A stretch of DNA of 64,000 nucleotides from the NCBI GenBank assembly GCA_014904985.1, contig MU128939.1, positions 148,913-212,912 on the forward strand. The letters run 5' to 3'. Source of the stretch: Hydnum rufescens UP504. Lineage: Eukaryota > Basidiomycota > Agaricomycetes > Cantharellales > Hydnaceae. Below, piece after piece: positions 1 through 64,000 of this stretch (position 1 is its first letter; the number at the start of each line of letters is the position of its first letter). Under the pieces are notes generated by a model, which made no database searches, was not told the origin of the DNA, and saw nothing but the letters and a program-made list of their open reading frames with translations. The position numbers and the translations under genes were made by a program.

Positions 1-745
1 AATAGGGTTGTCAAGGAGGCTGTTATCTTGGTATCTGTGAAGCTCTGGGAGTCATTTGTGGCAATGGGAGACGAAATCAATGGATATTTCCCAGTTCTTG
101 GAGATTAATTTGTCTGTAGTCCAGTGGTTAAGATGTTTATATCACTGGTTAATAATGGAAACAATGTGCATGGGGTTGGATTTGATGTGGAGACTGTAAT
201 TTATATCTGTTATAGGCATGCTTAATATCATTTGATGTGGATTTTTAATAGCTTTCTGGACACAGTGATTATGAGCAGATCAGAGGTGAATTGATGGAGA
301 AATTCATAAAATACTCATGGGTGTTGATCTTCACAGTAATATTGTTCTGTAGAGTGCAGTTTTGGTCTATACTTTGTGTGCTCAGGATCATTCAATGCAA
401 AATTTTAACAGCTTTCTAGAGGTTGTGGTTCCAAGCAGATTGGATGTGAATTAACAGAGAAATTTGTTAAATACTGGAAGATTTGGATTTTGATAGTAAA
501 ATTATTCTGTAGAGTGCAGTTTTGATCCATTCTTGGCATGTTTGGTACTATTTAAAAGGTGTGAATCATAGCTTTCCAACCATTATATGGGCAAGTGTTT
601 CTGATCAAAATTGACAGAGTAATAGAATGAATTCTGTTTTCATGCATAGCTGTAATTAATTTTGTAATAGGTCACAGGATTGTTCCATAGGCCTGGATCA
701 ATAGAAATTCACATTTTCTGACACTGGGTGTTTTTATCTTCCACA
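1..745 (-). mobile_element. LTR family E, copy E1 (cut by the window edge)
   Basis: The right end reads CTTCCACA, the complement of the family E start TGTGGAAG, followed by reversed ATAAAAACA. Bases 1-210 match 11268-11468, and the rest matches 16070-16604 and, inverted, 30010-30740. Two complete relatives are flanked by 4-bp target-site duplications, so this is read as part of a solo LTR about 1.5 kb long whose other end lies outside the window. It contains three degenerate copies of a roughly 165-bp module with a core like CAAAACTGACGGAG, shared with LTR family A-D. No coding capacity was seen. Confidence 0.75.
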
Positions 746-769
746 CCAGACCCCATGTGTGCATATAAG

Positions 770-935
770 CTGGGCCCCAAGCAAGCCCACACCCCTGCTG
801 TGGTGGGGGTGATCATTTACAGTATGTAATTTTCATTTTGCTACAAGTCTGCAAGAAGAGCAGCCACAGGCTGCTCTTCTTGGGTGCATGGGTGAGCCCC
901 ACTGGGCAAGCCTACTGTATATAATAATAATAAAT
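770..935 (+). repeat. Isolated dual-hairpin unit of the intron-like array family
   Basis: Hairpin 1 lies at about 786-811 (CCCACACCCC / GGTGGGGG arms) and hairpin 2 at 851-882 (AAGAAGAGCAGCC / GGCTGCTCTTCTT). The order and about 60-bp spacing match the units at 17.2-18.7 and 26.9-32.7 kb. Hairpin 2 has AAGAAGAG paired with CTCTTCTT where other units have CCAAAAGAG paired with CTCTTTTGG, so both arms changed together. It lies directly beside the E1 LTR end, as the main array lies beside E3. Confidence 0.6.
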
Positions 936-1024
936 AAATAAATAATCCTAATGGCTAGGGGCCCCAGGGGCCCCTGGGCTGCTTGACCAGCCCCCTTGAC
1001 TGAATTGCAGGGGCCCCTGGGTCT
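918..1024. repeat. ATA/AAAT microsatellite and GGGGCCCC palindromes
   Basis: Bases 918-945 are an ATAATA/AATAAATA simple repeat. Bases 957-1024 hold three copies of a GGGGCCCC or GGGGCCCCTGGG motif that are self-complementary. No gene was recognised between 935 and 1188. Confidence 0.6.
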
Positions 1025-2491
1025 GATATCTAGTTAGAGCATATAAATGCAACCTTTGAAGGATCTAGTTAGATACCAATAATTGGCTGACCAGGCTGCT
1101 CCTCAGGTCACATGTTGTGATGATCTTAGTTTGGATATGACCAAACTAACACTGGGTGCATTATCTTATCTCTGAGAGCCCATTTTTATGCATTATGACA
1201 TATCAAGCCAGGTGCCTCATGAGTCTGACCTCTCAGTCCTGGAGACTATGAAGGCCAAATTCATGATGAAGCTAAAAGATAAATGGGCATGTTCAATCCA
1301 CTTGGGAAGGTGGTGCTATTGGCCACCTGGTACAGTGGATTGTGTTAATCTGACTCCAACTGCTTTTGGCATGTGGTCAACTGCACTGGTGAGTCCTCAT
1401 ATTTGTCCTAATGTGCAGAATACCTGAATTATTTGATGTAGTTCAAGGGAATTGCAACCATCAATGAACCCCCCAAGGTGGATTAGTGTAAGGCTATGGA
1501 TGAGAATGGTATTTCCCCTGATGACTCAGCAGACATGAGTGTATTCAATAGACTGGAGAGCCCTAGTTGCTTGGGTGAAATAGCAGGAAGGATATATTAT
1601 TAAAGAGTCCTTAGATCTGTAGGCAAGCTCAAGCTTGCCCTTTTATACTATGTACAAGACATTAAAGAAAATACAGGAGAACAGTAGAATGTTCAGGTGC
1701 TATACTACTGGCACTAACAAGAAGGATATAGAATGTTCTCTTAGGTATATTATTACCATAAGAGGGTGGTAGGGGAGTTGTGCTTGATACGGTGTTAAGT
1801 CCAAATAGGGGTATTGCCATTTTGGGCTGATTACATAATCAACTCTTTATTTTTTATTCCAATATGGATTACTTTGATCCTATGACACACAAGCTCTGTC
1901 CACTCTGCAGCACCCAGAGTCACATGGTCTTGCCAACAGCACCCACAGCTGTTGATCTTCCCAGGCTGGACCAATCTGTCCCTCAGTCAACACTGAATTC
2001 TGAAGACCATCCTCTTGCTCTTGCACCAAAATTGCTCATTAAGGAGTCTATGTTACCATCTTCTACACCCTCAGCAATTCTGTCCATTCCCTCAACCCCC
2101 CAGAAACAGTCTAACCAAACACCTGCCACTCCCAGAAGTGTGGCCCCAGTTGGTGAACCACATGACATTAACCAGTTTATCAAATGGGCCAGTTCCAAAA
2201 ACCTCCCATATAACACTGAATTCAGCAATGCTATGCATGCCACAGAAGTATACCCTGATGTGACACTATCACAACTGAAGGATGAACTTCTCATTAGGGT
2301 GCTCCCACTGAAGGAGGCATCTATTCCTCAATTTTGTGATGCCTGTGCTTGGTACTAGAGGGAGAGGTTGAGGAATTTGGTGGGAAAATCTACCATCAGT
2401 GGCAGGGGCAGTCCATTGCACTTGTCAACTGTGCATGACCCTCACAATTGAGCATGCAGTTCACATTATAATCCAGTTGCACTCATGCCAA

Positions 2492-3257
2492 TAGGGATGC
2501 CTAGGTTCGGTTTTGGTTCGGTTTTTGCCAATTTGGGCAAAACCTAAACCAGACCTGAACCTGAAATCACCCATGAGGGCAAAACCTGAACCTGACCTGA
2601 GGTTTGGTTCCAGAGTGGTTTGGGTTGGGTTTAAACCTGAAACCTGAGATATAGGAGAAGCAAAACATTTTAGTAAGTACTACAGATTATCTGGACTCTC
2701 TGTGTGAGTCTTTGCATTGACCACTTCCTTTGCATCCCATTTTCCATTCATATCTCATTCACACCCCTCCTTCACATCAATTTTCTGCTTACATATCTCC
2801 AGGGGATGGAACTTAGCTAACTAAATTGTGTCATGTGACCCTAGACTGAGTTACAGTAACCTGTGCAAATCTCCATATTTGATCCCAGAGCCATGTGCTT
2901 TGTAACCTGCACAGATTACCCCATTAGATTCCAGAGTCATGCAACTTTTGACTCTGAAATTACAGTACTGTGTGCAAATTGCTAGGTTTACTTCTGGAAT
3001 TGAATGTATAGAAGGATAATAATGATAATATGTGGAGAAATAAGGGTGAAAGTACATAGACTGGAAGGTACACCCTACCTTTCAGGTTCAGGTTTAAACC
3101 TGGGTTTGAACCAGGTTTTGGATTCAGGGCAAGGGCAAAACCTAAACCAGACCAGAGGAAAATTGAATGAAACCTGACCCCAATGGAACCAGACCTGGGT
3201 CTGGTTTAGGTTTAAACCCAGGTTCCCAAGGTTTAAACCAGACCAAAGGCATCCATA
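2492..3257 (+). mobile_element. hAT-like MITE, copy 1 (766 bp)
   Basis: Termini are TAGGGATGCC and GGCATCCATA, a short terminal inverted repeat, flanked on both sides by the exact 8-bp duplication CATGCCAA (2484-2491 and 3258-3265). Eight-bp duplications and TA(G/T)GGATGC-like ends are typical of the hAT superfamily. The interior is full of AGGTTTAAACCTGAACC-type subterminal repeats in both orientations and has no transposase, so it is non-autonomous. Relatives lie at 13091-13743 and 28084-28758. Confidence 0.85.
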
Positions 3258-3531
3258 CATGCCAACACCTATTCACACCTGACCAATGAATCCCCTTCTC
3301 TCTGACCAACCATTGTCTCAGCTCCAGGAACCAAGTAACACCCCACTTACCAATGCATCACAACAACTTGTCATAAATACCATCAATTATGGATCAGGCT
3401 CTGCATATCAGCATTCCCCCTTGTACAAGTTCTCAGGGGGTCCAGCCAGTGGCTATGCAGTTCCCCTCAAGGGACAAAAATTTTTCACTAACAATGATGC
3501 CTACAGTCTTTCACCACTCAATGAACCACAC

Positions 3532-4168
3532 TGTCAGGGCCACACTGCAATGAGGGCACCAAACAAATATAAACACAAATAATTCCAGCTAAGTCCGGTG
3601 TAAGTCTGGCTAAGTCTGCAAGAATCTGGGCAAGAATGAGATAAGAAGGTCAGAGAGGTCAGAGGAGCAGTCCAGCAGCCCGGAAGGGACTAGGTGGAAA
3701 TGAGCACAGTGGTCCTTAAGCTTGTGGAGTCAACTGGAAAATACTTGGAGCTGTAGTCTGGAGTAACAGTGGAAATCCTGAGATTATGTAATATGAACAG
3801 GGAATACAAGAAGGCTGACCTGTAGTCCAGAGTAACAGCAGAAATCCTGAGAGACCAAAGCTGAGGTCTCTGGACTTCACTGCTGGACTACTTATACATG
3901 ATTGCTATACTATGGGGGAGTGATTGCTAAATGGGAGATGGTTACAGGGGGGCAGGAACAGGGACGTGGGCAGGGGGAAAGTGGACAGGAACAGGAATGC
4001 ATGGGAGCATACTGGAAGCAACAGGAAATGAAAAGGAAATTAAATTAAATTGGAAGCAAACTGGAAGCAAACCAAACTTTGGGGAAGCAGGGGTGGAGTG
4101 AAGTGGATAGAGGGAGGAGTGGTCTGGAGTAGACCAGAGTGGATTGGAAAAAGGGTGGAACCCTGACA
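3532..4168 (+). mobile_element. Solo LTR, family F/G (637 bp)
   Basis: The element starts TGTCAGGG and ends CCCTGACA, an 8-bp terminal inversion with TG...CA ends, flanked by the 5-bp duplication CACAC (3527-3531 and 4169-4173). These are hallmarks of an LTR left after recombination between the two ends of a retrotransposon. The GAAATCCTGAGAG motif and terminal bases resemble the LTR at 11466-12291 in reverse. A TTATACATGA tract near 3890 may be the TATA region. Confidence 0.85.
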
Positions 4169-4212
4169 CACACCAGTCAATGAGCCATCTCCCTATATCT
4201 CCCTCAATTTAA

Positions 4213-4690
4213 AAGATATCCTTTCACTTTTTTTTGCATCTTAGAGGGACACATGTAAGGAATCATTGTGCCAAATTTGAAGTGAAGTGGATGCACAGAA
4301 AATCTGCATGCTAGGCATTAAGGCTGAATTGAACCATTTTTGGACAAGATGCAATTCCTCAACAGGTTTTTCTTATTCCCTGTAGCCTACAAAGCCCCCA
4401 AAACATATTGAAGTCCTTAAGGGCACATACAGTATATTACAAATCCTTGAAACATGACTCACAGGTATCAAAATACAGCTACTCCATTCCTTCTATAGCC
4501 TCTCAAATTTATGGAAGTTGTGGAGAAGTAGCTCAACAATATGTCTACAGACTTTGAAAGCTATTGGATAAGAATTGAGAAACTTTTTTCTGTGCACACC
4601 TGAGGGGTATCGAAACGATGCCGGTTATTTCTGTGAAACACATGACTCTGAATGAATTGCTCAAACGCTTCTCCTCGGACTCTCGAAATC
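4213..4690. other. No recognisable gene
   Basis: AT-rich, non-coding in appearance. It should contain the downstream end of the pogo-like element on the minus strand, but no terminal inverted repeat or TA target site could be paired by eye with the sequence beyond 7051. Confidence 0.4.
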
Positions 4691-4694
4691 ACTG

Positions 4695-7051
4695 TCAATA
4701 TCCATCTCCATCATCCTCAGATTCACCTCCCTCTTCTTCTTCACCTTCTGCCCCATCAAGGTCCACAATTTCCTCAAGACCATCAGTAATAGCTGCCGTT
4801 GTTTTTGTGACCCGCATTGGAGGTTTAGCCGGATGCTTGGGCTTCCGCTTACCCTTTGGCCAGTCTTTAACCTTCAACTCCCACTCCGCAACCTCTCCAT
4901 TCCATTTTGCTAACTGCTCCTCCCTCATTTGCTTCCTTTCGGTAACTGCTGCCTTTTGTGCTGCAGCAGCCACCCTTGAGGCAAGAGCCTTCTCCTTTCG
5001 AGCCTGCTTGTCTTCTGCGAGCTTCTGATGATTTTCATGGGCGTGTGCAAGAAGATCCTCAGTTTGTTGGCATGATACAAGGAGACCTGTTTCCGATGTG
5101 AGTTTCATCGATATGTTGTCTTTTGGTTTTGCTTTCTCCTCTTTGTGCTGAAGCTGGCGTGAGATCTTCTTACAGTATAGGTTCTGGAGGATGAGCTGAG
5201 TTTTGTAGGATTCCTGTGTGGCTTGGCATTGCGTGAGGTGGATTTTGGAGAGATCTAGCTCAGTGCATAGCATTGTCATGAGACGATGAAGTTCGCTTTT
5301 TGTATATTGGTCTTCACCCTCCTGAGAGACCAGGAGGTTCCAGTCAGGGTCTCGGAGGGAGGTGGGAGGTTTTATGGCAATGGTGGGTATTCCAGCCATT
5401 TTGGACTGAGCGGGGGATGCTGATATGAGATGAGCACTTGATGAAGATTCTGCTAGTGTATTGCACATGATTGAGGCCCAAAGCTTCAGCCTCTCCGAAG
5501 TACAGACATGAGGGGCATCCTCACAAGGCAGTGATGGAGGATATTTGGTAGGTGAACAGTTGCTCTCTTGAGTGCCGGCAGGTGCATTAAATGCCAATAA
5601 CGCTGGCTGTTCATCCTGTCGTGTATGAATGATATCTTGATCCACTGTAAGGGGGTTATGCGGTTTGATTGGTGATAAGGTAGCCCATGCGGACATAATC
5701 GCATGAACTGGACTTGGTTGTGTGAAAGGAAGCTTGCCCGCAAGAGAGGTTGTTGCGGATGGGGCCAATGCTGATTCCATGATGACACTTGGATCGAATG
5801 GGACGACACCTGTCTTCCGGAATGCTGAAAGAATTGTGGACTTGGTAAATGCATGCTGGTATGCTCTCCCAAAGATTAACAAGAATGAATCTTTATTGAC
5901 AATGCCCCCAGTCTCTTTCTCCCACCTGCGACACTCCTCTGTCCAGAATGTTTTCAGCACTCTGAAGACTGCAACATCAAGGCCTTGAAAAACATGGGTA
6001 GCATGCGGTGGGTAGCACAGTGTGACAATATTGTGAGCACACGAATATTTGATGAAGTCAAGGGTGAGGTGCGATGCATGCCCATCAACAAGGAGAAGCT
6101 GTGGGTGTCCATTTGCTTTTTCGTTTGTTTGTTTGTCAAAATCCTCAAGCCAGGCAAGTCCCAAATCCCCATCTGTCCATCCTTTCTCTGACATAGCAAT
6201 GCTTGGCTCTGATTAGGATCCAATCGCTAAAATAAAACAAACATAACATACTTTGCCCCCGTTATATTGTGATTAGGATTGGATGAATTCCATCGTGTCT
6301 GAAGTAGAGCCCCTTTGAATATGACTGTTGGTGTGAGGTGTGTGCCATCCGCCATGATAGTGCACATTACGGTGATTGTTTCACGATTCCCAGTCACAAT
6401 CTCATACTGGTTCTTCTGGCCAGTGCGCCCAATAACATGAACAGATGTCCCCAATGATGGAATAAAGCCAGTTTCATCAAACCCGCCTGTATTCTTTGGG
6501 TCAATAGGTACTCCTCCACTGAATTCTCCATCGAGGGCTCATTTCAAAAGCATGCACCACCCCTTTTTGGTATGTGCATTTACAGCACGTCCTTGGCTCT
6601 GATGAAGTGATGTGCCCCAATAGGTTGAGATACGGTGGCGATATCTGTTTAGAAAGTTATGTGACCACTGTTTACCAAGTGGTTTGAAAGGTGTGCCTTG
6701 GGCTGCACCTTTGGCTTTGAGGATCTCCTCTCCTTTCTCATAAAGTGACTGGTGTGTGAAGGGAAATCCTCATTTGGCCTCGTGGAGTGCATGATCAATA
6801 AGAACCTCTGCCTCAGCCTCAGTGAAGTGGCACTTGGATGCATTGAATTCCCGTATGTCCCGTTTCCCATTAATGCACCAAGAGAGGGTACTGATATTCA
6901 ACTCTGCATACTGAGGTTTGCTGAGAATGGCACAGAGACTCAACAGATGTGTTCCAACTTGACTTGTAGATAGATGGTTGTGGGATCTCTGGTAGTCGTG
7001 GAGTGCAGACTGATAGAGGGCTGCTTTTTTTTTCGGATTTAACATGGGCAC
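4695..7051 (-). pseudogene. pogo/Fot1-type DDD transposase
   Basis: Read on the minus strand: a psq/CENP-B-like helix-turn-helix (7051 to about 6770), then a second HTH-like segment (about 6770-6545, around YEKGEEILKAKG), then the DDE-1 catalytic domain. First aspartate in FDETGF (about 6470), second in LLVDGHASH (about 6090), third in QGLDVAVF (about 5975), all present. A 499-codon uninterrupted frame ends at 4695 with a long basic, coiled-coil and acidic tail. A short intron (GTATGT donor near 6250) separates the first aspartate exon from the rest. Two in-frame TGA codons (6770-6772 and 6539-6541) break the N-terminal half; both fit CGA to TGA. It encodes cut-and-paste transposase acting on its own ends in the nucleus. 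Probably inactive. Confidence 0.85.
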
Positions 7052-7690
7052 ACTCTCTGTCTCCCTTTGCCCAAACCATAATGAGTGGGCAGAGTGTGAA
7101 AGCCATTAGGATAGCAAAATTTGAAGGATGAATTGATTTTGTAATTCAACACCATTTGATTTTGTGGTATCCAAAAATGCATCCGTATTGTGACACCAAG
7201 TTGCTCTCATGATTGGTTTTCTATGGCAAAACTGTATTATTGATTCATATGTAGCTATACAGCTTGAAAAGTCATCCATATAAGAAGTAGGGCTTGGTCC
7301 ACAAGCTAAATCATCACATGATCTACCTGAAAAGTGCATATTTTGGGCTTAATCACAGTTTCCTAGCTCCCCCAGCTTTCCAGCTACATTTTACTATGCT
7401 TGAGCATGTTCATTGCATGAAACTCGAGAAATCTTGTTAAAGACTCAAGAGATTCTAAGCATTTTTGAGGAAGATATGGGCAGTGTTTCACGGATGTATT
7501 TTGTTTCAAGGATTTGTAATATACTGTAAAGGAAGAATTTTGCTTATTAATGTGAAGCTTCATTATCTGTTTTGATAACAAAACATGTTGTTGGATAAAC
7601 ACAGTAATAATCACCATTCAATCTCTTCATCTCGATTCCCCTCCCTGAGCCTCCATTGCCCATGCACCCACTCACTTCTCCTTAACTAGT
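7052..7690. other. No recognisable gene
   Basis: AT-rich stretch upstream of the pogo-like coding region. Only short frames occur and none resembles a known family. It may hold the 5' end of the pogo element, but no terminal repeat was identified. Confidence 0.4.
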
Positions 7691-7703
7691 TGCCTACTCA
7701 TTA

Positions 7704-8320
7704 TGGCAGAAGTTCAGAAGGTGAGAGCAACATTGATGAACAGTAGGTTGGTACACAAACAGGTGGCTGAAGGACTGGGAATGGCCAAAATAACCCCTAC
7801 TTTGTAATTTCTCTCATCCTCCCCCAATTCCCACTCTATTACTATGCTACTACACAGAGTAATGCACAAGGACCTCCTCTATATGCTGGTGAAAATTTGA
7901 GGCAAAATCTCCAAGATTTACATGCATGAGACTGGAAATACAAATTCTGGCTCATTGAGTGGTGAATGACTGTATACCCATGGCAATACACCTGGTGCAA
8001 TTCCACAGCTCACTGGGGCTTTTGTCAACAATGGCCATCCAAGGTATGAGGAACACTTACCAAACAATAATTTCTTTGCCATAAATTATGGTCCAACACA
8101 TGGCCTAATGAATGATCTAACAAATGGTCTAATGAACAGTCTAATGAATGGTCCAGTGGACAGTCCTTGGGCATGGGCAGGCAGTGATGGGGCTGTTTGT
8201 GGTGCAAGCAGTCAGCTACTATCACAGGCCCACACCAGAGCACCAGGAGTGACTCAGGCCTGAAGGTATGGGATGGTATGAGTCAGATGGAACATTGGGT
8301 CAAGCACCAGAGGGTATCCA
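7704..8320 (+). pseudogene. Orphan coding relic
   Basis: Function unknown. A frame opening with MAEVQKVRATLMN at 7704 runs to a GTAATT donor-like site near 7804, with an ACACAG acceptor near 7858. From about 7920 one frame stays coding-like to about 8260, apart from TGA codons, and includes GLMNDLTNGLMNSLMNG, encoded by a degenerate 13-15 bp tandem repeat around 8100-8160. The Asn/Gly/Pro-rich composition resembles the last third of gene G1 (about 3290-3530), so it may be a fragment of a related gene. Intron boundaries are inferred. Confidence 0.35.
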
Positions 8321-8424
8321 GAGGTTCCAATAAGTGTACCTAGGTAGTCCATTGTGAATCTCTCCTTCCAGTTTCAAATCATGCAGAATTCTGAAGGGGT
8401 ATAGATTTATTATACATATCCCAC

Positions 8425-9803
8425 TGTTGGAGGGATGGATCCCTACACCATAGAATCCTCATCTAAGGCCTAATTACTTATGAATGAATGAATTATTTAT
8501 CACCCTGCTCATTTAATTCCATCATCATTCATTTACTCAAGAATCTATTGGATTCCTACCCTTTATCAATCCACAATTCTGCCTCATTCCTTTACCATGA
8601 ATACCAGTCAATTTTTTGACTGTCTGTCAGACTTCAACAGTCCTCATCAGAAAGGGGCAGTTTATGCCCTATCTCAAGTCCAATTTCTTTGGACAAGGCA
8701 ATTAAACTTGCCATTCTTCCTCAAGACTGTATGGCTTGCTTATTCTTCCAAGTCATCCTACTGCCTTAAGGGTGATGGATTGTGATTATGTAATGACATG
8801 GACCAGACCTACTTCTGATTCTGGACTTGCAGATCCATCACATGATCCAGAAAGGGGCTACACTACTCTCAAGGAGTAGTTTTTGAATTTCTCTGTTAAT
8901 TTTGATTGGATCAACTCGAAACAACAGTGCCAAGAAAGATATGAATTGTACCTATTGAACGGTACCAAACATGAAATAAAGGGATCAAAAATGCGGTCCC
9001 TGTACCATTATATTTCCATGATTCATACTCTGAAGGAGTATTTCTTGATTTTCGAAGCCAGTTCTTATCCAATTCACTCACAAATACCATGCCCTGAAAG
9101 CTGTAAAAAATTTTCATTGAATGGTACTAAGGGCAAAGTGATCTAATGTGAACTCCATTTTTCACAAGACAACACCCTCCCAATGACTCCCCCTTTGCTC
9201 CACCATCACAAATAATGAATTACTTCTGGCTCTCTTATGTCCAATGGAAAAAAACTTCAGGGAGACCTATTACACTTTTCCTTAAGGGAACTTGTCCATA
9301 ATTGAAGGAGGAATAGCATATAATGTGTCAATCTCCCCTTTTATCTTGAAATTGGAATATCTCCATCAGTTTTGAAGATTTTAACTTCATTTATTTTTCT
9401 CTATATGTCCCTTATATCCAACGTTTTCACTTTCTATTGTGTTGAAGTCTGTATTGTATATTAGGTGCAGCTAGCACACAAATTCAGTAGTTCTCCCCCT
9501 CCCTCCAGTTTGAAGCTCTTTGAATTGCTGCTGGTCCCTGGGTAATTTCTCACTACAAAAAGCAAATTCTGACTGCACCTTGACTAAGGTCTCAGAAGAG
9601 ATCCTTAGGGTGTGGTAATTTGACACAAACACACATTCTCACTTAATTGCTTGGGCTTTGTTAGCTCACAGCAATTTCTCCTGTCCCAAAAGACCCTTTT
9701 CATTTGAGCCTGAACACTCAGATTAATTCTGTGGTTGCCTCCTTTGTCCACAACTCAATGATGCAGACTGTAGCTGGATTGATCCTCTTCTTTCCTGCTT
9801 ATG
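8425..9803 (+). mobile_element. Solo LTR, family A-D, copy A (1379 bp)
   Basis: Starts TGTTGGAGGG and ends CTTATG (family end CTTACA, mutated), flanked by the 4-bp duplication CCAC (8421-8424 and 9804-9807). It matches copies B, C and D along its length. It contains two roughly 165-bp modules and a TTGTATATTAGG sequence (near 9450) at the position of a TATA box. It interrupts the last codons of the DDE_3 transposase gene. Confidence 0.85.
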
Positions 9804-10730
9804 CCACACATTTGAACCAGCCATAAGCTTGATAAAGGAATAATATAGGTGCCTCCTTATCAATATCCTCCTTGTAATGATGCTGGAGCCATGCCTTGAT
9901 AGAGGAAAATGAGTACTCTATGGGATTATAGTTGGGTGAGTATGGTGGCAAAAAAATAAGTTTTCCACCTAATAGCAAGTAAGACACAGTCATTATTTGG
10001 GAAGGCATGACATACCAGCTCCCCTTCAATAATGTCCCAAACTGCCAGTCCATGGTGAATGGCACAATTATCCAATAGGAGTACACTGCATGGGCCAGGG
10101 TATGGTATAGAAGAAGGGTTGGGAGCTCCAATGACTGTAAAATCAAACTCTGGTTCTGCCAGTGTGTAGATGGGAGACTGTATTTCTGTTATTATTCAAT
10201 GGGCTGGTTCACTCTGATGGTTGATCACTCTCTAACAAGATGTGTATGGTATTAGTGGTGGATAAGATTGTGATATGGACTAGCTGTAGTCAATGATATA
10301 TCATGAGGTGCTTATGAAAGGCTTATATGTGTTGCATTGGATTGTTTACTGATATTTGTGTGTACCTATTTGTGTTCTCCTGGTCAAAATGCAGATTTCA
10401 AGAGAGTTCTAGACTAGTATATGCTTGATTCAGTACATTAATGTGTTTCTTTCTTCTTCCTGACTTGACTTCATTATTGCTTACTTTTCCTTGGATGTCC
10501 AGCAACTCTAACCTTAGGTCCAGCAACTATCCTTGGCTTAGTATTTTGTGTAGAGGGCTTCCAGTGACTTAGTCTTAACAACCTTGTCTATGACTTAGCT
10601 CCAGATGGCTTTAGATTAGTACTTTTCTTCAGATGCAAACAGATTTGTAGACAGTAGTATATTCCCAGTAGTAAGTAGATGGGGGGATACAAGAAAATCT
10701 ACCAGATTTTATACCTTTCCAAGGTGGCTG

Positions 10731-11218
10731 TGTTAGTTCAGTCATATCCAAACTAAGGAGTGGGGAGGAACCAGAAGGCAGAGGAGGTTCCAGGTCCAAG
10801 GTATTAGCCCAGTCTGTGGGACTAAGGCCATTCCACCTAGCCTGACAGACTAGGAGTTCCTGAAGGGTTAGGGCTTCTATACCCACAAGGGCAAGGTAAG
10901 TGGGCTTAGTCATAGGATTGGGGGTCACATAGTGTGTAGTGCATAGTCAACCAGTCCATGACTTTGTGAGCCAGACAGTTGATGGTAGAAAAAAGGTGGA
11001 TTTGGGTCCTGCCATAACTAGCTATTAAAATGGACTGCTTATGTAATGAGTAGTGAATCTAGCTAGAAACCAGGGCAGCACCAAACTCCAGTGGAGAAGC
11101 TTTCCACCAGGTAAGGGAGAAGAGAAAAGAGGAAAGAGAAATGGAAAGGGGAGACACAGACTACTACTTTCCCCAAGGGTTTGCCAAATGGCCTAAGGGA
11201 CTCCTGACACCACTAACA
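10731..11218. mobile_element. 488-bp insertion with TGTTAGT...ACTAACA ends
   Basis: This segment is absent from the colinear position in E3 (near 30901). Its ends are perfect 7-bp inverted repeats, flanked by CTG on both sides (10728-10730, 11219-11221), or by CTGTGTT if the ends are placed further in. A minus-strand frame at 10928 downwards encodes a peptide around LVGIEALTLQELLVCQARWN that I do not recognise. It could be a small TIR element or a solo LTR; the duplication length is ambiguous because it overlaps the terminal bases. Confidence 0.55.
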
Positions 11219-11465
11219 CTGTGTTTAAAGAGAAATGACTCACTCATATGTGAATCATTCATAAACAGAACAATAGGGTTGTCAAAGAGGCTGTTATCTT
11301 GGTATCTGTGAAGTTCTGGGAGTCATTTGTGGCAATGGGAGATGAAATAAAAGGATATTTTTGAGTTCTTGGAGATTAATTTGTCTGTGGTCCAGTGGTT
11401 AAGATGTTTATATCACTGGTTAATAATGGAAACAATGTGCATGGGGTTGGATTTGATGTGGAGAC

Positions 11466-12291
11466 TGTCAGGATCAAATTGACATTTGCTTCCACCTAAG
11501 GACTTACCCATCAGAGTATCATTCTTCATCGACTCTATCATATGGCACCTACTTCTTCAAATGCTCTCATGTCCTCTCTCCCTCCATTCACTAAGGGGGT
11601 TATTGTCATCCTTGCCATTATTGGCATTTCTCTTATTATTATTGCCCTTGTTCTATTGGGCCTCAGCCAGCAGGCTATGGGCTGGGTAGTCAACCAGTGG
11701 CAGCATTGGCGCCCTTGTCAGCACCTGTCATTCCCTTGCTCCCCACATGAGTCCATGGAGTTGCCAATCCAGACTCCCCCTCCTCCTCCTCTTCCCCCAG
11801 TCCCTGAATCCACATCACCTGTCCCAATCTGTACTCCATCCACATCATTACAGTCCTTCAACACTTTGGACACCTTTGGAGTACCCAGGTGTACACTGCC
11901 TTGGAAGTACATATGCTAAGGGGGATACATATGGAAGTTAGGGCATAGCCATGTGGAGGTGTGCACAGGATTCATAACACAGCTGTGTCAGCTTAGTGAG
12001 GCTTAGTGATGGTGGCTGTGGAGCTGGCACTCTAGGAGGATCTGGGAGGTTATGGAAGCTGGCAGAAGGCTCTGGAAGGCTGGAGGCTGTGTGCAGGAAA
12101 TAGTATTTATAGCCCTTCGCAGTTGGGGGATCACCAGTTTTGATCTCTCAGGATTCCCACTGCGATAGGTGCAAGACTTGTGTGTCCCTTGTTGTGTGGT
12201 GCATACTCAGGATTCCCACTGCGATAGCATGTGGTTAATTAATCTCTTTCCTCTTTCTGTTTGTGGTTTTGACAGCAGTGTTGCCCTGACA
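11466..12291 (-). mobile_element. Solo LTR, family F (826 bp)
   Basis: Ends TGTCAGG and CCCTGACA with the 5-bp duplication GAGAC on both sides (11461-11465 and 12292-12296). Orientation is minus, judged by the TGTCAGGGC start and a CTATAAATA box on the minus strand (plus 12104-12112), with two copies of GGATTCCCACTGCGATAG between box and start. A partial copy in the opposite orientation lies at 51777-51953. It is inserted in E2. Confidence 0.8.
11542..11919 (+). CDS. Possible small single-pass membrane protein antisense to LTR F
   Basis: A 125-codon frame with no in-frame stop in otherwise decayed DNA. Residues about 19-45 are strongly hydrophobic (GVIVILAIIGISLIIIALVL), followed by a Trp/His segment and a proline-rich tail (PPPPPLPPVPES). 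No family recognised. It lies inside the LTR on the strand opposite to the TATA box, so it could be chance, or a remnant of element or captured sequence. Confidence 0.25.
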   Translation: MAPTSSNALMSSLPPFTKGVIVILAIIGISLIIIALVLLGLSQQAMGWVVNQWQHWRPCQHLSFPCSPHESMELPIQTPPPPPLPPVPESTSPVPICTPSTSLQSFNTLDTFGVPRCTLPWKYIC

Positions 12292-12312
12292 GAGACTGCA
12301 GTTTATAGATGT

Positions 12313-14511
12313 TGTTGGAGGGAAAAATTTGAGTTCCATTTTGATATTGATTTTTCCAATGAACAAATTATAAATGTAACAACATGTCATCCAAATAACA
12401 AGTCTTTTGTCTGATCAAGAATGAGCATGAATTCCATATGCTTGAAAACATGTAAATGGAATGCTCTTTCCCCCTGTACACAAGTCAATCTTGCAAGGTC
12501 TTCAACAGGCCACAGGGACTGTATTCATCTATGCCCTACCATAAGCCATAATATGGTGGTCCCAGCAATTCAACTTGCCCTTCTGTATATCATCTTGAAT
12601 TCCCCTTCAATCTGCTCATATGAATCTTGCTGCCTTAAGGGCAAGCCTAACAAATGTTGATTATGTAATATGGAGCATTACACACCCAGGCCTTCATTCC
12701 TACTTGTGGATGCATTATATAATCAAATAGGGGCAAATGTGGCACTCTCAAGGAGTATTCATCAAATTTCTCCATCAGTTTTGATTGGATTGACTCAAAA
12801 AAGTAGCATCCAGAAAGATACGATCTATACCTATCCAATGATACCAAGTAAAAGTCAATATAATCAAAACTGCATGCTCTAGAACTATTTTACTGTGTAA
12901 TACATGCTCTTGAGGAGTATTTCTTGATGTTCAAAGTCAATTTGTATCTGATTGACTTGAAAATATAGTTCCCTAGAATCTGTGATCAATACCTATCAAA
13001 TGATACCAATTACATGTTTATTGAATCAAAACTGAAGCTTCTGGAATGAATTCACCTGCTGGTTTACAATCAGAAGATGTATGTTTTGAATATGGTTGCC
13101 ATGGTCAGGTTTTGCCCAATTTGAGCAAAACCTAAACCTGACCAGGTTCCAAAATCACCCCTGAGGGCAAAACCTGAACCTGACCTGAGGTTTGGTTCCA
13201 TTCAGGTCAGGTTCTGGTTTAAACCTGAAACCTGAGGTATGGGAGATGCCATCATTTTCAGAGGGTACTACAGAATATCTTGACCCTCTGCTCAAGTCTC
13301 TGCCTCTGTCACTCCCTTTACATACTCCTTTAGATCCACATCTCCTTCCTAGCCCCCTTTCACTTCAATTTACTGCTCACACATCTTCTGGAGATGGTAT
13401 TTAGTCACTAGATTCTGTCATGTGACCTGTGACCTGCACCAATTACCTCATTTGATTGCTGAGTCATGTGACTTCTGACTCCAGAACCATAGTCACATCT
13501 GTAAATTGCCAGATTTGGTGCTAAAATAATCATCAATGTACATGGAATGGAACCTACACCCTACCTTTCAGGTTCAGGTTTAAACCTGGTTTCAGACAGG
13601 TTTTTGGATTCAGGGCAAGGGCAAAACCTGAACCTGACCTGAAGAAAATAAAATGAAACCTGACCCCAATGGAACCTGACCTGGGTCAGGTTCAGGTTTA
13701 AACTCAGGTTCCACAGGTTTAAACCTGAACCACAGCATCCATAGTTTTGAATTTCTGTCAGTTTTGATTGGATTCACACTAAATAACCATGCTTAGAAAG
13801 GTATTTAAAATTCCTATCCAATGGTACAAAGGGCATTGTGAGCAAAAAAGAACTCAGTGTTCTACATACAAATTTCCCCCATGTCTCAGGAGAACATCAT
13901 TCCCCCTTCCAATTTCCAAATATCAAATATTGTCTGGTAGCCTTATATCCGAAGGATAGGACATCCAGGATTCCTTATTCCATCATTCCTCAAGGGAATC
14001 TGTCCACAAGGGAAGGAGAAATAGTCATTTTATGCTTTATCCTATCCCCAGCCTTGTAAATTGAATATCTCTGTCAGTTTTGAAGCTTTTGACTTCATTC
14101 ATTTTTCTACATATCTCCCCTATCCCCTGGCTTCCATTGGATGTTTGATCTCATAGCTGGGTTGTATATTAAGCAAACTGTGTTGAAAATTCCATTGTCT
14201 TCCCCCTCCCCAGTTTGAAGCACTGAAATATTGCTGCTGGATTTCTGGGTGAATTCCACCTGAGGACACTGTTCCTACTGCACTTTGTCTAAGGCCACAA
14301 GACTAGGACCTTGGAGTGTGGTATTTGTGGCACATTTTCCCCTTTATTCATCTGCTTGGGCAACTACAGCTTACAGTGGATTATCTTCTAACCTAAAGAC
14401 CTTCCTACACTCAGACCTGAATATTCAAATTATTTTGGTGGCCCCCACTCTTTGTTCTCAATTCCACATCATGGACTGTAGCAGAGATCCCCCTATTTTC
14501 TCTTGCTTACA
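12313..14511 (+). mobile_element. LTR family A-D, copy B (1538 bp without the MITE)
   Basis: Starts TGTTGGAGGG, ends CTTACA, flanked by ATGT (12309-12312 and 14512-14515). It forms the left arm of a tail-to-tail palindrome with copy C. A MITE (13091-13743) was inserted later, since the matching site in copy C is empty. Three roughly 165-bp modules are present, at about 12765-12860, 12930-13035 and 13752-13835. Confidence 0.85.
13091..13743 (+). mobile_element. hAT-like MITE, copy 2 (653 bp)
   Basis: Ends TATGGTTGCC and AGCATCCATA with the exact 8-bp duplication GTTTTGAA (13083-13090 and 13744-13751). The empty site can be read in copy C near 15275. The interior has the same AGGTTTAAACCTGAACC-type repeats as copies 1 and 3, and no coding region. 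Confidence 0.85.
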
Positions 14512-14515
14512 ATGT

Positions 14516-16065
14516 TGTAAGCAAGAGAAACAGGGGGAATCTCTGCTACAGTCTGTGATATGGAATTGAGAATGAAGAATGGGGGCCACCAAAATAATTT
14601 GAATATTCAGGTCTGGATGTAGGAAGGTCTTTGGGACAGAAGATAATCTGCTGTAAGCAGTAGTTGCCCAAGCAGATGAATAAAGGGGAAAATGTCCCAC
14701 AAATACCACACTCTAAGGTCCTAGTCTTGTAGCCTTAGACAAAGTGCAGTAGGAGCAGTGTCCTCATATGGAATTTGCCTGGAAATCCAGCAGAAATACT
14801 TCAGTGCTTCAAACTGGGGAGGGGGAAGACAATGGAATTTTCAACACAATTCGCTTAATATACAACCCAGCTATGAGATAAAATATCAGACGGAAGAAGG
14901 GGGATAGGGGAAATATGTAGAAAAAGGAATCAAGTCAAAAGCTTCAAAACTGACAGAGATATTCAATTTACAAGTCTGGGGATAGGATAAAGCATAAAAT
15001 GACTATTTCTCCTTCCCTTGTGGACAGATTCCCTTGAGGAATGATGGAATAAGGAATCCTGGATGTCCTATCCTTCGGATATAAGGCTGCCAGACAATAT
15101 TTGATATTTGAAAATTGGAGGAGGGAATGATGTTCTCCTGAGACAAGGGAGAAATTCATATGCAGAACACCGAGTTGTTTTTTGTTTGCAACACCCTCCA
15201 TACCCTTGGATGAGAATTTTCAATACCTTCCTAAGCACGGTTGTTTCATGCAAATCAGATCAAAACTGAGGGAGAAATTCAAAAAATACACCTTCCGATT
15301 ATGAATGAGCAGGTGGAATCATTCCAGAAGCTTCAGTTTTAATCCAATGAACACGTAATTGGTATTATTCGATAGGTATTGATCACAGCTTTTGGGGAGC
15401 TACTTTTTCGAGTCGATCGGATACGAATTGACTTCAAAACGCGAAAAATACTCCTTAAGAGCATGGATTCCATAGAAAAATCATTCTAGAACATGCAGTT
15501 TTAATCGGATTGACTCGTACTTGGTATTGTGGGATAGGTGTGAATTATATATTTCAGGACACTACTTTTTCAAGCCAATCTGATCAGAACTGACAGAGAA
15601 ATTAGACGAATACTCCTTGAGAGTGCCGCATTTGCCCCTATTTGATTATGTAATGCATCTGTGAGTAGGAATGAAGGCCCAGGTGTGTAATCCATTGTAT
15701 TACATAATCCCAATTCATTAGAGTCGCCCTTAAGGCAGCAGGATTGATTTGAAGGGATTGAAGGAGAATTCAAGATGATATACAGAAGGGCAAGTTGAAT
15801 TGCCAGGTCCACCATATCATGGCTTATGGTAGGGCATAGATGAATACAGTCCCTGTGGCCTGTTGAAGACCTTGGGAGATTGACTCATGTACAAGGGGAA
15901 TGAGCATTCCATTTACATGTTTTCAAGCATATGGAATTCAGGCTCATTCTTGAACAGATGAAAGAATTGTTATTCAGACAACATATTGGTACATTTTTAA
16001 TTCGTTCATCAGAAAATTTGATGCTGAAAGGGAACTCTATGTGGCAGGGATTTTTCCCTCCAACA
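14516..16065 (-). mobile_element. LTR family A-D, copy C (1550 bp)
   Basis: Starts TGTAAG (complement of CTTACA) and ends CCTCCAACA. ATGT lies at 14512-14515 and 16066-16069. Right arm of the palindrome. It keeps CpG sites (for example GTCGATCGGATACG near 15410 and AACGCGAAAAA near 15440) where copy B reads TG or CA, so it is less deaminated. Three modules are present. Confidence 0.85.
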
Positions 16066-17214
16066 ATGTTATAGACATTCTCAGTATCATTCAATGCAGA
16101 TTTTCAATAGCTTTCTGAGTGCAATAATTCCAAGCAGATCAGACATGAATTGATGAAGAAACTTGTAAAACACTAGTGGATGTTGATTTTCAAAGCAATA
16201 TCATTCTGGAGAGTGCAGTTTTAATCTGTTCTTGGCATGCTTAGTACTGTTTGATGTGGATTTTTAACAGCTTTCTAGAAGTTATAATTTCAAGCAGATT
16301 GGATGTAAACTGACAGAGAAATTCATAAAATACTGTGGAATGTGGATTTTCATAGTAATATCAACCTGGAGAGTGCAGTTTGGATCCATTTAACTTGCTT
16401 TTTGTATTGTTTGAGAGGTGTGATTCATAGATTTCTAAGCATTGTATGGTTGAGCATTTCTGATCAAAACTGACAGAGTAATCAAACAAATTCTGTTTTC
16501 ATGCATAGCCATAATTAATTTAATAATAGGTCACATGATTGTTCCATAGACTGGGATCAATAGAAATTCACATTTTCTGATACAGGATGTTTTTATCTTC
16601 CACAATGGGTGCATGACTGGGACCTAAAAGGCTCATATAACTCAAATCAGCATTGGGGTTTTTTTCATAAATTAGACATACCACATGTGTCAAAAGGAAC
16701 TTTCAAATATCTCACCTGTAACTGAGCCCTCAAAAACTTCACACACAAGGTATCCATCAATACTGAGGAGTGGTAGGATCATGTAGTGCTTTCTGCAAAT
16801 GAATAACATGATCCAATTCAGGAATAGCCCCATCTCCAAGACACAGTCTTATTGTCCTTCAAACTCTCATTGGTGAATAGAAGCATATCCAGATGTGTCA
16901 CAACCTCTGCAATCTTGTTGACAAATGCCACACAGGGAGGTTCATTCCATTCCTTTGCCCTGATTGAAACTTGTTTATGGGATATGCCCAGGTAGGGTAT
17001 TGCATGGGGTTTTGACCCTGTGGGGCAGGAGTACCAATGTGGACCTGTGCCTAAAACCCACCAAGAACCCACCATCCCTGGGAATATGCAGGTGGGTTTG
17101 AATATCCCCAAGGCCTAAACCACAAGAGGCTGTAAGGTGGGTGTCTCCTGTCAAAATTCATATCTCCTGTCCACTGATAACCAATCATTTATTGTTTATT
17201 TATTAATTATTATA

Positions 17215-18715
17215 TATACACATTGGTACAGTACATAAGAGGGAAAAAAAAATCAAAGACAATGCCAAAAGAGCAGGTGGTGCTGCTCTTTTAGCATTGT
17301 CATACACCCAGTAATATAGAAACTAACTGAATATTGCCACACCTGCCAAAGCAGATGTGGCACTGTATCTATTTCATCATTAATACTCAGGGTTGGGGTC
17401 TTGGGTGGCTGCATGCATGCCTGTGTTTTGCCTGGGCCTTGTTGGTACATTCTTTGGATGGGGTGTTGTGGAGGGAGAGGAGCTAGAATAGGAAGTATGT
17501 TAGTTTAAAAAAATAACAAAAGCAATGCCAAAAGAGCAGCTGGGGCTGCTCTTTTGGCATTGTGGTACACCCCACAATGGACAAACACACCTAATATTGC
17601 CACACACCTGCTGAAGTGGGTGTGTGGTGCTGTACTTGTTTTGCTGTCATATGGGTTATGGGTAGTTGAGTGTTGGGGTCTTGTGTGGCTGCATGCATGC
17701 CCATATTTCACCCAGGCCTTGTCAGTACATTCTTTAGATGGGGGTTTCATGGAAGAAGAGGAGCTAGAATAGGGTGTATGTTAGTTCAAGAAAATAACAA
17801 AAGCACTGCCAAAAGAGCAGCCAGGGCTGCTCTTTTGGTGTTGCAATACACCCTGTAATAGATAAACACACCTAATATTGCCACACACCTGCTGAAGCAG
17901 GTGTGTGGTGCTGTACTTGTTTTGCTGTTGTATGGGTTGTGGGTAGTTGAGTGTTGGGGTTTTGGGTGGCTGTGTGTGCCCATAGTTTGTCCAGGGTCAT
18001 AGGGGTCCTGGTGGGTCTGCAGGTTGGTGTGGACTTGCAGCTGCATGGGTGTTTGCACATTACAGTTGCACCCCCTGATCTAGAATGAAAAATAATTGGT
18101 TAGTTAAGATCAAAACTCATGCAAAGAGAGCAGCAACTGCTGCTCTCTTTGCATGTTTGTAGCTATTAAAAAGATCCATACCTTATATAGCCACACACCC
18201 ACCATGGCAGGTGTGTGGCTCTGTCTTCTGTGGCTTCCTGTGTGCATTGTCATTCATTCACACATTCCCATTCACATGGCTGTGCAGGGGTGTTGGTGGG
18301 TGGGAGATCTGGCCTAGACCAGTAAATAAAGTGTTAGTTGAATTTTTAAATCCTGGGCAAAAAGAGCAGCAAGCTGCTCTTTTTGCCCATTTGTAGCTAT
18401 GGATAAAAGAAATACTTACCTTATATGACCACACCTGCAGTGGTGGGTGTGTGGTCCTATTTCTTTCTTCATTTGGGGTTGTGTTCTTGTTGCAGTAGAG
18501 TCTGACAAGCCTGCAAAGTCAATGCTGGCAATTGCCAGAATCCAAAAGGTGCCTAGCAAGCACAATATGGTGCCACACACCCACACAGTGGGTGTGTGGC
18601 ACTATTAGGTGAGTTCTTAATATGGGTGTATGACAATGCCAAAAGAGCAGCAACAGCTGCTCTTTTGGCATTGCTTGTGTTGTTTTTTAACTAACAGATT
18701 TGTTATTCTAGATCT
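17215..18715. repeat. Dual-hairpin intron-like array, block I
   Basis: Five minus-oriented units and one plus-oriented unit. Hairpin 2 (CCAAAAGAGCAGC / GCTGCTCTTTTGG) lies at 17261-17300, 17523-17563, 17806-17844, 18121-18152, 18355-18389 and 18635-18674. Hairpin 1 (CCACACACC / GGTGTGTGG) lies at 17336-17363, 17599-17630, 17879-17911, 18190-18220, 18427-18457 and 18570-18602. Spacing is 235-311 bp. In the last unit a GTGAGT at 18609 and a CTAAC...CTAG acceptor at 18711 bound a 103-nt intron-like segment containing hairpin 2. The orientation switches near 18500 by a short remnant (CAATGCTGGCAATTGCC) resembling the arm end of the palindrome at 29025. Exon-like parts share peptide-level similarity (around SKTSTAPHT) but also carry stops, so coding is doubtful. 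Confidence 0.75.
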
Positions 18716-18877
18716 TTTCTCCCTGCATGAAACCAGTTGAGGACTTTTAGCCCATGAACAAGAAACCAGGAATCTGGCTCAGGGGGATTATATGACTCTA
18801 CTCAACACTGGACTCTAAGTCCATGGATACTGTGATTTGACTTGTGTTACAGTGAATGCTCACAACAACTAGCTTGA

Positions 18878-19565
18878 CTATCTACTAGAAAATATTCCTT
18901 GCTGTATATACATGGGGTTGAAACAAATTGGTTCAAAATGGATCTCAAAAATGAAGTGAGTCTTTGGAAAAGTACAAAGGTTCATCAGGAGGACAATCAC
19001 CAGGCTGCAGGGGCTGCAAAGGGTGAACAGAAAAACCATGTAGTGGTCTACTTGGTAAAGCAGAGGGCTGACTGGCATTAAATTGTGGTTGCAAGTATGA
19101 AGTTTCTTGCAGGAGTGAGGATGAAGGGTATTGCAGGTATGAGGATGAAGTAGATTGCAGGTATGACTCAGAGGATGAATTATATTGTGGGTGTGAGGAC
19201 AAACTATATTTCAGGTGCAAGGATGAAGCATATTGCAGGTGCAGGGATGAAACATATTGTGGGTGTGAGGACAAAGTGTATTGTGGGTGTGGGGACAAAG
19301 CATATTGCAGGTGTGGGGACGATGTGTATTGCAAGTGCAACTTGGGGAGTGAAACATATTTCAGGTGCAAGGATTTCAGTTGCAAGGATGAAGCACTACA
19401 TAGAATTAATGACTTCTGAGTCATTCTGGAGTGATAATTATAGAAAAGAGTGTACTTTGATGGATCCAGCACAGAGCCAGGTATGATCATGTCCACCATG
19501 GCTTGAAAATCAAGTCCTTGGCCAGCTTTGCACAAAGTGGGTGCTTGAGCACCTTGGTCAGTCAT
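18878..19565 (-). CDS. Hypothetical protein with short tandem repeats
   Basis: A 206-codon frame begins MTDQGAQAPTLCKAG at 19565. The middle is a degenerate repeat of SSHLQYASS/HPQY-type units encoded by a tandem repeat of about 24 bp on the plus strand at 19110-19400. The tail is Ser/Gln/Pro-rich. One frame slip near 18945 would add about 20 residues ending at 18878. No family recognised. It may be a fragment of a larger gene, or an open frame kept by the repeat itself. Confidence 0.3.
19110..19400. repeat. About 24-bp degenerate tandem repeat
   Basis: Units resemble GTGAGGACAAAGCATATTGC followed by AGGT. About ten copies differ mainly by C/T and G/A changes. It lies inside the minus-strand frame at 18945-19565. 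Confidence 0.55.
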
Positions 19566-19853
19566 CTAAGCCTACCTAGTTAGGTACCACTTCCAGGGCA
19601 GATAATGGTACCTAAGTAGGTCCCATCACTATTTCGGCTGAATTGGTCTGCCCCATTGAAATCTCTCACTTGAGCTTTGGGCTGAAAGTTGGCCAAAATT
19701 GACCCGAATTAGGACTTAGCACTCAGGACTTGAGCAGACTCAATTGAAGACCACTATTGCAAGTCTTTCCATTCTGCCTTGAAGGAACAACTTAGAATTC
19801 TTAAATAAAACAACCTTCCATTAAGGCCACAGTACAAACACATTAAGAAACCA

Positions 19854-22800
19854 TTAATAAAATCTGTCTACTTCATATCTACTTTGGTATTGTGCTACAA
19901 GTGCTTCAAACTCGGGGCCTTGAAATAACGAAGGATCAAGTAAAGGGAAACTCATGTTGTCCCTATTTGGAATCAGCACATCATCCATCATAGAAAATGG
20001 ATCATGTGGATTGAATGTTGGCACAATTGGGACCCCAGTGGTATGCTGAAGGGGAATCCCAACAGTAGCCTCACTGTCACTTGAGAATACAGAATGCTGT
20101 TGCACATCATTACGATGAGAACTCATAGCTTGCACATGGAGGTGGGACAGTCCAGCAGTTGGGGTTTCATCCAAGTCATCAATGATCTCTGCAGACTTGA
20201 CTTGCAGATGCTTCGTCTTGTGCAGCTGATTAAAATCATCCCCACCCTTCTGCAGCCTCTTCCCCAGTCCTTGGGTCACAATCCTGTCTGAGTTCACCAT
20301 GACAGTGTGACTTGGGTTCCTGACCGGACACCCATTCCCATGATGCCCATCAGAATCCCCTCCAGAATCCCCTCCATCAATCGTTGTATCCACTGCCTGA
20401 GCCCTCACAACTGCCCGCTCAGCTGCCCTCTTCGAATCCAGCTTCTTCTTGGCCCCAATCATTTCCAATGCACTTGCTACCATCATTAGCACTTGGCCGC
20501 CACTATCAGTAATGAGCGCAGTCTCCCCGGAGTTTGATTCCTCATGGGTACACTCAGATACTTTGAGCTGCCCATTCTCTAGAGCATATACATGGCTTGG
20601 ATCTCACTGACACTGTAGTGATCAATCGAGAGTGAACCGAGAAGCTGGAAGCGAGACAATGGCAGTACTCCATCGATCACCAAGTTGTGTGAGAGGAGTT
20701 TTTGGGGCAATTTCAGCCAAGGGAATGTGGTCCAATGAATGAACAGCTCTACTCAAGCAGGATTAGTGTAGGAACTGTCAAGAAGGTATGCATTGAGCAA
20801 ACTTACCAAATAGCTGAATCAGCATTTTCGAAACCTTCCCTTTTGCCTTATTGGGGTTCTTGAAGGCCTCTTCTCGCTCATGTCACAAAGTCTGAGCTTT
20901 ATGCTCCTCTGCCTTCCTAACCCCCACCTTGGCAGACAATATAAATGTGTATGCATCCCCAACATTGTTGGAGGGATAAAATCCCATTATGTACATACCT
21001 CATCCAGGCCCAACTACCTCCTCAAATGAATCCATATTTCTACCTTTCTCTTGTATCCACACTCATTATTCCTCTGGCTGTCAAATAGCATGGATTCACA
21101 TCCCAGGATCTGTGGTCCTTTTTACTTTTCCTCCACCCTATATACAAGACAATTATTTGTCCGTCCTAGGCACTTCAACAGGCCATCCAATTTGTACTTA
21201 TTTCCAAGCCAGTTCAACCAGGCTATAGCAATTCAACTCGCTTACTTTCGTCCATCTATTGTATCACCATTGGTGTATCCAATTGCCTCAAGGGTGGTAT
21301 TTGACCTTGGATTACATAACACAACTCCCACTTTGACTTGCAGACTTGTCACATGTTGAATAGGGGCTATTTCAATACTCTCAAGGAGTATTTCGTGAAT
21401 ATCTCCACTAATTTTGATCGGATAGACTCCGCAAGACAGCTCCCAGAAAGCTACGATCAATACCTGTCTAACGGTACCACACACGCGTTCATCGGATGAG
21501 AACTGCATCCTCCAGGTCGATTTTACCTCATGCTCCACACTATTCTTCAGTATTTTGCAAATAACTCCATCAGTTTTGATCCGATTCGTTCGAAACGACC
21601 ACCCCTGGAAAGATGCTAAAAATACGCATCTAACGGTACCAAGGGAAAAACGATCGGATTAGAAATCGGCGTTCTGTAATTTAGTCTCCCCATGGCTCAT
21701 TTCACTTTTACCTCCGCTTTTCTGATTTCTAAAGGCAATTATGGTTCCGGCACCCTATTTCCGATGGTGGGTACATCTAGGGCGACCAGTTCCACCTTTC
21801 CCCAAGGGATTTTGTTCAGTAGGAGAGGAGGAATACCTTGGTTAAGCCATATTCCCCTATTCTGACTTGTTAATTAAATATCTCCTTCAGTTTTGAAGCT
21901 TTTGACTTGATTTCTTTTTCATCATTTTTGCCTTAATCCCACCTTTCCGCCGATTACCATAGCATTTTTCTGTGATGTATATTAAGTGCAGGAGATGCGA
22001 ATTTCTATCATCTTTCCCCCCATCTTCAGTTGAAAAGCTAGTTGAACTGCTGCTGGTGTCAGGGTAAATTCCAAAACTCAACCCCCACTAATCACACTTT
22101 TGATAGGCTCTCAAGAGGAGGACCTAGAGTGTGATTCCCTGATTTATCAACCCCTTCATTTATTGTCTGGATAGGCATGGTCTATACAGGACAATTTCAC
22201 CCATACAAAGACCTCCCTCCTCTCAGACCCAAACATTCGGATTGGCCCCATGATCCCCTCTCTTTGTCCTTGTTTCCATTTCGTGGACTGTGGCTGAATT
22301 CATCTTCTGATTCCCACTTACAACATGAGACTTGAAGTCATGCCTGGACTTGTAGTATGATTCCATCTCTGCAGTCCCAAATAGCTGCCCATTCTGAGCA
22401 TGAGCAGCGGGAGAGCAGGCATTATCTGCAAGCACTGTCAACTTGCAATGCACCCCAAAGCTTGCGAAGGCCCTGAAATCCTTTTGCCATGCCCTCTTGT
22501 GGCTAGCAATGATTTTCGCAACTTCCCCCCCATGCTTTGCGATGTCTGCACTTATTGCTGCCCTAGTCTCTGTGTACTCCTTAACCAGGCAAGCTGATTC
22601 TGCTGCCCAATCCTCAGACTTCTCTCCTCCATACTTCTTAACAAGCTCATCATAGGCAGGGCAAACTGTATTTTTGGTATAATCAGATTGGCTCACTGAC
22701 TTGTCAGGGTTGGTAGGATAGCTGGATTGGAACACATTCCAGGCAATAGTTTTACATGGATGAACTACTCATGACACCCACCCACCAATCTTTTGAATTG

Positions 22801-23812
22801 AATTAACACTATGACCCATTTCCCTCACCAGTCCCGCAATTCACTTGTCAAACACTGCGTATTCAGCCTTAATCTTTTCTACCTCCGGGGTGGTAAATGG
22901 CCCTCCTTTGAGATCCTCATCATCTTCATCCAAACTTGGCTCTTCTGACAAGTGGGAGACAGGTTGGGGGGACACAACTGCCTTAGAATGGGGCTTGGCA
23001 TTGCCCCTCACTTTCAGAGCCACAGCATTATCACTATCACCATCGCTCAACAAAAAGTCATCATGGGTCCCATCTGTGATATCCAAAATGGGCGTGTCAG
23101 GGGAATCAGGATGGGGACTGTGAATGGGGGTGTTTCCATGATTGGGAATAACATGATTATAATACAGAGGGGATTGGATGTCCAAGAGACCAGGGGGTGA
23201 GACCTCATGCTGATTTCTCATGTTGGTATTGCAACTTTTTGGGCCATGATATGCAGGCACACTACTGGCATTGATAGAGTCAAGGAAAGAATCCCCAGTA
23301 GCATTGAGTCCATCATCTCCCTGTGTCACACTAGCTTGACCATCCTCTAACTTGTGTTCAAATGGTGTTCCAAAATCTTCATCATTAGAGTCAAAATCAG
23401 CAACTGGTGTGCATGCCAATGAAGACACTGATAAATATCCAAATGGAGATGACATGCGAGTAGGCTTGTTGGATATTTTATTCAAGGTGTAGGGTGCAGT
23501 TAACACCTTCTGTGATGGGATCTTGACCACAAGTCTAGTTGAGGATGTTCTGGAGGGGTGAGGGCTGGTGGCATGGCTCCCACTAGGCTGGCTGGTGGTC
23601 TGAAGGGGTTTCTCCTTCATGGCTGAATTTGAGGTCATACTGAGCTTTGTGGTGCTAGCACGTCACAAGGACCTCTGAGATGCCGGCACACTATCCAGAT
23701 CATTGCTGCCATTGCTTCCATTACTGGAGCTCATGGGTGTGGCGACTGCTGCATGTTGTGGCTGCGGAGTGTGCTTCCTTGCAGTCTGAATCTTTGATTT
23801 CATACCAGCCAT
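19854..23812 (-). pseudogene. Orphan gene H1, split by LTR D
   Basis: Function unknown. Start ATG at 23812 (MAGMKSKIQTARKH). A Ser/Pro/Asp-rich N-terminal half (to about 22850) is followed by a conserved-looking region around VFQSSYPTNPDKSVSQSDYT and KYGGEKSEDWAAESACLV (about 22740-22580). At 22323 LTR D interrupts the frame. Removing it with one ACAT copy joins FKSHV to GDAYTFILSAKVG, and the frame continues to about 20790. After a probable intron or gap the frame resumes near 20600 and ends ...RYEVDRFY at 19854. In-frame TGA codons near 23665, 22850, 22765 and 20880 all fit CGA to TGA. The size (over 800 codons) and style match Agaricomycete orphan families. Confidence 0.6.
20966..22322 (+). 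mobile_element. Solo LTR, family A-D, copy D (1357 bp)
   Basis: Starts TGTTGGAGGG, ends CTTACA, flanked by ACAT (20962-20965 and 22323-22326). It is the CpG-richest copy, with intact CGATCG, ACGCG and TCGAAACGAC sites in its two modules (about 21390-21500 and 21555-21665), so probably the youngest of the four. A TGTATATTAAG TATA-like site lies near 21975. It interrupts gene H1. Confidence 0.85.
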
Positions 23813-23829
23813 ACTGGAGAAGACTGCTG

Positions 23830-24176
23830 CCAGAGATAAAAATCACCACTTGCAACATACACTGAGGTGTGAGAGCAAGAGGAGACACTAAGAACTTGCA
23901 CTCAGATACCCTCCACTCTAGGTGGAAAGGAACACTGAACAGCATAGTTGTGGTTTTGCGCATCACCTGAAATCCATGCCAAGGCGGAATATAGAGTGCA
24001 ATGCTGTGTGTGGAAAGCTGAAGAAGTCTATGTCCATGCAGAGGGGGACAGTGAGAACAATGTAGTGTGTTTACTCCTGGGACCAGATATTCCCAGGAAA
24101 TACAAACACAAACAAAATACAATTTACACTACAATGCAGTACAGTACAACCATGTATAGATAGCATATAGAAGTAT
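23830..24176. other. Intergenic, no recognised feature
   Basis: Presumed upstream region of H1 and downstream region of H2, both on the minus strand. No TATA box or gene could be supported. Confidence 0.4.
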
Positions 24177-26728
24177 TCAAAACTTCTCTTGGTCATACAC
24201 GTCATTAGGGTGTTTTTTGAATCGAGGGCGATCTAATGCCAACTCCATTTTTATCACCCATAAGTGAGAGACATACCCAAAGGTCTCATTGAGCAATGGT
24301 TGAGTAACACTTGAACCATACACATCGTGTGCCAAGCATGTGAGAATACAGAGGATTTCATCATATGGACCATCTGTAGGCCATATATTAACCCTGATAT
24401 CCTTCTTGCCCCAGCAATAGACTTGAGCACACATCAAAGTGAGTAGGCGATGATAATGCAAGTTGCTTGATAAGATTGGGTGGATAGCCCCTTGCATCTC
24501 AGCCCAGTCCAGAGAGAATGACACCATGTTCATGGGTCGCCGACGAGCCGAATCAAATAACCTTGGACATCATTCAGAGGGTGTAGCAAGTATGGGGGGA
24601 AACCATTTGGAATCGAAGAAGTGGTGGGCAGCCATAGCCTTTTGATAAGCTGGTGGCACAAATGACAGAATCTCAGGGAAAAATTGGGACTTGTAGGCAT
24701 AGGCTTGATTGATGTACCCCAAGTCCAAATTTGAGACATGAGCAGCTGAAGCGGCCTCTGGATCCATGAGGGTGAGTCCCTTGAAGTACTGTCAGTTGCA
24801 TCCAGGAGGAGCTTTTGCCCTGAACTGCCTCAGGGCCGTATCGTGCACCTGCACCAATTTGAACAAAAGGGAAAGATTCCCTGGATCCCCAGCATGCTTA
24901 GCCTTCTTCCAAGCTTGCACACCAAATGCATTGATGTCCTCCAACCTGTCCACCCAGTATGCGGATGTACAGTGCCCTAAGTCAATGCGTGACACCTCAA
25001 TGACATACCAAGTGTCCACTGCCACCACATTTGCAGCTGGACTCGGGAAAGTGGCTGGTGAGGGTGTCATACATACCAGCACTATTATGTGAATGGGATG
25101 AGTAAACTAAATGATTTAAATAGTGCATAGCTAAACTTACAATGACTTGCCACCAAGCCGGATGAGATTGGGGCTGGCGGTCTCTGATGGACTCATACAT
25201 CTGGGCCACACTGCCACCCATCCCTGCTCGAACCATTGAAATTTGACGGACTGACACCCTCCGGTGCAGCCCACGCCATATCTCTCAAACCCATCATTCC
25301 TGATGAGGGCCCATGGCTTGAGCCCACTGTTCTGGCCCTCCAATAATTATTGACGGCTACTTCAGATCTCATTTGAGATGCACGCAGGGCGGTGGGAGGT
25401 TGGTGAGACTGTGAAGTTTGGGGAATGGAAGGGCTGGGCTGGTCCCATTGCATGTTGTGGGGGAGGTCGCAAGAGCGAAGGGGGAGGTCACGAGAACAAG
25501 GGAGATCACAAGAATGAGGGAGATTGCGAGGATGAGGGAGATCACGAGAACAAGGGAGATCACGAGAACAAGGGAGATCATGAGAACAAGGGAGATCGCG
25601 AGAACAAGGGAGATTGCGAGAGTGAGAGGGGAGATCATGAGAGCATGGGGGATGGTCCCGAGAGCAAGAAGTGTTGTCACCAAAGTGGGGACAGAGATCA
25701 TGAGAGTGAGGAGAGAGGTCACGAGAGTGAGGAGAGAGGTTGCGAGAGCAGGGTTGGAGATCATGAGAACCATGTTCGGAACACTCATGTGAACTAGAAT
25801 GTCGCCCAGAAGGCCCAGAAGGTTCTCTGGAAGATGATCATAGACAGTCATGCATCCCACTGTGCAATTTAGGGGAATGAGACCAATTACTTGAAAGTGC
25901 CACAGAAGCACCACGAGTTCCGGTTTGGGCTGAGGGACTCAGGGAACGTGATTGAGTATGAGGATGTGGGGGGGACAGCTCATGACATGGGTGGGAGACT
26001 TGATGAGAATATGGGGTGGAAGGTGAAGGTGGGTGTGACTTTGAGCCTTGCACAAATATATCCTCTGAAGGCGACCCAGGAGAAACGACATCAGGTGGAG
26101 TAGAAGATCGATGATGGGGTGGTGATCTGGGGGCAGGGGTAAGATCTCTGGGAGTGATGGGGGAGTATTCAGGTGTATGGGGTTGTGAACCCGGTGAACC
26201 TTGCGATGTGACTTGTGGGTGAGCCAAGGCGTGATCATCCACTGCCATTTTTGCGAGCTCATCTGCAGCTTTGTTGGCTGAGTCGTCATTATGATCGTTT
26301 TCATCATCACCAACTTCAGACACATTCTGAGCAGTCAATCCCTCACCACTGGGAGCATCCTTGTCTGCGGATCGATTCTCCTCTTCAATAGACTGATGGT
26401 TTTCCTCTTCTGTTGGTCAATGGTTCTCCTCTTCCACAGGCTGACAATTCACCTCGTCCATAGACTGGTAGTTCTCCTCTTCCATAGGTTGATGGTCCTC
26501 TTCCATAGGTTGATGGTTCTCCTCTTCCCTAGGTTGATGGTTCTCCTCTTCCCTAGGCTGATGGTTCTCCTCTGCCGACTGGCAAGCATCTTCTGCGCGG
26601 TGATCATTCTCTGGGGGCAGTATTTGAGCTTCTTCCTCATAGCTGGGTGCCTCCGCATCCCCCTGAGAATGCTCCTCTACCCGCATTTGGAGTGGTAGAC
26701 ACACCATAGATACATCAAAACACTGCAA
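24177..26728 (-). pseudogene. Orphan gene H2 with low-complexity repeats; related to the C-terminal half of H4
   Basis: Function unknown. The N-terminal part is an acidic repeat of EENHQPRE-type units (26600-26420), then a Ser/Pro-rich stretch, then tandem CSRDLP-type hexapeptides from an 18-bp repeat (about 25790-25480). The C-terminal domain (about 25080-24177) has AYQKAMAAHHFF and TDGPYDEIL segments resembling AYAHHHSVF and TSGPYDTII in the H4 gene near 56217. A 60-nt intron is visible near 25080-25142 (GTAAGT donor, AATAG acceptor). In-frame TGA codons at 26417, 25838 and 25193 plus a frame slip near 25300 make it a pseudogene. H3, on the same strand on the other side of the hairpin array, may be its 5' half. 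Confidence 0.5.
25480..25800. repeat. 18-bp tandem repeat coding for CSRDLP-like units
   Basis: About 14 copies of GGGAGATCACGAGAACAA and variants. The minus frame in phase with the flanking gene reads SRDLP repeats; other frames also stay open because 18 is a multiple of three. Confidence 0.75.
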
Positions 26729-26739
26729 AACATGGATAT

Positions 26740-26885
26740 GGGTGATGTATCATGGTCTGCTCAAGTATTAATTACATAATATAATGTTAAATATTATATA
26801 ATTCTTCACAAATAGCAATTATAATATTTAATATATAATATTATTTAATTACAATTATCGTATCAACAGCTAGTGGAATATCCAC
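26740..26885. other. AT-rich, self-complementary stretch at the array edge
   Basis: About 85-90% A+T with TAATATT/AATATTA palindromes. It separates the 5' end of H2 from the hairpin array. No gene. Confidence 0.5.
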
Positions 26886-29024
26886 TATATCCACTCCCTG
26901 CAGGTGCAGGGAGCATACTGGAAAGACCAGAACCACATACCTGACCAAAGGCCCCCAAAATATGGGGGCTTTGCATGCATACATTGCTTGGGGGTCTTCA
27001 CTTTGTCATGATTCCACTCAGTCAGGTGAGATTTTCAGCGGCTGCACATGTCCATATTTCCTGTTGCAGCTCTGTCCATGTTCTTGTTGGGTCGGGTTTT
27101 GTTGGGGCAGGGGTGACCTAGAATAACAAAAGAATCATTAGTAGAGACTATATTGAATGAAAACTTACCTGAGATTACCACACCCGCTGGAGCAGGGGTG
27201 TGGTAACACATATTATCCGTTGTTGCATAAGTTGCTGCTGGTTCAGGGGCTGGGCCCTTACACACAATCGTCAGCAGCTGCACAAGTCCATATTACACAT
27301 GGGGGGCTTCATCCATGTTCTTGTCATCAGGTGGATTTTCGTACAGGGGCAGCCTAGAATAACAAACAATATGTAACATTAGTAAAATCAAAGAGAAGTA
27401 GCACCAAAAGAGCAGCTGGTGCTGCTCTCTTGGTGCCATTGTACAACTAGTAACAAAAAACTCATGAGGTACCCACACCCGCTGTGGCGGGTATGGTACC
27501 ATACTTTGCCCATCGTTGTGTCTGTTGCAGGCATTCAGGACTTGGCCCCTTAGGTGCGATCTCCAGCAGGTGCATGTCGTTATTTCATGGGGGGTTTCGT
27601 CCCCGATCTCATTGGGCGGGGTTCATGCAGGGAGGGTGACCTAGAATAGGACATAATAATTTTAGGAAAAAAAAAGGAAGAGAGAACTCACTAGAGAGTA
27701 TCACACACCTGCTGCAGCGGGTGTGTGGTGCCATACCTATAGGTGGGACCCTCCGGATCTTGGGTAGCCATGCACGTCCGTATTATGCAGGGGGCTTCAT
27801 GTGTTCTCGTTGGATTTTCACGCAGGGGGGAAGCCTAGATTAACAAAAGATACATTATGTTAGTAAAATTGAAGAGAAGCAGCACCAAAAGAGCAGCTGG
27901 TGCTGCTCTTTTGGTGCCACTGTAGCTATTGTGGGTGAAAACTCACCTAGTGGGACCACACACCCGCTTCAGCAGGTGTGTGGTGCTGTCTTTTATCTGT
28001 CATTGCGACCTTGGGGGCTGTGGATGTATGCGGGGTATCGGACAGATTTCGGTCCATGTTGATTTCCATATGGCCATCATGGGTATGGATGCTGTGGTTC
28101 AGGTTTAAACCTGTGGAACCTGAGTTTAAACCTGAACCTGACCCAGGTCAGGTTCCATTGGGGTCAGGTTTCATTTGGTTTTCTTTGGGTCAGGTTCAGG
28201 TTTTGCCCTTGCCCTGAATCCAAAAACTGGTCTGAAACCAGGTTTAAACCTGAACCTGAAAGGTAGGGTGTAGGTTCCATTCCATGCAAATTGACCATTA
28301 TTCTGGCACCAGATCTGGCAATTTACACATGTGACTATAGTTCTGGAGTCAGAAGTCACATGACTTGGCCATCAAATGAGGTCATTGGTGCAGGTCACAA
28401 GTCACATGACATAATGTAGTGACTAAATACCATCTCCAGAAGATGTGTGAGCAATAAATTGAAGTGAAAGGGGGCTAGGAAGGAGATGTGGATGTAAAGC
28501 AGGATGTAAAGGGAGTGGCAGAGGCAGAGACTTGAGCAGAGGGTGTAGATATTCTGTAGTACCCCCTGAAAATGTTGACTTCCCTCATATCTCAGGTTTC
28601 AGGTTTAAACCAGGTTTAAACCAGAACCTGACCTGAATGGAACCAAACCTCAGGTCAGGTTCAGGTTTTGCCCTCATGGGTGATTTTGGAACCTGGTCAG
28701 GTTTAGGTTTTGCCCAAATTGGGCAAAACCTGACCAAAACCTGACTGTGGCAACCATAATCACAGGTGTTATATCGTTGTTACAGAGGTGATAACCTTAA
28801 ACCTAGAATGGAAATAATATTGTTAGTTAAAATGTTAAAGAAGTGCAAAAAGGGCAGCTTTTGGCTGCCCTGGTTGCATGGCTGTACATAGTAAAAGGGA
28901 ACTCACCTACATGACCACACACCCGCTGCCGCGGGTATGTGGTCCTCTTCTAGTTCCTCGGGATCCTGTGGTCGAGCCCTATATAAAAATGAAATGGCTT
29001 AGGTAAGCATCAAAACAAACCACT
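26885..29024 (-). repeat. Dual-hairpin intron-like array, block II, minus half
   Basis: Hairpin 1 lies at 27174-27206, 27468-27500, 27701-27732, 27957-27990 and 28913-28944. Hairpin 2 lies at 27399-27438, 27880-27919 and 28836-28868, and is absent from the units near 27120-27168 and 27640-27690. On the minus strand each unit has a donor such as GTAAGT or GTGAGT next to hairpin 1 and an acceptor ending TTCTAG. The unit at 27119-27168 has only a 50-nt intron. Unusual arms support pairing: GGTACCCACACCC with GGGTATGGTACC (27468-27500), and AGGGCAGC with GCTGCCCT (28836-28868). MITE copy 3 is inserted at 28084-28758. Confidence 0.75.
28084..28758 (-). mobile_element. hAT-like MITE, copy 3 (675 bp)
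   Basis: Ends TATGGATGC and GGCAACCATA. The 8-bp flanks are ATCATGGG (28076-28083) and ATCACAGG (28759-28766). They differ exactly as expected if the original ATCACGGG lost its CpG by C to T on one side and by G to A on the other. The interior is colinear, in reverse, with copy 2. Confidence 0.8.
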
Positions 29025-29650
29025 CAATGCTGGGACTTTCCGGGCTGGAAAGAGTGCCCAATTAGGGGCAGTACAAGGCTCATGCATAGATAATAAATAC
29101 CTAGATGCAAAATAAATAATAAATACTAAATATTTGTCTAAGACAATTGAGGAAAAGCATGATAGTCAGGTGGATTGCACTACAGCACCATGTGCAAAGC
29201 AGAATTGGGCGACTTCCATGCATTATAATTGGCCCAAATTTGATTATCTTGGGGGTATGCATGTGTATTTCATGGACAACAAAACCAATTGGATGACCTG
29301 GCTAATTTTCAATTTCTCCCACCTTCAATTTCCTATTTAGGAAATTGAAGGTGGGAGAAATTGAAAATTAGCCAGGTCATCCAATTGGTTTTGTTGTCCA
29401 TGAAATACACATGCATACCCCCAAGATAATCAAATTTGGGCCAATTATAATGCATGGAAGTCGCCCAATTCTGCTTTGCACATGGTGCCATAGTGCAATC
29501 CACCTGACTATCATGCTTTTCCTCAATTGTCTTAGACAAATATTTAGTATTTATTATTTATTTTGCATCTAGGTATTTATTATCTGTGCATATGAGCTTT
29601 GTACTGCCCCTAATTGGGTGCTCTTTCCAGCCCGGAAAGTCCCGGCATTG
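29025..29650. repeat. Near-perfect 0.62-kb palindrome (arms about 312 bp)
   Basis: Centre at about 29336-29337 (TCCTA TT TAGGA). The arms match over their whole length with only a few differences (for example ACAGCACC against ATGGTGC in complement). Outer ends are CAATGCTGGG and CCCGGCATTG. Each arm carries the same 68-codon open frame, which is explained by the symmetry and is not taken as a gene. It lies exactly where the flanking array changes orientation. It could be a fold-back element or a palindromic duplication; an RNA from it would form one long hairpin. Confidence 0.85.
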
Positions 29651-30009
29651 ATCAGATTTACTCGACATTGAGGTGCCTGAAGCAAATACAATACAGTGCC
29701 ACACACCCACCCCAGCAGGTGTGTGGCACTATAAGGTGAGTTTTTCTTATGGGGTATGGCACAACACCAAAAGAGCAGCGCCTGCTGCTCTTTTGGTGCT
29801 GTTTGAATTCTCTGCTTTACTGACATATTTATGATTCTAGGTCTATTCTCCCTCTGTGAAACCCCACATGAAGAACACAGACACAACCCAGGGTGCAATA
29901 CAGGGGTGTGCACAGCCACTCAAGACCCTGGCACTGGACTACCCGCACCCTATACGATGAATCAATGTTGGGGTCTAAGGGTGAAGTTGTCACACATCCA
30001 CTTTGGCAG

Positions 30010-31529
30010 TGTGGAAGATAAAAACATCCAGTATCAGAAAATGCAAATATCCATTGATCCCAGCCATTGGAATGATCATGTGACCTATTACGAAATCAAT
30101 TACAGCTATGCGCAGAAATTGAATTCATTCTATAACTCCGTCAGTTTTGATCGGAGAGGTACGCCCATATAACTCTCGGAAAGCCACGATTCATACCTTT
30201 CGAATGGTACCAAAAACAAGTCGAATGGACCAGAAATGCACTCTCCAGACCAATATTACTGTCAAAATTCAGGATTTTTAGTAAAAAATGAATTTCTCCG
30301 TCAGTTCGCATTCAATCCTCTCAGAACAACCGCGCCTGGAAAGATATAAAAATCCGCATCCAACAGTACTGAGCACGCGAAAAACAGATCGAAACAGAAC
30401 TCTACAGAATGATATTACTATCAGAATCAACACCCATCAGTAAAAAACAAATTTCTCTGTCAGTTTACACCGGATCTGCTCGGAACCACTGCGCCCAGAA
30501 AGCTGTCGAAACTCCGCATTGAATGATACCAAGAACGTCTATTACAGATGTAAACTGTTGTTTCTGCATCGAATCCCATCCCATGCACTTGTCCCCATTA
30601 TCAACCAGCAACAAAAACATCTTAACCACTGGACTACAAACAAATTAATCTCCAAGAACTCAGAAATATCCTTTGATTTCATCTTCCATTGCCACAAATA
30701 ACTTCTAGAACCTCACAGATAAGAAAGATAACACTCCCTTGACTACCCTTTTGTTCTGTTCATGAATGACTCACCTATCTTGCAACCACTTCATGAATGA
30801 CTCACCTATCTTGCAACCACTTTATGAATGACTCACCCTCCTTGACAACCCTATTGTTCTCACATATGACTCACCTAGGAGTGAGTCATATTCTTTAAAC
30901 ACAGCCACCTTCAGAAAGGTATAAAAGCTGGTAGATTTTCCTGTATCCCCCCATCATCTTCTCACTACTGGAATATACTACTGTCTACAAATCTGCTTGC
31001 ATCTTAAGAGAGTACTGATCTAAAGCCATCTGGAGCTAAGTCATATACAAGGTTGTTAAGACTAAGTCACTGGAAGCCCTCTACGCGAAATACTGAGCCA
31101 AGGATAGTTGCAGGACCTAAGGTTAGAGTTGCTGGACATCCAAGGAAAGGTGAGTGAAAACAAAGTTAAGTCAGAAGAAGAGAGAAACACATTGACATAC
31201 TAAATCAAGCTTAAACTAGTCTAGAGCCCTCTTTAGAATCCGCATTTTGACCAGGAGGACACAAATAGGTACCCATAAATAGCAGTAAACAGTTCAACAC
31301 AACACGTATAAGCCTTTCACAAGCATCCCACGATATATCATTGACTATAGCTAGTCCATACCACAATCTTATCCTCCACTGAATACCATACCTAACTTGT
31401 TAGAGAGTGATCAACCATCAGAGCGAACCAGCCCATTGAATAAAAACAGAAATACAGTCTCCCATCTACACACTGGCTGAACCAGAGTTTGATTTGACAG
31501 TCATCGGAGCTCCCAATCCTTCTTCTATA
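30010..31529 (+). mobile_element. Solo LTR, family E, copy E3 (1520 bp)
   Basis: Starts TGTGGAAG and ends CTTCTATA, flanked by GCAG (30006-30009 and 31530-31533). The flanks rejoin into an intact hairpin 1 of the array. CpG-rich, so relatively young. Three 165-bp modules lie at about 30128-30240, 30290-30400 and 30450-30545. A triplicated ATGAATGACTCACC motif lies at 30761-30839, upstream of the TATA box. Confidence 0.85.
30920..30927 (+). promoter_or_regulatory. TATA box of LTR E3
   Basis: TATAAAAG in the distal part of the LTR. The equivalent TATAAAAT is kept in E2 (10706-10713, minus). Transcription would start about 30 bp downstream, near the CCCCATC tract. Confidence 0.5.
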
Positions 31530-32690
31530 GCAGGTGTGTGGCAATGTTAGGTATGTTTTCTTTTTATTCCAGAGTGTACGACGATGCCAAAAGAGCAGCC
31601 CCGGCTGCTCTTTTGGTGTTACCTTCAATTTTTTTCTCTTTACTAACATATTATGACTCTAGAGACCTCTACACCGATATCTGACCCTGCGAATATACAG
31701 ACCAGGCCCAGGGCAAAACATGGGACTGCACAGCCGCCCAGACCCCCTCCCTTTGACTATCTGCAACTATATGACGACGCAACAAATAAGGTCCCACACA
31801 CCCGCAAAAGTGGGTGTGTGGCAATATTATGTGAGCTTTTTTATTACGTGGTGCACCACGACACCAAAAGAGCAGCACTAGCAGCACTTTTGGTGTGTGC
31901 CTGTGTTCTTTTTTTTACTAATGTATTTATTATTGTAGGTCCTTTCTCCCTCCGCGCAATCCCACCCGAAGAATGCACAAGGCCCAGGATGAAATACAGG
32001 CACGCAGTGATGCAAGACCCTAACCCCAAGTATCAACAAGCTTTACAATGACAAACTAGTTATGGTGCCACACACCCACTTCAGCGGGGGTGTGGAAATT
32101 TAGGTGAGTTTTTGTTTATTACAGGGTGTACCACAACGCCAAAAGAGCAGCACCAGCTGCTCTTTTGGTGTTGTCTTTGGTTTTTCTTTTCTTTACTAAC
32201 ATATTATTATATTATTATTCTAGGTACCTCCATTGCACGAGACTCCACCTGATGAGGCTCAAGGCAAATATGAACATACGCAGCCACCCAGACCCCAGAC
32301 CTCCATGACAACGAACTAACTGCAGGACCACACCCGCTGTGGCAGGTGTGGTATTAGGTTGTAAGTTTCCAAGTACAATAACGCCCAAAGAGCAGCAGTA
32401 GCTGCTCTTTGGGCACTACTTCTATTTTTTTTTAAACTAATGTATTCTTCATCATTCTAGGTGTCTTCTCGATGCATGAAACCCCACGAGAAGAACAGAC
32501 CCAAGGTCCTGCAATCTGATACCCCCATCAAAACCTGCACAAATGCCACCCGATAATGCTGCAGCCGCGCATCCCATGGCCCTGATATGGGACGGTGCAC
32601 AACAAAGGAGGAAGCCATGGTGCCACACACCTGCTGCAGCAGGTGTGTGGTAATACCTTGTAAGTTTCTTGTTATAACATCCCCCCCCCT

Positions 32691-33124
32691 GCATGAAGAC
32701 CTGCCCAGTAACTCATGAAATACGGATGCACAGCTGCCGAAGACTGCGCCCAAGGGCCCCTGAACACCAAGACTGCCCAATCCTCGATTATCTGTGACCT
32801 ATACAACAACAAAACAAATACGGTGCCCAGAGACAGGCTGGGTGAGCCCAATCCGGGTGTAGGGGGCCCTTTCCCTACATTACATTATTTTATATTTTTT
32901 GTATTTTAATTGTAGTATAATAAATCACTCTTAACCCAAGGCAGGAAAGTGAGTGCTGAAAAAGGGAATCTATGTTGTTTCCGCAGTGGAGCTACCATTT
33001 GGGCAAGTACTGGGTCTTACTGGCAAATGTCCCTATCAGGAAAGAGGGATTGTTTGATCCCAGCTTGGTCGAGTTCTGCTTTTGGCAAGAGTGGCAGTAT
33101 AAGGAATGCTACAAGGCTCAATAA
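32691..33124. other. End of the array and unassigned sequence
   Basis: Short C-rich and T-rich tracts follow the last array unit. A GTTTGATCCC motif near 33050 resembles a tRNA B box, so part of this could belong to a dimeric tRNA-derived repeat with the next feature. No gene recognised. Confidence 0.35.
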
Positions 33125-33127
33125 TAA

Positions 33128-33212
33128 GTAAGACTTCCATGGTCTAGTGGGTTGAGAACCTAAGTCAGATGATTGAGAGGTTGAGGGTTCAAACCCAGCC
33201 TTAATTTTACAA
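33128..33212 (+). tRNA. tRNA-like sequence, probably a tRNA-derived SINE or decayed tRNA
   Basis: An A-box-like TGGTCTAGTGGG (33137-33148) is followed at the expected spacing by a B-box-like GGTTCAAACCC (33186-33196). The acceptor arms do not pair well and the anticodon loop is unclear, so a functional tRNA is unlikely. Internal Pol III promoter elements are what the sequence supports. Confidence 0.4.
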
Positions 33213-33289
33213 TGCATTTGTCGCCCATTAGACCTTGTGATGTATCAGTTGCCTTTAACTCTTGGAGAGATGTGTTACAGAGAGTGATA

Positions 33290-35341
33290 CATCACCCATT
33301 TCTGGGAGTTATGGGTGGTTGATTAATCACTGGTATGTCTACTGGTGGCATTTGAGCATGTTCTTCTGCATGTCTGGGTACCTCAGCCTCTCCCTGAGAA
33401 TTCTCTTCTACCAGCAGTCGATCATCAACTTTCTGATGGTGGCATCGTTCCTTTGCCCTCTGGTGTCCAGCCCCCTTTCTAGGCATATTATTAGTTGCCT
33501 GATGCGCCTCCTTGGTGTACTTTGTTCCCCACATGGTGGTCAAAAACACGTCGAAGGGTTTCTTCTCCCTGTGACCCAGTTTAATCCATTTTCTGATGTC
33601 ATGGAAAACATCAAGATCCCCCCCCCTTGCTTTTGAATGTACTTTGCAGCAGCATCCTTTTCAGCATCCACGGCAGCTTTCTTAGCTGCTGCTTTTGCTT
33701 TTTGAGCCTCAAATGCTTCATCAGACTCATCCATTTCCTGTTCAATAACCTTCCCTTGGTTTATTTCTATCTCGTCCAAGGGTTCCAAGTCATCATCTGT
33801 TTCCCACATCATATTGATATCATGGCAGGGTTGAGGAGCCGTGGGGGGGGGGGTATATTGGAATAATTGGAGGGCTGCAGAGGGTCAAGGCAAAGTATTT
33901 CTGCACTGAACAGTCCTGAAAGTCAAAACCTAAGGGGATCCCTTGACTTCTGCTGGATGAGACTCAGATATGCATCTTCATCCAAATAATTGCCTATACA
34001 ACAAAGCTTGTGGAAGCCAGCAGACTTTATGATCCATACAGGAGGGTGAATAATTGGATGGCATGGTGCCATCTCAACTGATATGTGATGTGGTTTGGAC
34101 ACTGTAGTGGGATTGGACATGCAAAGGAATGTGTCATGGCATTGTTTTGTGCCATAGACATCATAGTGTACACGATCCCCAAGTTCCTCTACGCCAAAGA
34201 TTGGGACCCCATTGCTCTCTAGCCATGAAAGGGTGGCCTGTATTTCAACCAAATTGCGTGGCAATGGAAATCTGAAGATGGCACCAATCATGTCATCATC
34301 GAAACCATAGCGAGGTACTTCAGTCAAAGGATCCTCCAATGCGATATTATCAGTGTATCAGTGCATAAAATAACAAGCTAGGCCACCGTATTCATAGGAT
34401 GCCCACAGAATGTCGCTGCAAACCTCGCATGCTCAACCAAGTGACGGAAATAGACCTTCTATAACCCCCTGTGGGTTACTATCCACACCAAGTGGGGGAG
34501 TGGGACAAATATCGCAACCAGCAAGTTTTGACTGGCCCACAATGTCTCTCCAATCTCAATAGCGAGTGCAGGATCTATTAGTGAATGCCACTAGGGAACC
34601 AGCATAACCATAATTTAGTCTATAGTTATCTCTTGAAACAAAAACAATGTTGGTGGGGGCAGGGAGTACTGGGTCATCAAAACAGTGAACAATATATGGC
34701 CAATGGGGTGCTTTCTAGTTCAGAGGAAAAGGGATGCGAGTAAAATCATTGAATTCCAAATCATTCCCAAAGTCAGGAATTTGATCCCATCTATGTGGAA
34801 GGGGGTTGTAGCAATACAATTTGTTGTTGTCTTCGTTGAATTGATGTACATGGGTATAGTGCCAGGCAGTGTTGGAGAACCTGAGGGTCCAATGTTCAAG
34901 TCTGATGATGCTCGCTGTGTCAGGATCATTTGCATGCATAGCACTATTGGCTAAGATAGAGTCAGGAAACATTGAAAGAAAAAAACAATGAGAAAATATC
35001 AGACCTTCATATGTAGTCCATGAATGCTCTGTGAATATGCTTTCATTAGCATAAACAGAGGGGCTTTCAAAGCCGGCACAAGGAATAAGGTTGAAATGAG
35101 GGTCCACTTTCATAGGCCTCTCCCAGTCATGAATGAAAAGACCTTGGGAAAACCCATCTATGTGAATTTGCTCTGCACGCATGCCCACCAACTTTTCTGG
35201 ACCTGTGCTTCCATCTCCAACCACACCTGAGGCAGAGGGAGAATGGTCAACAACTTGGTCACATTCCAAGCCTGTGCTCCTATCTTCCACCATGCCCAAG
35301 GCAGTGGAAGACAGGTTTGCAACATGGCTTTGTGATTGCAT
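33290..35341 (-). pseudogene. Orphan gene H3, related to the N-terminal half of H4
   Basis: Function unknown. Frame pieces run 35341-34715, 34700-34400, 34339-33923, 33812-33540 and 33549-33292. The third piece has DDDMIGAIFRFPLP followed by WLESNGVPIFGVEELGDRV, closely like DDSMVGTVLEHPFP and LMADGVPIFCVKDDVWRRL in H4. The next piece is an Ala/Lys/Glu coiled coil (AKAAAKKAAVDAEKDAAAKY) and then WVTGRR; a 1-base slip near 33560 is needed to continue into FDVFLTTMWGTKYTKE. The last piece has VEENSQGEAEVP, like VEEHSQGDAEAP at the start of H2. TAG and TGA codons interrupt it (for example 34715 and near 34560). The hairpin array begins just downstream. Confidence 0.5.
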
Positions 35342-35439
35342 TGTAGTGAAGCAGCTGGTGCATGGACTTCGGCAAACCCTGAACTAGCTGGTATGAGATA
35401 ATCCTATCCATAATAGGTTAATAAGCAATTGGATCGCCT

Positions 35440-36402
35440 AGGACATTGGTACATAGACAATAACAACCATCTCATTGGCAATAGATAAGAGATTCTCTAT
35501 GAAGAGTTGCAAGAGGAGGACTACTACATCAAATACAGGAAATTCACCTGTCACCTTGAGATACTCGATCTCCAAGAAAGCTATATTAAGGATGAACAAG
35601 CCAATCTCAAATGTGAACTCATTCAGGTGCAAGAAGAAGCCAAATGCATCCAATCTGTACCACTGGCAATCAGCCAGTTCCTTGAACCCATCGATCACCT
35701 GACAGGAATTACATCACCCCTGTGATGCGACATGATTTGTGCACGGCATTGGATCACCGAGAACTTTGGTACATGGAAAATAATAATCATCTTGAGGGAA
35801 TAGAGAAGAAAGCTCTCTATGAAGAGTTGCAAGAGGAGGACTACTACATCAAATACAGGAAACTCACCTGTCACCTTGAGATACTCAATCTCCAAGAAAG
35901 CTATATTAAGGATGAACAAGCCAATCTCAAACATGAACTCATTCGGGCATGAGAAGAAGTCAAATGCATCCAATCCATACCACTGGCAATCAGCCAGTTC
36001 CTCAAACCCACCAATCACCTGACAGGAATTACATCACCCCTGTGATGGTTGTGACCTGATTTGTGCATGGCATTGGATTGCCGAGAACTTTGGTACATGG
36101 AAAATAATAATCATCTTGTTGGAATTGAGAAGAAAGCTCTCTATGAAGAGTTGCAAGAGGAGGACTACATCAAATACAAGAAACTTGCCCGTCACCTTGA
36201 GATGGTCGATCTCCAAGAAAGCTATATTAAGGATGAACAGGCCAATCTCAAATGTGAACCCATTCAGGCGCAAGAAGTCAAACACATCCAATCCATACCA
36301 CTAGTAATCAGCCAGTTCCTCAGACCCATTGATCACTTGACAGGAATAGTAGGAATCAACAACTGGCTCGAATTATGTCACTTGTATTTTTTCCACTCTT
36401 GA
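35440..36402 (+). pseudogene. Triplicated coiled-coil module
   Basis: Three tandem copies of a unit of about 320 bp, anchored at 35450, 35770 and 36093, each encoding a roughly 95-residue Glu/Lys/Leu-rich segment around [20 protein letters not shown] and [14 protein letters not shown], ending ISQFLKPTNHLTGI. The copies are about 90% alike. The third copy runs to a stop at 36402. Copies one and two carry stops (for example TGA at 35950). Unknown family; the repeating heptads suggest a structural or gag-like protein. The strand is chosen because this frame is the one conserved across copies. Confidence 0.5.
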
Positions 36403-36917
36403 TCACGAATTGCTGAAACCATCTTCCTCTGGTGCGCTACACCAGCACTTCAACATCTTTTGGGATGGACACTCAGAAGCACAAGATCAGAGAGGTGGTC
36501 GAAATCCCTCTTAAGTGCTTTGGCTTGTATAAAAAATATTGATATCTATATACTCGGCATATTAAATATTTCCTACAGCATTTAAACTATATCATCCCCC
36601 TGTATTCTGCCTCACCTCTGTTATCATTTTCATTCACAAGAGTGAAGCAATTGTGATGAAATGATTCAAAATTGACTGTCTTTGTGCCAGATCCAAATTC
36701 CAACATGACTCGTCTTTTACAGGTAAGCTGCCTCTGGGCAGAGTTCTGTCCTGACGACCAGCCAGCCTGACAGCTCTGCCTGCAGACTGTTACATCTCCT
36801 TTGGGAAATGGACTGAGCAAGGATATGGCTCTGCCTGTGCCTGCAATGTCAGATATACATTTTTTCTCGATGACTCCACAGTGCTTGTAGCTCTGCCTGC
36901 GGCCTGCTCAGTCTCAC
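36403..36917. other. No recognisable gene
   Basis: Contains scattered copies of GCTCTGCCTGC between 36770 and 36905, perhaps a degenerate minisatellite or the upstream part of the next gene. Nothing else could be supported. Confidence 0.35.
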
Positions 36918-37964
36918 ATGGAGGGTACAAATTGCCTCTATATTGGATTGCTAATCCCTGGCGTCCACCCTAACCATTGCCTGGAACACTGGCCTACTCA
37001 GGATGTTAAGAATGTGTTCACCTATCTGGCCATGTGGTGTGTGATACAAGGGATCGTGATAGAAAAGGCCTGGTTTCAGGACCATGTATGTACTTTTTTC
37101 CTGCTATCTTGATGCTGGGATATTAACGGATTATCTTTAGTCATCCAATTTTGTTATCCAGGTTGCTGTAGAGGGGCTGCAGGCTGTGGAGGATGCACTC
37201 AGTCAGCATATGAATGAAACAATGTTTTACCATCTGCCCCCCAGATTGCCAAAAGACTCATTGTGTTGCTTCTATTGATGTGCCTTGTCACCGAAGTTGT
37301 TGCGAAAAGAAAGTGAGCTCAATCTATTGTATCCTTAATCTTCTATGTATTTACAACTATTGACATAGAATTCTTTCATCATGGGTGGCCGTCATGGCTG
37401 AGTGAGGGGACAGCAGTGTCAGCTAGGACGGATGAGGCTCGGTGGGAGGTTCTTTCAGCACACCTTGACCTTGCAACCCCCTATGATAGGTTCCATCCCC
37501 ATCCCCCTCCCCCTTTGAAATTGGCCTGTACCCCCAACATCACTGTTGGGTGGTACCTACTGTTATCGACATTGTCAACTGCTGCGGCCTCATCTGCAAA
37601 TTTTTCCACAGTCCCCAATGTGGCTACCAACTCTGGACCTCTCACTGGCAACAAGCGCAAGCATGCCAATTCTGGGGCTAGTATGCCACCCACGAAATGG
37701 TTCAAGGGGGCCGACCTGGATCCCATGGAGACCGATCCAGAAATTGTGGGTGATGAGATGGAGGGCATGGAACATACTCCTGGCAATGATGTTATGATGG
37801 ATGTCGACATGCCCATGGAAGATGTGGACAGCCTTTTCGAGTATTCTGATGATAAGATGGATGTCAACTTGAACATGGATGATCTGAATGGACATATCAG
37901 GCACAGTATGCTTGAAGTTCCGAGTTTAGAGTACATTGCTGTGAGGGTTACTTATCTCTCATGA
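36918..37964 (+). CDS. Hypothetical multi-exon gene
   Basis: Function unknown. A first exon-like frame (36918-37084) ends at GTATGT; a 77-nt intron with acceptor TTATCCAG at 37161 leads in frame to VAVEGLQAVEDALSQHM. A further exon-like frame at 37416-37964 encodes a basic patch (TGNKRKHAN), then a very acidic Met/Asp tail (GMEHTPGNDVMMDVDMPMED). Whether the last exon belongs to the same gene is inferred from strand and proximity. The acidic and basic composition would suit a nuclear protein, but no domain is recognised. Confidence 0.35.
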
Positions 37965-38439
37965 TGTTCATTCTTGCCTATTTTGCCTTCCCAATTTTTT
38001 TGTGTATGAGCTGCAACTCTACATATGTAAGTACACAATGTCTCCATCCCCCTGTCCTCTGATTACCAAGTCATCCCTCTGACATCTGACAATAAGTTCA
38101 ATCTTTGTCATATCATTTATGTATATAATTCATGATAATAATATTGTAGACATGGTGGTGGTGGTGGAACTCTCTCTTATATACCACTTCAGGCTGCCTA
38201 TGGGTAGCTATGAGGCGCCTAAGGTGGTCCTTGTACATCATATACAGGGATAAATATTCTCTTGCATCCCCCCTTCTCTCGATAAGTGGCCTTTGGACTC
38301 ATATTGTTTCTGTCCCCATTGCCGTTTCCAGCAGAATATTGTAGACATTACATGAGTATGAATGTTTTCAGGTCCCTCCAATATCAGTTTCTCAATCTCT
38401 CTAACAAGTTAAAGCATCTCTGGTCCACGTATATGGGCA

Positions 38440-38720
38440 TATCCCAGGGAAGTATCCCAAGTGCTAAAGGCACGTATTTCTTATGTCCTGTTTTCTGAGA
38501 CACTTACAAAAAAAACTTATGTTCTGCCATAGCTCAGAGCATGTACATGTGTACATTGCTTTCTATCCTTTCCTTCATCACCGAATCCAATACGGTCCAG
38601 GTACTACAGGTGCATATTTTTTATTTCTTGTTTTCTCGGACACTTACAAAAAGACTCACATTCTGCCATAGCTCAGAGCATGTACATTGCTTCTATCACC
38701 TCTGTCATCACTGAATCCCG
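38440..38720. repeat. Direct repeat of about 140 bp (two copies)
   Basis: The copies at about 38453-38587 and 38593-38718 share GACACTTACAAAAA, TTCTGCCATAGCTCAGAGCA and a following TGTACATTGCTT. Non-coding in appearance. The stretch 37965-38440 and 38721-39134 shows no gene. Confidence 0.6.
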
Positions 38721-39134
38721 AATACTACATACTCTACCAGCTCGACCTGGTGTGTGCAAAGTCTCTTGGTGGCACACCAAGACCAAGTGCCCCATTCAGC
38801 TCTGCCTGTTGTGTACAAAGTCTCTTTTCTGTGACTCGCTTGATGGCAGAGCACTTGGCCCATTACCTGCTACGTTTCCTTTGAGTAACACACCCACTCA
38901 GTGACCAAACAGAAGACAGCTTGCCTGTTATTCTGTAACGTCTCATGGGGTCTCCAATGACTGCACTGTGTTACAGCTCAGCCTGTTAACCAGCTACATC
39001 TCATCTCGCTACACCAAGGGATCATTGCCAGTGTCCTTGCCTTGGTATCTTGAAGTCCTACTGTCCTCTCTTCCATAAGTTAAGCTTCCAGTCATAGCTA
39101 AGTTCAGTCCCTAATATCATTTGCAACACAGAAT

Positions 39135-42100
39135 ATGAGCAAAGCCATACTTAAGTGCCTTAGTCAGGTCACACAGGAATGTATGGGAATCATGCCACCG
39201 AAGCATGATGATGACAGCTTGGGTCCACCATCCTCTTCCAGCACCCGTCCACCTCCTAAAATCAAGCATCAACGTTCACAGGCCAAGTTCCCTTCTGGGG
39301 AAGTTTTTGCCCAAGGGCCCTCAGGTGATATCATTGCCACTGATCTCCCATATCATCCACCTTCTCCCAACACAGGAGGTCCTTCAGAACCAGAGGCATC
39401 ATTCATCCCTCTGCTTCTTGATGGCATAGCAGAACCTTTGCATTCATCCCGAATTCATATTGTAACTGACACTCACTCTCACCATGCTCATGCTAAGGAA
39501 GCTGCAGCTATCCAGTGGAATCATGTCATTATCCCATCCCTCATTCAACCTTTCATGTTGTTTGAGAGAGAGTGATTATTGCATCAGGAGGAACATACTG
39601 TTCAGGTTGAGGAGGCTTGCAGATGCAGAAAACAATGGAGGCTCCTCAAAGTTCTTTGCATGTACTTTGAACGCTTGGAAACTATTGAATTTCATGTGTG
39701 TGGTTGTCCATCCCAAACTGCTGCAAGACAATTGGTACTGCGCAGTTTGTTCCCATGTGCCCCACTTCACCCCTCATTGGCTGTTAGCATTGACATGTTG
39801 GAATTTGTGGCTGAACTGTTTGTTCAACAAGCTCCAAATGAACAAGCATGGGCAGCCACCTTGGAAAATTTCCTCAAGTGTCAAGGGTTCAAATTTGGGG
39901 GGAATGATTCCTTATGTTGCCGCTTTGCCACTGCTCTTGCCCAATACCAGGTGCTTGTTCGGGTGATCAACCAAGAGATGTCAGCTGTAGTTGAGAGTTG
40001 TCAAGGCCAGGTGTTGTCTGCTAAGGGTGATGGTAGTGCAACTGAGTCCCAGGTAATATGTGAGGACACTTTGAATCCCGCAAATCCTGCCATTGGGGGT
40101 AGTGAAAGCAATATCCACCAGCTTGACACTGATATGCCTATACCGGAGTGAAAGTACAACAATGCCCATAAGCATGCCAGTCCATATCACTGTGGCAATG
40201 ATGAACTCCCCAGCCTCTACCTCCAGTCTTGCTGTCCATTGTGCTTTGGGGGCTTGCAGACTATTGGTCTCCCCCTTCAGGCTATTGTGTGCATTGATGC
40301 AAACTTTCAACTCAAGCAGAACTGAGACAAGGATCTGAGGAAGGATCACAAGGGGGAAACCAGATCTCGAGATCCTCTGATAGCTTCCCTATGGACAGTT
40401 CTGCTTGACCAAAGCCAGGTTGACATCATGGAAGCAAGGGTCAATGAATTGCAGCCATCTCAATCAAAAGGGAGAGCAGAGCAGAAGCAGAAGGCTGATG
40501 AAGTGGATGATGACACTTCTAGTCCATTGGAAGATGACAAAGTAGAGGCAGGGCTTGATGTACCCAATTCTGTATTGGATGGATGTGAAAAATTGTTCAT
40601 TGCTGCTGATGGGGACCGAATCAAGGCATCGACACAATATTTTGATGACACTGGAGTGATGGCCTGCTTGTGCTGCCATGACCTACCTCTTTTTCTTGTA
40701 AACATGCACACTGCAGGCGAGAAACAATTCTATGCCTTTGCCCTATTGGATGCACTGCTTTCTGAGCTTCTGGGACATTGGTGTATTGGCCTTTTGTATG
40801 ATATCGCATGCCAAATTCATTGTAGTCTCCTCAAATGGGACTTTATTCCAGAGTGGGAGGGGCACATTGAATTTGGAGTTTCTGTCTTCCATGCTTACAG
40901 CCACCAGTGGACTTGTCAGCTTTGGTATCACCCTCGTAAATCTGAAAAGTGGGGACTGTCAGATGGTGAAGGATGTGAAAGGTTCTGGAGCCAGTTAAAG
41001 AGGCTCATTCCTGGTCTCTGGGTCACTGGTTATCACCATCGCTTGTTCATCCTTGATATCCAAGCTGAACATATTACAAAGTCCAAACTAGTCACAGTTG
41101 GTCGATGGCTGAAGGACCAGGTGAATACAGCAAGGAGACGGATAGCTGAGGGTGAAGAAGTCCTCCATGAGCAGTCAGTTCACAGCTTATTAAAACAATT
41201 CAAAGACCAGAGGGCATTTCAAAGTAAACCAGTTGTCCACCAGTCCAAGAACAGTGGGGCAGCCTTGATAGATCATATTCTTGCACTCCAAAACACTGAA
41301 GCTTCACTGAAGGAATGACTGCAAGAGTTGAGTGCTGAGTTGGAGGGTCTAGTTCAGAATTCGGACACCTGGGCTCTACAAGATGAGATAAATGATTCAG
41401 TGGCACAAACTAGGCGCAGTCTTGCATGAGTAGAAGGGGATATTAAGAAGGGGACTGAAGACCTCCGACTCACTGACTTCAACTCATTCAAGGACCTTCA
41501 GTGGCTTAAAAAGAGTGCATGGCTTAACAAACAGCTCAATATTCACGTTGTCCTTGATCAATTACTAGTCAAACTCTGTGTGCGTAAATTTGAGCTGGCC
41601 AATATAGATTGGGGACACACAAGCCGAGAACTCAACAACCAGCATAGGGATCACATAGAGAAGGCCACGAAAGGGCATGAATGTGGGATTCAGGCAACAA
41701 TCAGGGCTTATGAACATCTTTGGAAGGATATGATGATGATGAGGGGGAAGGATGGAGTTGCTAAAGATGCATATATCCTGCCTGAAATCACAAACTCAGT
41801 GTACAAGTTGGATGTGGATGAGGACATTTGGCTGGCTCAAAGTACAGAGGGGTTGGCTCAGTTTCCAGGTGGGGTAGTGCCAGCATGGCTCTCGGATGCT
41901 TCAGTCAGGGTTGGGGATTAGGGCGGCACAGGAGGTTGTGAATTGCAAGGAAGAGCTGAAGTGCTGTGCAGCTGAGCACTCAAACCTTTGCCAATGGGTG
42001 GAGACAGAGTACCTTGCCATGCAATTTGTCTTGAATCATTCCACTGATGTGTGTATCCAACATTTTGCACTTCAGAGACTTCACTGGTTCTTCGACATTG

Positions 42101-42360
42101 TCTCCATGTGGCAGAAGGATCTAGATGGTGTCCCATTCAAGGGTAGTGGTGGTAGCATTTCCACATTCCTTCCTGAGATACCTCCCCCAATTCCTGGTAT
42201 GGAATACTGGGATATGCCAAGGATGAAAAAGGTTGTGGCAGAAGTGATGCCAGTGGAGTTGGTGATATTGAAAAGAAAAGGACATTTTGGGCCGGGGGAA
42301 GTTCATTTTGTCCAAGATGAAAGAGAACTAAGAATGTTTAGTTTTTTGGATGTAGAATAA
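39135..42360 (+). pseudogene. KDZ transposase with CxC domain (KDZ1)
   Basis: N-terminal low-complexity part (39135-39575), then a Cys-rich CxC-type region (about 39690-39900, around FPCAPLHPSLAVSIDMLEFV), a CPLCFGG knuckle at about 40229-40249, and the KDZ catalytic core. First Asp is in IVCIDANFQLK (about 40290), second in LLYDIACQIH (about 40797), Glu in SDGEGCERFWSQLKRLIPG (about 40960). A coiled-coil C-terminal region (41200-42360) ends at TAA. The 296-codon core frame is intact, but TGA or frame breaks at 39573, near 40324, 41318 and 41920 disrupt the full protein. KDZ enzymes are DDE-type transposases described from fungi and often amplified in Agaricomycetes. Confidence 0.85.
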
Positions 42361-42690
42361 TATGGTCTAAAAGTTCCAAATGGGAAACTCTCAAATTTTT
42401 TCTATTATTTGCCAAAAGTTTTCGGGCCCCAACAAGTAAAGACCAACAAATCAGTGTAGTTGTTACCCTCTAAGGTATCCCAATGGGCCCCAAAAAGACC
42501 AGAATTTTGCCCAAAAATTGCCCAAATGCCTGAAAAATTGCCCCTTGAAAAAATTTGCCACCCCGAAAAAAATGGACCTTTCTTTAATTCCAAACAACCT
42601 TTTTCTGGCAATTCACATTGGCCGAAAGCCACATAGGGCCCACCCTATTTTGGCCATTTTCAATTGCCCCCCAACAATGGGTAAACCTTA
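42361..42690. other. No recognisable gene; quality declines
   Basis: Downstream flank of KDZ1. From about 42560 the text becomes rich in doubled letters and homopolymers, unlike the rest of the window. No terminal inverted repeat for KDZ1 was found. Confidence 0.4.
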
Positions 42691-44477
42691 ACCCTAGGTA
42701 AAGGTTATATTACTGACAGCCCTGCCCCCGGTGCTTGGGGTGTTTTTTCCTTTGGAGTATCGATTTGCCGGCGTTGGAATTTAACTCCCACGCAGCCCCA
42801 CAAACCAGCAAAAGCGACCTGGTAATGAAACCCACCACAAATTAACAACACAACAACAAGACAACAAAAGCAGCAAAACAGCAGCCACAAGCACAGCACA
42901 ACTCAACAGCCCGCAGCAACAAATGGCACACCATGAAACTTTGGCATGACCATGACACCAACCACACCCCGCTTTTTGAATGCGGTGTTTGGGGTGGTTT
43001 CATAAGGTAAAGTTTTTTGGTCTCAGGTAAATATACCAATAGTGGGCAAAAAGTAGTTGGCGCAAGCTTTCTTCTTTTTTTTGGCGCTGCATGATTTATA
43101 CTTAACGTGCTGGTATTCCCTTCCATCAAAAACCAAAAACACAAACCGCAGGCCTGCAATGAGGTGGAAGCAAGGACCACCACTTGTGGTGTGGTGTTGG
43201 GGGGTAACTTATTTAAGGTTGAAGTCTCCCCCCCCTACATAGAATGCGCCATGGCAAAAAGAGCGTGAAAAAAAAGCTGCCTCTTTTTGGGCCATCACTT
43301 AATTTTTTGTCATTTATATTAGGTACAGTTTATTGTCAGGTCCACAATAACGACCGAGAACCACAAAGCAAGCCCCAAACGTTAAACATGCCCCCTGCAG
43401 AGGGAACCCCTTGAATGGACGACGTGCACATGAAAAAAAGAAAAAATGAACCACCACCCCACCAAAAAGCGGGTTTTGGTGGGTGTAATTTAAGGTTGAA
43501 GATATACCCATGCAAAAGGCAGTGTTAACGCTGCTCCTTTTGCGTGCTTTTTTTCTTTTATAAATATTATCCGTTATTTTAAGGTTTGTTTCATGAAACC
43601 CCGACCCCCACAAGCAACCACAAGAAAAGCAAACAAAAATGGAAACCTGAAAGTTCAAAAACCCAACATGACAAAAACCAGGCCTGTACGGAAGTACGAA
43701 CGGCCAACGACCTGCGGTAACAAAGAAACAAGGACCACCACTTTTTCCAAGTTTTTGGGTGGTGTTTCCTATTTTTTTTTTTATTTATGATTTTTCCTTA
43801 TAATGTCAACTTTGGCAAAAGACATTGAGCTCTCCCCTTGTTTGGCATCAACTTTTGAATTTTATTTTTCTAAATCAACAATTCTCCTTCTAAGGATCCT
43901 GAACCGAGAAACCCGCCGAACAAACCACCCATGGACCACCCCCTTGGTCGAAACAAGGTTACCGCGAACCAGGGGTGGCCAGGGGAAAGTCCCAACCACT
44001 TTTTTCGTGGGGGTTGTGGGTACTTTTTTAAGGGAAAGTTCCCCCCCCCTCATTGTACCTGGGTGCGCAAAAGCCAGCAAAAGCTTTGCTTTTTGCCCTG
44101 CTTTGAATTTTAACTAACCTATTTTAATTCTAGGTGTTCATAATTTTATCCAAACATCCCGGCAGAAGTTCACCTGAAACCCCATGCCCAAAAAAGAAAC
44201 CAAACGAATTTGCCACCAAACCCCCGACAAAAAAGCCAATGCAAACCGGCCCACCCACCATTGGCGGGTGTCCGGGTACATTATTTAAAGGCCAGGTTTT
44301 TTTTGGAATTTTTTTTTCCCTAAACCAAAGCGCAAAAGAGCATTGAAGGCTGGCTTTTTGTTGTGCCTTTATTTTTTAAACTAATAATTTTCCATTCTAA
44401 GGTAATCACCGCAAATAAGACGCGAAAAAGCCCACAAGAAGAAGCATCCTGGTTGAACGACGGACGTGCCAAAACAA
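42691..44477 (+). repeat. Degraded or poorly sequenced hairpin array, block III
   Basis: Recognisable array pieces: damaged hairpin 2 at 43251-43295, 43510-43545, 44066-44100 and 44330-44367; acceptor-like TAACTAACC...TTCTAG ending 44134 and CTAATAATT...TTCTAAG ending about 44402; and an exon-like AGAAGTTCACCTGAAACCCC near 44165. The hairpin arms no longer pair well, and inserted T, C and G runs are frequent. This looks like a low-coverage consensus beside the assembly gap, so base-level reading is unsafe. Confidence 0.6.
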
Positions 44478-44502
44478 NNNNNNNNNNNNNNNNNNNNNNN
44501 NN
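44478..44502. other. Assembly gap (25 N)
   Basis: A run of 25 N. The true length is unknown; sequence on both sides may not be adjacent. Confidence 0.99.
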
Positions 44503-44539
44503 GGCCTGGAGTCATTTGTGGTGGATACTACTTGGGCTG

Positions 44540-44750
44540 ATGATCCCAGTAGTCCCTGACAATACAGTAGTCCCCAATGATCCAGTGGTCCCTGAGGATC
44601 CAGTGGTCCCTGAGGATCCAGTGGTCCCTGAAGATCCAGTGGTCCCCAACAATCCAGCAGTCTCTGACAATCCAACAGTGCCTGATGATCTAGCAGTACC
44701 CAAAGGCCAGTAGTACCCAATGACCCAGCAGTGCCTGACAATATAGTAGT
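44540..44750. repeat. 18-bp degenerate tandem repeat
   Basis: Units like CCTGAGGATCCAGTGGTC, about ten copies. Both the plus frame (VPEDPV) and minus frames (GPLDPQ, GTTGSS) stay open because of the 18-bp period, so the coding sense is uncertain. Confidence 0.65.
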
Positions 44751-45862
44751 CCCTGATGATCCAGAAGGAATTAGAGGACCCAAGGTGGAAGTGGCAGGTG
44801 ATGTCCATGTTAGCCATAGATCCTTGCAGGTAGAAGGTGGCTTTGAAACAGGGATAGGTTGTTCGAGGACCTTGGGAAAACAACCAAAAGCTTCAGTGAA
44901 GAATGTGCATTCTTCTGGTGCCTTCATGATTGCACCCAGAGACTTCAACGCATACATTCCCTGTTTGGTCATCATAAAAATTTTTTGTACTTTCTGATGG
45001 TTTAATCATTTAAAAGCTGTGTGGCTTGAGCATCAGTAAGATGGAAAATGTGCATAGCATAAATAATGTACCCCAGGAGTCCAATACAGCCTCATCCTTG
45101 GGAAAGACTTGACAGATGGCTAGGGGATTGCCCTTGTTCACATTTGTTATGCCAGCAGGGATGGTAGGATATAATCCAATGATGTGGTTCAAAGCATCCT
45201 CAAGTGAATCATCTGTGACCTCAACAATGATCGCAGCAGTCTTCCAGGTTACAACCCTCAGCGTCGATTCAAAACAGAAAACCAGAAGAAATAGCTCACA
45301 GATTGGTGAGACCAAACCAAGGCCAGTTGGACATTGGCTAACATGAAGAATGCAACTAAATTAATGAATCCTCTGCTGAGCAAGGTCATCTGGTTGTTGA
45401 CCCAGTTGGATGGTTGCCATCGCTCAGAGGTGTAAGGAATTCCTGAGAGCACAAAGCATCTGCTCATGTTGACAGGAGGTGGGGACATTGCAGAGTTGGC
45501 AGGTTAAGTCCAGCAACAGAAAATTGAGGGGAGGATAAATCTCTATCTTTGCATTCAAAAATCCACAAAGTCAAGATGAAAAAGAGATACAGAGCATGAG
45601 CTCGTATCCAATCTTCAATCTTGGATTGGTGGATGCCAATTCCAAGATTCCAAGAAAGCTTGTATTTCAACTTTGGAGTTGCTTTGCCAATCTGGGACTT
45701 GGAATTTGGATCCAACATCATCCTCCAAAATACAGTAAATTTGTGCAGAGGATTTCTCCTCAATAATGCACTGTAGTGACAAGGGGGTTGTTTAATCACC
45801 TCCCCTAGTTGCCTCCTAGGGCTGCCTTTTAGGCCATTTACAATATCTATAAAAATGGACAT
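44700..45862 (-). pseudogene. Unidentified gene remnant
   Basis: Function unknown. Pieces on the minus strand: 45862-45464 (132 codons, around SKIEDWIRAHALYLFFILTLW), 45315-45010 (101 codons, around IIVEVTDDSLEDALNHIIGL) and 44975-44700 (around KAPEECTFFTEAFGCFPKV), in different frames with stops between. The last piece runs into the 18-bp repeat. Shared strand and composition suggest one decayed gene, but no family is recognised. Confidence 0.3.
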
Positions 45863-46440
45863 TCACATTTTTGTAGTGTCATTGTGCCAGAATGGCTGTG
45901 CCATTCAGTCCCACTTTTAAATACAGGATGGTGGATGGCCCACCCCAGCCAATTCAAAGGAAGAACCTTTTTTGTACATAGTCCTTATTCCTGCACAAGT
46001 TTGTATGTTTACTCACTAGTACAAGACCACCCTCGGTGCCTACCAGCAGCCAGATGTGGTATATAAACAAGATTTTCCCTCCTGTTTTTAAATATGTTGA
46101 TAATTCCCCAGGTCCACCTATCAGTTTGGGAGGCTCTGAGTGAGCCCCAGGGGTGTGGAGTGTTGATGATTGAATCTCCACCATCATAAATTTAATGTAT
46201 TTAATGAATTTCTTAGTGCCCTGTCATTCAGCTGCCACCAAATATGTGCCATTCAAAGCAGCAGAAAGGCAGTGCCAGTCCAAAGAAGAACAACACCTTT
46301 GAGAGGATTTGGACCTCACCACCAGATGGTTACTGGAGAGGCCCCTGCAATTTAGACCTGTGCTTTTGGGCTCTTATTACAATTAAATATGATAAAGAGG
46401 TTATTGTTCTATCCAGGGAGGTTACATGAATGAGAGTGGG
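45863..46440. other. No recognisable gene
   Basis: Short frames only. No repeats shared with the rest of the window were noticed. Confidence 0.35.
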
Positions 46441-46935
46441 CTAGACAGTGTCAAGGATATCCCACAAATGATCCTTCAAGTCTTCCAGTTTGGACTCTGC
46501 TTTGTCCTTCCATCTCATGGCTACAGTTAGCTCCTGTTCTTTCTCCTGAAGACGCATTGTTAAAGTGGTGATCTTATTACACATCTCTTCACGAGACATC
46601 AAGGAAGACGGCAGAGAGATAGAGGGAGAGAGGGAGAGGGGTGTCATTGGAGAGGTGGGTATATGATAGGGTGATGCCAGTTGTGATGATGATGTTGATG
46701 GGTGTGGGATCAGATCCGAGTTGAAGGATGTTTCAGCAGTATCACCAGTATTTGGAGGTGCAACAGTTCTGGACCAAGCTAAAGATAAAAGAAAGTATTT
46801 AGAGAAGAGATATGAGCAAATCAAATAGAAATTTACCCCAGAATGCACACTTCTGGACAGTACCAAAGCCTGAGTAGAAGCCCTGGCCATGAGTGTGCAA
46901 TGTTTTTGAGAACAAATGTTGGGCTAATCTGATCT
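46441..46935 (-). pseudogene. Decayed GRF zinc-finger protein with C-terminal coiled coil
   Basis: On the minus strand, HGQGFYSGFGTVQKCAFW (about 46900-46840) matches the second half of a GRF zinc finger (GR-F-x2-C ... C-x-FF-x-W), with the Arg replaced by Gln and one Cys lost. A 57-nt intron (GTAAATTTC donor, ATCTTTAG acceptor, about 46783-46838) follows at the same place as in the gene at 62041-62737. The rest is Ser/Thr/Pro-rich, then a coiled coil (MSREEMCNKITTLTMRLQEK...) ending at 46441. The first Cys pair is not seen. GRF fingers bind single-stranded or damaged nucleic acid in other proteins; the role here is unknown. Confidence 0.5.
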
Positions 46936-47089
46936 TTCAACAATTGAGAATCCAAAAAAAGGAGGTGCTTTCTATGCACCTTCTATATCTGCATGAGTGC
47001 AATGGCAGAGAACTTTGCCATTCACATGGCATATGTATGATTTGGGCCAAGGGGGAGGTTGGGACATTGTCATGAGACATCGGGAATTG

Positions 47090-47620
47090 CTGATAGTCTT
47101 TCATTCAGTTCTCTTGCTAAACGGACACTGCAGCTCATCTCCAGTGTACATTTTCTTGAGATCCTGGGCACTTTGAACCTCTTCCTCCACTCCTACCTGT
47201 CTCACCAAATGGACTCTGTAGCTTGTCTTCAGTGCATGTTTTTGAGACTCATCATTCATCATTCTCAAGACTTATCTTCTCTTGATCTGACATTATTCTC
47301 TCAATCTGCCACCTTCTATCCTCTTAAGGACTTATGCCCCCTATCTCTTGTTAAATGGACATTGCAGGTCATCTCCAGTGCATGTTTTCTTGAGAGGTTC
47401 TTGGTCTTTTCTTGAGGATCTCATCCCACTCCCACCAGTCTCACTGAACAGACTCTGCAGCTTGTCTCCAGTGCACGTTTTCTAGACTCAGCTTCTCTTA
47501 ATTCACCATCATCTTTCCTCTTGAGGACTTAGGTGCCATCAATCACTATCTCTTGTTAAATTCACACTGCAGGTTGCGTCTAGTGCATGTTTCTTGAGGA
47601 TCTACACCTACTAGTCTCAT
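47090..47620. repeat. CT-rich diverged tandem repeat
   Basis: Copies of a CTCTTGTTAAA..GGACACTGCAG core followed by TCTCCAGTGCATGTTTTC occur near 47110, 47205, 47345, 47447 and 47552. Spacing of about 95-140 bp suggests a two-part higher-order unit of about 235 bp. Non-coding in appearance. It lies upstream of KDZ2. Confidence 0.55.
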
Positions 47621-47779
47621 TCATCCTCACTGTATGTTTCCTTGATCCAGGCTGTCTACATAATGATATCAAGCATGCTGGCCAGCCAAAAGAGGAGAAG
47701 GCAACAGGGGGAGACAAAGTCTCAAGTTGAGGCAGCAGGAAGGGAACACACTGATGAGCTGGCAGAGCCATCATCACGG

Positions 47780-50700
47780 GCTCATAAAACTTGATGTACA
47801 AATTGCTCTTCACATACTGGCTCCTCTGTTGGGGAGACCAATTCTGTGCTCAACATGGATTCTCCTGGCTTTGGCTTAGATCCATCTGCATTCTCTCTTG
47901 CTTCTGGTTCACCATCCCCCTTACCACCACCTCATGCCGAGCAGTCCGAGTTCCTCAGTCATCAGCCTCTTGACATCATTTATGAGCCCAATCATCTCAC
48001 AGCCAAAATACAGCTATTGGATGATAGGTGATCTCACCATGCTCATTGTAGACATGCTCAAGCACAGCAGTGGAACAATGAGGTGCTCCCATCCCTAATT
48101 CACCCATTAATGAAGGCAACATGGCAATGATTTTCAGCAGCCTCTGGGAGTTGGATGCCATGTAAATGTAGTGGAAAGGTTTCTCATCTTGGGGTGTTGT
48201 GTCTCCATGGAATGGCTAGAGGACATTGTCCTAGAGGTGTGTGCATGCCATTCTGCTGCTGTCCAGCTCATTGAACATGGGTACTTCCAGTGTGCACCTC
48301 TTCACCCTACACTGGCTGTCAGCCTTGATATGCTGGAATTCACCACCACTCTATTTCTTTGCATAGGCCCCAATGAAAGGGCATGGGCAGAAACCATAGT
48401 CATGTGCCTTAAGGCTTGTGGGCATGGATTTGCCACTGGGGACTCATTTTTCTGACACTTTGAAAATGTGCTTGCTTACTATCAGCTGCTTGTTCACTTG
48501 GTTAATGCAGAGGTTACTCAAATAATTGAGGCAGATAAGGGGGAGATGCCAACAGTCTTGGATGAGGCAATGCCTGTCAATGAGTGAGCGTACCCTAGTG
48601 CTAATGCAGAGGCACCAAACAATCGTACAGCTGCCCAGCATAGTGCTTCTGATAGTATATTGTGACCACACAAATACTTAAGATCAAGGTGTCCCCTTTG
48701 TTTTGGTGGGAATCATACAGACCCTTCTAACAGGACGTAAGTAGAGGAGTGCTTCTTAGTCCTTTTGTTTTCACTTCTAACTAGCTTAATCATACAGTGT
48801 GCAGCTAATAGTCTGTATTGATGGAAATTTCCAGCTGAAACGAATGCATGATAAAGACCAGAGACCTGGCCATGAAGGGGAGACTGGGACACACAATCCT
48901 GCTCTTATGTCACCAACATCAATCATCTTGTTGAGGGAATATCTTGAGGAATGGGAGAAGAGAATACTGCATGTCTGGGAACTGAAATCATTGTGCTCTG
49001 GGCAGAAATGCAGGGCCAAAGAGTCCATTGAGGATGACACAGGAGACCCTCAAGAAGCCAACAAAGTGGAGCAGGGACTATATGCCCCCAACTTGACATA
49101 TGATGCATGCCAAGAATCATTTATTGCAGCCGATGAAGATTGTATAAAGGCATCTACACAATACTTTGAAGATACTGGCATGATGGCTCTCCTCTGTCAT
49201 CATGATATACCACTTTTTGCAGCAAGCATGTGGACTGCAGGAGAAAAGCAGTTCTATGTGTTCACACTGATGCAGAGACTATTGGATTACCTCCCCAGTC
49301 ACTGGAGAGTTGGCACCTTGTATGATATTGGCTGTCAAATGGATCAGTCTCTCAAAAAGTGGAATTTTATGCCAGAATGGCAGCCACATCTTGAGTGGGG
49401 TGTATCTATATTCCATGCCCATGGCCATCAATGGGGCTGTCAGCTCTGGTACCATCCATGAAAGTCCAAGCTCTGGGGTCTGTCAGATGGTGAAGGTTGT
49501 GAGAGATTTTGGAGCGAGCTTTGGAAACTCATCCCAGGCTTGCAGGTGATGGGCTATCACCATTGTATGTTCATCTTGGACCTTCAAGTTGAACATATTG
49601 ATGGAGGCAAGTGAATGGGAATGGGCAAGTGGCTGCAAGATCATGTTGACCATGCACAGATGCGCCTAGAAGAAGCTGAAAAGAAGCTTGGTGATCATTG
49701 TTCAAGCTACCTACTCAACCAGTTCAAGGCCCAATGAGAATATCACAGTTGGCCCATCTCATGACAATCTCAGACAAAGGGAGCACATGCCATTGATTGA
49801 ATCATGTCCCTGAATGCAACTCTCGATGCTCAGAGAGAAAATCTGAAGGATGTCATTGCAGAGGGGAATGGTTTAGTACAAGATGATTCCTCTGTGAGTA
49901 TCTTGGTGCAGGTGGAGTGGCAGGAGAAAGTAAGGGCCCTGAAGGGTACTATCCAATGTCTAGAGAATGTGATCACAAAGAAGACAGAGGAGCTGCAGTT
50001 GTCTGATCGAGCCTCTGCTGCTGAGTTGACAAAGCTCAAGAAAGATAAATGGGTCAATCTACAACTTAACCTCCATGTGTTGCATGAGCAGTTTCTCCAG
50101 AAGCTACAAGCTAGAAAGTTTGAGCTTGTGACATTGGATCATGCTAACTCAAGTTGTATACTGGACCAGAAGACCAAGGCCCATGTTGAGAAGGCAGTCA
50201 AGGGACAGTCAGGTGGAATTGAGGCAACTGTGAAGAAGTACAATGGACAGCTGAAGGAACTAGCAGTACTGTGAGGAAAAGGGGGGATCTGCAAAGATGC
50301 CTACATTCCCCCATTGCTCTCTATGGAGGGCCTGTATAAACTTGATGTAGATCAAGATATCTGGGAAGACTCTAGGGGTGATATGGCAGATTTCCCTGAT
50401 GGAGTTGTGCCCCCATGGCTAGCCAACCCCTCAGTGAAAGAAGGTATCTGACTTTCTCAGGAGGTAGCCAGCTGTCATGAGGAATTGGAGTGATGCAAGG
50501 CTGAGCATGCAAATCTTTGGACATGGTTCACAGAGGAATATTCAGCAGCAAATAATGTGTTCATGGGGTCTGAGGATGAAGAGGTTTCCTATTTTGCTCT
50601 TATCAGGGTGCACCAGCTATATGATTGGATGATGGCATGGAAAAAGTACATGGTCCACATCCCAACTGTGTCTGGAATGTCTGTCCCCAATATGTGTGCA

Positions 50701-50890
50701 CCTTTGCCACTGCAACAGCACTGCCAAATCTGTGACTGTGTTCTGGCCCTTGAGTTTCAGGATGTTCCACAGTTGCCAATCCAGAGGATCAGATGACCCC
50801 AATGCAAGCTCTGATGATTCAGAGACTGGAGAGTTAGAGGAATTTTTTGAAGTTGAAGAGGCAGGTTTCATTGCTGCTATAGACTAAGCT
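47780..50890 (+). pseudogene. KDZ transposase with CxC domain (KDZ2)
   Basis: N-terminal Ser/Pro-rich region from about 47850, CxC-type region (48235-48450, around VCACHSAAVQLIEHGY and APLHPTLAVSLDMLEF), RCPLCFGG at about 48686-48709, an intron starting GTAAGT at about 48736 and ending CATACAG at 48798, then the KDZ core: IVCIDGNFQLK (first Asp), TLYDIGCQM (second Asp, about 49320), SDGEGCERFWSEL (Glu, about 49485). A coiled-coil C-terminal part runs to about 50890. Many TGA codons interrupt it. At 49459-49461 and 49735-49737 the stop sits where KDZ1 and KDZ3 have Arg. All three catalytic residues remain. Inactive as it stands. Confidence 0.85.
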
Positions 50891-51249
50891 ATATTAGAGG
50901 ATGAAGAATGATACTTCACTAATGTTTAACCTTAAATAAATTAACACATCCTTTGAGATTGGCATTACAAATATCCTCAAGTTTGAAGGTATGAGAAGTC
51001 TCTAGTGATACTAGGCCTTGTGAAAATACAGGAGTTCACTACTTTTGATCTCAAATTGACATCAAAAATCCTCAAATGTGGCTTGTATGGTCATCAAATG
51101 CCCTTTTGATCAATATTTGATGTCAAACAGTTTTCTGCCCTACTAGGTACCATATTGACATCAATTTGACATACCTTTTGAGGTCTACCCAAGTGGCTGA
51201 CCAGGCTGTTGGTTTCAATTTTTGAACATCAGATGACAAATACTGATAT
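50891..51249. other. No gene; repeated GATGTCAAA-like words
   Basis: Words such as TTGACATCAAA and TTTGATGTCAAA recur in both orientations between 51045 and 51180, and may be subterminal repeats of the hAT element whose 3' coding end follows. Confidence 0.35.
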
Positions 51250-51269
51250 TGAGATCATGTCCCTATAGG

Positions 51270-51598
51270 AGCATGAGCATATATATCCAACCTGGTTCCT
51301 GATGGCAATGGATTACTTACTGATTCAAGCCTTGTCTGTCTCATGTGAGTGAGTATTCTCATTGAGCTCTGAGACCATGACAAAAAGGTGCAACTGCATC
51401 AAACCCAAGCTCATGGAAGCCTTACAAATGCCCAAGTTTATGCTCAAGAAGCAGTGGCTGAACTTTACAGATAGCTGGGAGACTCCAATTGCTGACATGC
51501 GGGATGACAAGGATGACAACACAAGTGTGCTTCAGGATATATTAGGGGCTCAAGGTTCAGAGTTGGACCAGATTCTGGAAAGACTGGGCAAAGAATAG
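51270..51598 (+). pseudogene. hAT transposase C-terminal (dimerisation) region
   Basis: One frame from about 51275 reads AMDYLLIQALSVSCE, then a TGA (51350-51352), then VFSLSSETMTKR and PKLMEALQM, ending at 51598. This is the hAT dimerisation signature (Y-L-x-I ... S-x-x-x-ERVFS ... R-x2-I-x-PK-x2-E-x-L). The stop replaces the invariant Arg of ERVFS, so CGA to TGA is the simplest cause. The rest of the transposase is not present upstream. Confidence 0.75.
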
Positions 51599-51776
51599 GG
51601 TTACACCCATATGTGTACATACAAAGACTCAAGTCCACTTAGGGTCTAAGTCAACTCCTAAATTGGAGTTGGACTTCAGAGATAAGTCTAGTCTCTCAGA
51701 AATCTCACAGAGTCCCCTGAGGTTGACTCTAAGTCAAGCAAAGCTGAGTCACAGCATCACTAGTTTTACCCAATCT
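51599..51776. repeat. Probable 3' end of the hAT element
   Basis: Subterminal AAGTCCACTTAGGGTCTAAG and AGTTGACTCTAAGTC-like words resemble in style the subterminal repeats of the MITEs. The sequence CACAGCATCACTA at 51750-51762 is close to the MITE end CACAGCATCCATA, so it may be the terminal inverted repeat. The partner end was not found. Confidence 0.4.
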
Positions 51777-51953
51777 TGTCAGGGCGACACTGCCATCAAA
51801 GCCACAAACAGAAAGAGGAAAGAGATTAATTAACCACATGCTATCGCAGTGGGAATCCTGAGTATACACCACACAACAAGGGACACACAAGTCTCACACC
51901 TATCACAGTGGGAATCCTGAGAGATCAAAACCAGTGATCCCCCCAGCCTGAAC
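51777..51953 (+). mobile_element. Partial LTR of family F
   Basis: Starts TGTCAGGGCGACACTG and matches LTR F (12291 downwards on the minus strand) for about 175 bp, including both GTGGGAATCCTGAG motifs, then diverges at a C-run. Truncated copy. From 51954 to 52290 there is no gene; AGATCCTGGGA/TCCTAGGAG short tandem words occur at 52083-52125. Confidence 0.7.
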
Positions 51954-52379
51954 TGTCGAAATCAGTAGTCAAATTAGGGTTAACTAATTTCTGTATCAGT
52001 ATGGTCCTAGAGACCCTATTGTTTGGGATATCCAGAGGACATCCTATCAACACTCACAGGAAAAATTAAGAACCTACGACTTCCTAGGAGGTCCTGGGAG
52101 ATCCTAGGAGATCCTGGGATATCCTGAACAATATAAAATAGTCATTATCACAGTACAACTTCATCTTGTAATTCCTGGGACATCCTAGAGGGACTTATCA
52201 AATTGGACTGACAACTATGTACATGTATGATGATGTTATCCAATTTTAAGTACATATCTGTGCCAGGAAGGCATATGCCGCACTATGTTACTACATTATA
52301 GATGATAGCAGTGGGATGGGTGGAGGCTGGTGAAATGTGAGAAAGTGGAAGGGACGAGAAAGTAGGAGGTGCTCGGCTC

Positions 52380-52700
52380 GTAAGGTAAGTGGTGGGTGTT
52401 GCGGATGTAACGAAGGGTCAGGGGGACAATTCGGGGGTCCGAGAGGAGGGTGGGAAGGTTTGTTGATGAGAGGGTGTTGTCCGTGCGGAGGATGTCGTGC
52501 CGGAGTCACAGGCGTTCGCGAGTGAAGCGCGCGCAGAAGACCAAAAAGTGCTCCGGGGTCTTGTGGGCTCTGCAGCATAGGCAGAAGGGTGACTCTGCAT
52601 GGCCGAAGCACTCGAGATAGTCGCGTAGGGCTATGTACATGTAGTCACTAAGCCCACAATGCATCTCGGTCAATAGACTCTCCAATGGTAATGTCAAACT
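52380..52700 (-). pseudogene. 3' end of a non-LTR retrotransposon (LINE) reverse transcriptase ORF
   Basis: The minus frame from 52697 reads a Cys/His motif C-x2-C-x8-H-x4-C (around FCLCCRAHKTPEHFLVFCARF), then FTRERL, a TGA at 52506-52508, LRHDILRTDN and LLSDPRIVPLTLRYIRNTH. This order (zinc knuckle, EHFLxxCPRF, then LLxDPxxxxxLLRYI) is the usual C-terminal end of fungal Tad-like LINE pol proteins. Reverse transcriptase itself is absent: 5' truncation, as is common for LINEs. Confidence 0.65.
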
Positions 52701-55700
52701 CGACGACAGGGTCTATTTCACCATTGACACTTTTTGATGAATCATCATCGGAGCTTTCCAAACACAAGGAACCTTCATTATCCTCGATTCGGTTTGTTTC
52801 CAAGTGTGGAAGAGTAGCTCGACAGTGGGGATTTGAATGATGGGGTCGGAGAGTTGGAAGGATCCAAGGTTGGACATGTTTGGATGTTAGGGATGCTGTT
52901 GTGGTCTGCCATGCAGCTCCCAGCTCTTGCAGTCACGCAAACTTCGAAGTGATAGCATGCTTCAGATCTGGATCTGATAGAAGTTAGTGAATACGTAGTT
53001 CTATAACGGATAGTGACACACCAGTCATGTACAAGAGGGTGTATTGATATGCAATATATTCTTCGCAATACCAAGTTTGCATGGAAGCCAACTCTTGCTG
53101 GCATCGTGCGATCTCCTCTTGACAATTGACCATCTCTTGCATGAAGCAAATACCCTTGTGGACATTTTCATTCCCGAGCCAAGGTGGAACCCATCCACCG
53201 GATTTGGCAAGAGTGTCTTCATCTATGTCAAAATCCAACCAAATATCAGCATCAATGTCAAGTCTATGTAAGCCTTTGGGGTCAATTGGTGGTGGCACAA
53301 CAGCATGCGGAGTGGGTTTCTTTCGAGAGATGAGCTTCTCCTGCAGCCAATTGAATTGTGTCACGAGCTTGTCGACAGTGGGGCTGCACCGTTTAATGGC
53401 TTTTTTGGCGTGTTCTCATGTTGCATGGTCTATAACAATTCTTCTAAGGGGTCATAAATACATGGATATTGCTGGGTCTAAACTTACCCATAGCTTGTGT
53501 ACGGACTGCGCGGTCAAGGTTTGCAACTTCAAATTTACGTTCCTGTATTTTCGAAATAATCCGATCCTTGAGAGCACGCATATTTAGTTGAATGCTGAAC
53601 CAGTCATCCTTTTTCATCTCTTTGAGCTTTGCAGCATTGGTTGGATCACCAAGATTCAATTTGGTGGTTTTGGATTTAATCTGGGTTTCGAGCCGAGTGA
53701 TAGCTGCGTCCTTTGCTTCCAAAGCACTGATCATATCAAAACGAAGTGACTGAGTCATTGCTGAATCTTCGTCGTCTTCATATATTCTTTCGAGTTCTTT
53801 TACAAGGTCTCCTTTTTGATCCTTGAGTGTCTCGACTTCATTTGTGAGTTGGATTATGCGGTTCACAATAATGACACCCTTGTTCTTGGATTGTTCTAGT
53901 TACGGCCCATGTCACCTACATAATCCAATGAAACACACAGGACAACTTACTTTGGATCGGTCGACTCTGATATGCTCGTTGCTGCTCAAACTGACCCCTA
54001 AGGTATTCTTGACTGTACCCCAATGCGTCAAATTCTGCTTTTGCCAAGCCCAAACGAGCTTGGGTTTTGTTAATTCGGTCTCGCAGTTGCTTGCAAAGGG
54101 ATAGAGTTTCCTCAGAGTCACGCTGCTCGATCTGAAGGTCGAGGATAAATAGCCTCCTGTGATACTGAGGAGACATAAGAATTGATATTTGGTGTCAAGT
54201 GTATTTACATACCCCAGTTACACGAAGGACTGGTATTAATTTTCTGAGACATGCCCAAAGTTGCTCGCACCCCTCTCCATCCGACAGCCCCCATATCTGG
54301 GCTTTTCGTGGGTGATACCACAACTGGCACACCCACTGGTGCCTGTAAGCATGGAACACGGAAGTAGCAAACCGAAGGCGAGGTAACCAGACGTCAAGGT
54401 ATTTCCATTTGATCAGCACACGGTGGAGCTGGCAGGCAATATCATAAAGCAGTCCCACCTGCCAATGGCAGGGTATCTCTTTCATGAGCGCATCAATCAA
54501 TGCAAGAGCATAAAACTGCTTTTCGCCTGCTGTCCACATGTTTGCAAGGAAGAGAACATGATCATGATGACATAGCAGACCCATCAATCCAGTATCGGAG
54601 AAGCAAGTACGGGAGGCTTTGATGCGATTCTCATCAGCAGTGATAAACGAGTCCCCGCACTGCTGCAGTGCGGAATTAGGGACATGGAGGCCGTCCTCAC
54701 ACCTATCACCCTCATCGGCCAGAGAGGTGCTGGGACGCGGACGCTTTTTCCCAACATTGGGTCCCTTAGCAGAACGGATGGTCTTGACTTTGGCTTCCCA
54801 CTCTTGGAGGAATTCACGCGAAAGAAAAATCATGTTCGCAGAGAATATGGGGGGATCACTGGCTCCTTCCATGCCATCATGGCCTTCACGATGGTCATGA
54901 TCCGTGTTTCGTTTTTGTTGAAAATTACTGTCAATGCAGACAATGAGATCGGGTCTAAGGATAGATTCAATATTATTACTCAAAATGTATTAAATTGCTC
55001 TCACTAACATTGTCATGCCAAGAGATGACACAAAACCACCACCACCAAAACACGCTGCACATCATGTCCGCAGGTACGCACTGGGGCGTTCGAATGGCTC
55101 TCCTGGTTTTTGCACCGGCGAATGGCCAATGTTACTCTGGGCATTGAGATAATCGCATTGAAAAATCGGTATTTTATCATGAAGTGGAGGGAGTCGCTCA
55201 AGAATCAGGGGGATGAGATCGACCAGTGGCACTTCAGGTGACGAAACTAGGAGTGCGGTCTGGACTGCTTCGATAGATTGTGACATTTCAGCATGAGCCA
55301 AACGGACGAGCACTTGATAGTGAGCAAGTGAGTTTGCAAAGCGATGCTGCAACGAATCCTAACACCAGGAAATAAAGCATCCACTGAGCATTATGTTACA
55401 GTGCAGCCATGGCTCTCAGACATACCGATGTATGGAGCAGGTACCCATGCTTCCTCAAAAAACCAGAGAGATTTGAGGCCCATGCATGCTCATTCGGAGA
55501 GAGATGTACAAATAGCCCGGCAGCAAATTCCAGCATGTCAATATTGACGGCGAGCGTGGGATGGACTGGTGTGCATGGGAAAAGCCCACGTTTGACCAAC
55601 TGTGTTGCGGCAATATTACATGCGCACACCTCAAGTGAGATGTCTTCAATCCCTATGTTTTGTAGTCAGCACAGGACAGAGAGTTAATTGAATATAATGT

Positions 55701-56132
55701 ACGATCAAGATAAACACAAGTTATTTGCAGAAGTCGTTTAATGCAGCGGCACAGGAAATGATCGGTCCCATTCCCAGAGGATAATATGACTGAACCAGAT
55801 TGGACGATCCGTTCATATGCCATATAAGGTTGGATAAGGGCTGGCAGAACTTCCTTATTCCATTGTCGAGCGGCAGCAAGCTTACGCCATGCATGTCGGG
55901 ACTGGCGAGGTGAGAGAATGGTTGGGGGTCTACTTTCTTCGACTTCCAGTGGTGGATGAGGGATGTCGATGTGCATAATACTTTCAAAAGGTTCCTCAAA
56001 CTGCAAGTGCGGGCTGCCAGGACAATAATTGACTCTGGAAGACTTTGATGAATTGACCAGAGAGTCTGCCCTGACATTCTGCTTATTCTGTATGACCCGG
56101 CTTGCAAGTCTGGAGATGCTAGTCTGCGGCAT
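52701..56132 (-). pseudogene. KDZ transposase with CxC domain (KDZ3), best preserved
   Basis: Exons on the minus strand start with MPQTSISRLASRVIQNK at 56132. CxC-type region 55629-55420 (around LEVCACNIAATQLVKRG and CTPVHPTLAVNIDMLEFA). An FGG knuckle lies near 55050. The KDZ core frame 54983-54213 has IVCIDSNFQQK, LLYDIACQLH and SDGEGCEQLW with all three catalytic acids. Introns: 54955-55008, 54165-54212 (between VTG and YHRRLFILDL), 53896-53950 and about 53430-53487. A TGA near 53415 lies where Arg is expected (HAT-stop-EHAKKAIKR). The tail is coiled coil then acidic, ending before the LINE fragment. CpG-rich, so younger than KDZ2. The second-intron joins were checked for frame; the region 55080-55010 is uncertain. 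Confidence 0.85.
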
Positions 56133-56216
56133 GTAGAATGAGTGTGTGGTAAACTACATCGGGATTAGCCAAAGGAAACAACAAAACTAATGACAAGTGT
56201 ATATAAAAATGAGATG

Positions 56217-58497
56217 CTACAACAAGGAATCAAGAGACATCCCTGGCTGAATATAATATCGAGGGAGAGGGAGCTTTGTTTCTAGTTCCAGCCGCCACAT
56301 ACCATCAATGAAACCAAAGCGCTCATGATCTCGCTGGACAATGCCAACTTTAAATCCATATTCCTCAACAGCCCATAATGCAATAGTTCGGATTATTGTG
56401 TCGTAAGGTCCACTGGTTCGACACAGGGGCACCACGAATTTGCGTGCAACGTGGCCTGGAAATGATGCAACGTGCCCACGCATCATCAAAGCTAGCCGGT
56501 ACCAGTGAATCGAGTGTGGCATGGAGACTAGGTGTGTCTCTAGGGCTTTATGTAACCACACCGGCGAAAACTCAACAACGTCGAGCTTGCAAAGGCAAAG
56601 TCGATGTGGAGGTGGGTTGAGGCTAGGGTGGGGTGCCGGAAGAGGGGGATATTTTTGTTGTTCGAGAAACTCGTACTTCCAATTTCTCCGAAGCTCCCCA
56701 CTCCCCGGTACAGACATGTCAATTAGGTGGAGCTCTGTAACAGGAGGGGCACATTTAAGCATCTCCTCAAGTTCAAAGACCGAGTGATGGTGGGCGTAGG
56801 CTTCAGCAATGTATGTAGGCAATATGGCGTAGCGAAATGTGCTGAGGGAGATAGTGGGAGATTCCTGCATGTATTCATAGATATCGTATACTTGGCTGAC
56901 ATCAGAATTGAGAATGTTCCACACCTGGTTCATCCAATATTCGGATTTGAATGAAAGGATGACAGGCTTATTCTCCGCAGGTGGGCGTATACCAATGAGG
57001 TGCTGCGGCCTGAATCTTGTGAACCACTCTGTGAGAATGAAGGAATCACGAGTTGGGCCAATGACTGTGAGAAAATGCCATTTATTGATCGGTACGGGCA
57101 GATCTGTCGTCAGTGGGTGTTCAAGAGACGGTGGTGTTCTCTTTGAATTGTCATGGGCAAGAGGGAGGGAATTGGATAACTGTTGGAGATACGATTGGCC
57201 TGTGAGTACGATGCGGTCCACAGTGAGATGAAGAACCAGACACACCATAAGCGAACCTGTTTCTGGCGCATTGTCCATGATGCGGTTCCCAAATACCTGC
57301 TTGAGGCTCCGCAGCAGATTGATATGATCATCCATACCATCATTGATGATCCGGAAAACAACGTCCTCGATTGGGGGCTCAGATTCGTCACGTCTGGGCA
57401 TAATCATCCAGTCCAAGGGATGTCGTGTGTTAGCAGCAACATGTACTCGAACAGTTAGGACGTGAGCCAGGCCCTCGAACGATTTAAGCACATTTTGCTC
57501 TTCGATTTCATGATTCCCCAGCTGATAGCCATTCGGGAGAGAATCAAGCCGCCTCCATACATCATCCTTGACGCAGAAAATGGGAACGCCATCTGCCATA
57601 AGCTCCTGAACCCATGGTGTCTGCGGGAATGGGTGCTCCAACACTGTTCCGACCATACTGTCATCTACGCCATAAATGAATTGACATTTTCCTAGAACCT
57701 TGCGAAGGGTCCAGTGGAAATACAGTGTGCAGCATGCAGCGACCTCATATGAATAGCGCAGAATATTGTGGATTGCTTGTCAAGCAAGAGAGATATCACC
57801 ATAATCATACTGAAGGGCGACTTGGAGGGACGATATATCACCTTCAAGTCATGGAACAGGGTCAACATTCCAGAGAGCACCAAGCAATTTCCATGACACG
57901 AAGGAGTCAAAAGTTTTCTGGGAGAATTCAACAAGATCATGAACATATGAGATGTCAAGATGAAACCCAGCATCTTTGGGGATGATTCAGGGATCATCGT
58001 GGGAAAGGCAAAATTGTGGATCAGGTCGTCGTTTGATATATGGCAGGTGGGGATATTTGCGGGAATATGTCGTGGGGTATTGGGTGTAGTCGCGAGGATC
58101 GAATGGTATGCTAGTGTTCTTCCAGGAGTATGCTGCCCAGGATTCTTGCAATCCACTGGGTTCGTTGTCATATAGAGACATGGACGTGACATCGGGGGAT
58201 GTAGTGGCACTGCAGTCAGGGTGGCCAAGAAAGACAAATCACACATGCTGTTTGTGTATACTAGGGCCACACGATTTGGAGTAGAGGACTTGCACGCCCG
58301 GGGCCTTTAGACTTTCTAGCCCCGAATGAGTCCCCATAGCATAACATGATTATTGATAACACCACCTTACCTTGATGGTGCTGAGTCGAAAGCCTTGTAA
58401 AGTCTTGAGATGAAGGGTATGCAGAGGAGTTCGTGCCATATTCTGCCTTCACCAGTCTCTGGTCTTTATCCCATGTCATTGCAGAATGGTTTGCCAT
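56217..58497 (-). pseudogene. Orphan gene H4, nearly complete
   Basis: Function unknown. Starts MANHSAMTWDKDQRLVKAEY at 58497; an intron (about 58311-58374, GTAAGG donor, GGGCTAG acceptor) leads in frame to CSATTSPDVTSMSLYDN and on to a 479-codon open frame (57656-56217) with DDSMVGTVLEHPFP, GVPIFCVKDDVW, AYAHHHSVFELEEML, TSGPYDTIIRTIALWAV and PRYYIQPGM. Four TGA codons in the first part (near 58228, 57991, 57852 and 57782) all fit lost Arg codons. It is the reference member for H3 (N-terminal half) and H2 (C-terminal half). Upstream of KDZ3 on the same strand with about 85 bp between. No known domain or catalytic motif is recognised. Confidence 0.6.
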
Positions 58498-59115
58498 GGA
58501 TGAAGCTGGGTCTGGCTCTGCTCCTCGTAAACAATTATATAATTAGGTCGTGATGGTTGGATACCATTTGCATCCGGCTGCAGGTCATACGGCAACTGGC
58601 AGATGCATAGAACACATCTACCACTTGCCACACGGCTCTAGGACATTCATTTCTATATAAGAGATGATTAAATCACCTTTATATCTGTTCACAGCAAGCA
58701 TTTGCCTAAATTTAAGCTATTTTAAGCTTGATTAGAAGAGCGAGATGTTATCTGCTCTCTTTAGGTCAGTAGTCATGGATGACCCAGTATGACCCTTTAC
58801 TTCCATGCTATCCAATGCATGCTATCAGGGTTTTGTTCTTCGTGTTTGAAATTTTTCTCCTGTTACTTGCTTTAATCTCGGCAACTGTCCCTACCCGTTT
58901 ATTTAGCAGGCGGCTCCTTCATTATAGCCCATGCAACAAGCAAATAGCATCATAGGCTTATAATCCCTGCTTACTAAGAAATGAGCAAACGATTTTGGCG
59001 GGGAGCCGCTTACTCAGATGAACCAGAGGCAGTGCAGGAAGACATACAGGAAGATTCCTGTTATTTGGGCCAAGTCATAAACCTACTTTTATTCTTATAG
59101 TGTCAGGTCTATGTC
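58498..59115. other. No recognisable gene
   Basis: AT/GC-balanced, unique-looking sequence. No repeat shared with the rest of the window was noticed. Confidence 0.4.
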
Positions 59116-59376
59116 TTAGCAATATTGTGTACCTTTAATGCTAAACTCCTTAATGCCCGGGATCTTGGCATGCATAACGATTTGGGACTTGCTAATATAG
59201 CCAATATTTAAGCGCTGGCCCAACTGAGTAGATATGCTGGGCCCTACTCCCAGAAGAAATGCCGTTCTAGTGTCTGGATCTGGGCGCTGTAGTTGGACAC
59301 TCTTGGGCCTGACCAACGGCTCTGCACAATGATCTTGACCTATACCCACTTGGTCCGTGCGCTGATCGTTGTTCAT
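59116..59376 (-). CDS. Short open frame of unknown status
   Basis: An 86-codon frame beginning MNNDQRTDQVGIGQDHCAEP. Even composition, no known motif. Overlapping open frames exist on the other strand, so it may not be coding. Confidence 0.15.
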   Translation of the reverse strand: MNNDQRTDQVGIGQDHCAEPLVRPKSVQLQRPDPDTRTAFLLGVGPSISTQLGQRLNIGYISKSQIVMHAKIPGIKEFSIKGTQYC

Positions 59377-60435
59377 CCGTGGAATGCCGCACAGAAATGA
59401 GTTGCTGGCGGAACCTGCAGTGGGTCAGCTGGGTGAATACTTGCGCGATTGTTCTGTGGGAATGCGATGTTTGGACTGTGTGGATGGACCCGAACGTGCC
59501 GAGAGCGGGTACAGCTGGTCTGGGGGATTGATGGTTGAGGTCAGCTCTTGTGTCTCGTTTGGGCTCGAGAAGGGCGAGCTCTAGGCATCACACTAGTCAT
59601 TGTGTGCAGGGAGTTTTGTTGTCGTTGTGCGGGCTCGCTGTGTTCTGGCTGGACACTCCGGTTGCTTACGACTCAGTCGAGTGGTGTTGGAATTAATTGG
59701 GAGAACCTTGTTTGATCACACTACGGTTACTGGAGTGTGGCGTAATTCGCCCACTCCATGCTACTCCCCTGTTTTCTTCCTGGCTCTTTCATTTCTTCTT
59801 TGCTGTTGTTGTATCTAGTTTTTTAAAGTCTCTAACGGATCCCGTTTAATTTAGTGTATTCAACATGATTCTAGATGTACGTAGAGTGTTACACTTGCAG
59901 CTGGGTTCACGAGGCTTTTAAGGACATGCTGAAGCCACTCTACATCCTGGGGTCCGGTTCAGCTTGAACGTAGGAAAATACGCTCCAAAATGCTAGCCAG
60001 AATCTACTATCTAATAAAGTTTCAAAAATTGCCCATAATCACCACATTTAAAAAGGGGATGCTCAACATCTACACGTCAAGGCTCCCCACTTACGCAACA
60101 GTTGCGCCCCAGAATATTCAGAATGTATCTGCCGATTATTGCTTTATTTGCCAGTACGAAAGTAGAGCGATCTCACTTAATAGACCTATTGCATGAGCAG
60201 ATAGGATTTATATTTGTGGTTGACAGAGGACACATGAAAAATGGGTAGACAAGAGAAGGAGGTGTTCAAGGCCCATTGTGCCAGCTGAGGAAAGAGTACC
60301 AAGTGATAGACTATATTTCCGGATTGGAATATGTCGCGCGTGCACTGTGAACAGATACGATCTAGAGGTGATATGGTGGACGTTTGTCCACATGAGCCCG
60401 AATGTGCCATGAGATTGAATATAGTGTTTTGTGTG
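59377..60435. other. No recognisable gene
   Basis: Short frames on both strands only. A pyrimidine-rich segment lies near 59760-59825. CpG content is higher than in the repeat-rich part of the window. Confidence 0.4.
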
Positions 60436-60948
60436 TCACAGTTTGCTGCGAGTCGGGGTGCAGTTCTGAAAACGAGCCATTGCTGTAACGGATAGTTGCC
60501 CAGTAGTGCATGGGGAGTCATCTCTTGCGGGTTGGCATTGTGGGTTACGGGTTCCTAGGAGCTTCTTATCATCGCCAATAACAGATATTCCTCTCGATAT
60601 TGGATCTCGATACACAATTATACTCTCTGTAGGATCCAGCCCTTCTACGGGAGACAGATTGCCAGAAGATTTGAGCATTGGTTCGAGAGACTTGTGTAGT
60701 GGCACACTGCAGATAGTGCAATCAACCCACGCCACAAAGGCTAATGATAAGGATCTTTTGACTACGCGATAACACAAGCTGGATTTATGACTACTGCAGA
60801 ATGACCCCGGGACACTGTTGGTTTGAAAGTTTTTATCAGGAGCTTGGGGCAGAATAGAGAGTGAGTGCGATCCTAGTGCTCTCGTTCGTCCACGTCGCTG
60901 TGAGACCACAACATTCATCGCCACTGAGTCAGAGCGGACTTCCGACAC
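60436..60948 (-). CDS. Open frame of 170 codons, unknown
   Basis: Starts MSEVRSDSVAMNVVVSQRRG and has no long low-complexity tract. The part around SLEPMLKSSGNLSPVEGLDP looks protein-like, but no domain is recognised and no intron signal or neighbour supports it. Could be a gene fragment or chance. Confidence 0.2.
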   Translation of the reverse strand: MSEVRSDSVAMNVVVSQRRGRTRALGSHSLSILPQAPDKNFQTNSVPGSFCSSHKSSLCYRVVKRSLSLAFVAWVDCTICSVPLHKSLEPMLKSSGNLSPVEGLDPTESIIVYRDPISRGISVIGDDKKLLGTRNPQCQPARDDSPCTTGQLSVTAMARFQNCTPTRSKL

Positions 60949-62040
60949 CGTGGACCCCCAATCTACGACCGCTATGAGTTAATGCGGCGATTGGTATCTC
61001 GTCCGCTCGCTCCCTCGCGACTTCCGACGGCTTGCTCGTTGTCGTCAAGCATCCCTTTTCTGGCTCTCCCTGGCCGTACCAGATCCGCTCCGTGATTTTT
61101 AATTGTCACTAAACCTATGACTGGAGAACCAGGTTGCATAGCCAAGTCGGTCCTTCGATTTCATCTCACGCCACCAGTATCGAATAGACCAGACGTCGTC
61201 CTTACTCAATTTGGTATCCACGAGAGATCCGAGAAAATTGTGGACTAACCCGACGTTGTGTCAGGGCGCCTCGAAGCACTTAAGACGCCCCGGTGTGCTT
61301 TGCGTGTGCTTCATAATCTCAGACCTCTTTATTGGACTACCTTTCTACTCTCTCCGGTATCGCCTAAGGATTGAGGTGATCAAGGGTTTTAAAATTGGCG
61401 CGGAGCTACACCAAGCAAAGTACTATAGCGAGTTTCATACTCGGTTGTGTTCTCTGCTATTGTCCCTCAATTAGATCCTGATGGCTTGCATCCCTTATCT
61501 AGCTGTTGTATAACTAAGACCATAGTCTTCTCTCGCTTGTGACCACTAATGGAAGGAACAACACCATACTACTAAGTGTTCTATCCTCGCTTTCCGGTTC
61601 TGAGCTGATTCAGCGCGTAGCTTTACTTCTGCAAGATCTGGAATGATCCCTCTTCTGCTGTGTGTGTGTGTATCGCTGCAGGGTGACGTCCAACTCATCT
61701 GTACCTGGGCGCTCACCATATTTATCAAAGACTGGAACAAATTCACTATTATTCACGCATTGCCTCTGCGCATGATATCAAATTGCCCTCGCTAATTATT
61801 CTCATGTGCGCGCAGTTCGGTGGCTGCGAGATTGGGGCTGTATTTCCTTGTGCACTCTGCGTCGAGTGGCGGATTCTATGGTAAGGTCTCGCTGCTAGTG
61901 AGGTGATACGTGCTTGCGCTGATACATGATTTCTTGAATCGTTGCATCATTCTATGACATGATTGAGAAGGCTGTTGAGACGCTTTAGTGCCCCTACTGC
62001 AGTAAATGAAAAAGTGGGATTGGATTGAGAACTAACACAT
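60949..62040. other. No recognisable gene
   Basis: CpG-rich, short frames only. A GTGTGTGTGTGT tract lies near 61660. No repeat relation to the rest of the window was noticed. Confidence 0.4.
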
Positions 62041-62737
62041 CTATATTTCCATGGACAAGAACTCGATAATGGCTGCTTTAGCTACATCAGGAATGCGCTC
62101 AATCCGGCGGTTCAAAGCCTCAACAGTCTGCTTGAGTTCAATGTTCTCTTGCATGAGACGGTTGTTGTTATCAATCGCCTCACGAAGGGCGCTCTCCGAA
62201 GCCTCGCGCTCAGCCTCATTAAGGGCAAGCTGAAGGTTGAGGGACTGGGTAGCGGGGTGACGGGTAGGAGTCAAAGGCGTGGATGCTACAGAAAGGAGTC
62301 AGAAAGGACAACCACCATCGAGTGGAGGATATACTTACTAATCTGGGAAACACGTGTCGGGGTCTTGGGTGTGGTAAGATGTAAATTGGGTTGGTCCTGA
62401 TCGATAGAACGATTGTTGCCCGACCACACTGCAAATGGTGAAGTGGAATCATTCAGCAGCAATAAGGATATAGAAGATTTGGGAAATACCATACAGAAAA
62501 ATTTACAGTGCTCGTTGTCTCCCCACTTGGAACATCCCCAAAATCCTCGGCCAGGGTTTTGGGACTCAACCCCAGAATATCGATGTAGTGCTAATGAGCA
62601 GTCAGGAGACACATGAATTGTTTGGTTGCTTGAGAACAAACATACCTGCCAGGTCTCCAGGACAGTCACAAAGAATACGGCCATCAGAAGAAAGAAAGAC
62701 GGTTTTTCCACGTACGGTAGTCTGGGAGCGAGTCATC
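62041..62737 (-). CDS. GRF zinc-finger protein with C-terminal coiled coil
   Basis: Start ATG at 62737 (MTRSQTTVRGKTVFLSSDGR). Exon 1 has ILCDCPGDLA; a 55-nt intron (GTATGT donor, TCATTAG acceptor, about 62592-62646) joins in phase to HRYSGVESQNPGRGFWGCSK and EHCKFFCM, giving the four Cys of a GRF finger plus the GR-F core. A second intron (GTATTTC donor, TTTGCAG acceptor, about 62431-62490) and a third (GTAAGTATATCC donor, TCTGTAG acceptor, about 62288-62340) lead to a coiled-coil tail (LALNEAEREASESALREAID ... EFLSMEI) ending at 62041. The reading phase at intron 2 is off by one base, so either the junction differs or the copy is damaged. Same layout as the remnant at 46441. The family is common in Agaricomycetes; function unknown, nucleic-acid binding likely. 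Confidence 0.65.
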
Positions 62738-62814
62738 ATCTGCTTTTGTGGAGGGGGGAGTTCTCACCTTGATCAACACGTCACCTTATACTCCGTTATT
62801 TGATATAACACAAT

Positions 62815-62885
62815 AGATATAGGATATCCCAGGATGTCCTAGGTGATCGCAGGATGTCCTAGGATGTCCCTGTCCGAGGTAATCC
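62815..62885. repeat. AGGATGTCCTAGG short repeats
   Basis: Four to five copies of GGATATCCCA/AGGATGTCCTAGG-like palindromic words upstream of the TATA box. Similar words occur at 52083-52125. They could be binding sites of a promoter or LTR, but nothing proves it. Confidence 0.4.
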
Positions 62886-62921
62886 CATGCCCGAGGCGAT
62901 TTGCATCCGGCAGCTGACGGG

Positions 62922-62928
62922 TATATAA
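62922..62928 (+). promoter_or_regulatory. TATA box upstream of the hairpin-intron array
   Basis: TATATAA in GGGTATATAAGTC, followed by a CT-rich tract (62938-62996), the usual layout of a strong f fungal Pol II promoter. A GTAAGTCG donor follows at about 62999 with a TTGCAG acceptor near 63041. Confidence 0.45.
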
Positions 62929-62959
62929 GTCAAGCAAATTTTCCTTCCGCCTCCCCGCT

Positions 62960-64000
62960 TCTTCACCCCCCACTTCTTCCCTTGTTCCTTTGCCACTGTA
63001 AGTCGTCCCTGCTCCATCCATACTCAGTGCATGTTGCAGGTCTGTCAAAGATCTGCACATTACTGATATGGTGCATTCTTGGTGGTTAACCGGTCACTGA
63101 CATTACCTTGGGATAGTGGCTTGGTCGGCAGTGTCGGTCTTCGATTCATAGGTGATAGGTGAGCTTCATTTCTAGACTGTATCACTATGTGCACGGATCA
63201 TGTTGAGGCATCGCTGTGGGCCTCACATGTCCATCACATGGTGTGGCAGAAAGGTTTGGTGCACTCGACTAATGGGACTTTGTTGATTCATAGGGTTTGG
63301 CCTTCTTTCGGGGTTAGATACTGTGGTGAGTGGCCACTTCCCATGATGTACACGTAGACTGTGGTGAGGTATCCAGCACGGACCTCTCACGGTCTATTGT
63401 ACTGGTTGAGGTTCAATGCTCAGCATCTGACAATTGCTGGGGGCCACGTCATATCGGACATCAGCACACTAGTAAGCTCTACATCTTCATACATGATTGC
63501 GCATGCGGATTGTGATGAGGCATCAGTCCGGGCCTCTCATGTCCTTCGCGTACCCATATGACGTGTCGACCTGCACTTACATCAGTGTACACATAGACCG
63601 TGTTGGGGATCGGGTACGAGCCTCACATCTGTTCTAATGGCCGCGTGAGGTCCAGTATCCGATGTCTGAAGATTGCTTGGGGACAGGCTGTTCGTTGTCT
63701 CATTAGATAAGAGGTGAGTCTCCATAATGCTGCGTGCGCACAAACCATGTGGGGGTCCATATTGGACCCTACATGTTTATCGCAGGCAGTACTGTAGGGG
63801 AAGGTTACGCTGACTGCTTAGATATCAGGCTGGTAGCCATTAAGGGTCTTGGACTTCGCTCGGGTGGTGAGTACTGATTGTCGCTGAGTCAACATATGTG
63901 TGGATTGTGATGTGGCCTCTATCACGGGTCTCTTATGTCCACGGTGTGGCACCGTGAGCATGGGCAGGTGCTGATCCAAAACATTCTTTTACAGTGTTTT
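62960..64000 (+). repeat. Tandem array of intron-like units with a covarying hairpin
   Basis: Six diverged units share a core like GGATTGTGATGAGGCATC then GGGCCTCTCATGTCC. Donor-like GTGAGC, GTGAGT, GTAAGC, GTGAGT and GTGAGT lie at 63159, 63326, 63472, 63714 and 63867, with acceptor-like CATAG/ATCAG/TTAG ends between them, leaving exon-like pieces of 7-40 nt. Each core can fold: TGAGGC/GCCTCA (63204, 63220), TGAGGT/ACCTCT (63365, 63382), TGAGGC/GCCTCT (63516, 63532), TGGGG/CCTCA (about 63603, 63621), GGGTCC/GGACCC (63753, 63764). Arms change together, as expected for a conserved RNA stem. No open frame spans the array; it continues past the window. Confidence 0.5.

What the first reader, a model, noticed from the sequence alone, without database searches (positions are those of the whole stretch)
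26885..32690. Tandem arrays of exon-intron units, each with two covarying hairpins
Units of about 235-310 bp recur here, at 17215-18715, at 42691-44477 (damaged) and singly at 770-935. Each has an exon-like part ending in hairpin 1 (CCACACACCC / GGGTGTGTGG) within about 15 bases of a GTGAGT/GTAAGT donor, then hairpin 2 (GCCAAAAGAGCAGC / GCTGCTCTTTTGGC) inside a 100-120 nt intron ending CTAAC...TAG. Paired changes occur in hairpin 2: CAAAGAGAG/CTCTCTTTG (18121), GGGCAAAAAGAG/CTCTTTTTGCCC (18355), GCCCAAAGAG/CTCTTTGGGC (32382), AAGAAGAG/CTCTTCTT (851), AGGGCAGC/GCTGCCCT (28838). Near-identical structured introns recall introner-like elements known in some fungi, but here intron and exon are amplified together. 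I know of no described element with this layout.
Basis: partly seen in the sequence, partly recalled or inferred. Interest (0 to 1): 0.88.

Follow-up and report, generated by a model that had tools for sequence, protein, structure and literature searches.

The report
Mushroom transposon with mirrored intron arrays
In a hedgehog mushroom, a jumping-DNA family in many copies carries two rows of similar introns facing away from a palindromic centre; the introns look kept by selection although the sequence between them does not seem to code for protein.

Summary
The repeats are real, but they are the two arms of a large inverted-repeat (foldback-like) DNA transposon, not a free tandem array. Arms of 2-9 detected exon-intron units run outward from a 0.2-0.7 kb near-perfect palindrome that looks like a symmetric promoter. 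Of seven elements with both ends located, all have terminal inverted repeats and five have perfect 8-bp target-site duplications (two do not). Two TIR types occur; one ends in the same 18 nt as KDZ-transposase elements of this genome (Hydnum rufescens UP504, identified from contig lengths). Exact hairpin 2 occurs 921 times. In 131 full-length units, GT, branch point and AG change far less than the surrounding sequence, also between recent copies, so splicing has probably been selected. Hairpin 2 covaries in at least three separate sets of units; hairpin 1 mostly does not (independent CpG decay). Exons look noncoding. 30010-31529 is an unrelated inserted element. Splicing itself is not shown: no reads were available, and public gene models agree only in part. 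Verdict: a new variant of foldback, non-autonomous DNA transposon; its intron arrays match nothing in the paper listings searched.

The parts
27149..28960 (-). Left arm: exon-intron units reading away from the centre (five nhmmer hits; broken by a GGTTTAAACC-rich stretch at about 28010-28780)
   Evidence: nhmmer unit model; stretch read
29024..29651 (.). Central palindrome, 96.8% self-complementary over 630 bp, centre about 29337; promoter-like, related to 12 other centres
   Evidence: self-blast, alignment of 32 half-centres
29685..32678 (+). Right arm: exon-intron units reading away from the centre (seven nhmmer hits)
   Evidence: nhmmer unit model
29696..29729 (+). Hairpin 1 at the end of the first exon of the right arm
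   Evidence: sequence
29736..29840 (+). Predicted intron 1 of the right arm, GTGAGT..TTCTAG, 105 nt
29767..29796 (+). Hairpin 2 inside intron 1
30010..31529 (.). Unrelated inserted element (TG..TA, solo-LTR-like, 4-nt duplication GCAG) splitting hairpin 1 of a unit; 92-95% identical copies in L024 and L038, a relative (about 76% over the first 1.4 kb, 86% near the other end) in L048
31551..31662 (+). Predicted intron, GTATGT..CTCTAG
31831..31938 (+). Predicted intron, GTGAGC..TTGTAG
32104..32223 (+). Predicted intron, GTGAGT..TTCTAG
32361..32460 (+). Predicted intron, GTAAGT..TTCTAG
27835..27946 (-). Predicted intron of the left arm, GTGAGT..ATCTAG
27354..27465 (-). Left-arm intron with a lost donor (ATGAGT)
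16993..18711 (-). Second, truncated copy of TIR type B (TIR-like end at 16993, three mismatches; five minus units and one plus unit); predicted introns 17590-17483, 17871-17764, 18181-18080
786..1098 (+). Right end of a type-A copy: one weak unit hit, (TAA)n-rich tail, terminal ..TTGGCTGACCAGGCTG
43447..44403 (+). Two decayed units, splice sites largely lost
51191..51208 (+). Terminal AAGTGGCTGACCAGGCTG of a KDZ-transposase element, identical to ends of type-A array elements
48790..49461 (+). KDZ transposase domain (PF18758) of that element; the next ORF, 49801-50274, has no Pfam match

Best explanation
The feature is one copy of a family of non-autonomous, foldback-type DNA transposons of Hydnum rufescens. 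Shown: located elements are TIR - array of exon-intron units on the minus strand - near-perfect palindromic centre - array on the plus strand - TIR, most flanked by a perfect 8-bp duplication. Inferred: the palindromic centre (CCAAT- and TATA-like motifs) is a symmetric two-way promoter; each arm is transcribed outward; the 88-123-nt introns are spliced; the intron hairpin folds in the pre-mRNA and shortens the path from donor to branch point while leaving both splice sites free; the mature RNA is noncoding. Type-A copies are probably moved by a KDZ transposase acting on the shared ends; the mover of type B is unknown (8-bp TSD, as in hAT or Zisupton). Most likely benefit, speculative: efficient splicing lets the element stay transcribed and escape a stalled-spliceosome RNAi defence like that described in Cryptococcus.
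For: Structure: in 20 fetched loci plus the window, neighbouring arrays of opposite strand meet 24 times, 19 divergent and 5 convergent; 16 of 19 divergent spacers are self-complementary (88.8-99.1%) and 0 of 5 convergent ones. TIRs in 7 of 7 elements with both ends located; perfect 8-bp TSDs in 5: L048, C4, C266, C114 (type A), L030 (type B). Common sharp end in nine aligned type-A copies. KDZ link: the 409-bp end of the window's KDZ element has 40 scored matches (104 candidates), all 40 ending at the terminal base; six, the window's own included, lie 1.6-1.7 kb downstream of a listed KDZ domain on the same strand. Splicing: of 131 full-length units (of 272 core hits) 117 keep GT and 106 keep GT and AG. 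In 56 pairs of units (each unit used once) at 70-88% identity, non-CpG change is 6.5% at GT, 1.9% at AG, 11.2% at CTAA, against 24.4% in the rest of the intron and 27.4% at exon edges; in 33 recent pairs 1 of 258 GT/AG/CTAA cells against 74 of 1920. Genome-wide, 554 matches put GTRAGT 12-42 nt upstream of a hairpin-2 arm (some arms counted twice); a slightly different donor pattern on the wrong side gives 17. Hairpin-2 covariation. Public gene models P0122 and P0124 decode exactly on the two diverging arms of L030; P0124 ends its six introns at array acceptors (five in my set, the sixth the end of a unit hit).
Against: No RNA evidence. P0124 uses the predicted donor type at only 2 of 6 introns, and P0122 at 2 of 8 (acceptors 4 of 8); others are moved into hairpin 1 or elsewhere, as a frame-keeping predictor would do. 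Two of seven located elements (C134, L032) lack a TSD (4-5 mismatches of 8). The left end of the KDZ element was not found, and KDZ and array elements share only about 18 nt. No TIR or TSD was found for the window's own main copy. GU against AC cells, which would separate RNA from DNA pairing, favour RNA only weakly: hairpin 2 outside CpG 26 to 12, at CpG 43 to 36; hairpin 1 outside CpG 38 to 32, at CpG 47 to 48. RAGT is constrained only weakly (19.1% against 24.4%). The RNAi-escape step rests on analogy.
Confidence: 0.66

Rival explanations
1. Each arm is a decayed multi-exon protein-coding gene whose exon was tandemly duplicated; the exons encode a repeated peptide.
For: 33 of 34 proteins (E up to 1) matching a spliced-arm translation are annotated Hydnum hypothetical proteins; L030 plus arm gives a 248-aa spliced ORF against a maximum of 158 in 30 shuffles, L035 minus arm 162 against 153.
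Against: 54 exons bounded by intact sites have lengths mod 3 (0/1/2) of 11/17/26; 28 have an open frame against 21.9 in shuffles. 10 of 12 arms have no ORF above their shuffle maximum, and the antisense strand reads a longer ORF in 8 of 12. The gene models need shifted donors.
Confidence: 0.1
2. The hairpins act as DNA: palindromic binding sites or cruciforms for a transposase or host protein, and the intron look is secondary.
For: Both hairpins are near-perfect palindromes; hairpin 1 changes at CpG are symmetric between strands (47 GU, 48 AC); the foldback element Tetris also carries internal tandem repeats (passages of PMC4079207).
Against: GT, AG and branch point lie outside both palindromes and are constrained to a similar degree; hairpin-2 sets exchange base pairs at positions 98, 99 and 101 in mutually exclusive units and keep pairing, which a fixed binding site would not allow.
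Confidence: 0.15
3. The arrays are precursors of small RNAs or other processed hairpin RNAs; introns release hairpin 2, exons carry hairpin 1.
For: Two stems per unit, 13 and 16 pairs in the structure counted.
Against: Stems are short for known Dicer substrates (general knowledge); no small RNA data; does not by itself explain the splice signals.
Confidence: 0.08
4. Introner-like element that spreads introns into genes.
For: Similar introns in high copy number linked to a DNA transposon, as in the introners of PMC9860276 (passages read).
Against: All 16 loci in the capped list of exact hairpin 2 carry these units as arrays or array fragments, none as a lone intron; transposon ends lie kilobases outside most introns. 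Lone single arms in the list (such as C4:53073) were not examined.
Confidence: 0.02

Closest known systems
Foldback transposons (Drosophila FB, Galileo, Tetris)
   Same: DNA transposon, long inverted arms containing tandem repeats; Tetris is non-autonomous with 8-10 bp TSDs (PMC4079207 passages). FB and Galileo details are recalled.
   Different: Repeat unit is exon plus intron with splice signals kept; palindromic promoter-like centre; the TIRs lie outside the arms. The word intron does not occur in the main text of the Tetris paper.
KDZ (Kyakuja-Dileera-Zisupton) DNA transposons
   Same: Type-A end identical over 18 nt to the end of local KDZ elements; 8-bp TSDs as in Zisupton and Dileera; CA..TG termini as in Kyakuja (PMC12730594 passages).
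   Different: No KDZ match inside the seven located elements; Laccaria Kyakuja makes 7-bp TSDs and lacks TIRs.
Introners
   Same: Many similar introns linked to a DNA transposon.
   Different: The transposon is not the intron; exon and intron repeat together and no insertion into genes was seen.
Transposon introns in Cryptococcus and the SCANR RNAi pathway
   Same: Basidiomycete setting where splicing efficiency of transposon RNA decides silencing (PMC5851062 passage).
   Different: Cryptococcus transposon introns splice poorly; here signals look near-canonical. The link is my inference.

Membership tests
Foldback DNA transposon | Long inverted arms around a centre | tested here: met
   16 of 19 divergent centres palindromic, 0 of 5 convergent spacers
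Foldback DNA transposon | Internal tandem repeats in the arms | tested here: met
   nhmmer units; the five used for the profile are 239-286 bp
Foldback DNA transposon | Target-site duplications | tested here: met
   perfect 8 bp in 5 of 7 elements with both ends located
KDZ superfamily | KDZ transposase inside the element | tested here: not met
   tblastn with 40 of 120 KDZ proteins fetched: no hit inside the seven elements; ten L048 ORFs against Pfam: no transposase. Not filed as an autonomous KDZ element
KDZ superfamily | Ends recognised by a KDZ transposase | tested here: inconclusive
   18-nt identity of one end with local KDZ elements; other KDZ end not found
KDZ superfamily | 8-bp TSD (Zisupton/Dileera) | tested here: met
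   4 of 6 type-A elements
hAT (for type B) | 8-bp TSD | tested here: met
   L030, one element
hAT (for type B) | hAT transposase partner | not tested
   No transposase search made for type B
Introner | Element boundaries coincide with the intron | tested here: not met
   Ends belong to 4.3-6.6 kb elements
Introner | Insertion into host exons | tested here: not met
   0 of 16 loci of the capped list show a lone intron
Spliceosomal intron | Canonical GT, branch point, AG under constraint | tested here: met
Spliceosomal intron | Observed splicing | not testable with these tools
   No reads available; gene models agree in part

The most novel reading that the evidence does not exclude
A transposon whose selected product is splicing itself: arms transcribed both ways from one palindromic promoter make long noncoding RNAs in which each unit is a self-contained, hairpin-closed, efficiently spliced intron, kept as a shield or decoy against spliceosome-coupled RNA silencing rather than for any protein.
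Probability: 0.3. Interest if true: 0.9.

Novelty: new variant of a known kind. Interest (0 to 1): 0.72.

Why it matters
Non-autonomous DNA transposons are usually thought to need only their ends (general knowledge). Here many copies also keep internal splice signals and a base-paired intron hairpin without an evident protein, which points to RNA-level selection on a DNA transposon. It gives a natural set of several hundred variant introns (same layout, many sequences, compensatory stem changes) for testing how pre-mRNA hairpins steer splicing, and a direct test of whether efficient splicing protects mobile DNA from silencing in mushrooms. Such elements also seem to enter gene catalogues as dozens of doubtful hypothetical proteins.

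Tried and rejected
Rfam scan of the window: 0 matches. tRNA scan: 0. Helitron 3' hairpin idea: considered from memory and dropped once TIRs and 8-bp TSDs were found. Viral-contig scan for hairpin 2: 0; prokaryote-genome scan: 2 stretches in bacterial contigs, not examined. TIR/TSD search on the window's main copy: nothing convincing. Left end of the KDZ element: not found. Metagenome relatives: P0134 only, which seems to read through an intron unspliced; its last residues are shared with the otherwise different P0155, possibly an artefact, so no claim on other species. The genome count of 809 donor-like matches is not used because the pattern also matches hairpin 1. The branch/acceptor genome count did not complete.
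Full report
WHAT THE WINDOW IS. The window is C31:148913-212912 of a 63.2 Mb assembly in 539 contigs. Contig lengths attached to annotated Hydnum rufescens UP504 proteins (392199 and 618593) equal those of C28 and C4, so the organism is very probably this hedgehog mushroom.

The five named junction pairs all carry GT..AG. The exact hairpin-2 palindrome occurs 921 times in the genome against 0 for the control. But units at 27149-28960 lie on the minus strand and those at 29685-32678 on the plus strand, with a 96.8% palindrome of 630 bp between them. And 30010-31529 is a separate element, found at 92-95% identity in L024 and L038 and as a relative of about 76-86% in L048, bounded by TG..TA with a 4-nt duplication GCAG in the window; it looks like a solo LTR.

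ANATOMY. I fetched 20 loci of 6.5-10 kb around hairpin or unit hits. Neighbouring arrays of opposite strand meet 24 times in these loci and the window: 19 times divergent, 5 times convergent. 16 of the 19 divergent spacers are self-complementary at 88.8-99.1% over 235-663 bp; the three that are not are L037, L038 (3.9 kb spacer) and the truncated copy at window 18480. None of the 5 convergent spacers holds a palindrome over 100 bp, so the palindrome marks the place from which the introns read outward. Aligned half-centres from 15 loci and the window share conserved blocks with CCAAT- and TATA-like strings (motif names are general knowledge). I read this as a symmetric promoter; that is inference.

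ENDS. Nine copies end at the same base..GGCTGACCAGSCTG. Seven elements have both ends located, all with TIRs. Five have perfect 8-bp duplications: L048 6563 bp AGGGAATC, C4 6171 bp GCTATGTG, C266 5105 bp GAAAACCC, C114 6201 bp AATGTCAC (type A, CA..TG), and L030 4320 bp CCTCACCC (type B, TAGGCTATTGCAC). C134 and L032 (type A) have none, with 4-5 of 8 positions differing. The 16-nt type-A pattern occurs 162 times in the genome, control 0; the left 179 bp gave 411 first-look candidates, of which 40 were scored, all at 91% identity or more. The type-B TIR occurs 41 times, with facing pairs 4.3-6.0 kb apart on C2, C41, C68 and C92. The window holds a type-A right end at 1098 and a type-B copy at about 16993-18711; the ends of its main copy were not found.

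WHO MOVES IT. The window also carries a KDZ transposase gene whose element ends in the same 18 nt at 51208. In C19 the flank beyond the end is unrelated to that in C31. Fungal Zisupton and Dileera make 8-bp duplications (PMC12730594, passages). So type A is plausibly a KDZ passenger. The other KDZ end was not found, and 40 KDZ proteins find no match inside the seven located elements, nor do ten L048 ORFs match a transposase family. Likely, not proven.

SPLICING. Of 272 core hits, 131 full-length units were aligned; partial hits were left out. GT is kept in 117 and both GT and AG in 106 of 131; introns with both, as counted, have a median of 108 nt, range 88-123, n=105. Mean column identity is 0.92-0.94 in the stems, 0.81 over GTRAGT, 0.88 over the branch site, 0.95 over YAG; it is 0.58-0.61 at exon edges and between donor and hairpin 2, and 0.70-0.78 in the other stretches. 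To limit the effect of shared ancestry I used each unit once, in pairs, leaving out CpG changes: at 70-88% identity (56 pairs) change is 6.5% at GT, 1.9% at AG, 11.2% at CTAA, 5.3% in hairpin 2, 8.2% in hairpin 1, 24.4% in the rest of the intron, 27.4% at exon edges; in 33 recent pairs 1 of 258 signal cells against 74 of 1920. The RAGT part is only weakly constrained (19.1%). Genome-wide, 554 matches place GTRAGT 12-42 nt upstream of a hairpin-2 arm in the sense direction, some arms counted twice, out of 2258 single arms of both directions; on the wrong side GGTRWGT, a slightly different pattern, gives 17.

COVARIATION. On 129 distinct rows, 94.4% of cells pair (shuffled 89.3), 24 of 29 pairs have changes on both sides (shuffled 10.6), 244 cells (shuffled 90.9), 0 of 500 shuffles as high; slid versions reach at most 59% paired. 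Hairpin 2 carries it: double changes at pairs 98/124 (10 units, 10 loci), 99/123 (10 units, 9 loci) and 101/121 (11 units, 7 loci) are in mutually exclusive units; pair 97/127 changes in 29 units and includes all 11 of the last set. Hairpin 1 mostly does not covary: pair 14/24 shows CG 68, TG 27, CA 24, TA 11, and 10.2 TA are expected from independent change (my arithmetic). GU against AC, which separates RNA from DNA pairing, is 26 to 12 in hairpin 2 outside CpG and nearer even elsewhere: a hint only.

CODING. Exon lengths mod 3 (0/1/2) are 11/17/26 of 54; 28 have an open frame against 21.9 in shuffles. Two of 12 spliced arms exceed the maximum of 30 shuffles (L030 plus 248 aa, L035 minus 162 aa); the antisense strand has the longer ORF in 8 of 12. 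A search with the 248-aa reading gave 34 proteins at E up to 1 (30 below 0.001), 33 of them annotated Hydnum hypotheticals and one from a metagenome. Two of them with consecutive numbers, P0122 and P0124, decode exactly on the two diverging arms of L030. P0124 has six introns, all ending at array acceptors but only two with the predicted donor type; P0122 has eight, with four and two. This supports outward, intron-rich reading by an independent pipeline but looks frame-driven and is not proof of splicing.

FUNCTION. Something keeps splice signals in a DNA transposon without evident protein. In Cryptococcus, poorly spliced transposon RNA feeds a spliceosome-coupled RNAi pathway (PMC5851062, passage). 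A transposon RNA with many well-formed, hairpin-closed introns could escape or overload such a system. This is my proposal; nothing here tests it.

PRINT SEARCHES. Searches for Zisupton with TSDs, introners, foldback transposons in fungi, stalled spliceosomes, Hydnum rufescens with transposable elements, introner-like elements with secondary structure, foldback elements with tandem repeats, Kyakuja with non-autonomous, and bidirectional promoters in nonautonomous elements showed no such element among the titles and abstract starts listed, which are capped; I read passages of four papers, not whole texts. Subscription papers and Repbase were not searched.

Noticed in passing
window 40326-41318 (+), 48790-49461 (+), 54195-54989 (-): Three KDZ-transposase domains (PF18758); the element of the middle one ends at 51208 with a TIR shared with the array elements.
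   Followed up: partly
window 30010-31529; pieces at 55-745, 10105-10732, 16067-16609: Copies and fragments of a 1.5 kb TG..TA solo-LTR-like element, one of them inside a hairpin 1 of the array.
   Followed up: partly
window 20966-22324; L025 657-2015; L026 4264-5619; L041 about 113-1491: A 1.36 kb repeat that also sits within or beside array elements in three loci.
   Followed up: no
window 28010-28780: GGTTTAAACC- and GGCAAAACC-rich stretch with inverted motifs between left-arm units; looks like a nested small transposon.
   Followed up: no
window 4695-6212 (-): DDE_1 (PF03184) transposase-like reading frame of 505 aa.
   Followed up: no
window 35428-36347 and 44537-44764: 320-bp tandem repeat (2.9 copies) and an 18-bp tandem array.
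   Followed up: no
proteins P0121-P0150: 29 annotated Hydnum hypothetical proteins and one metagenome protein match a spliced arm at E below 0.001; they are probably translations of these transposon arms.
   Followed up: partly
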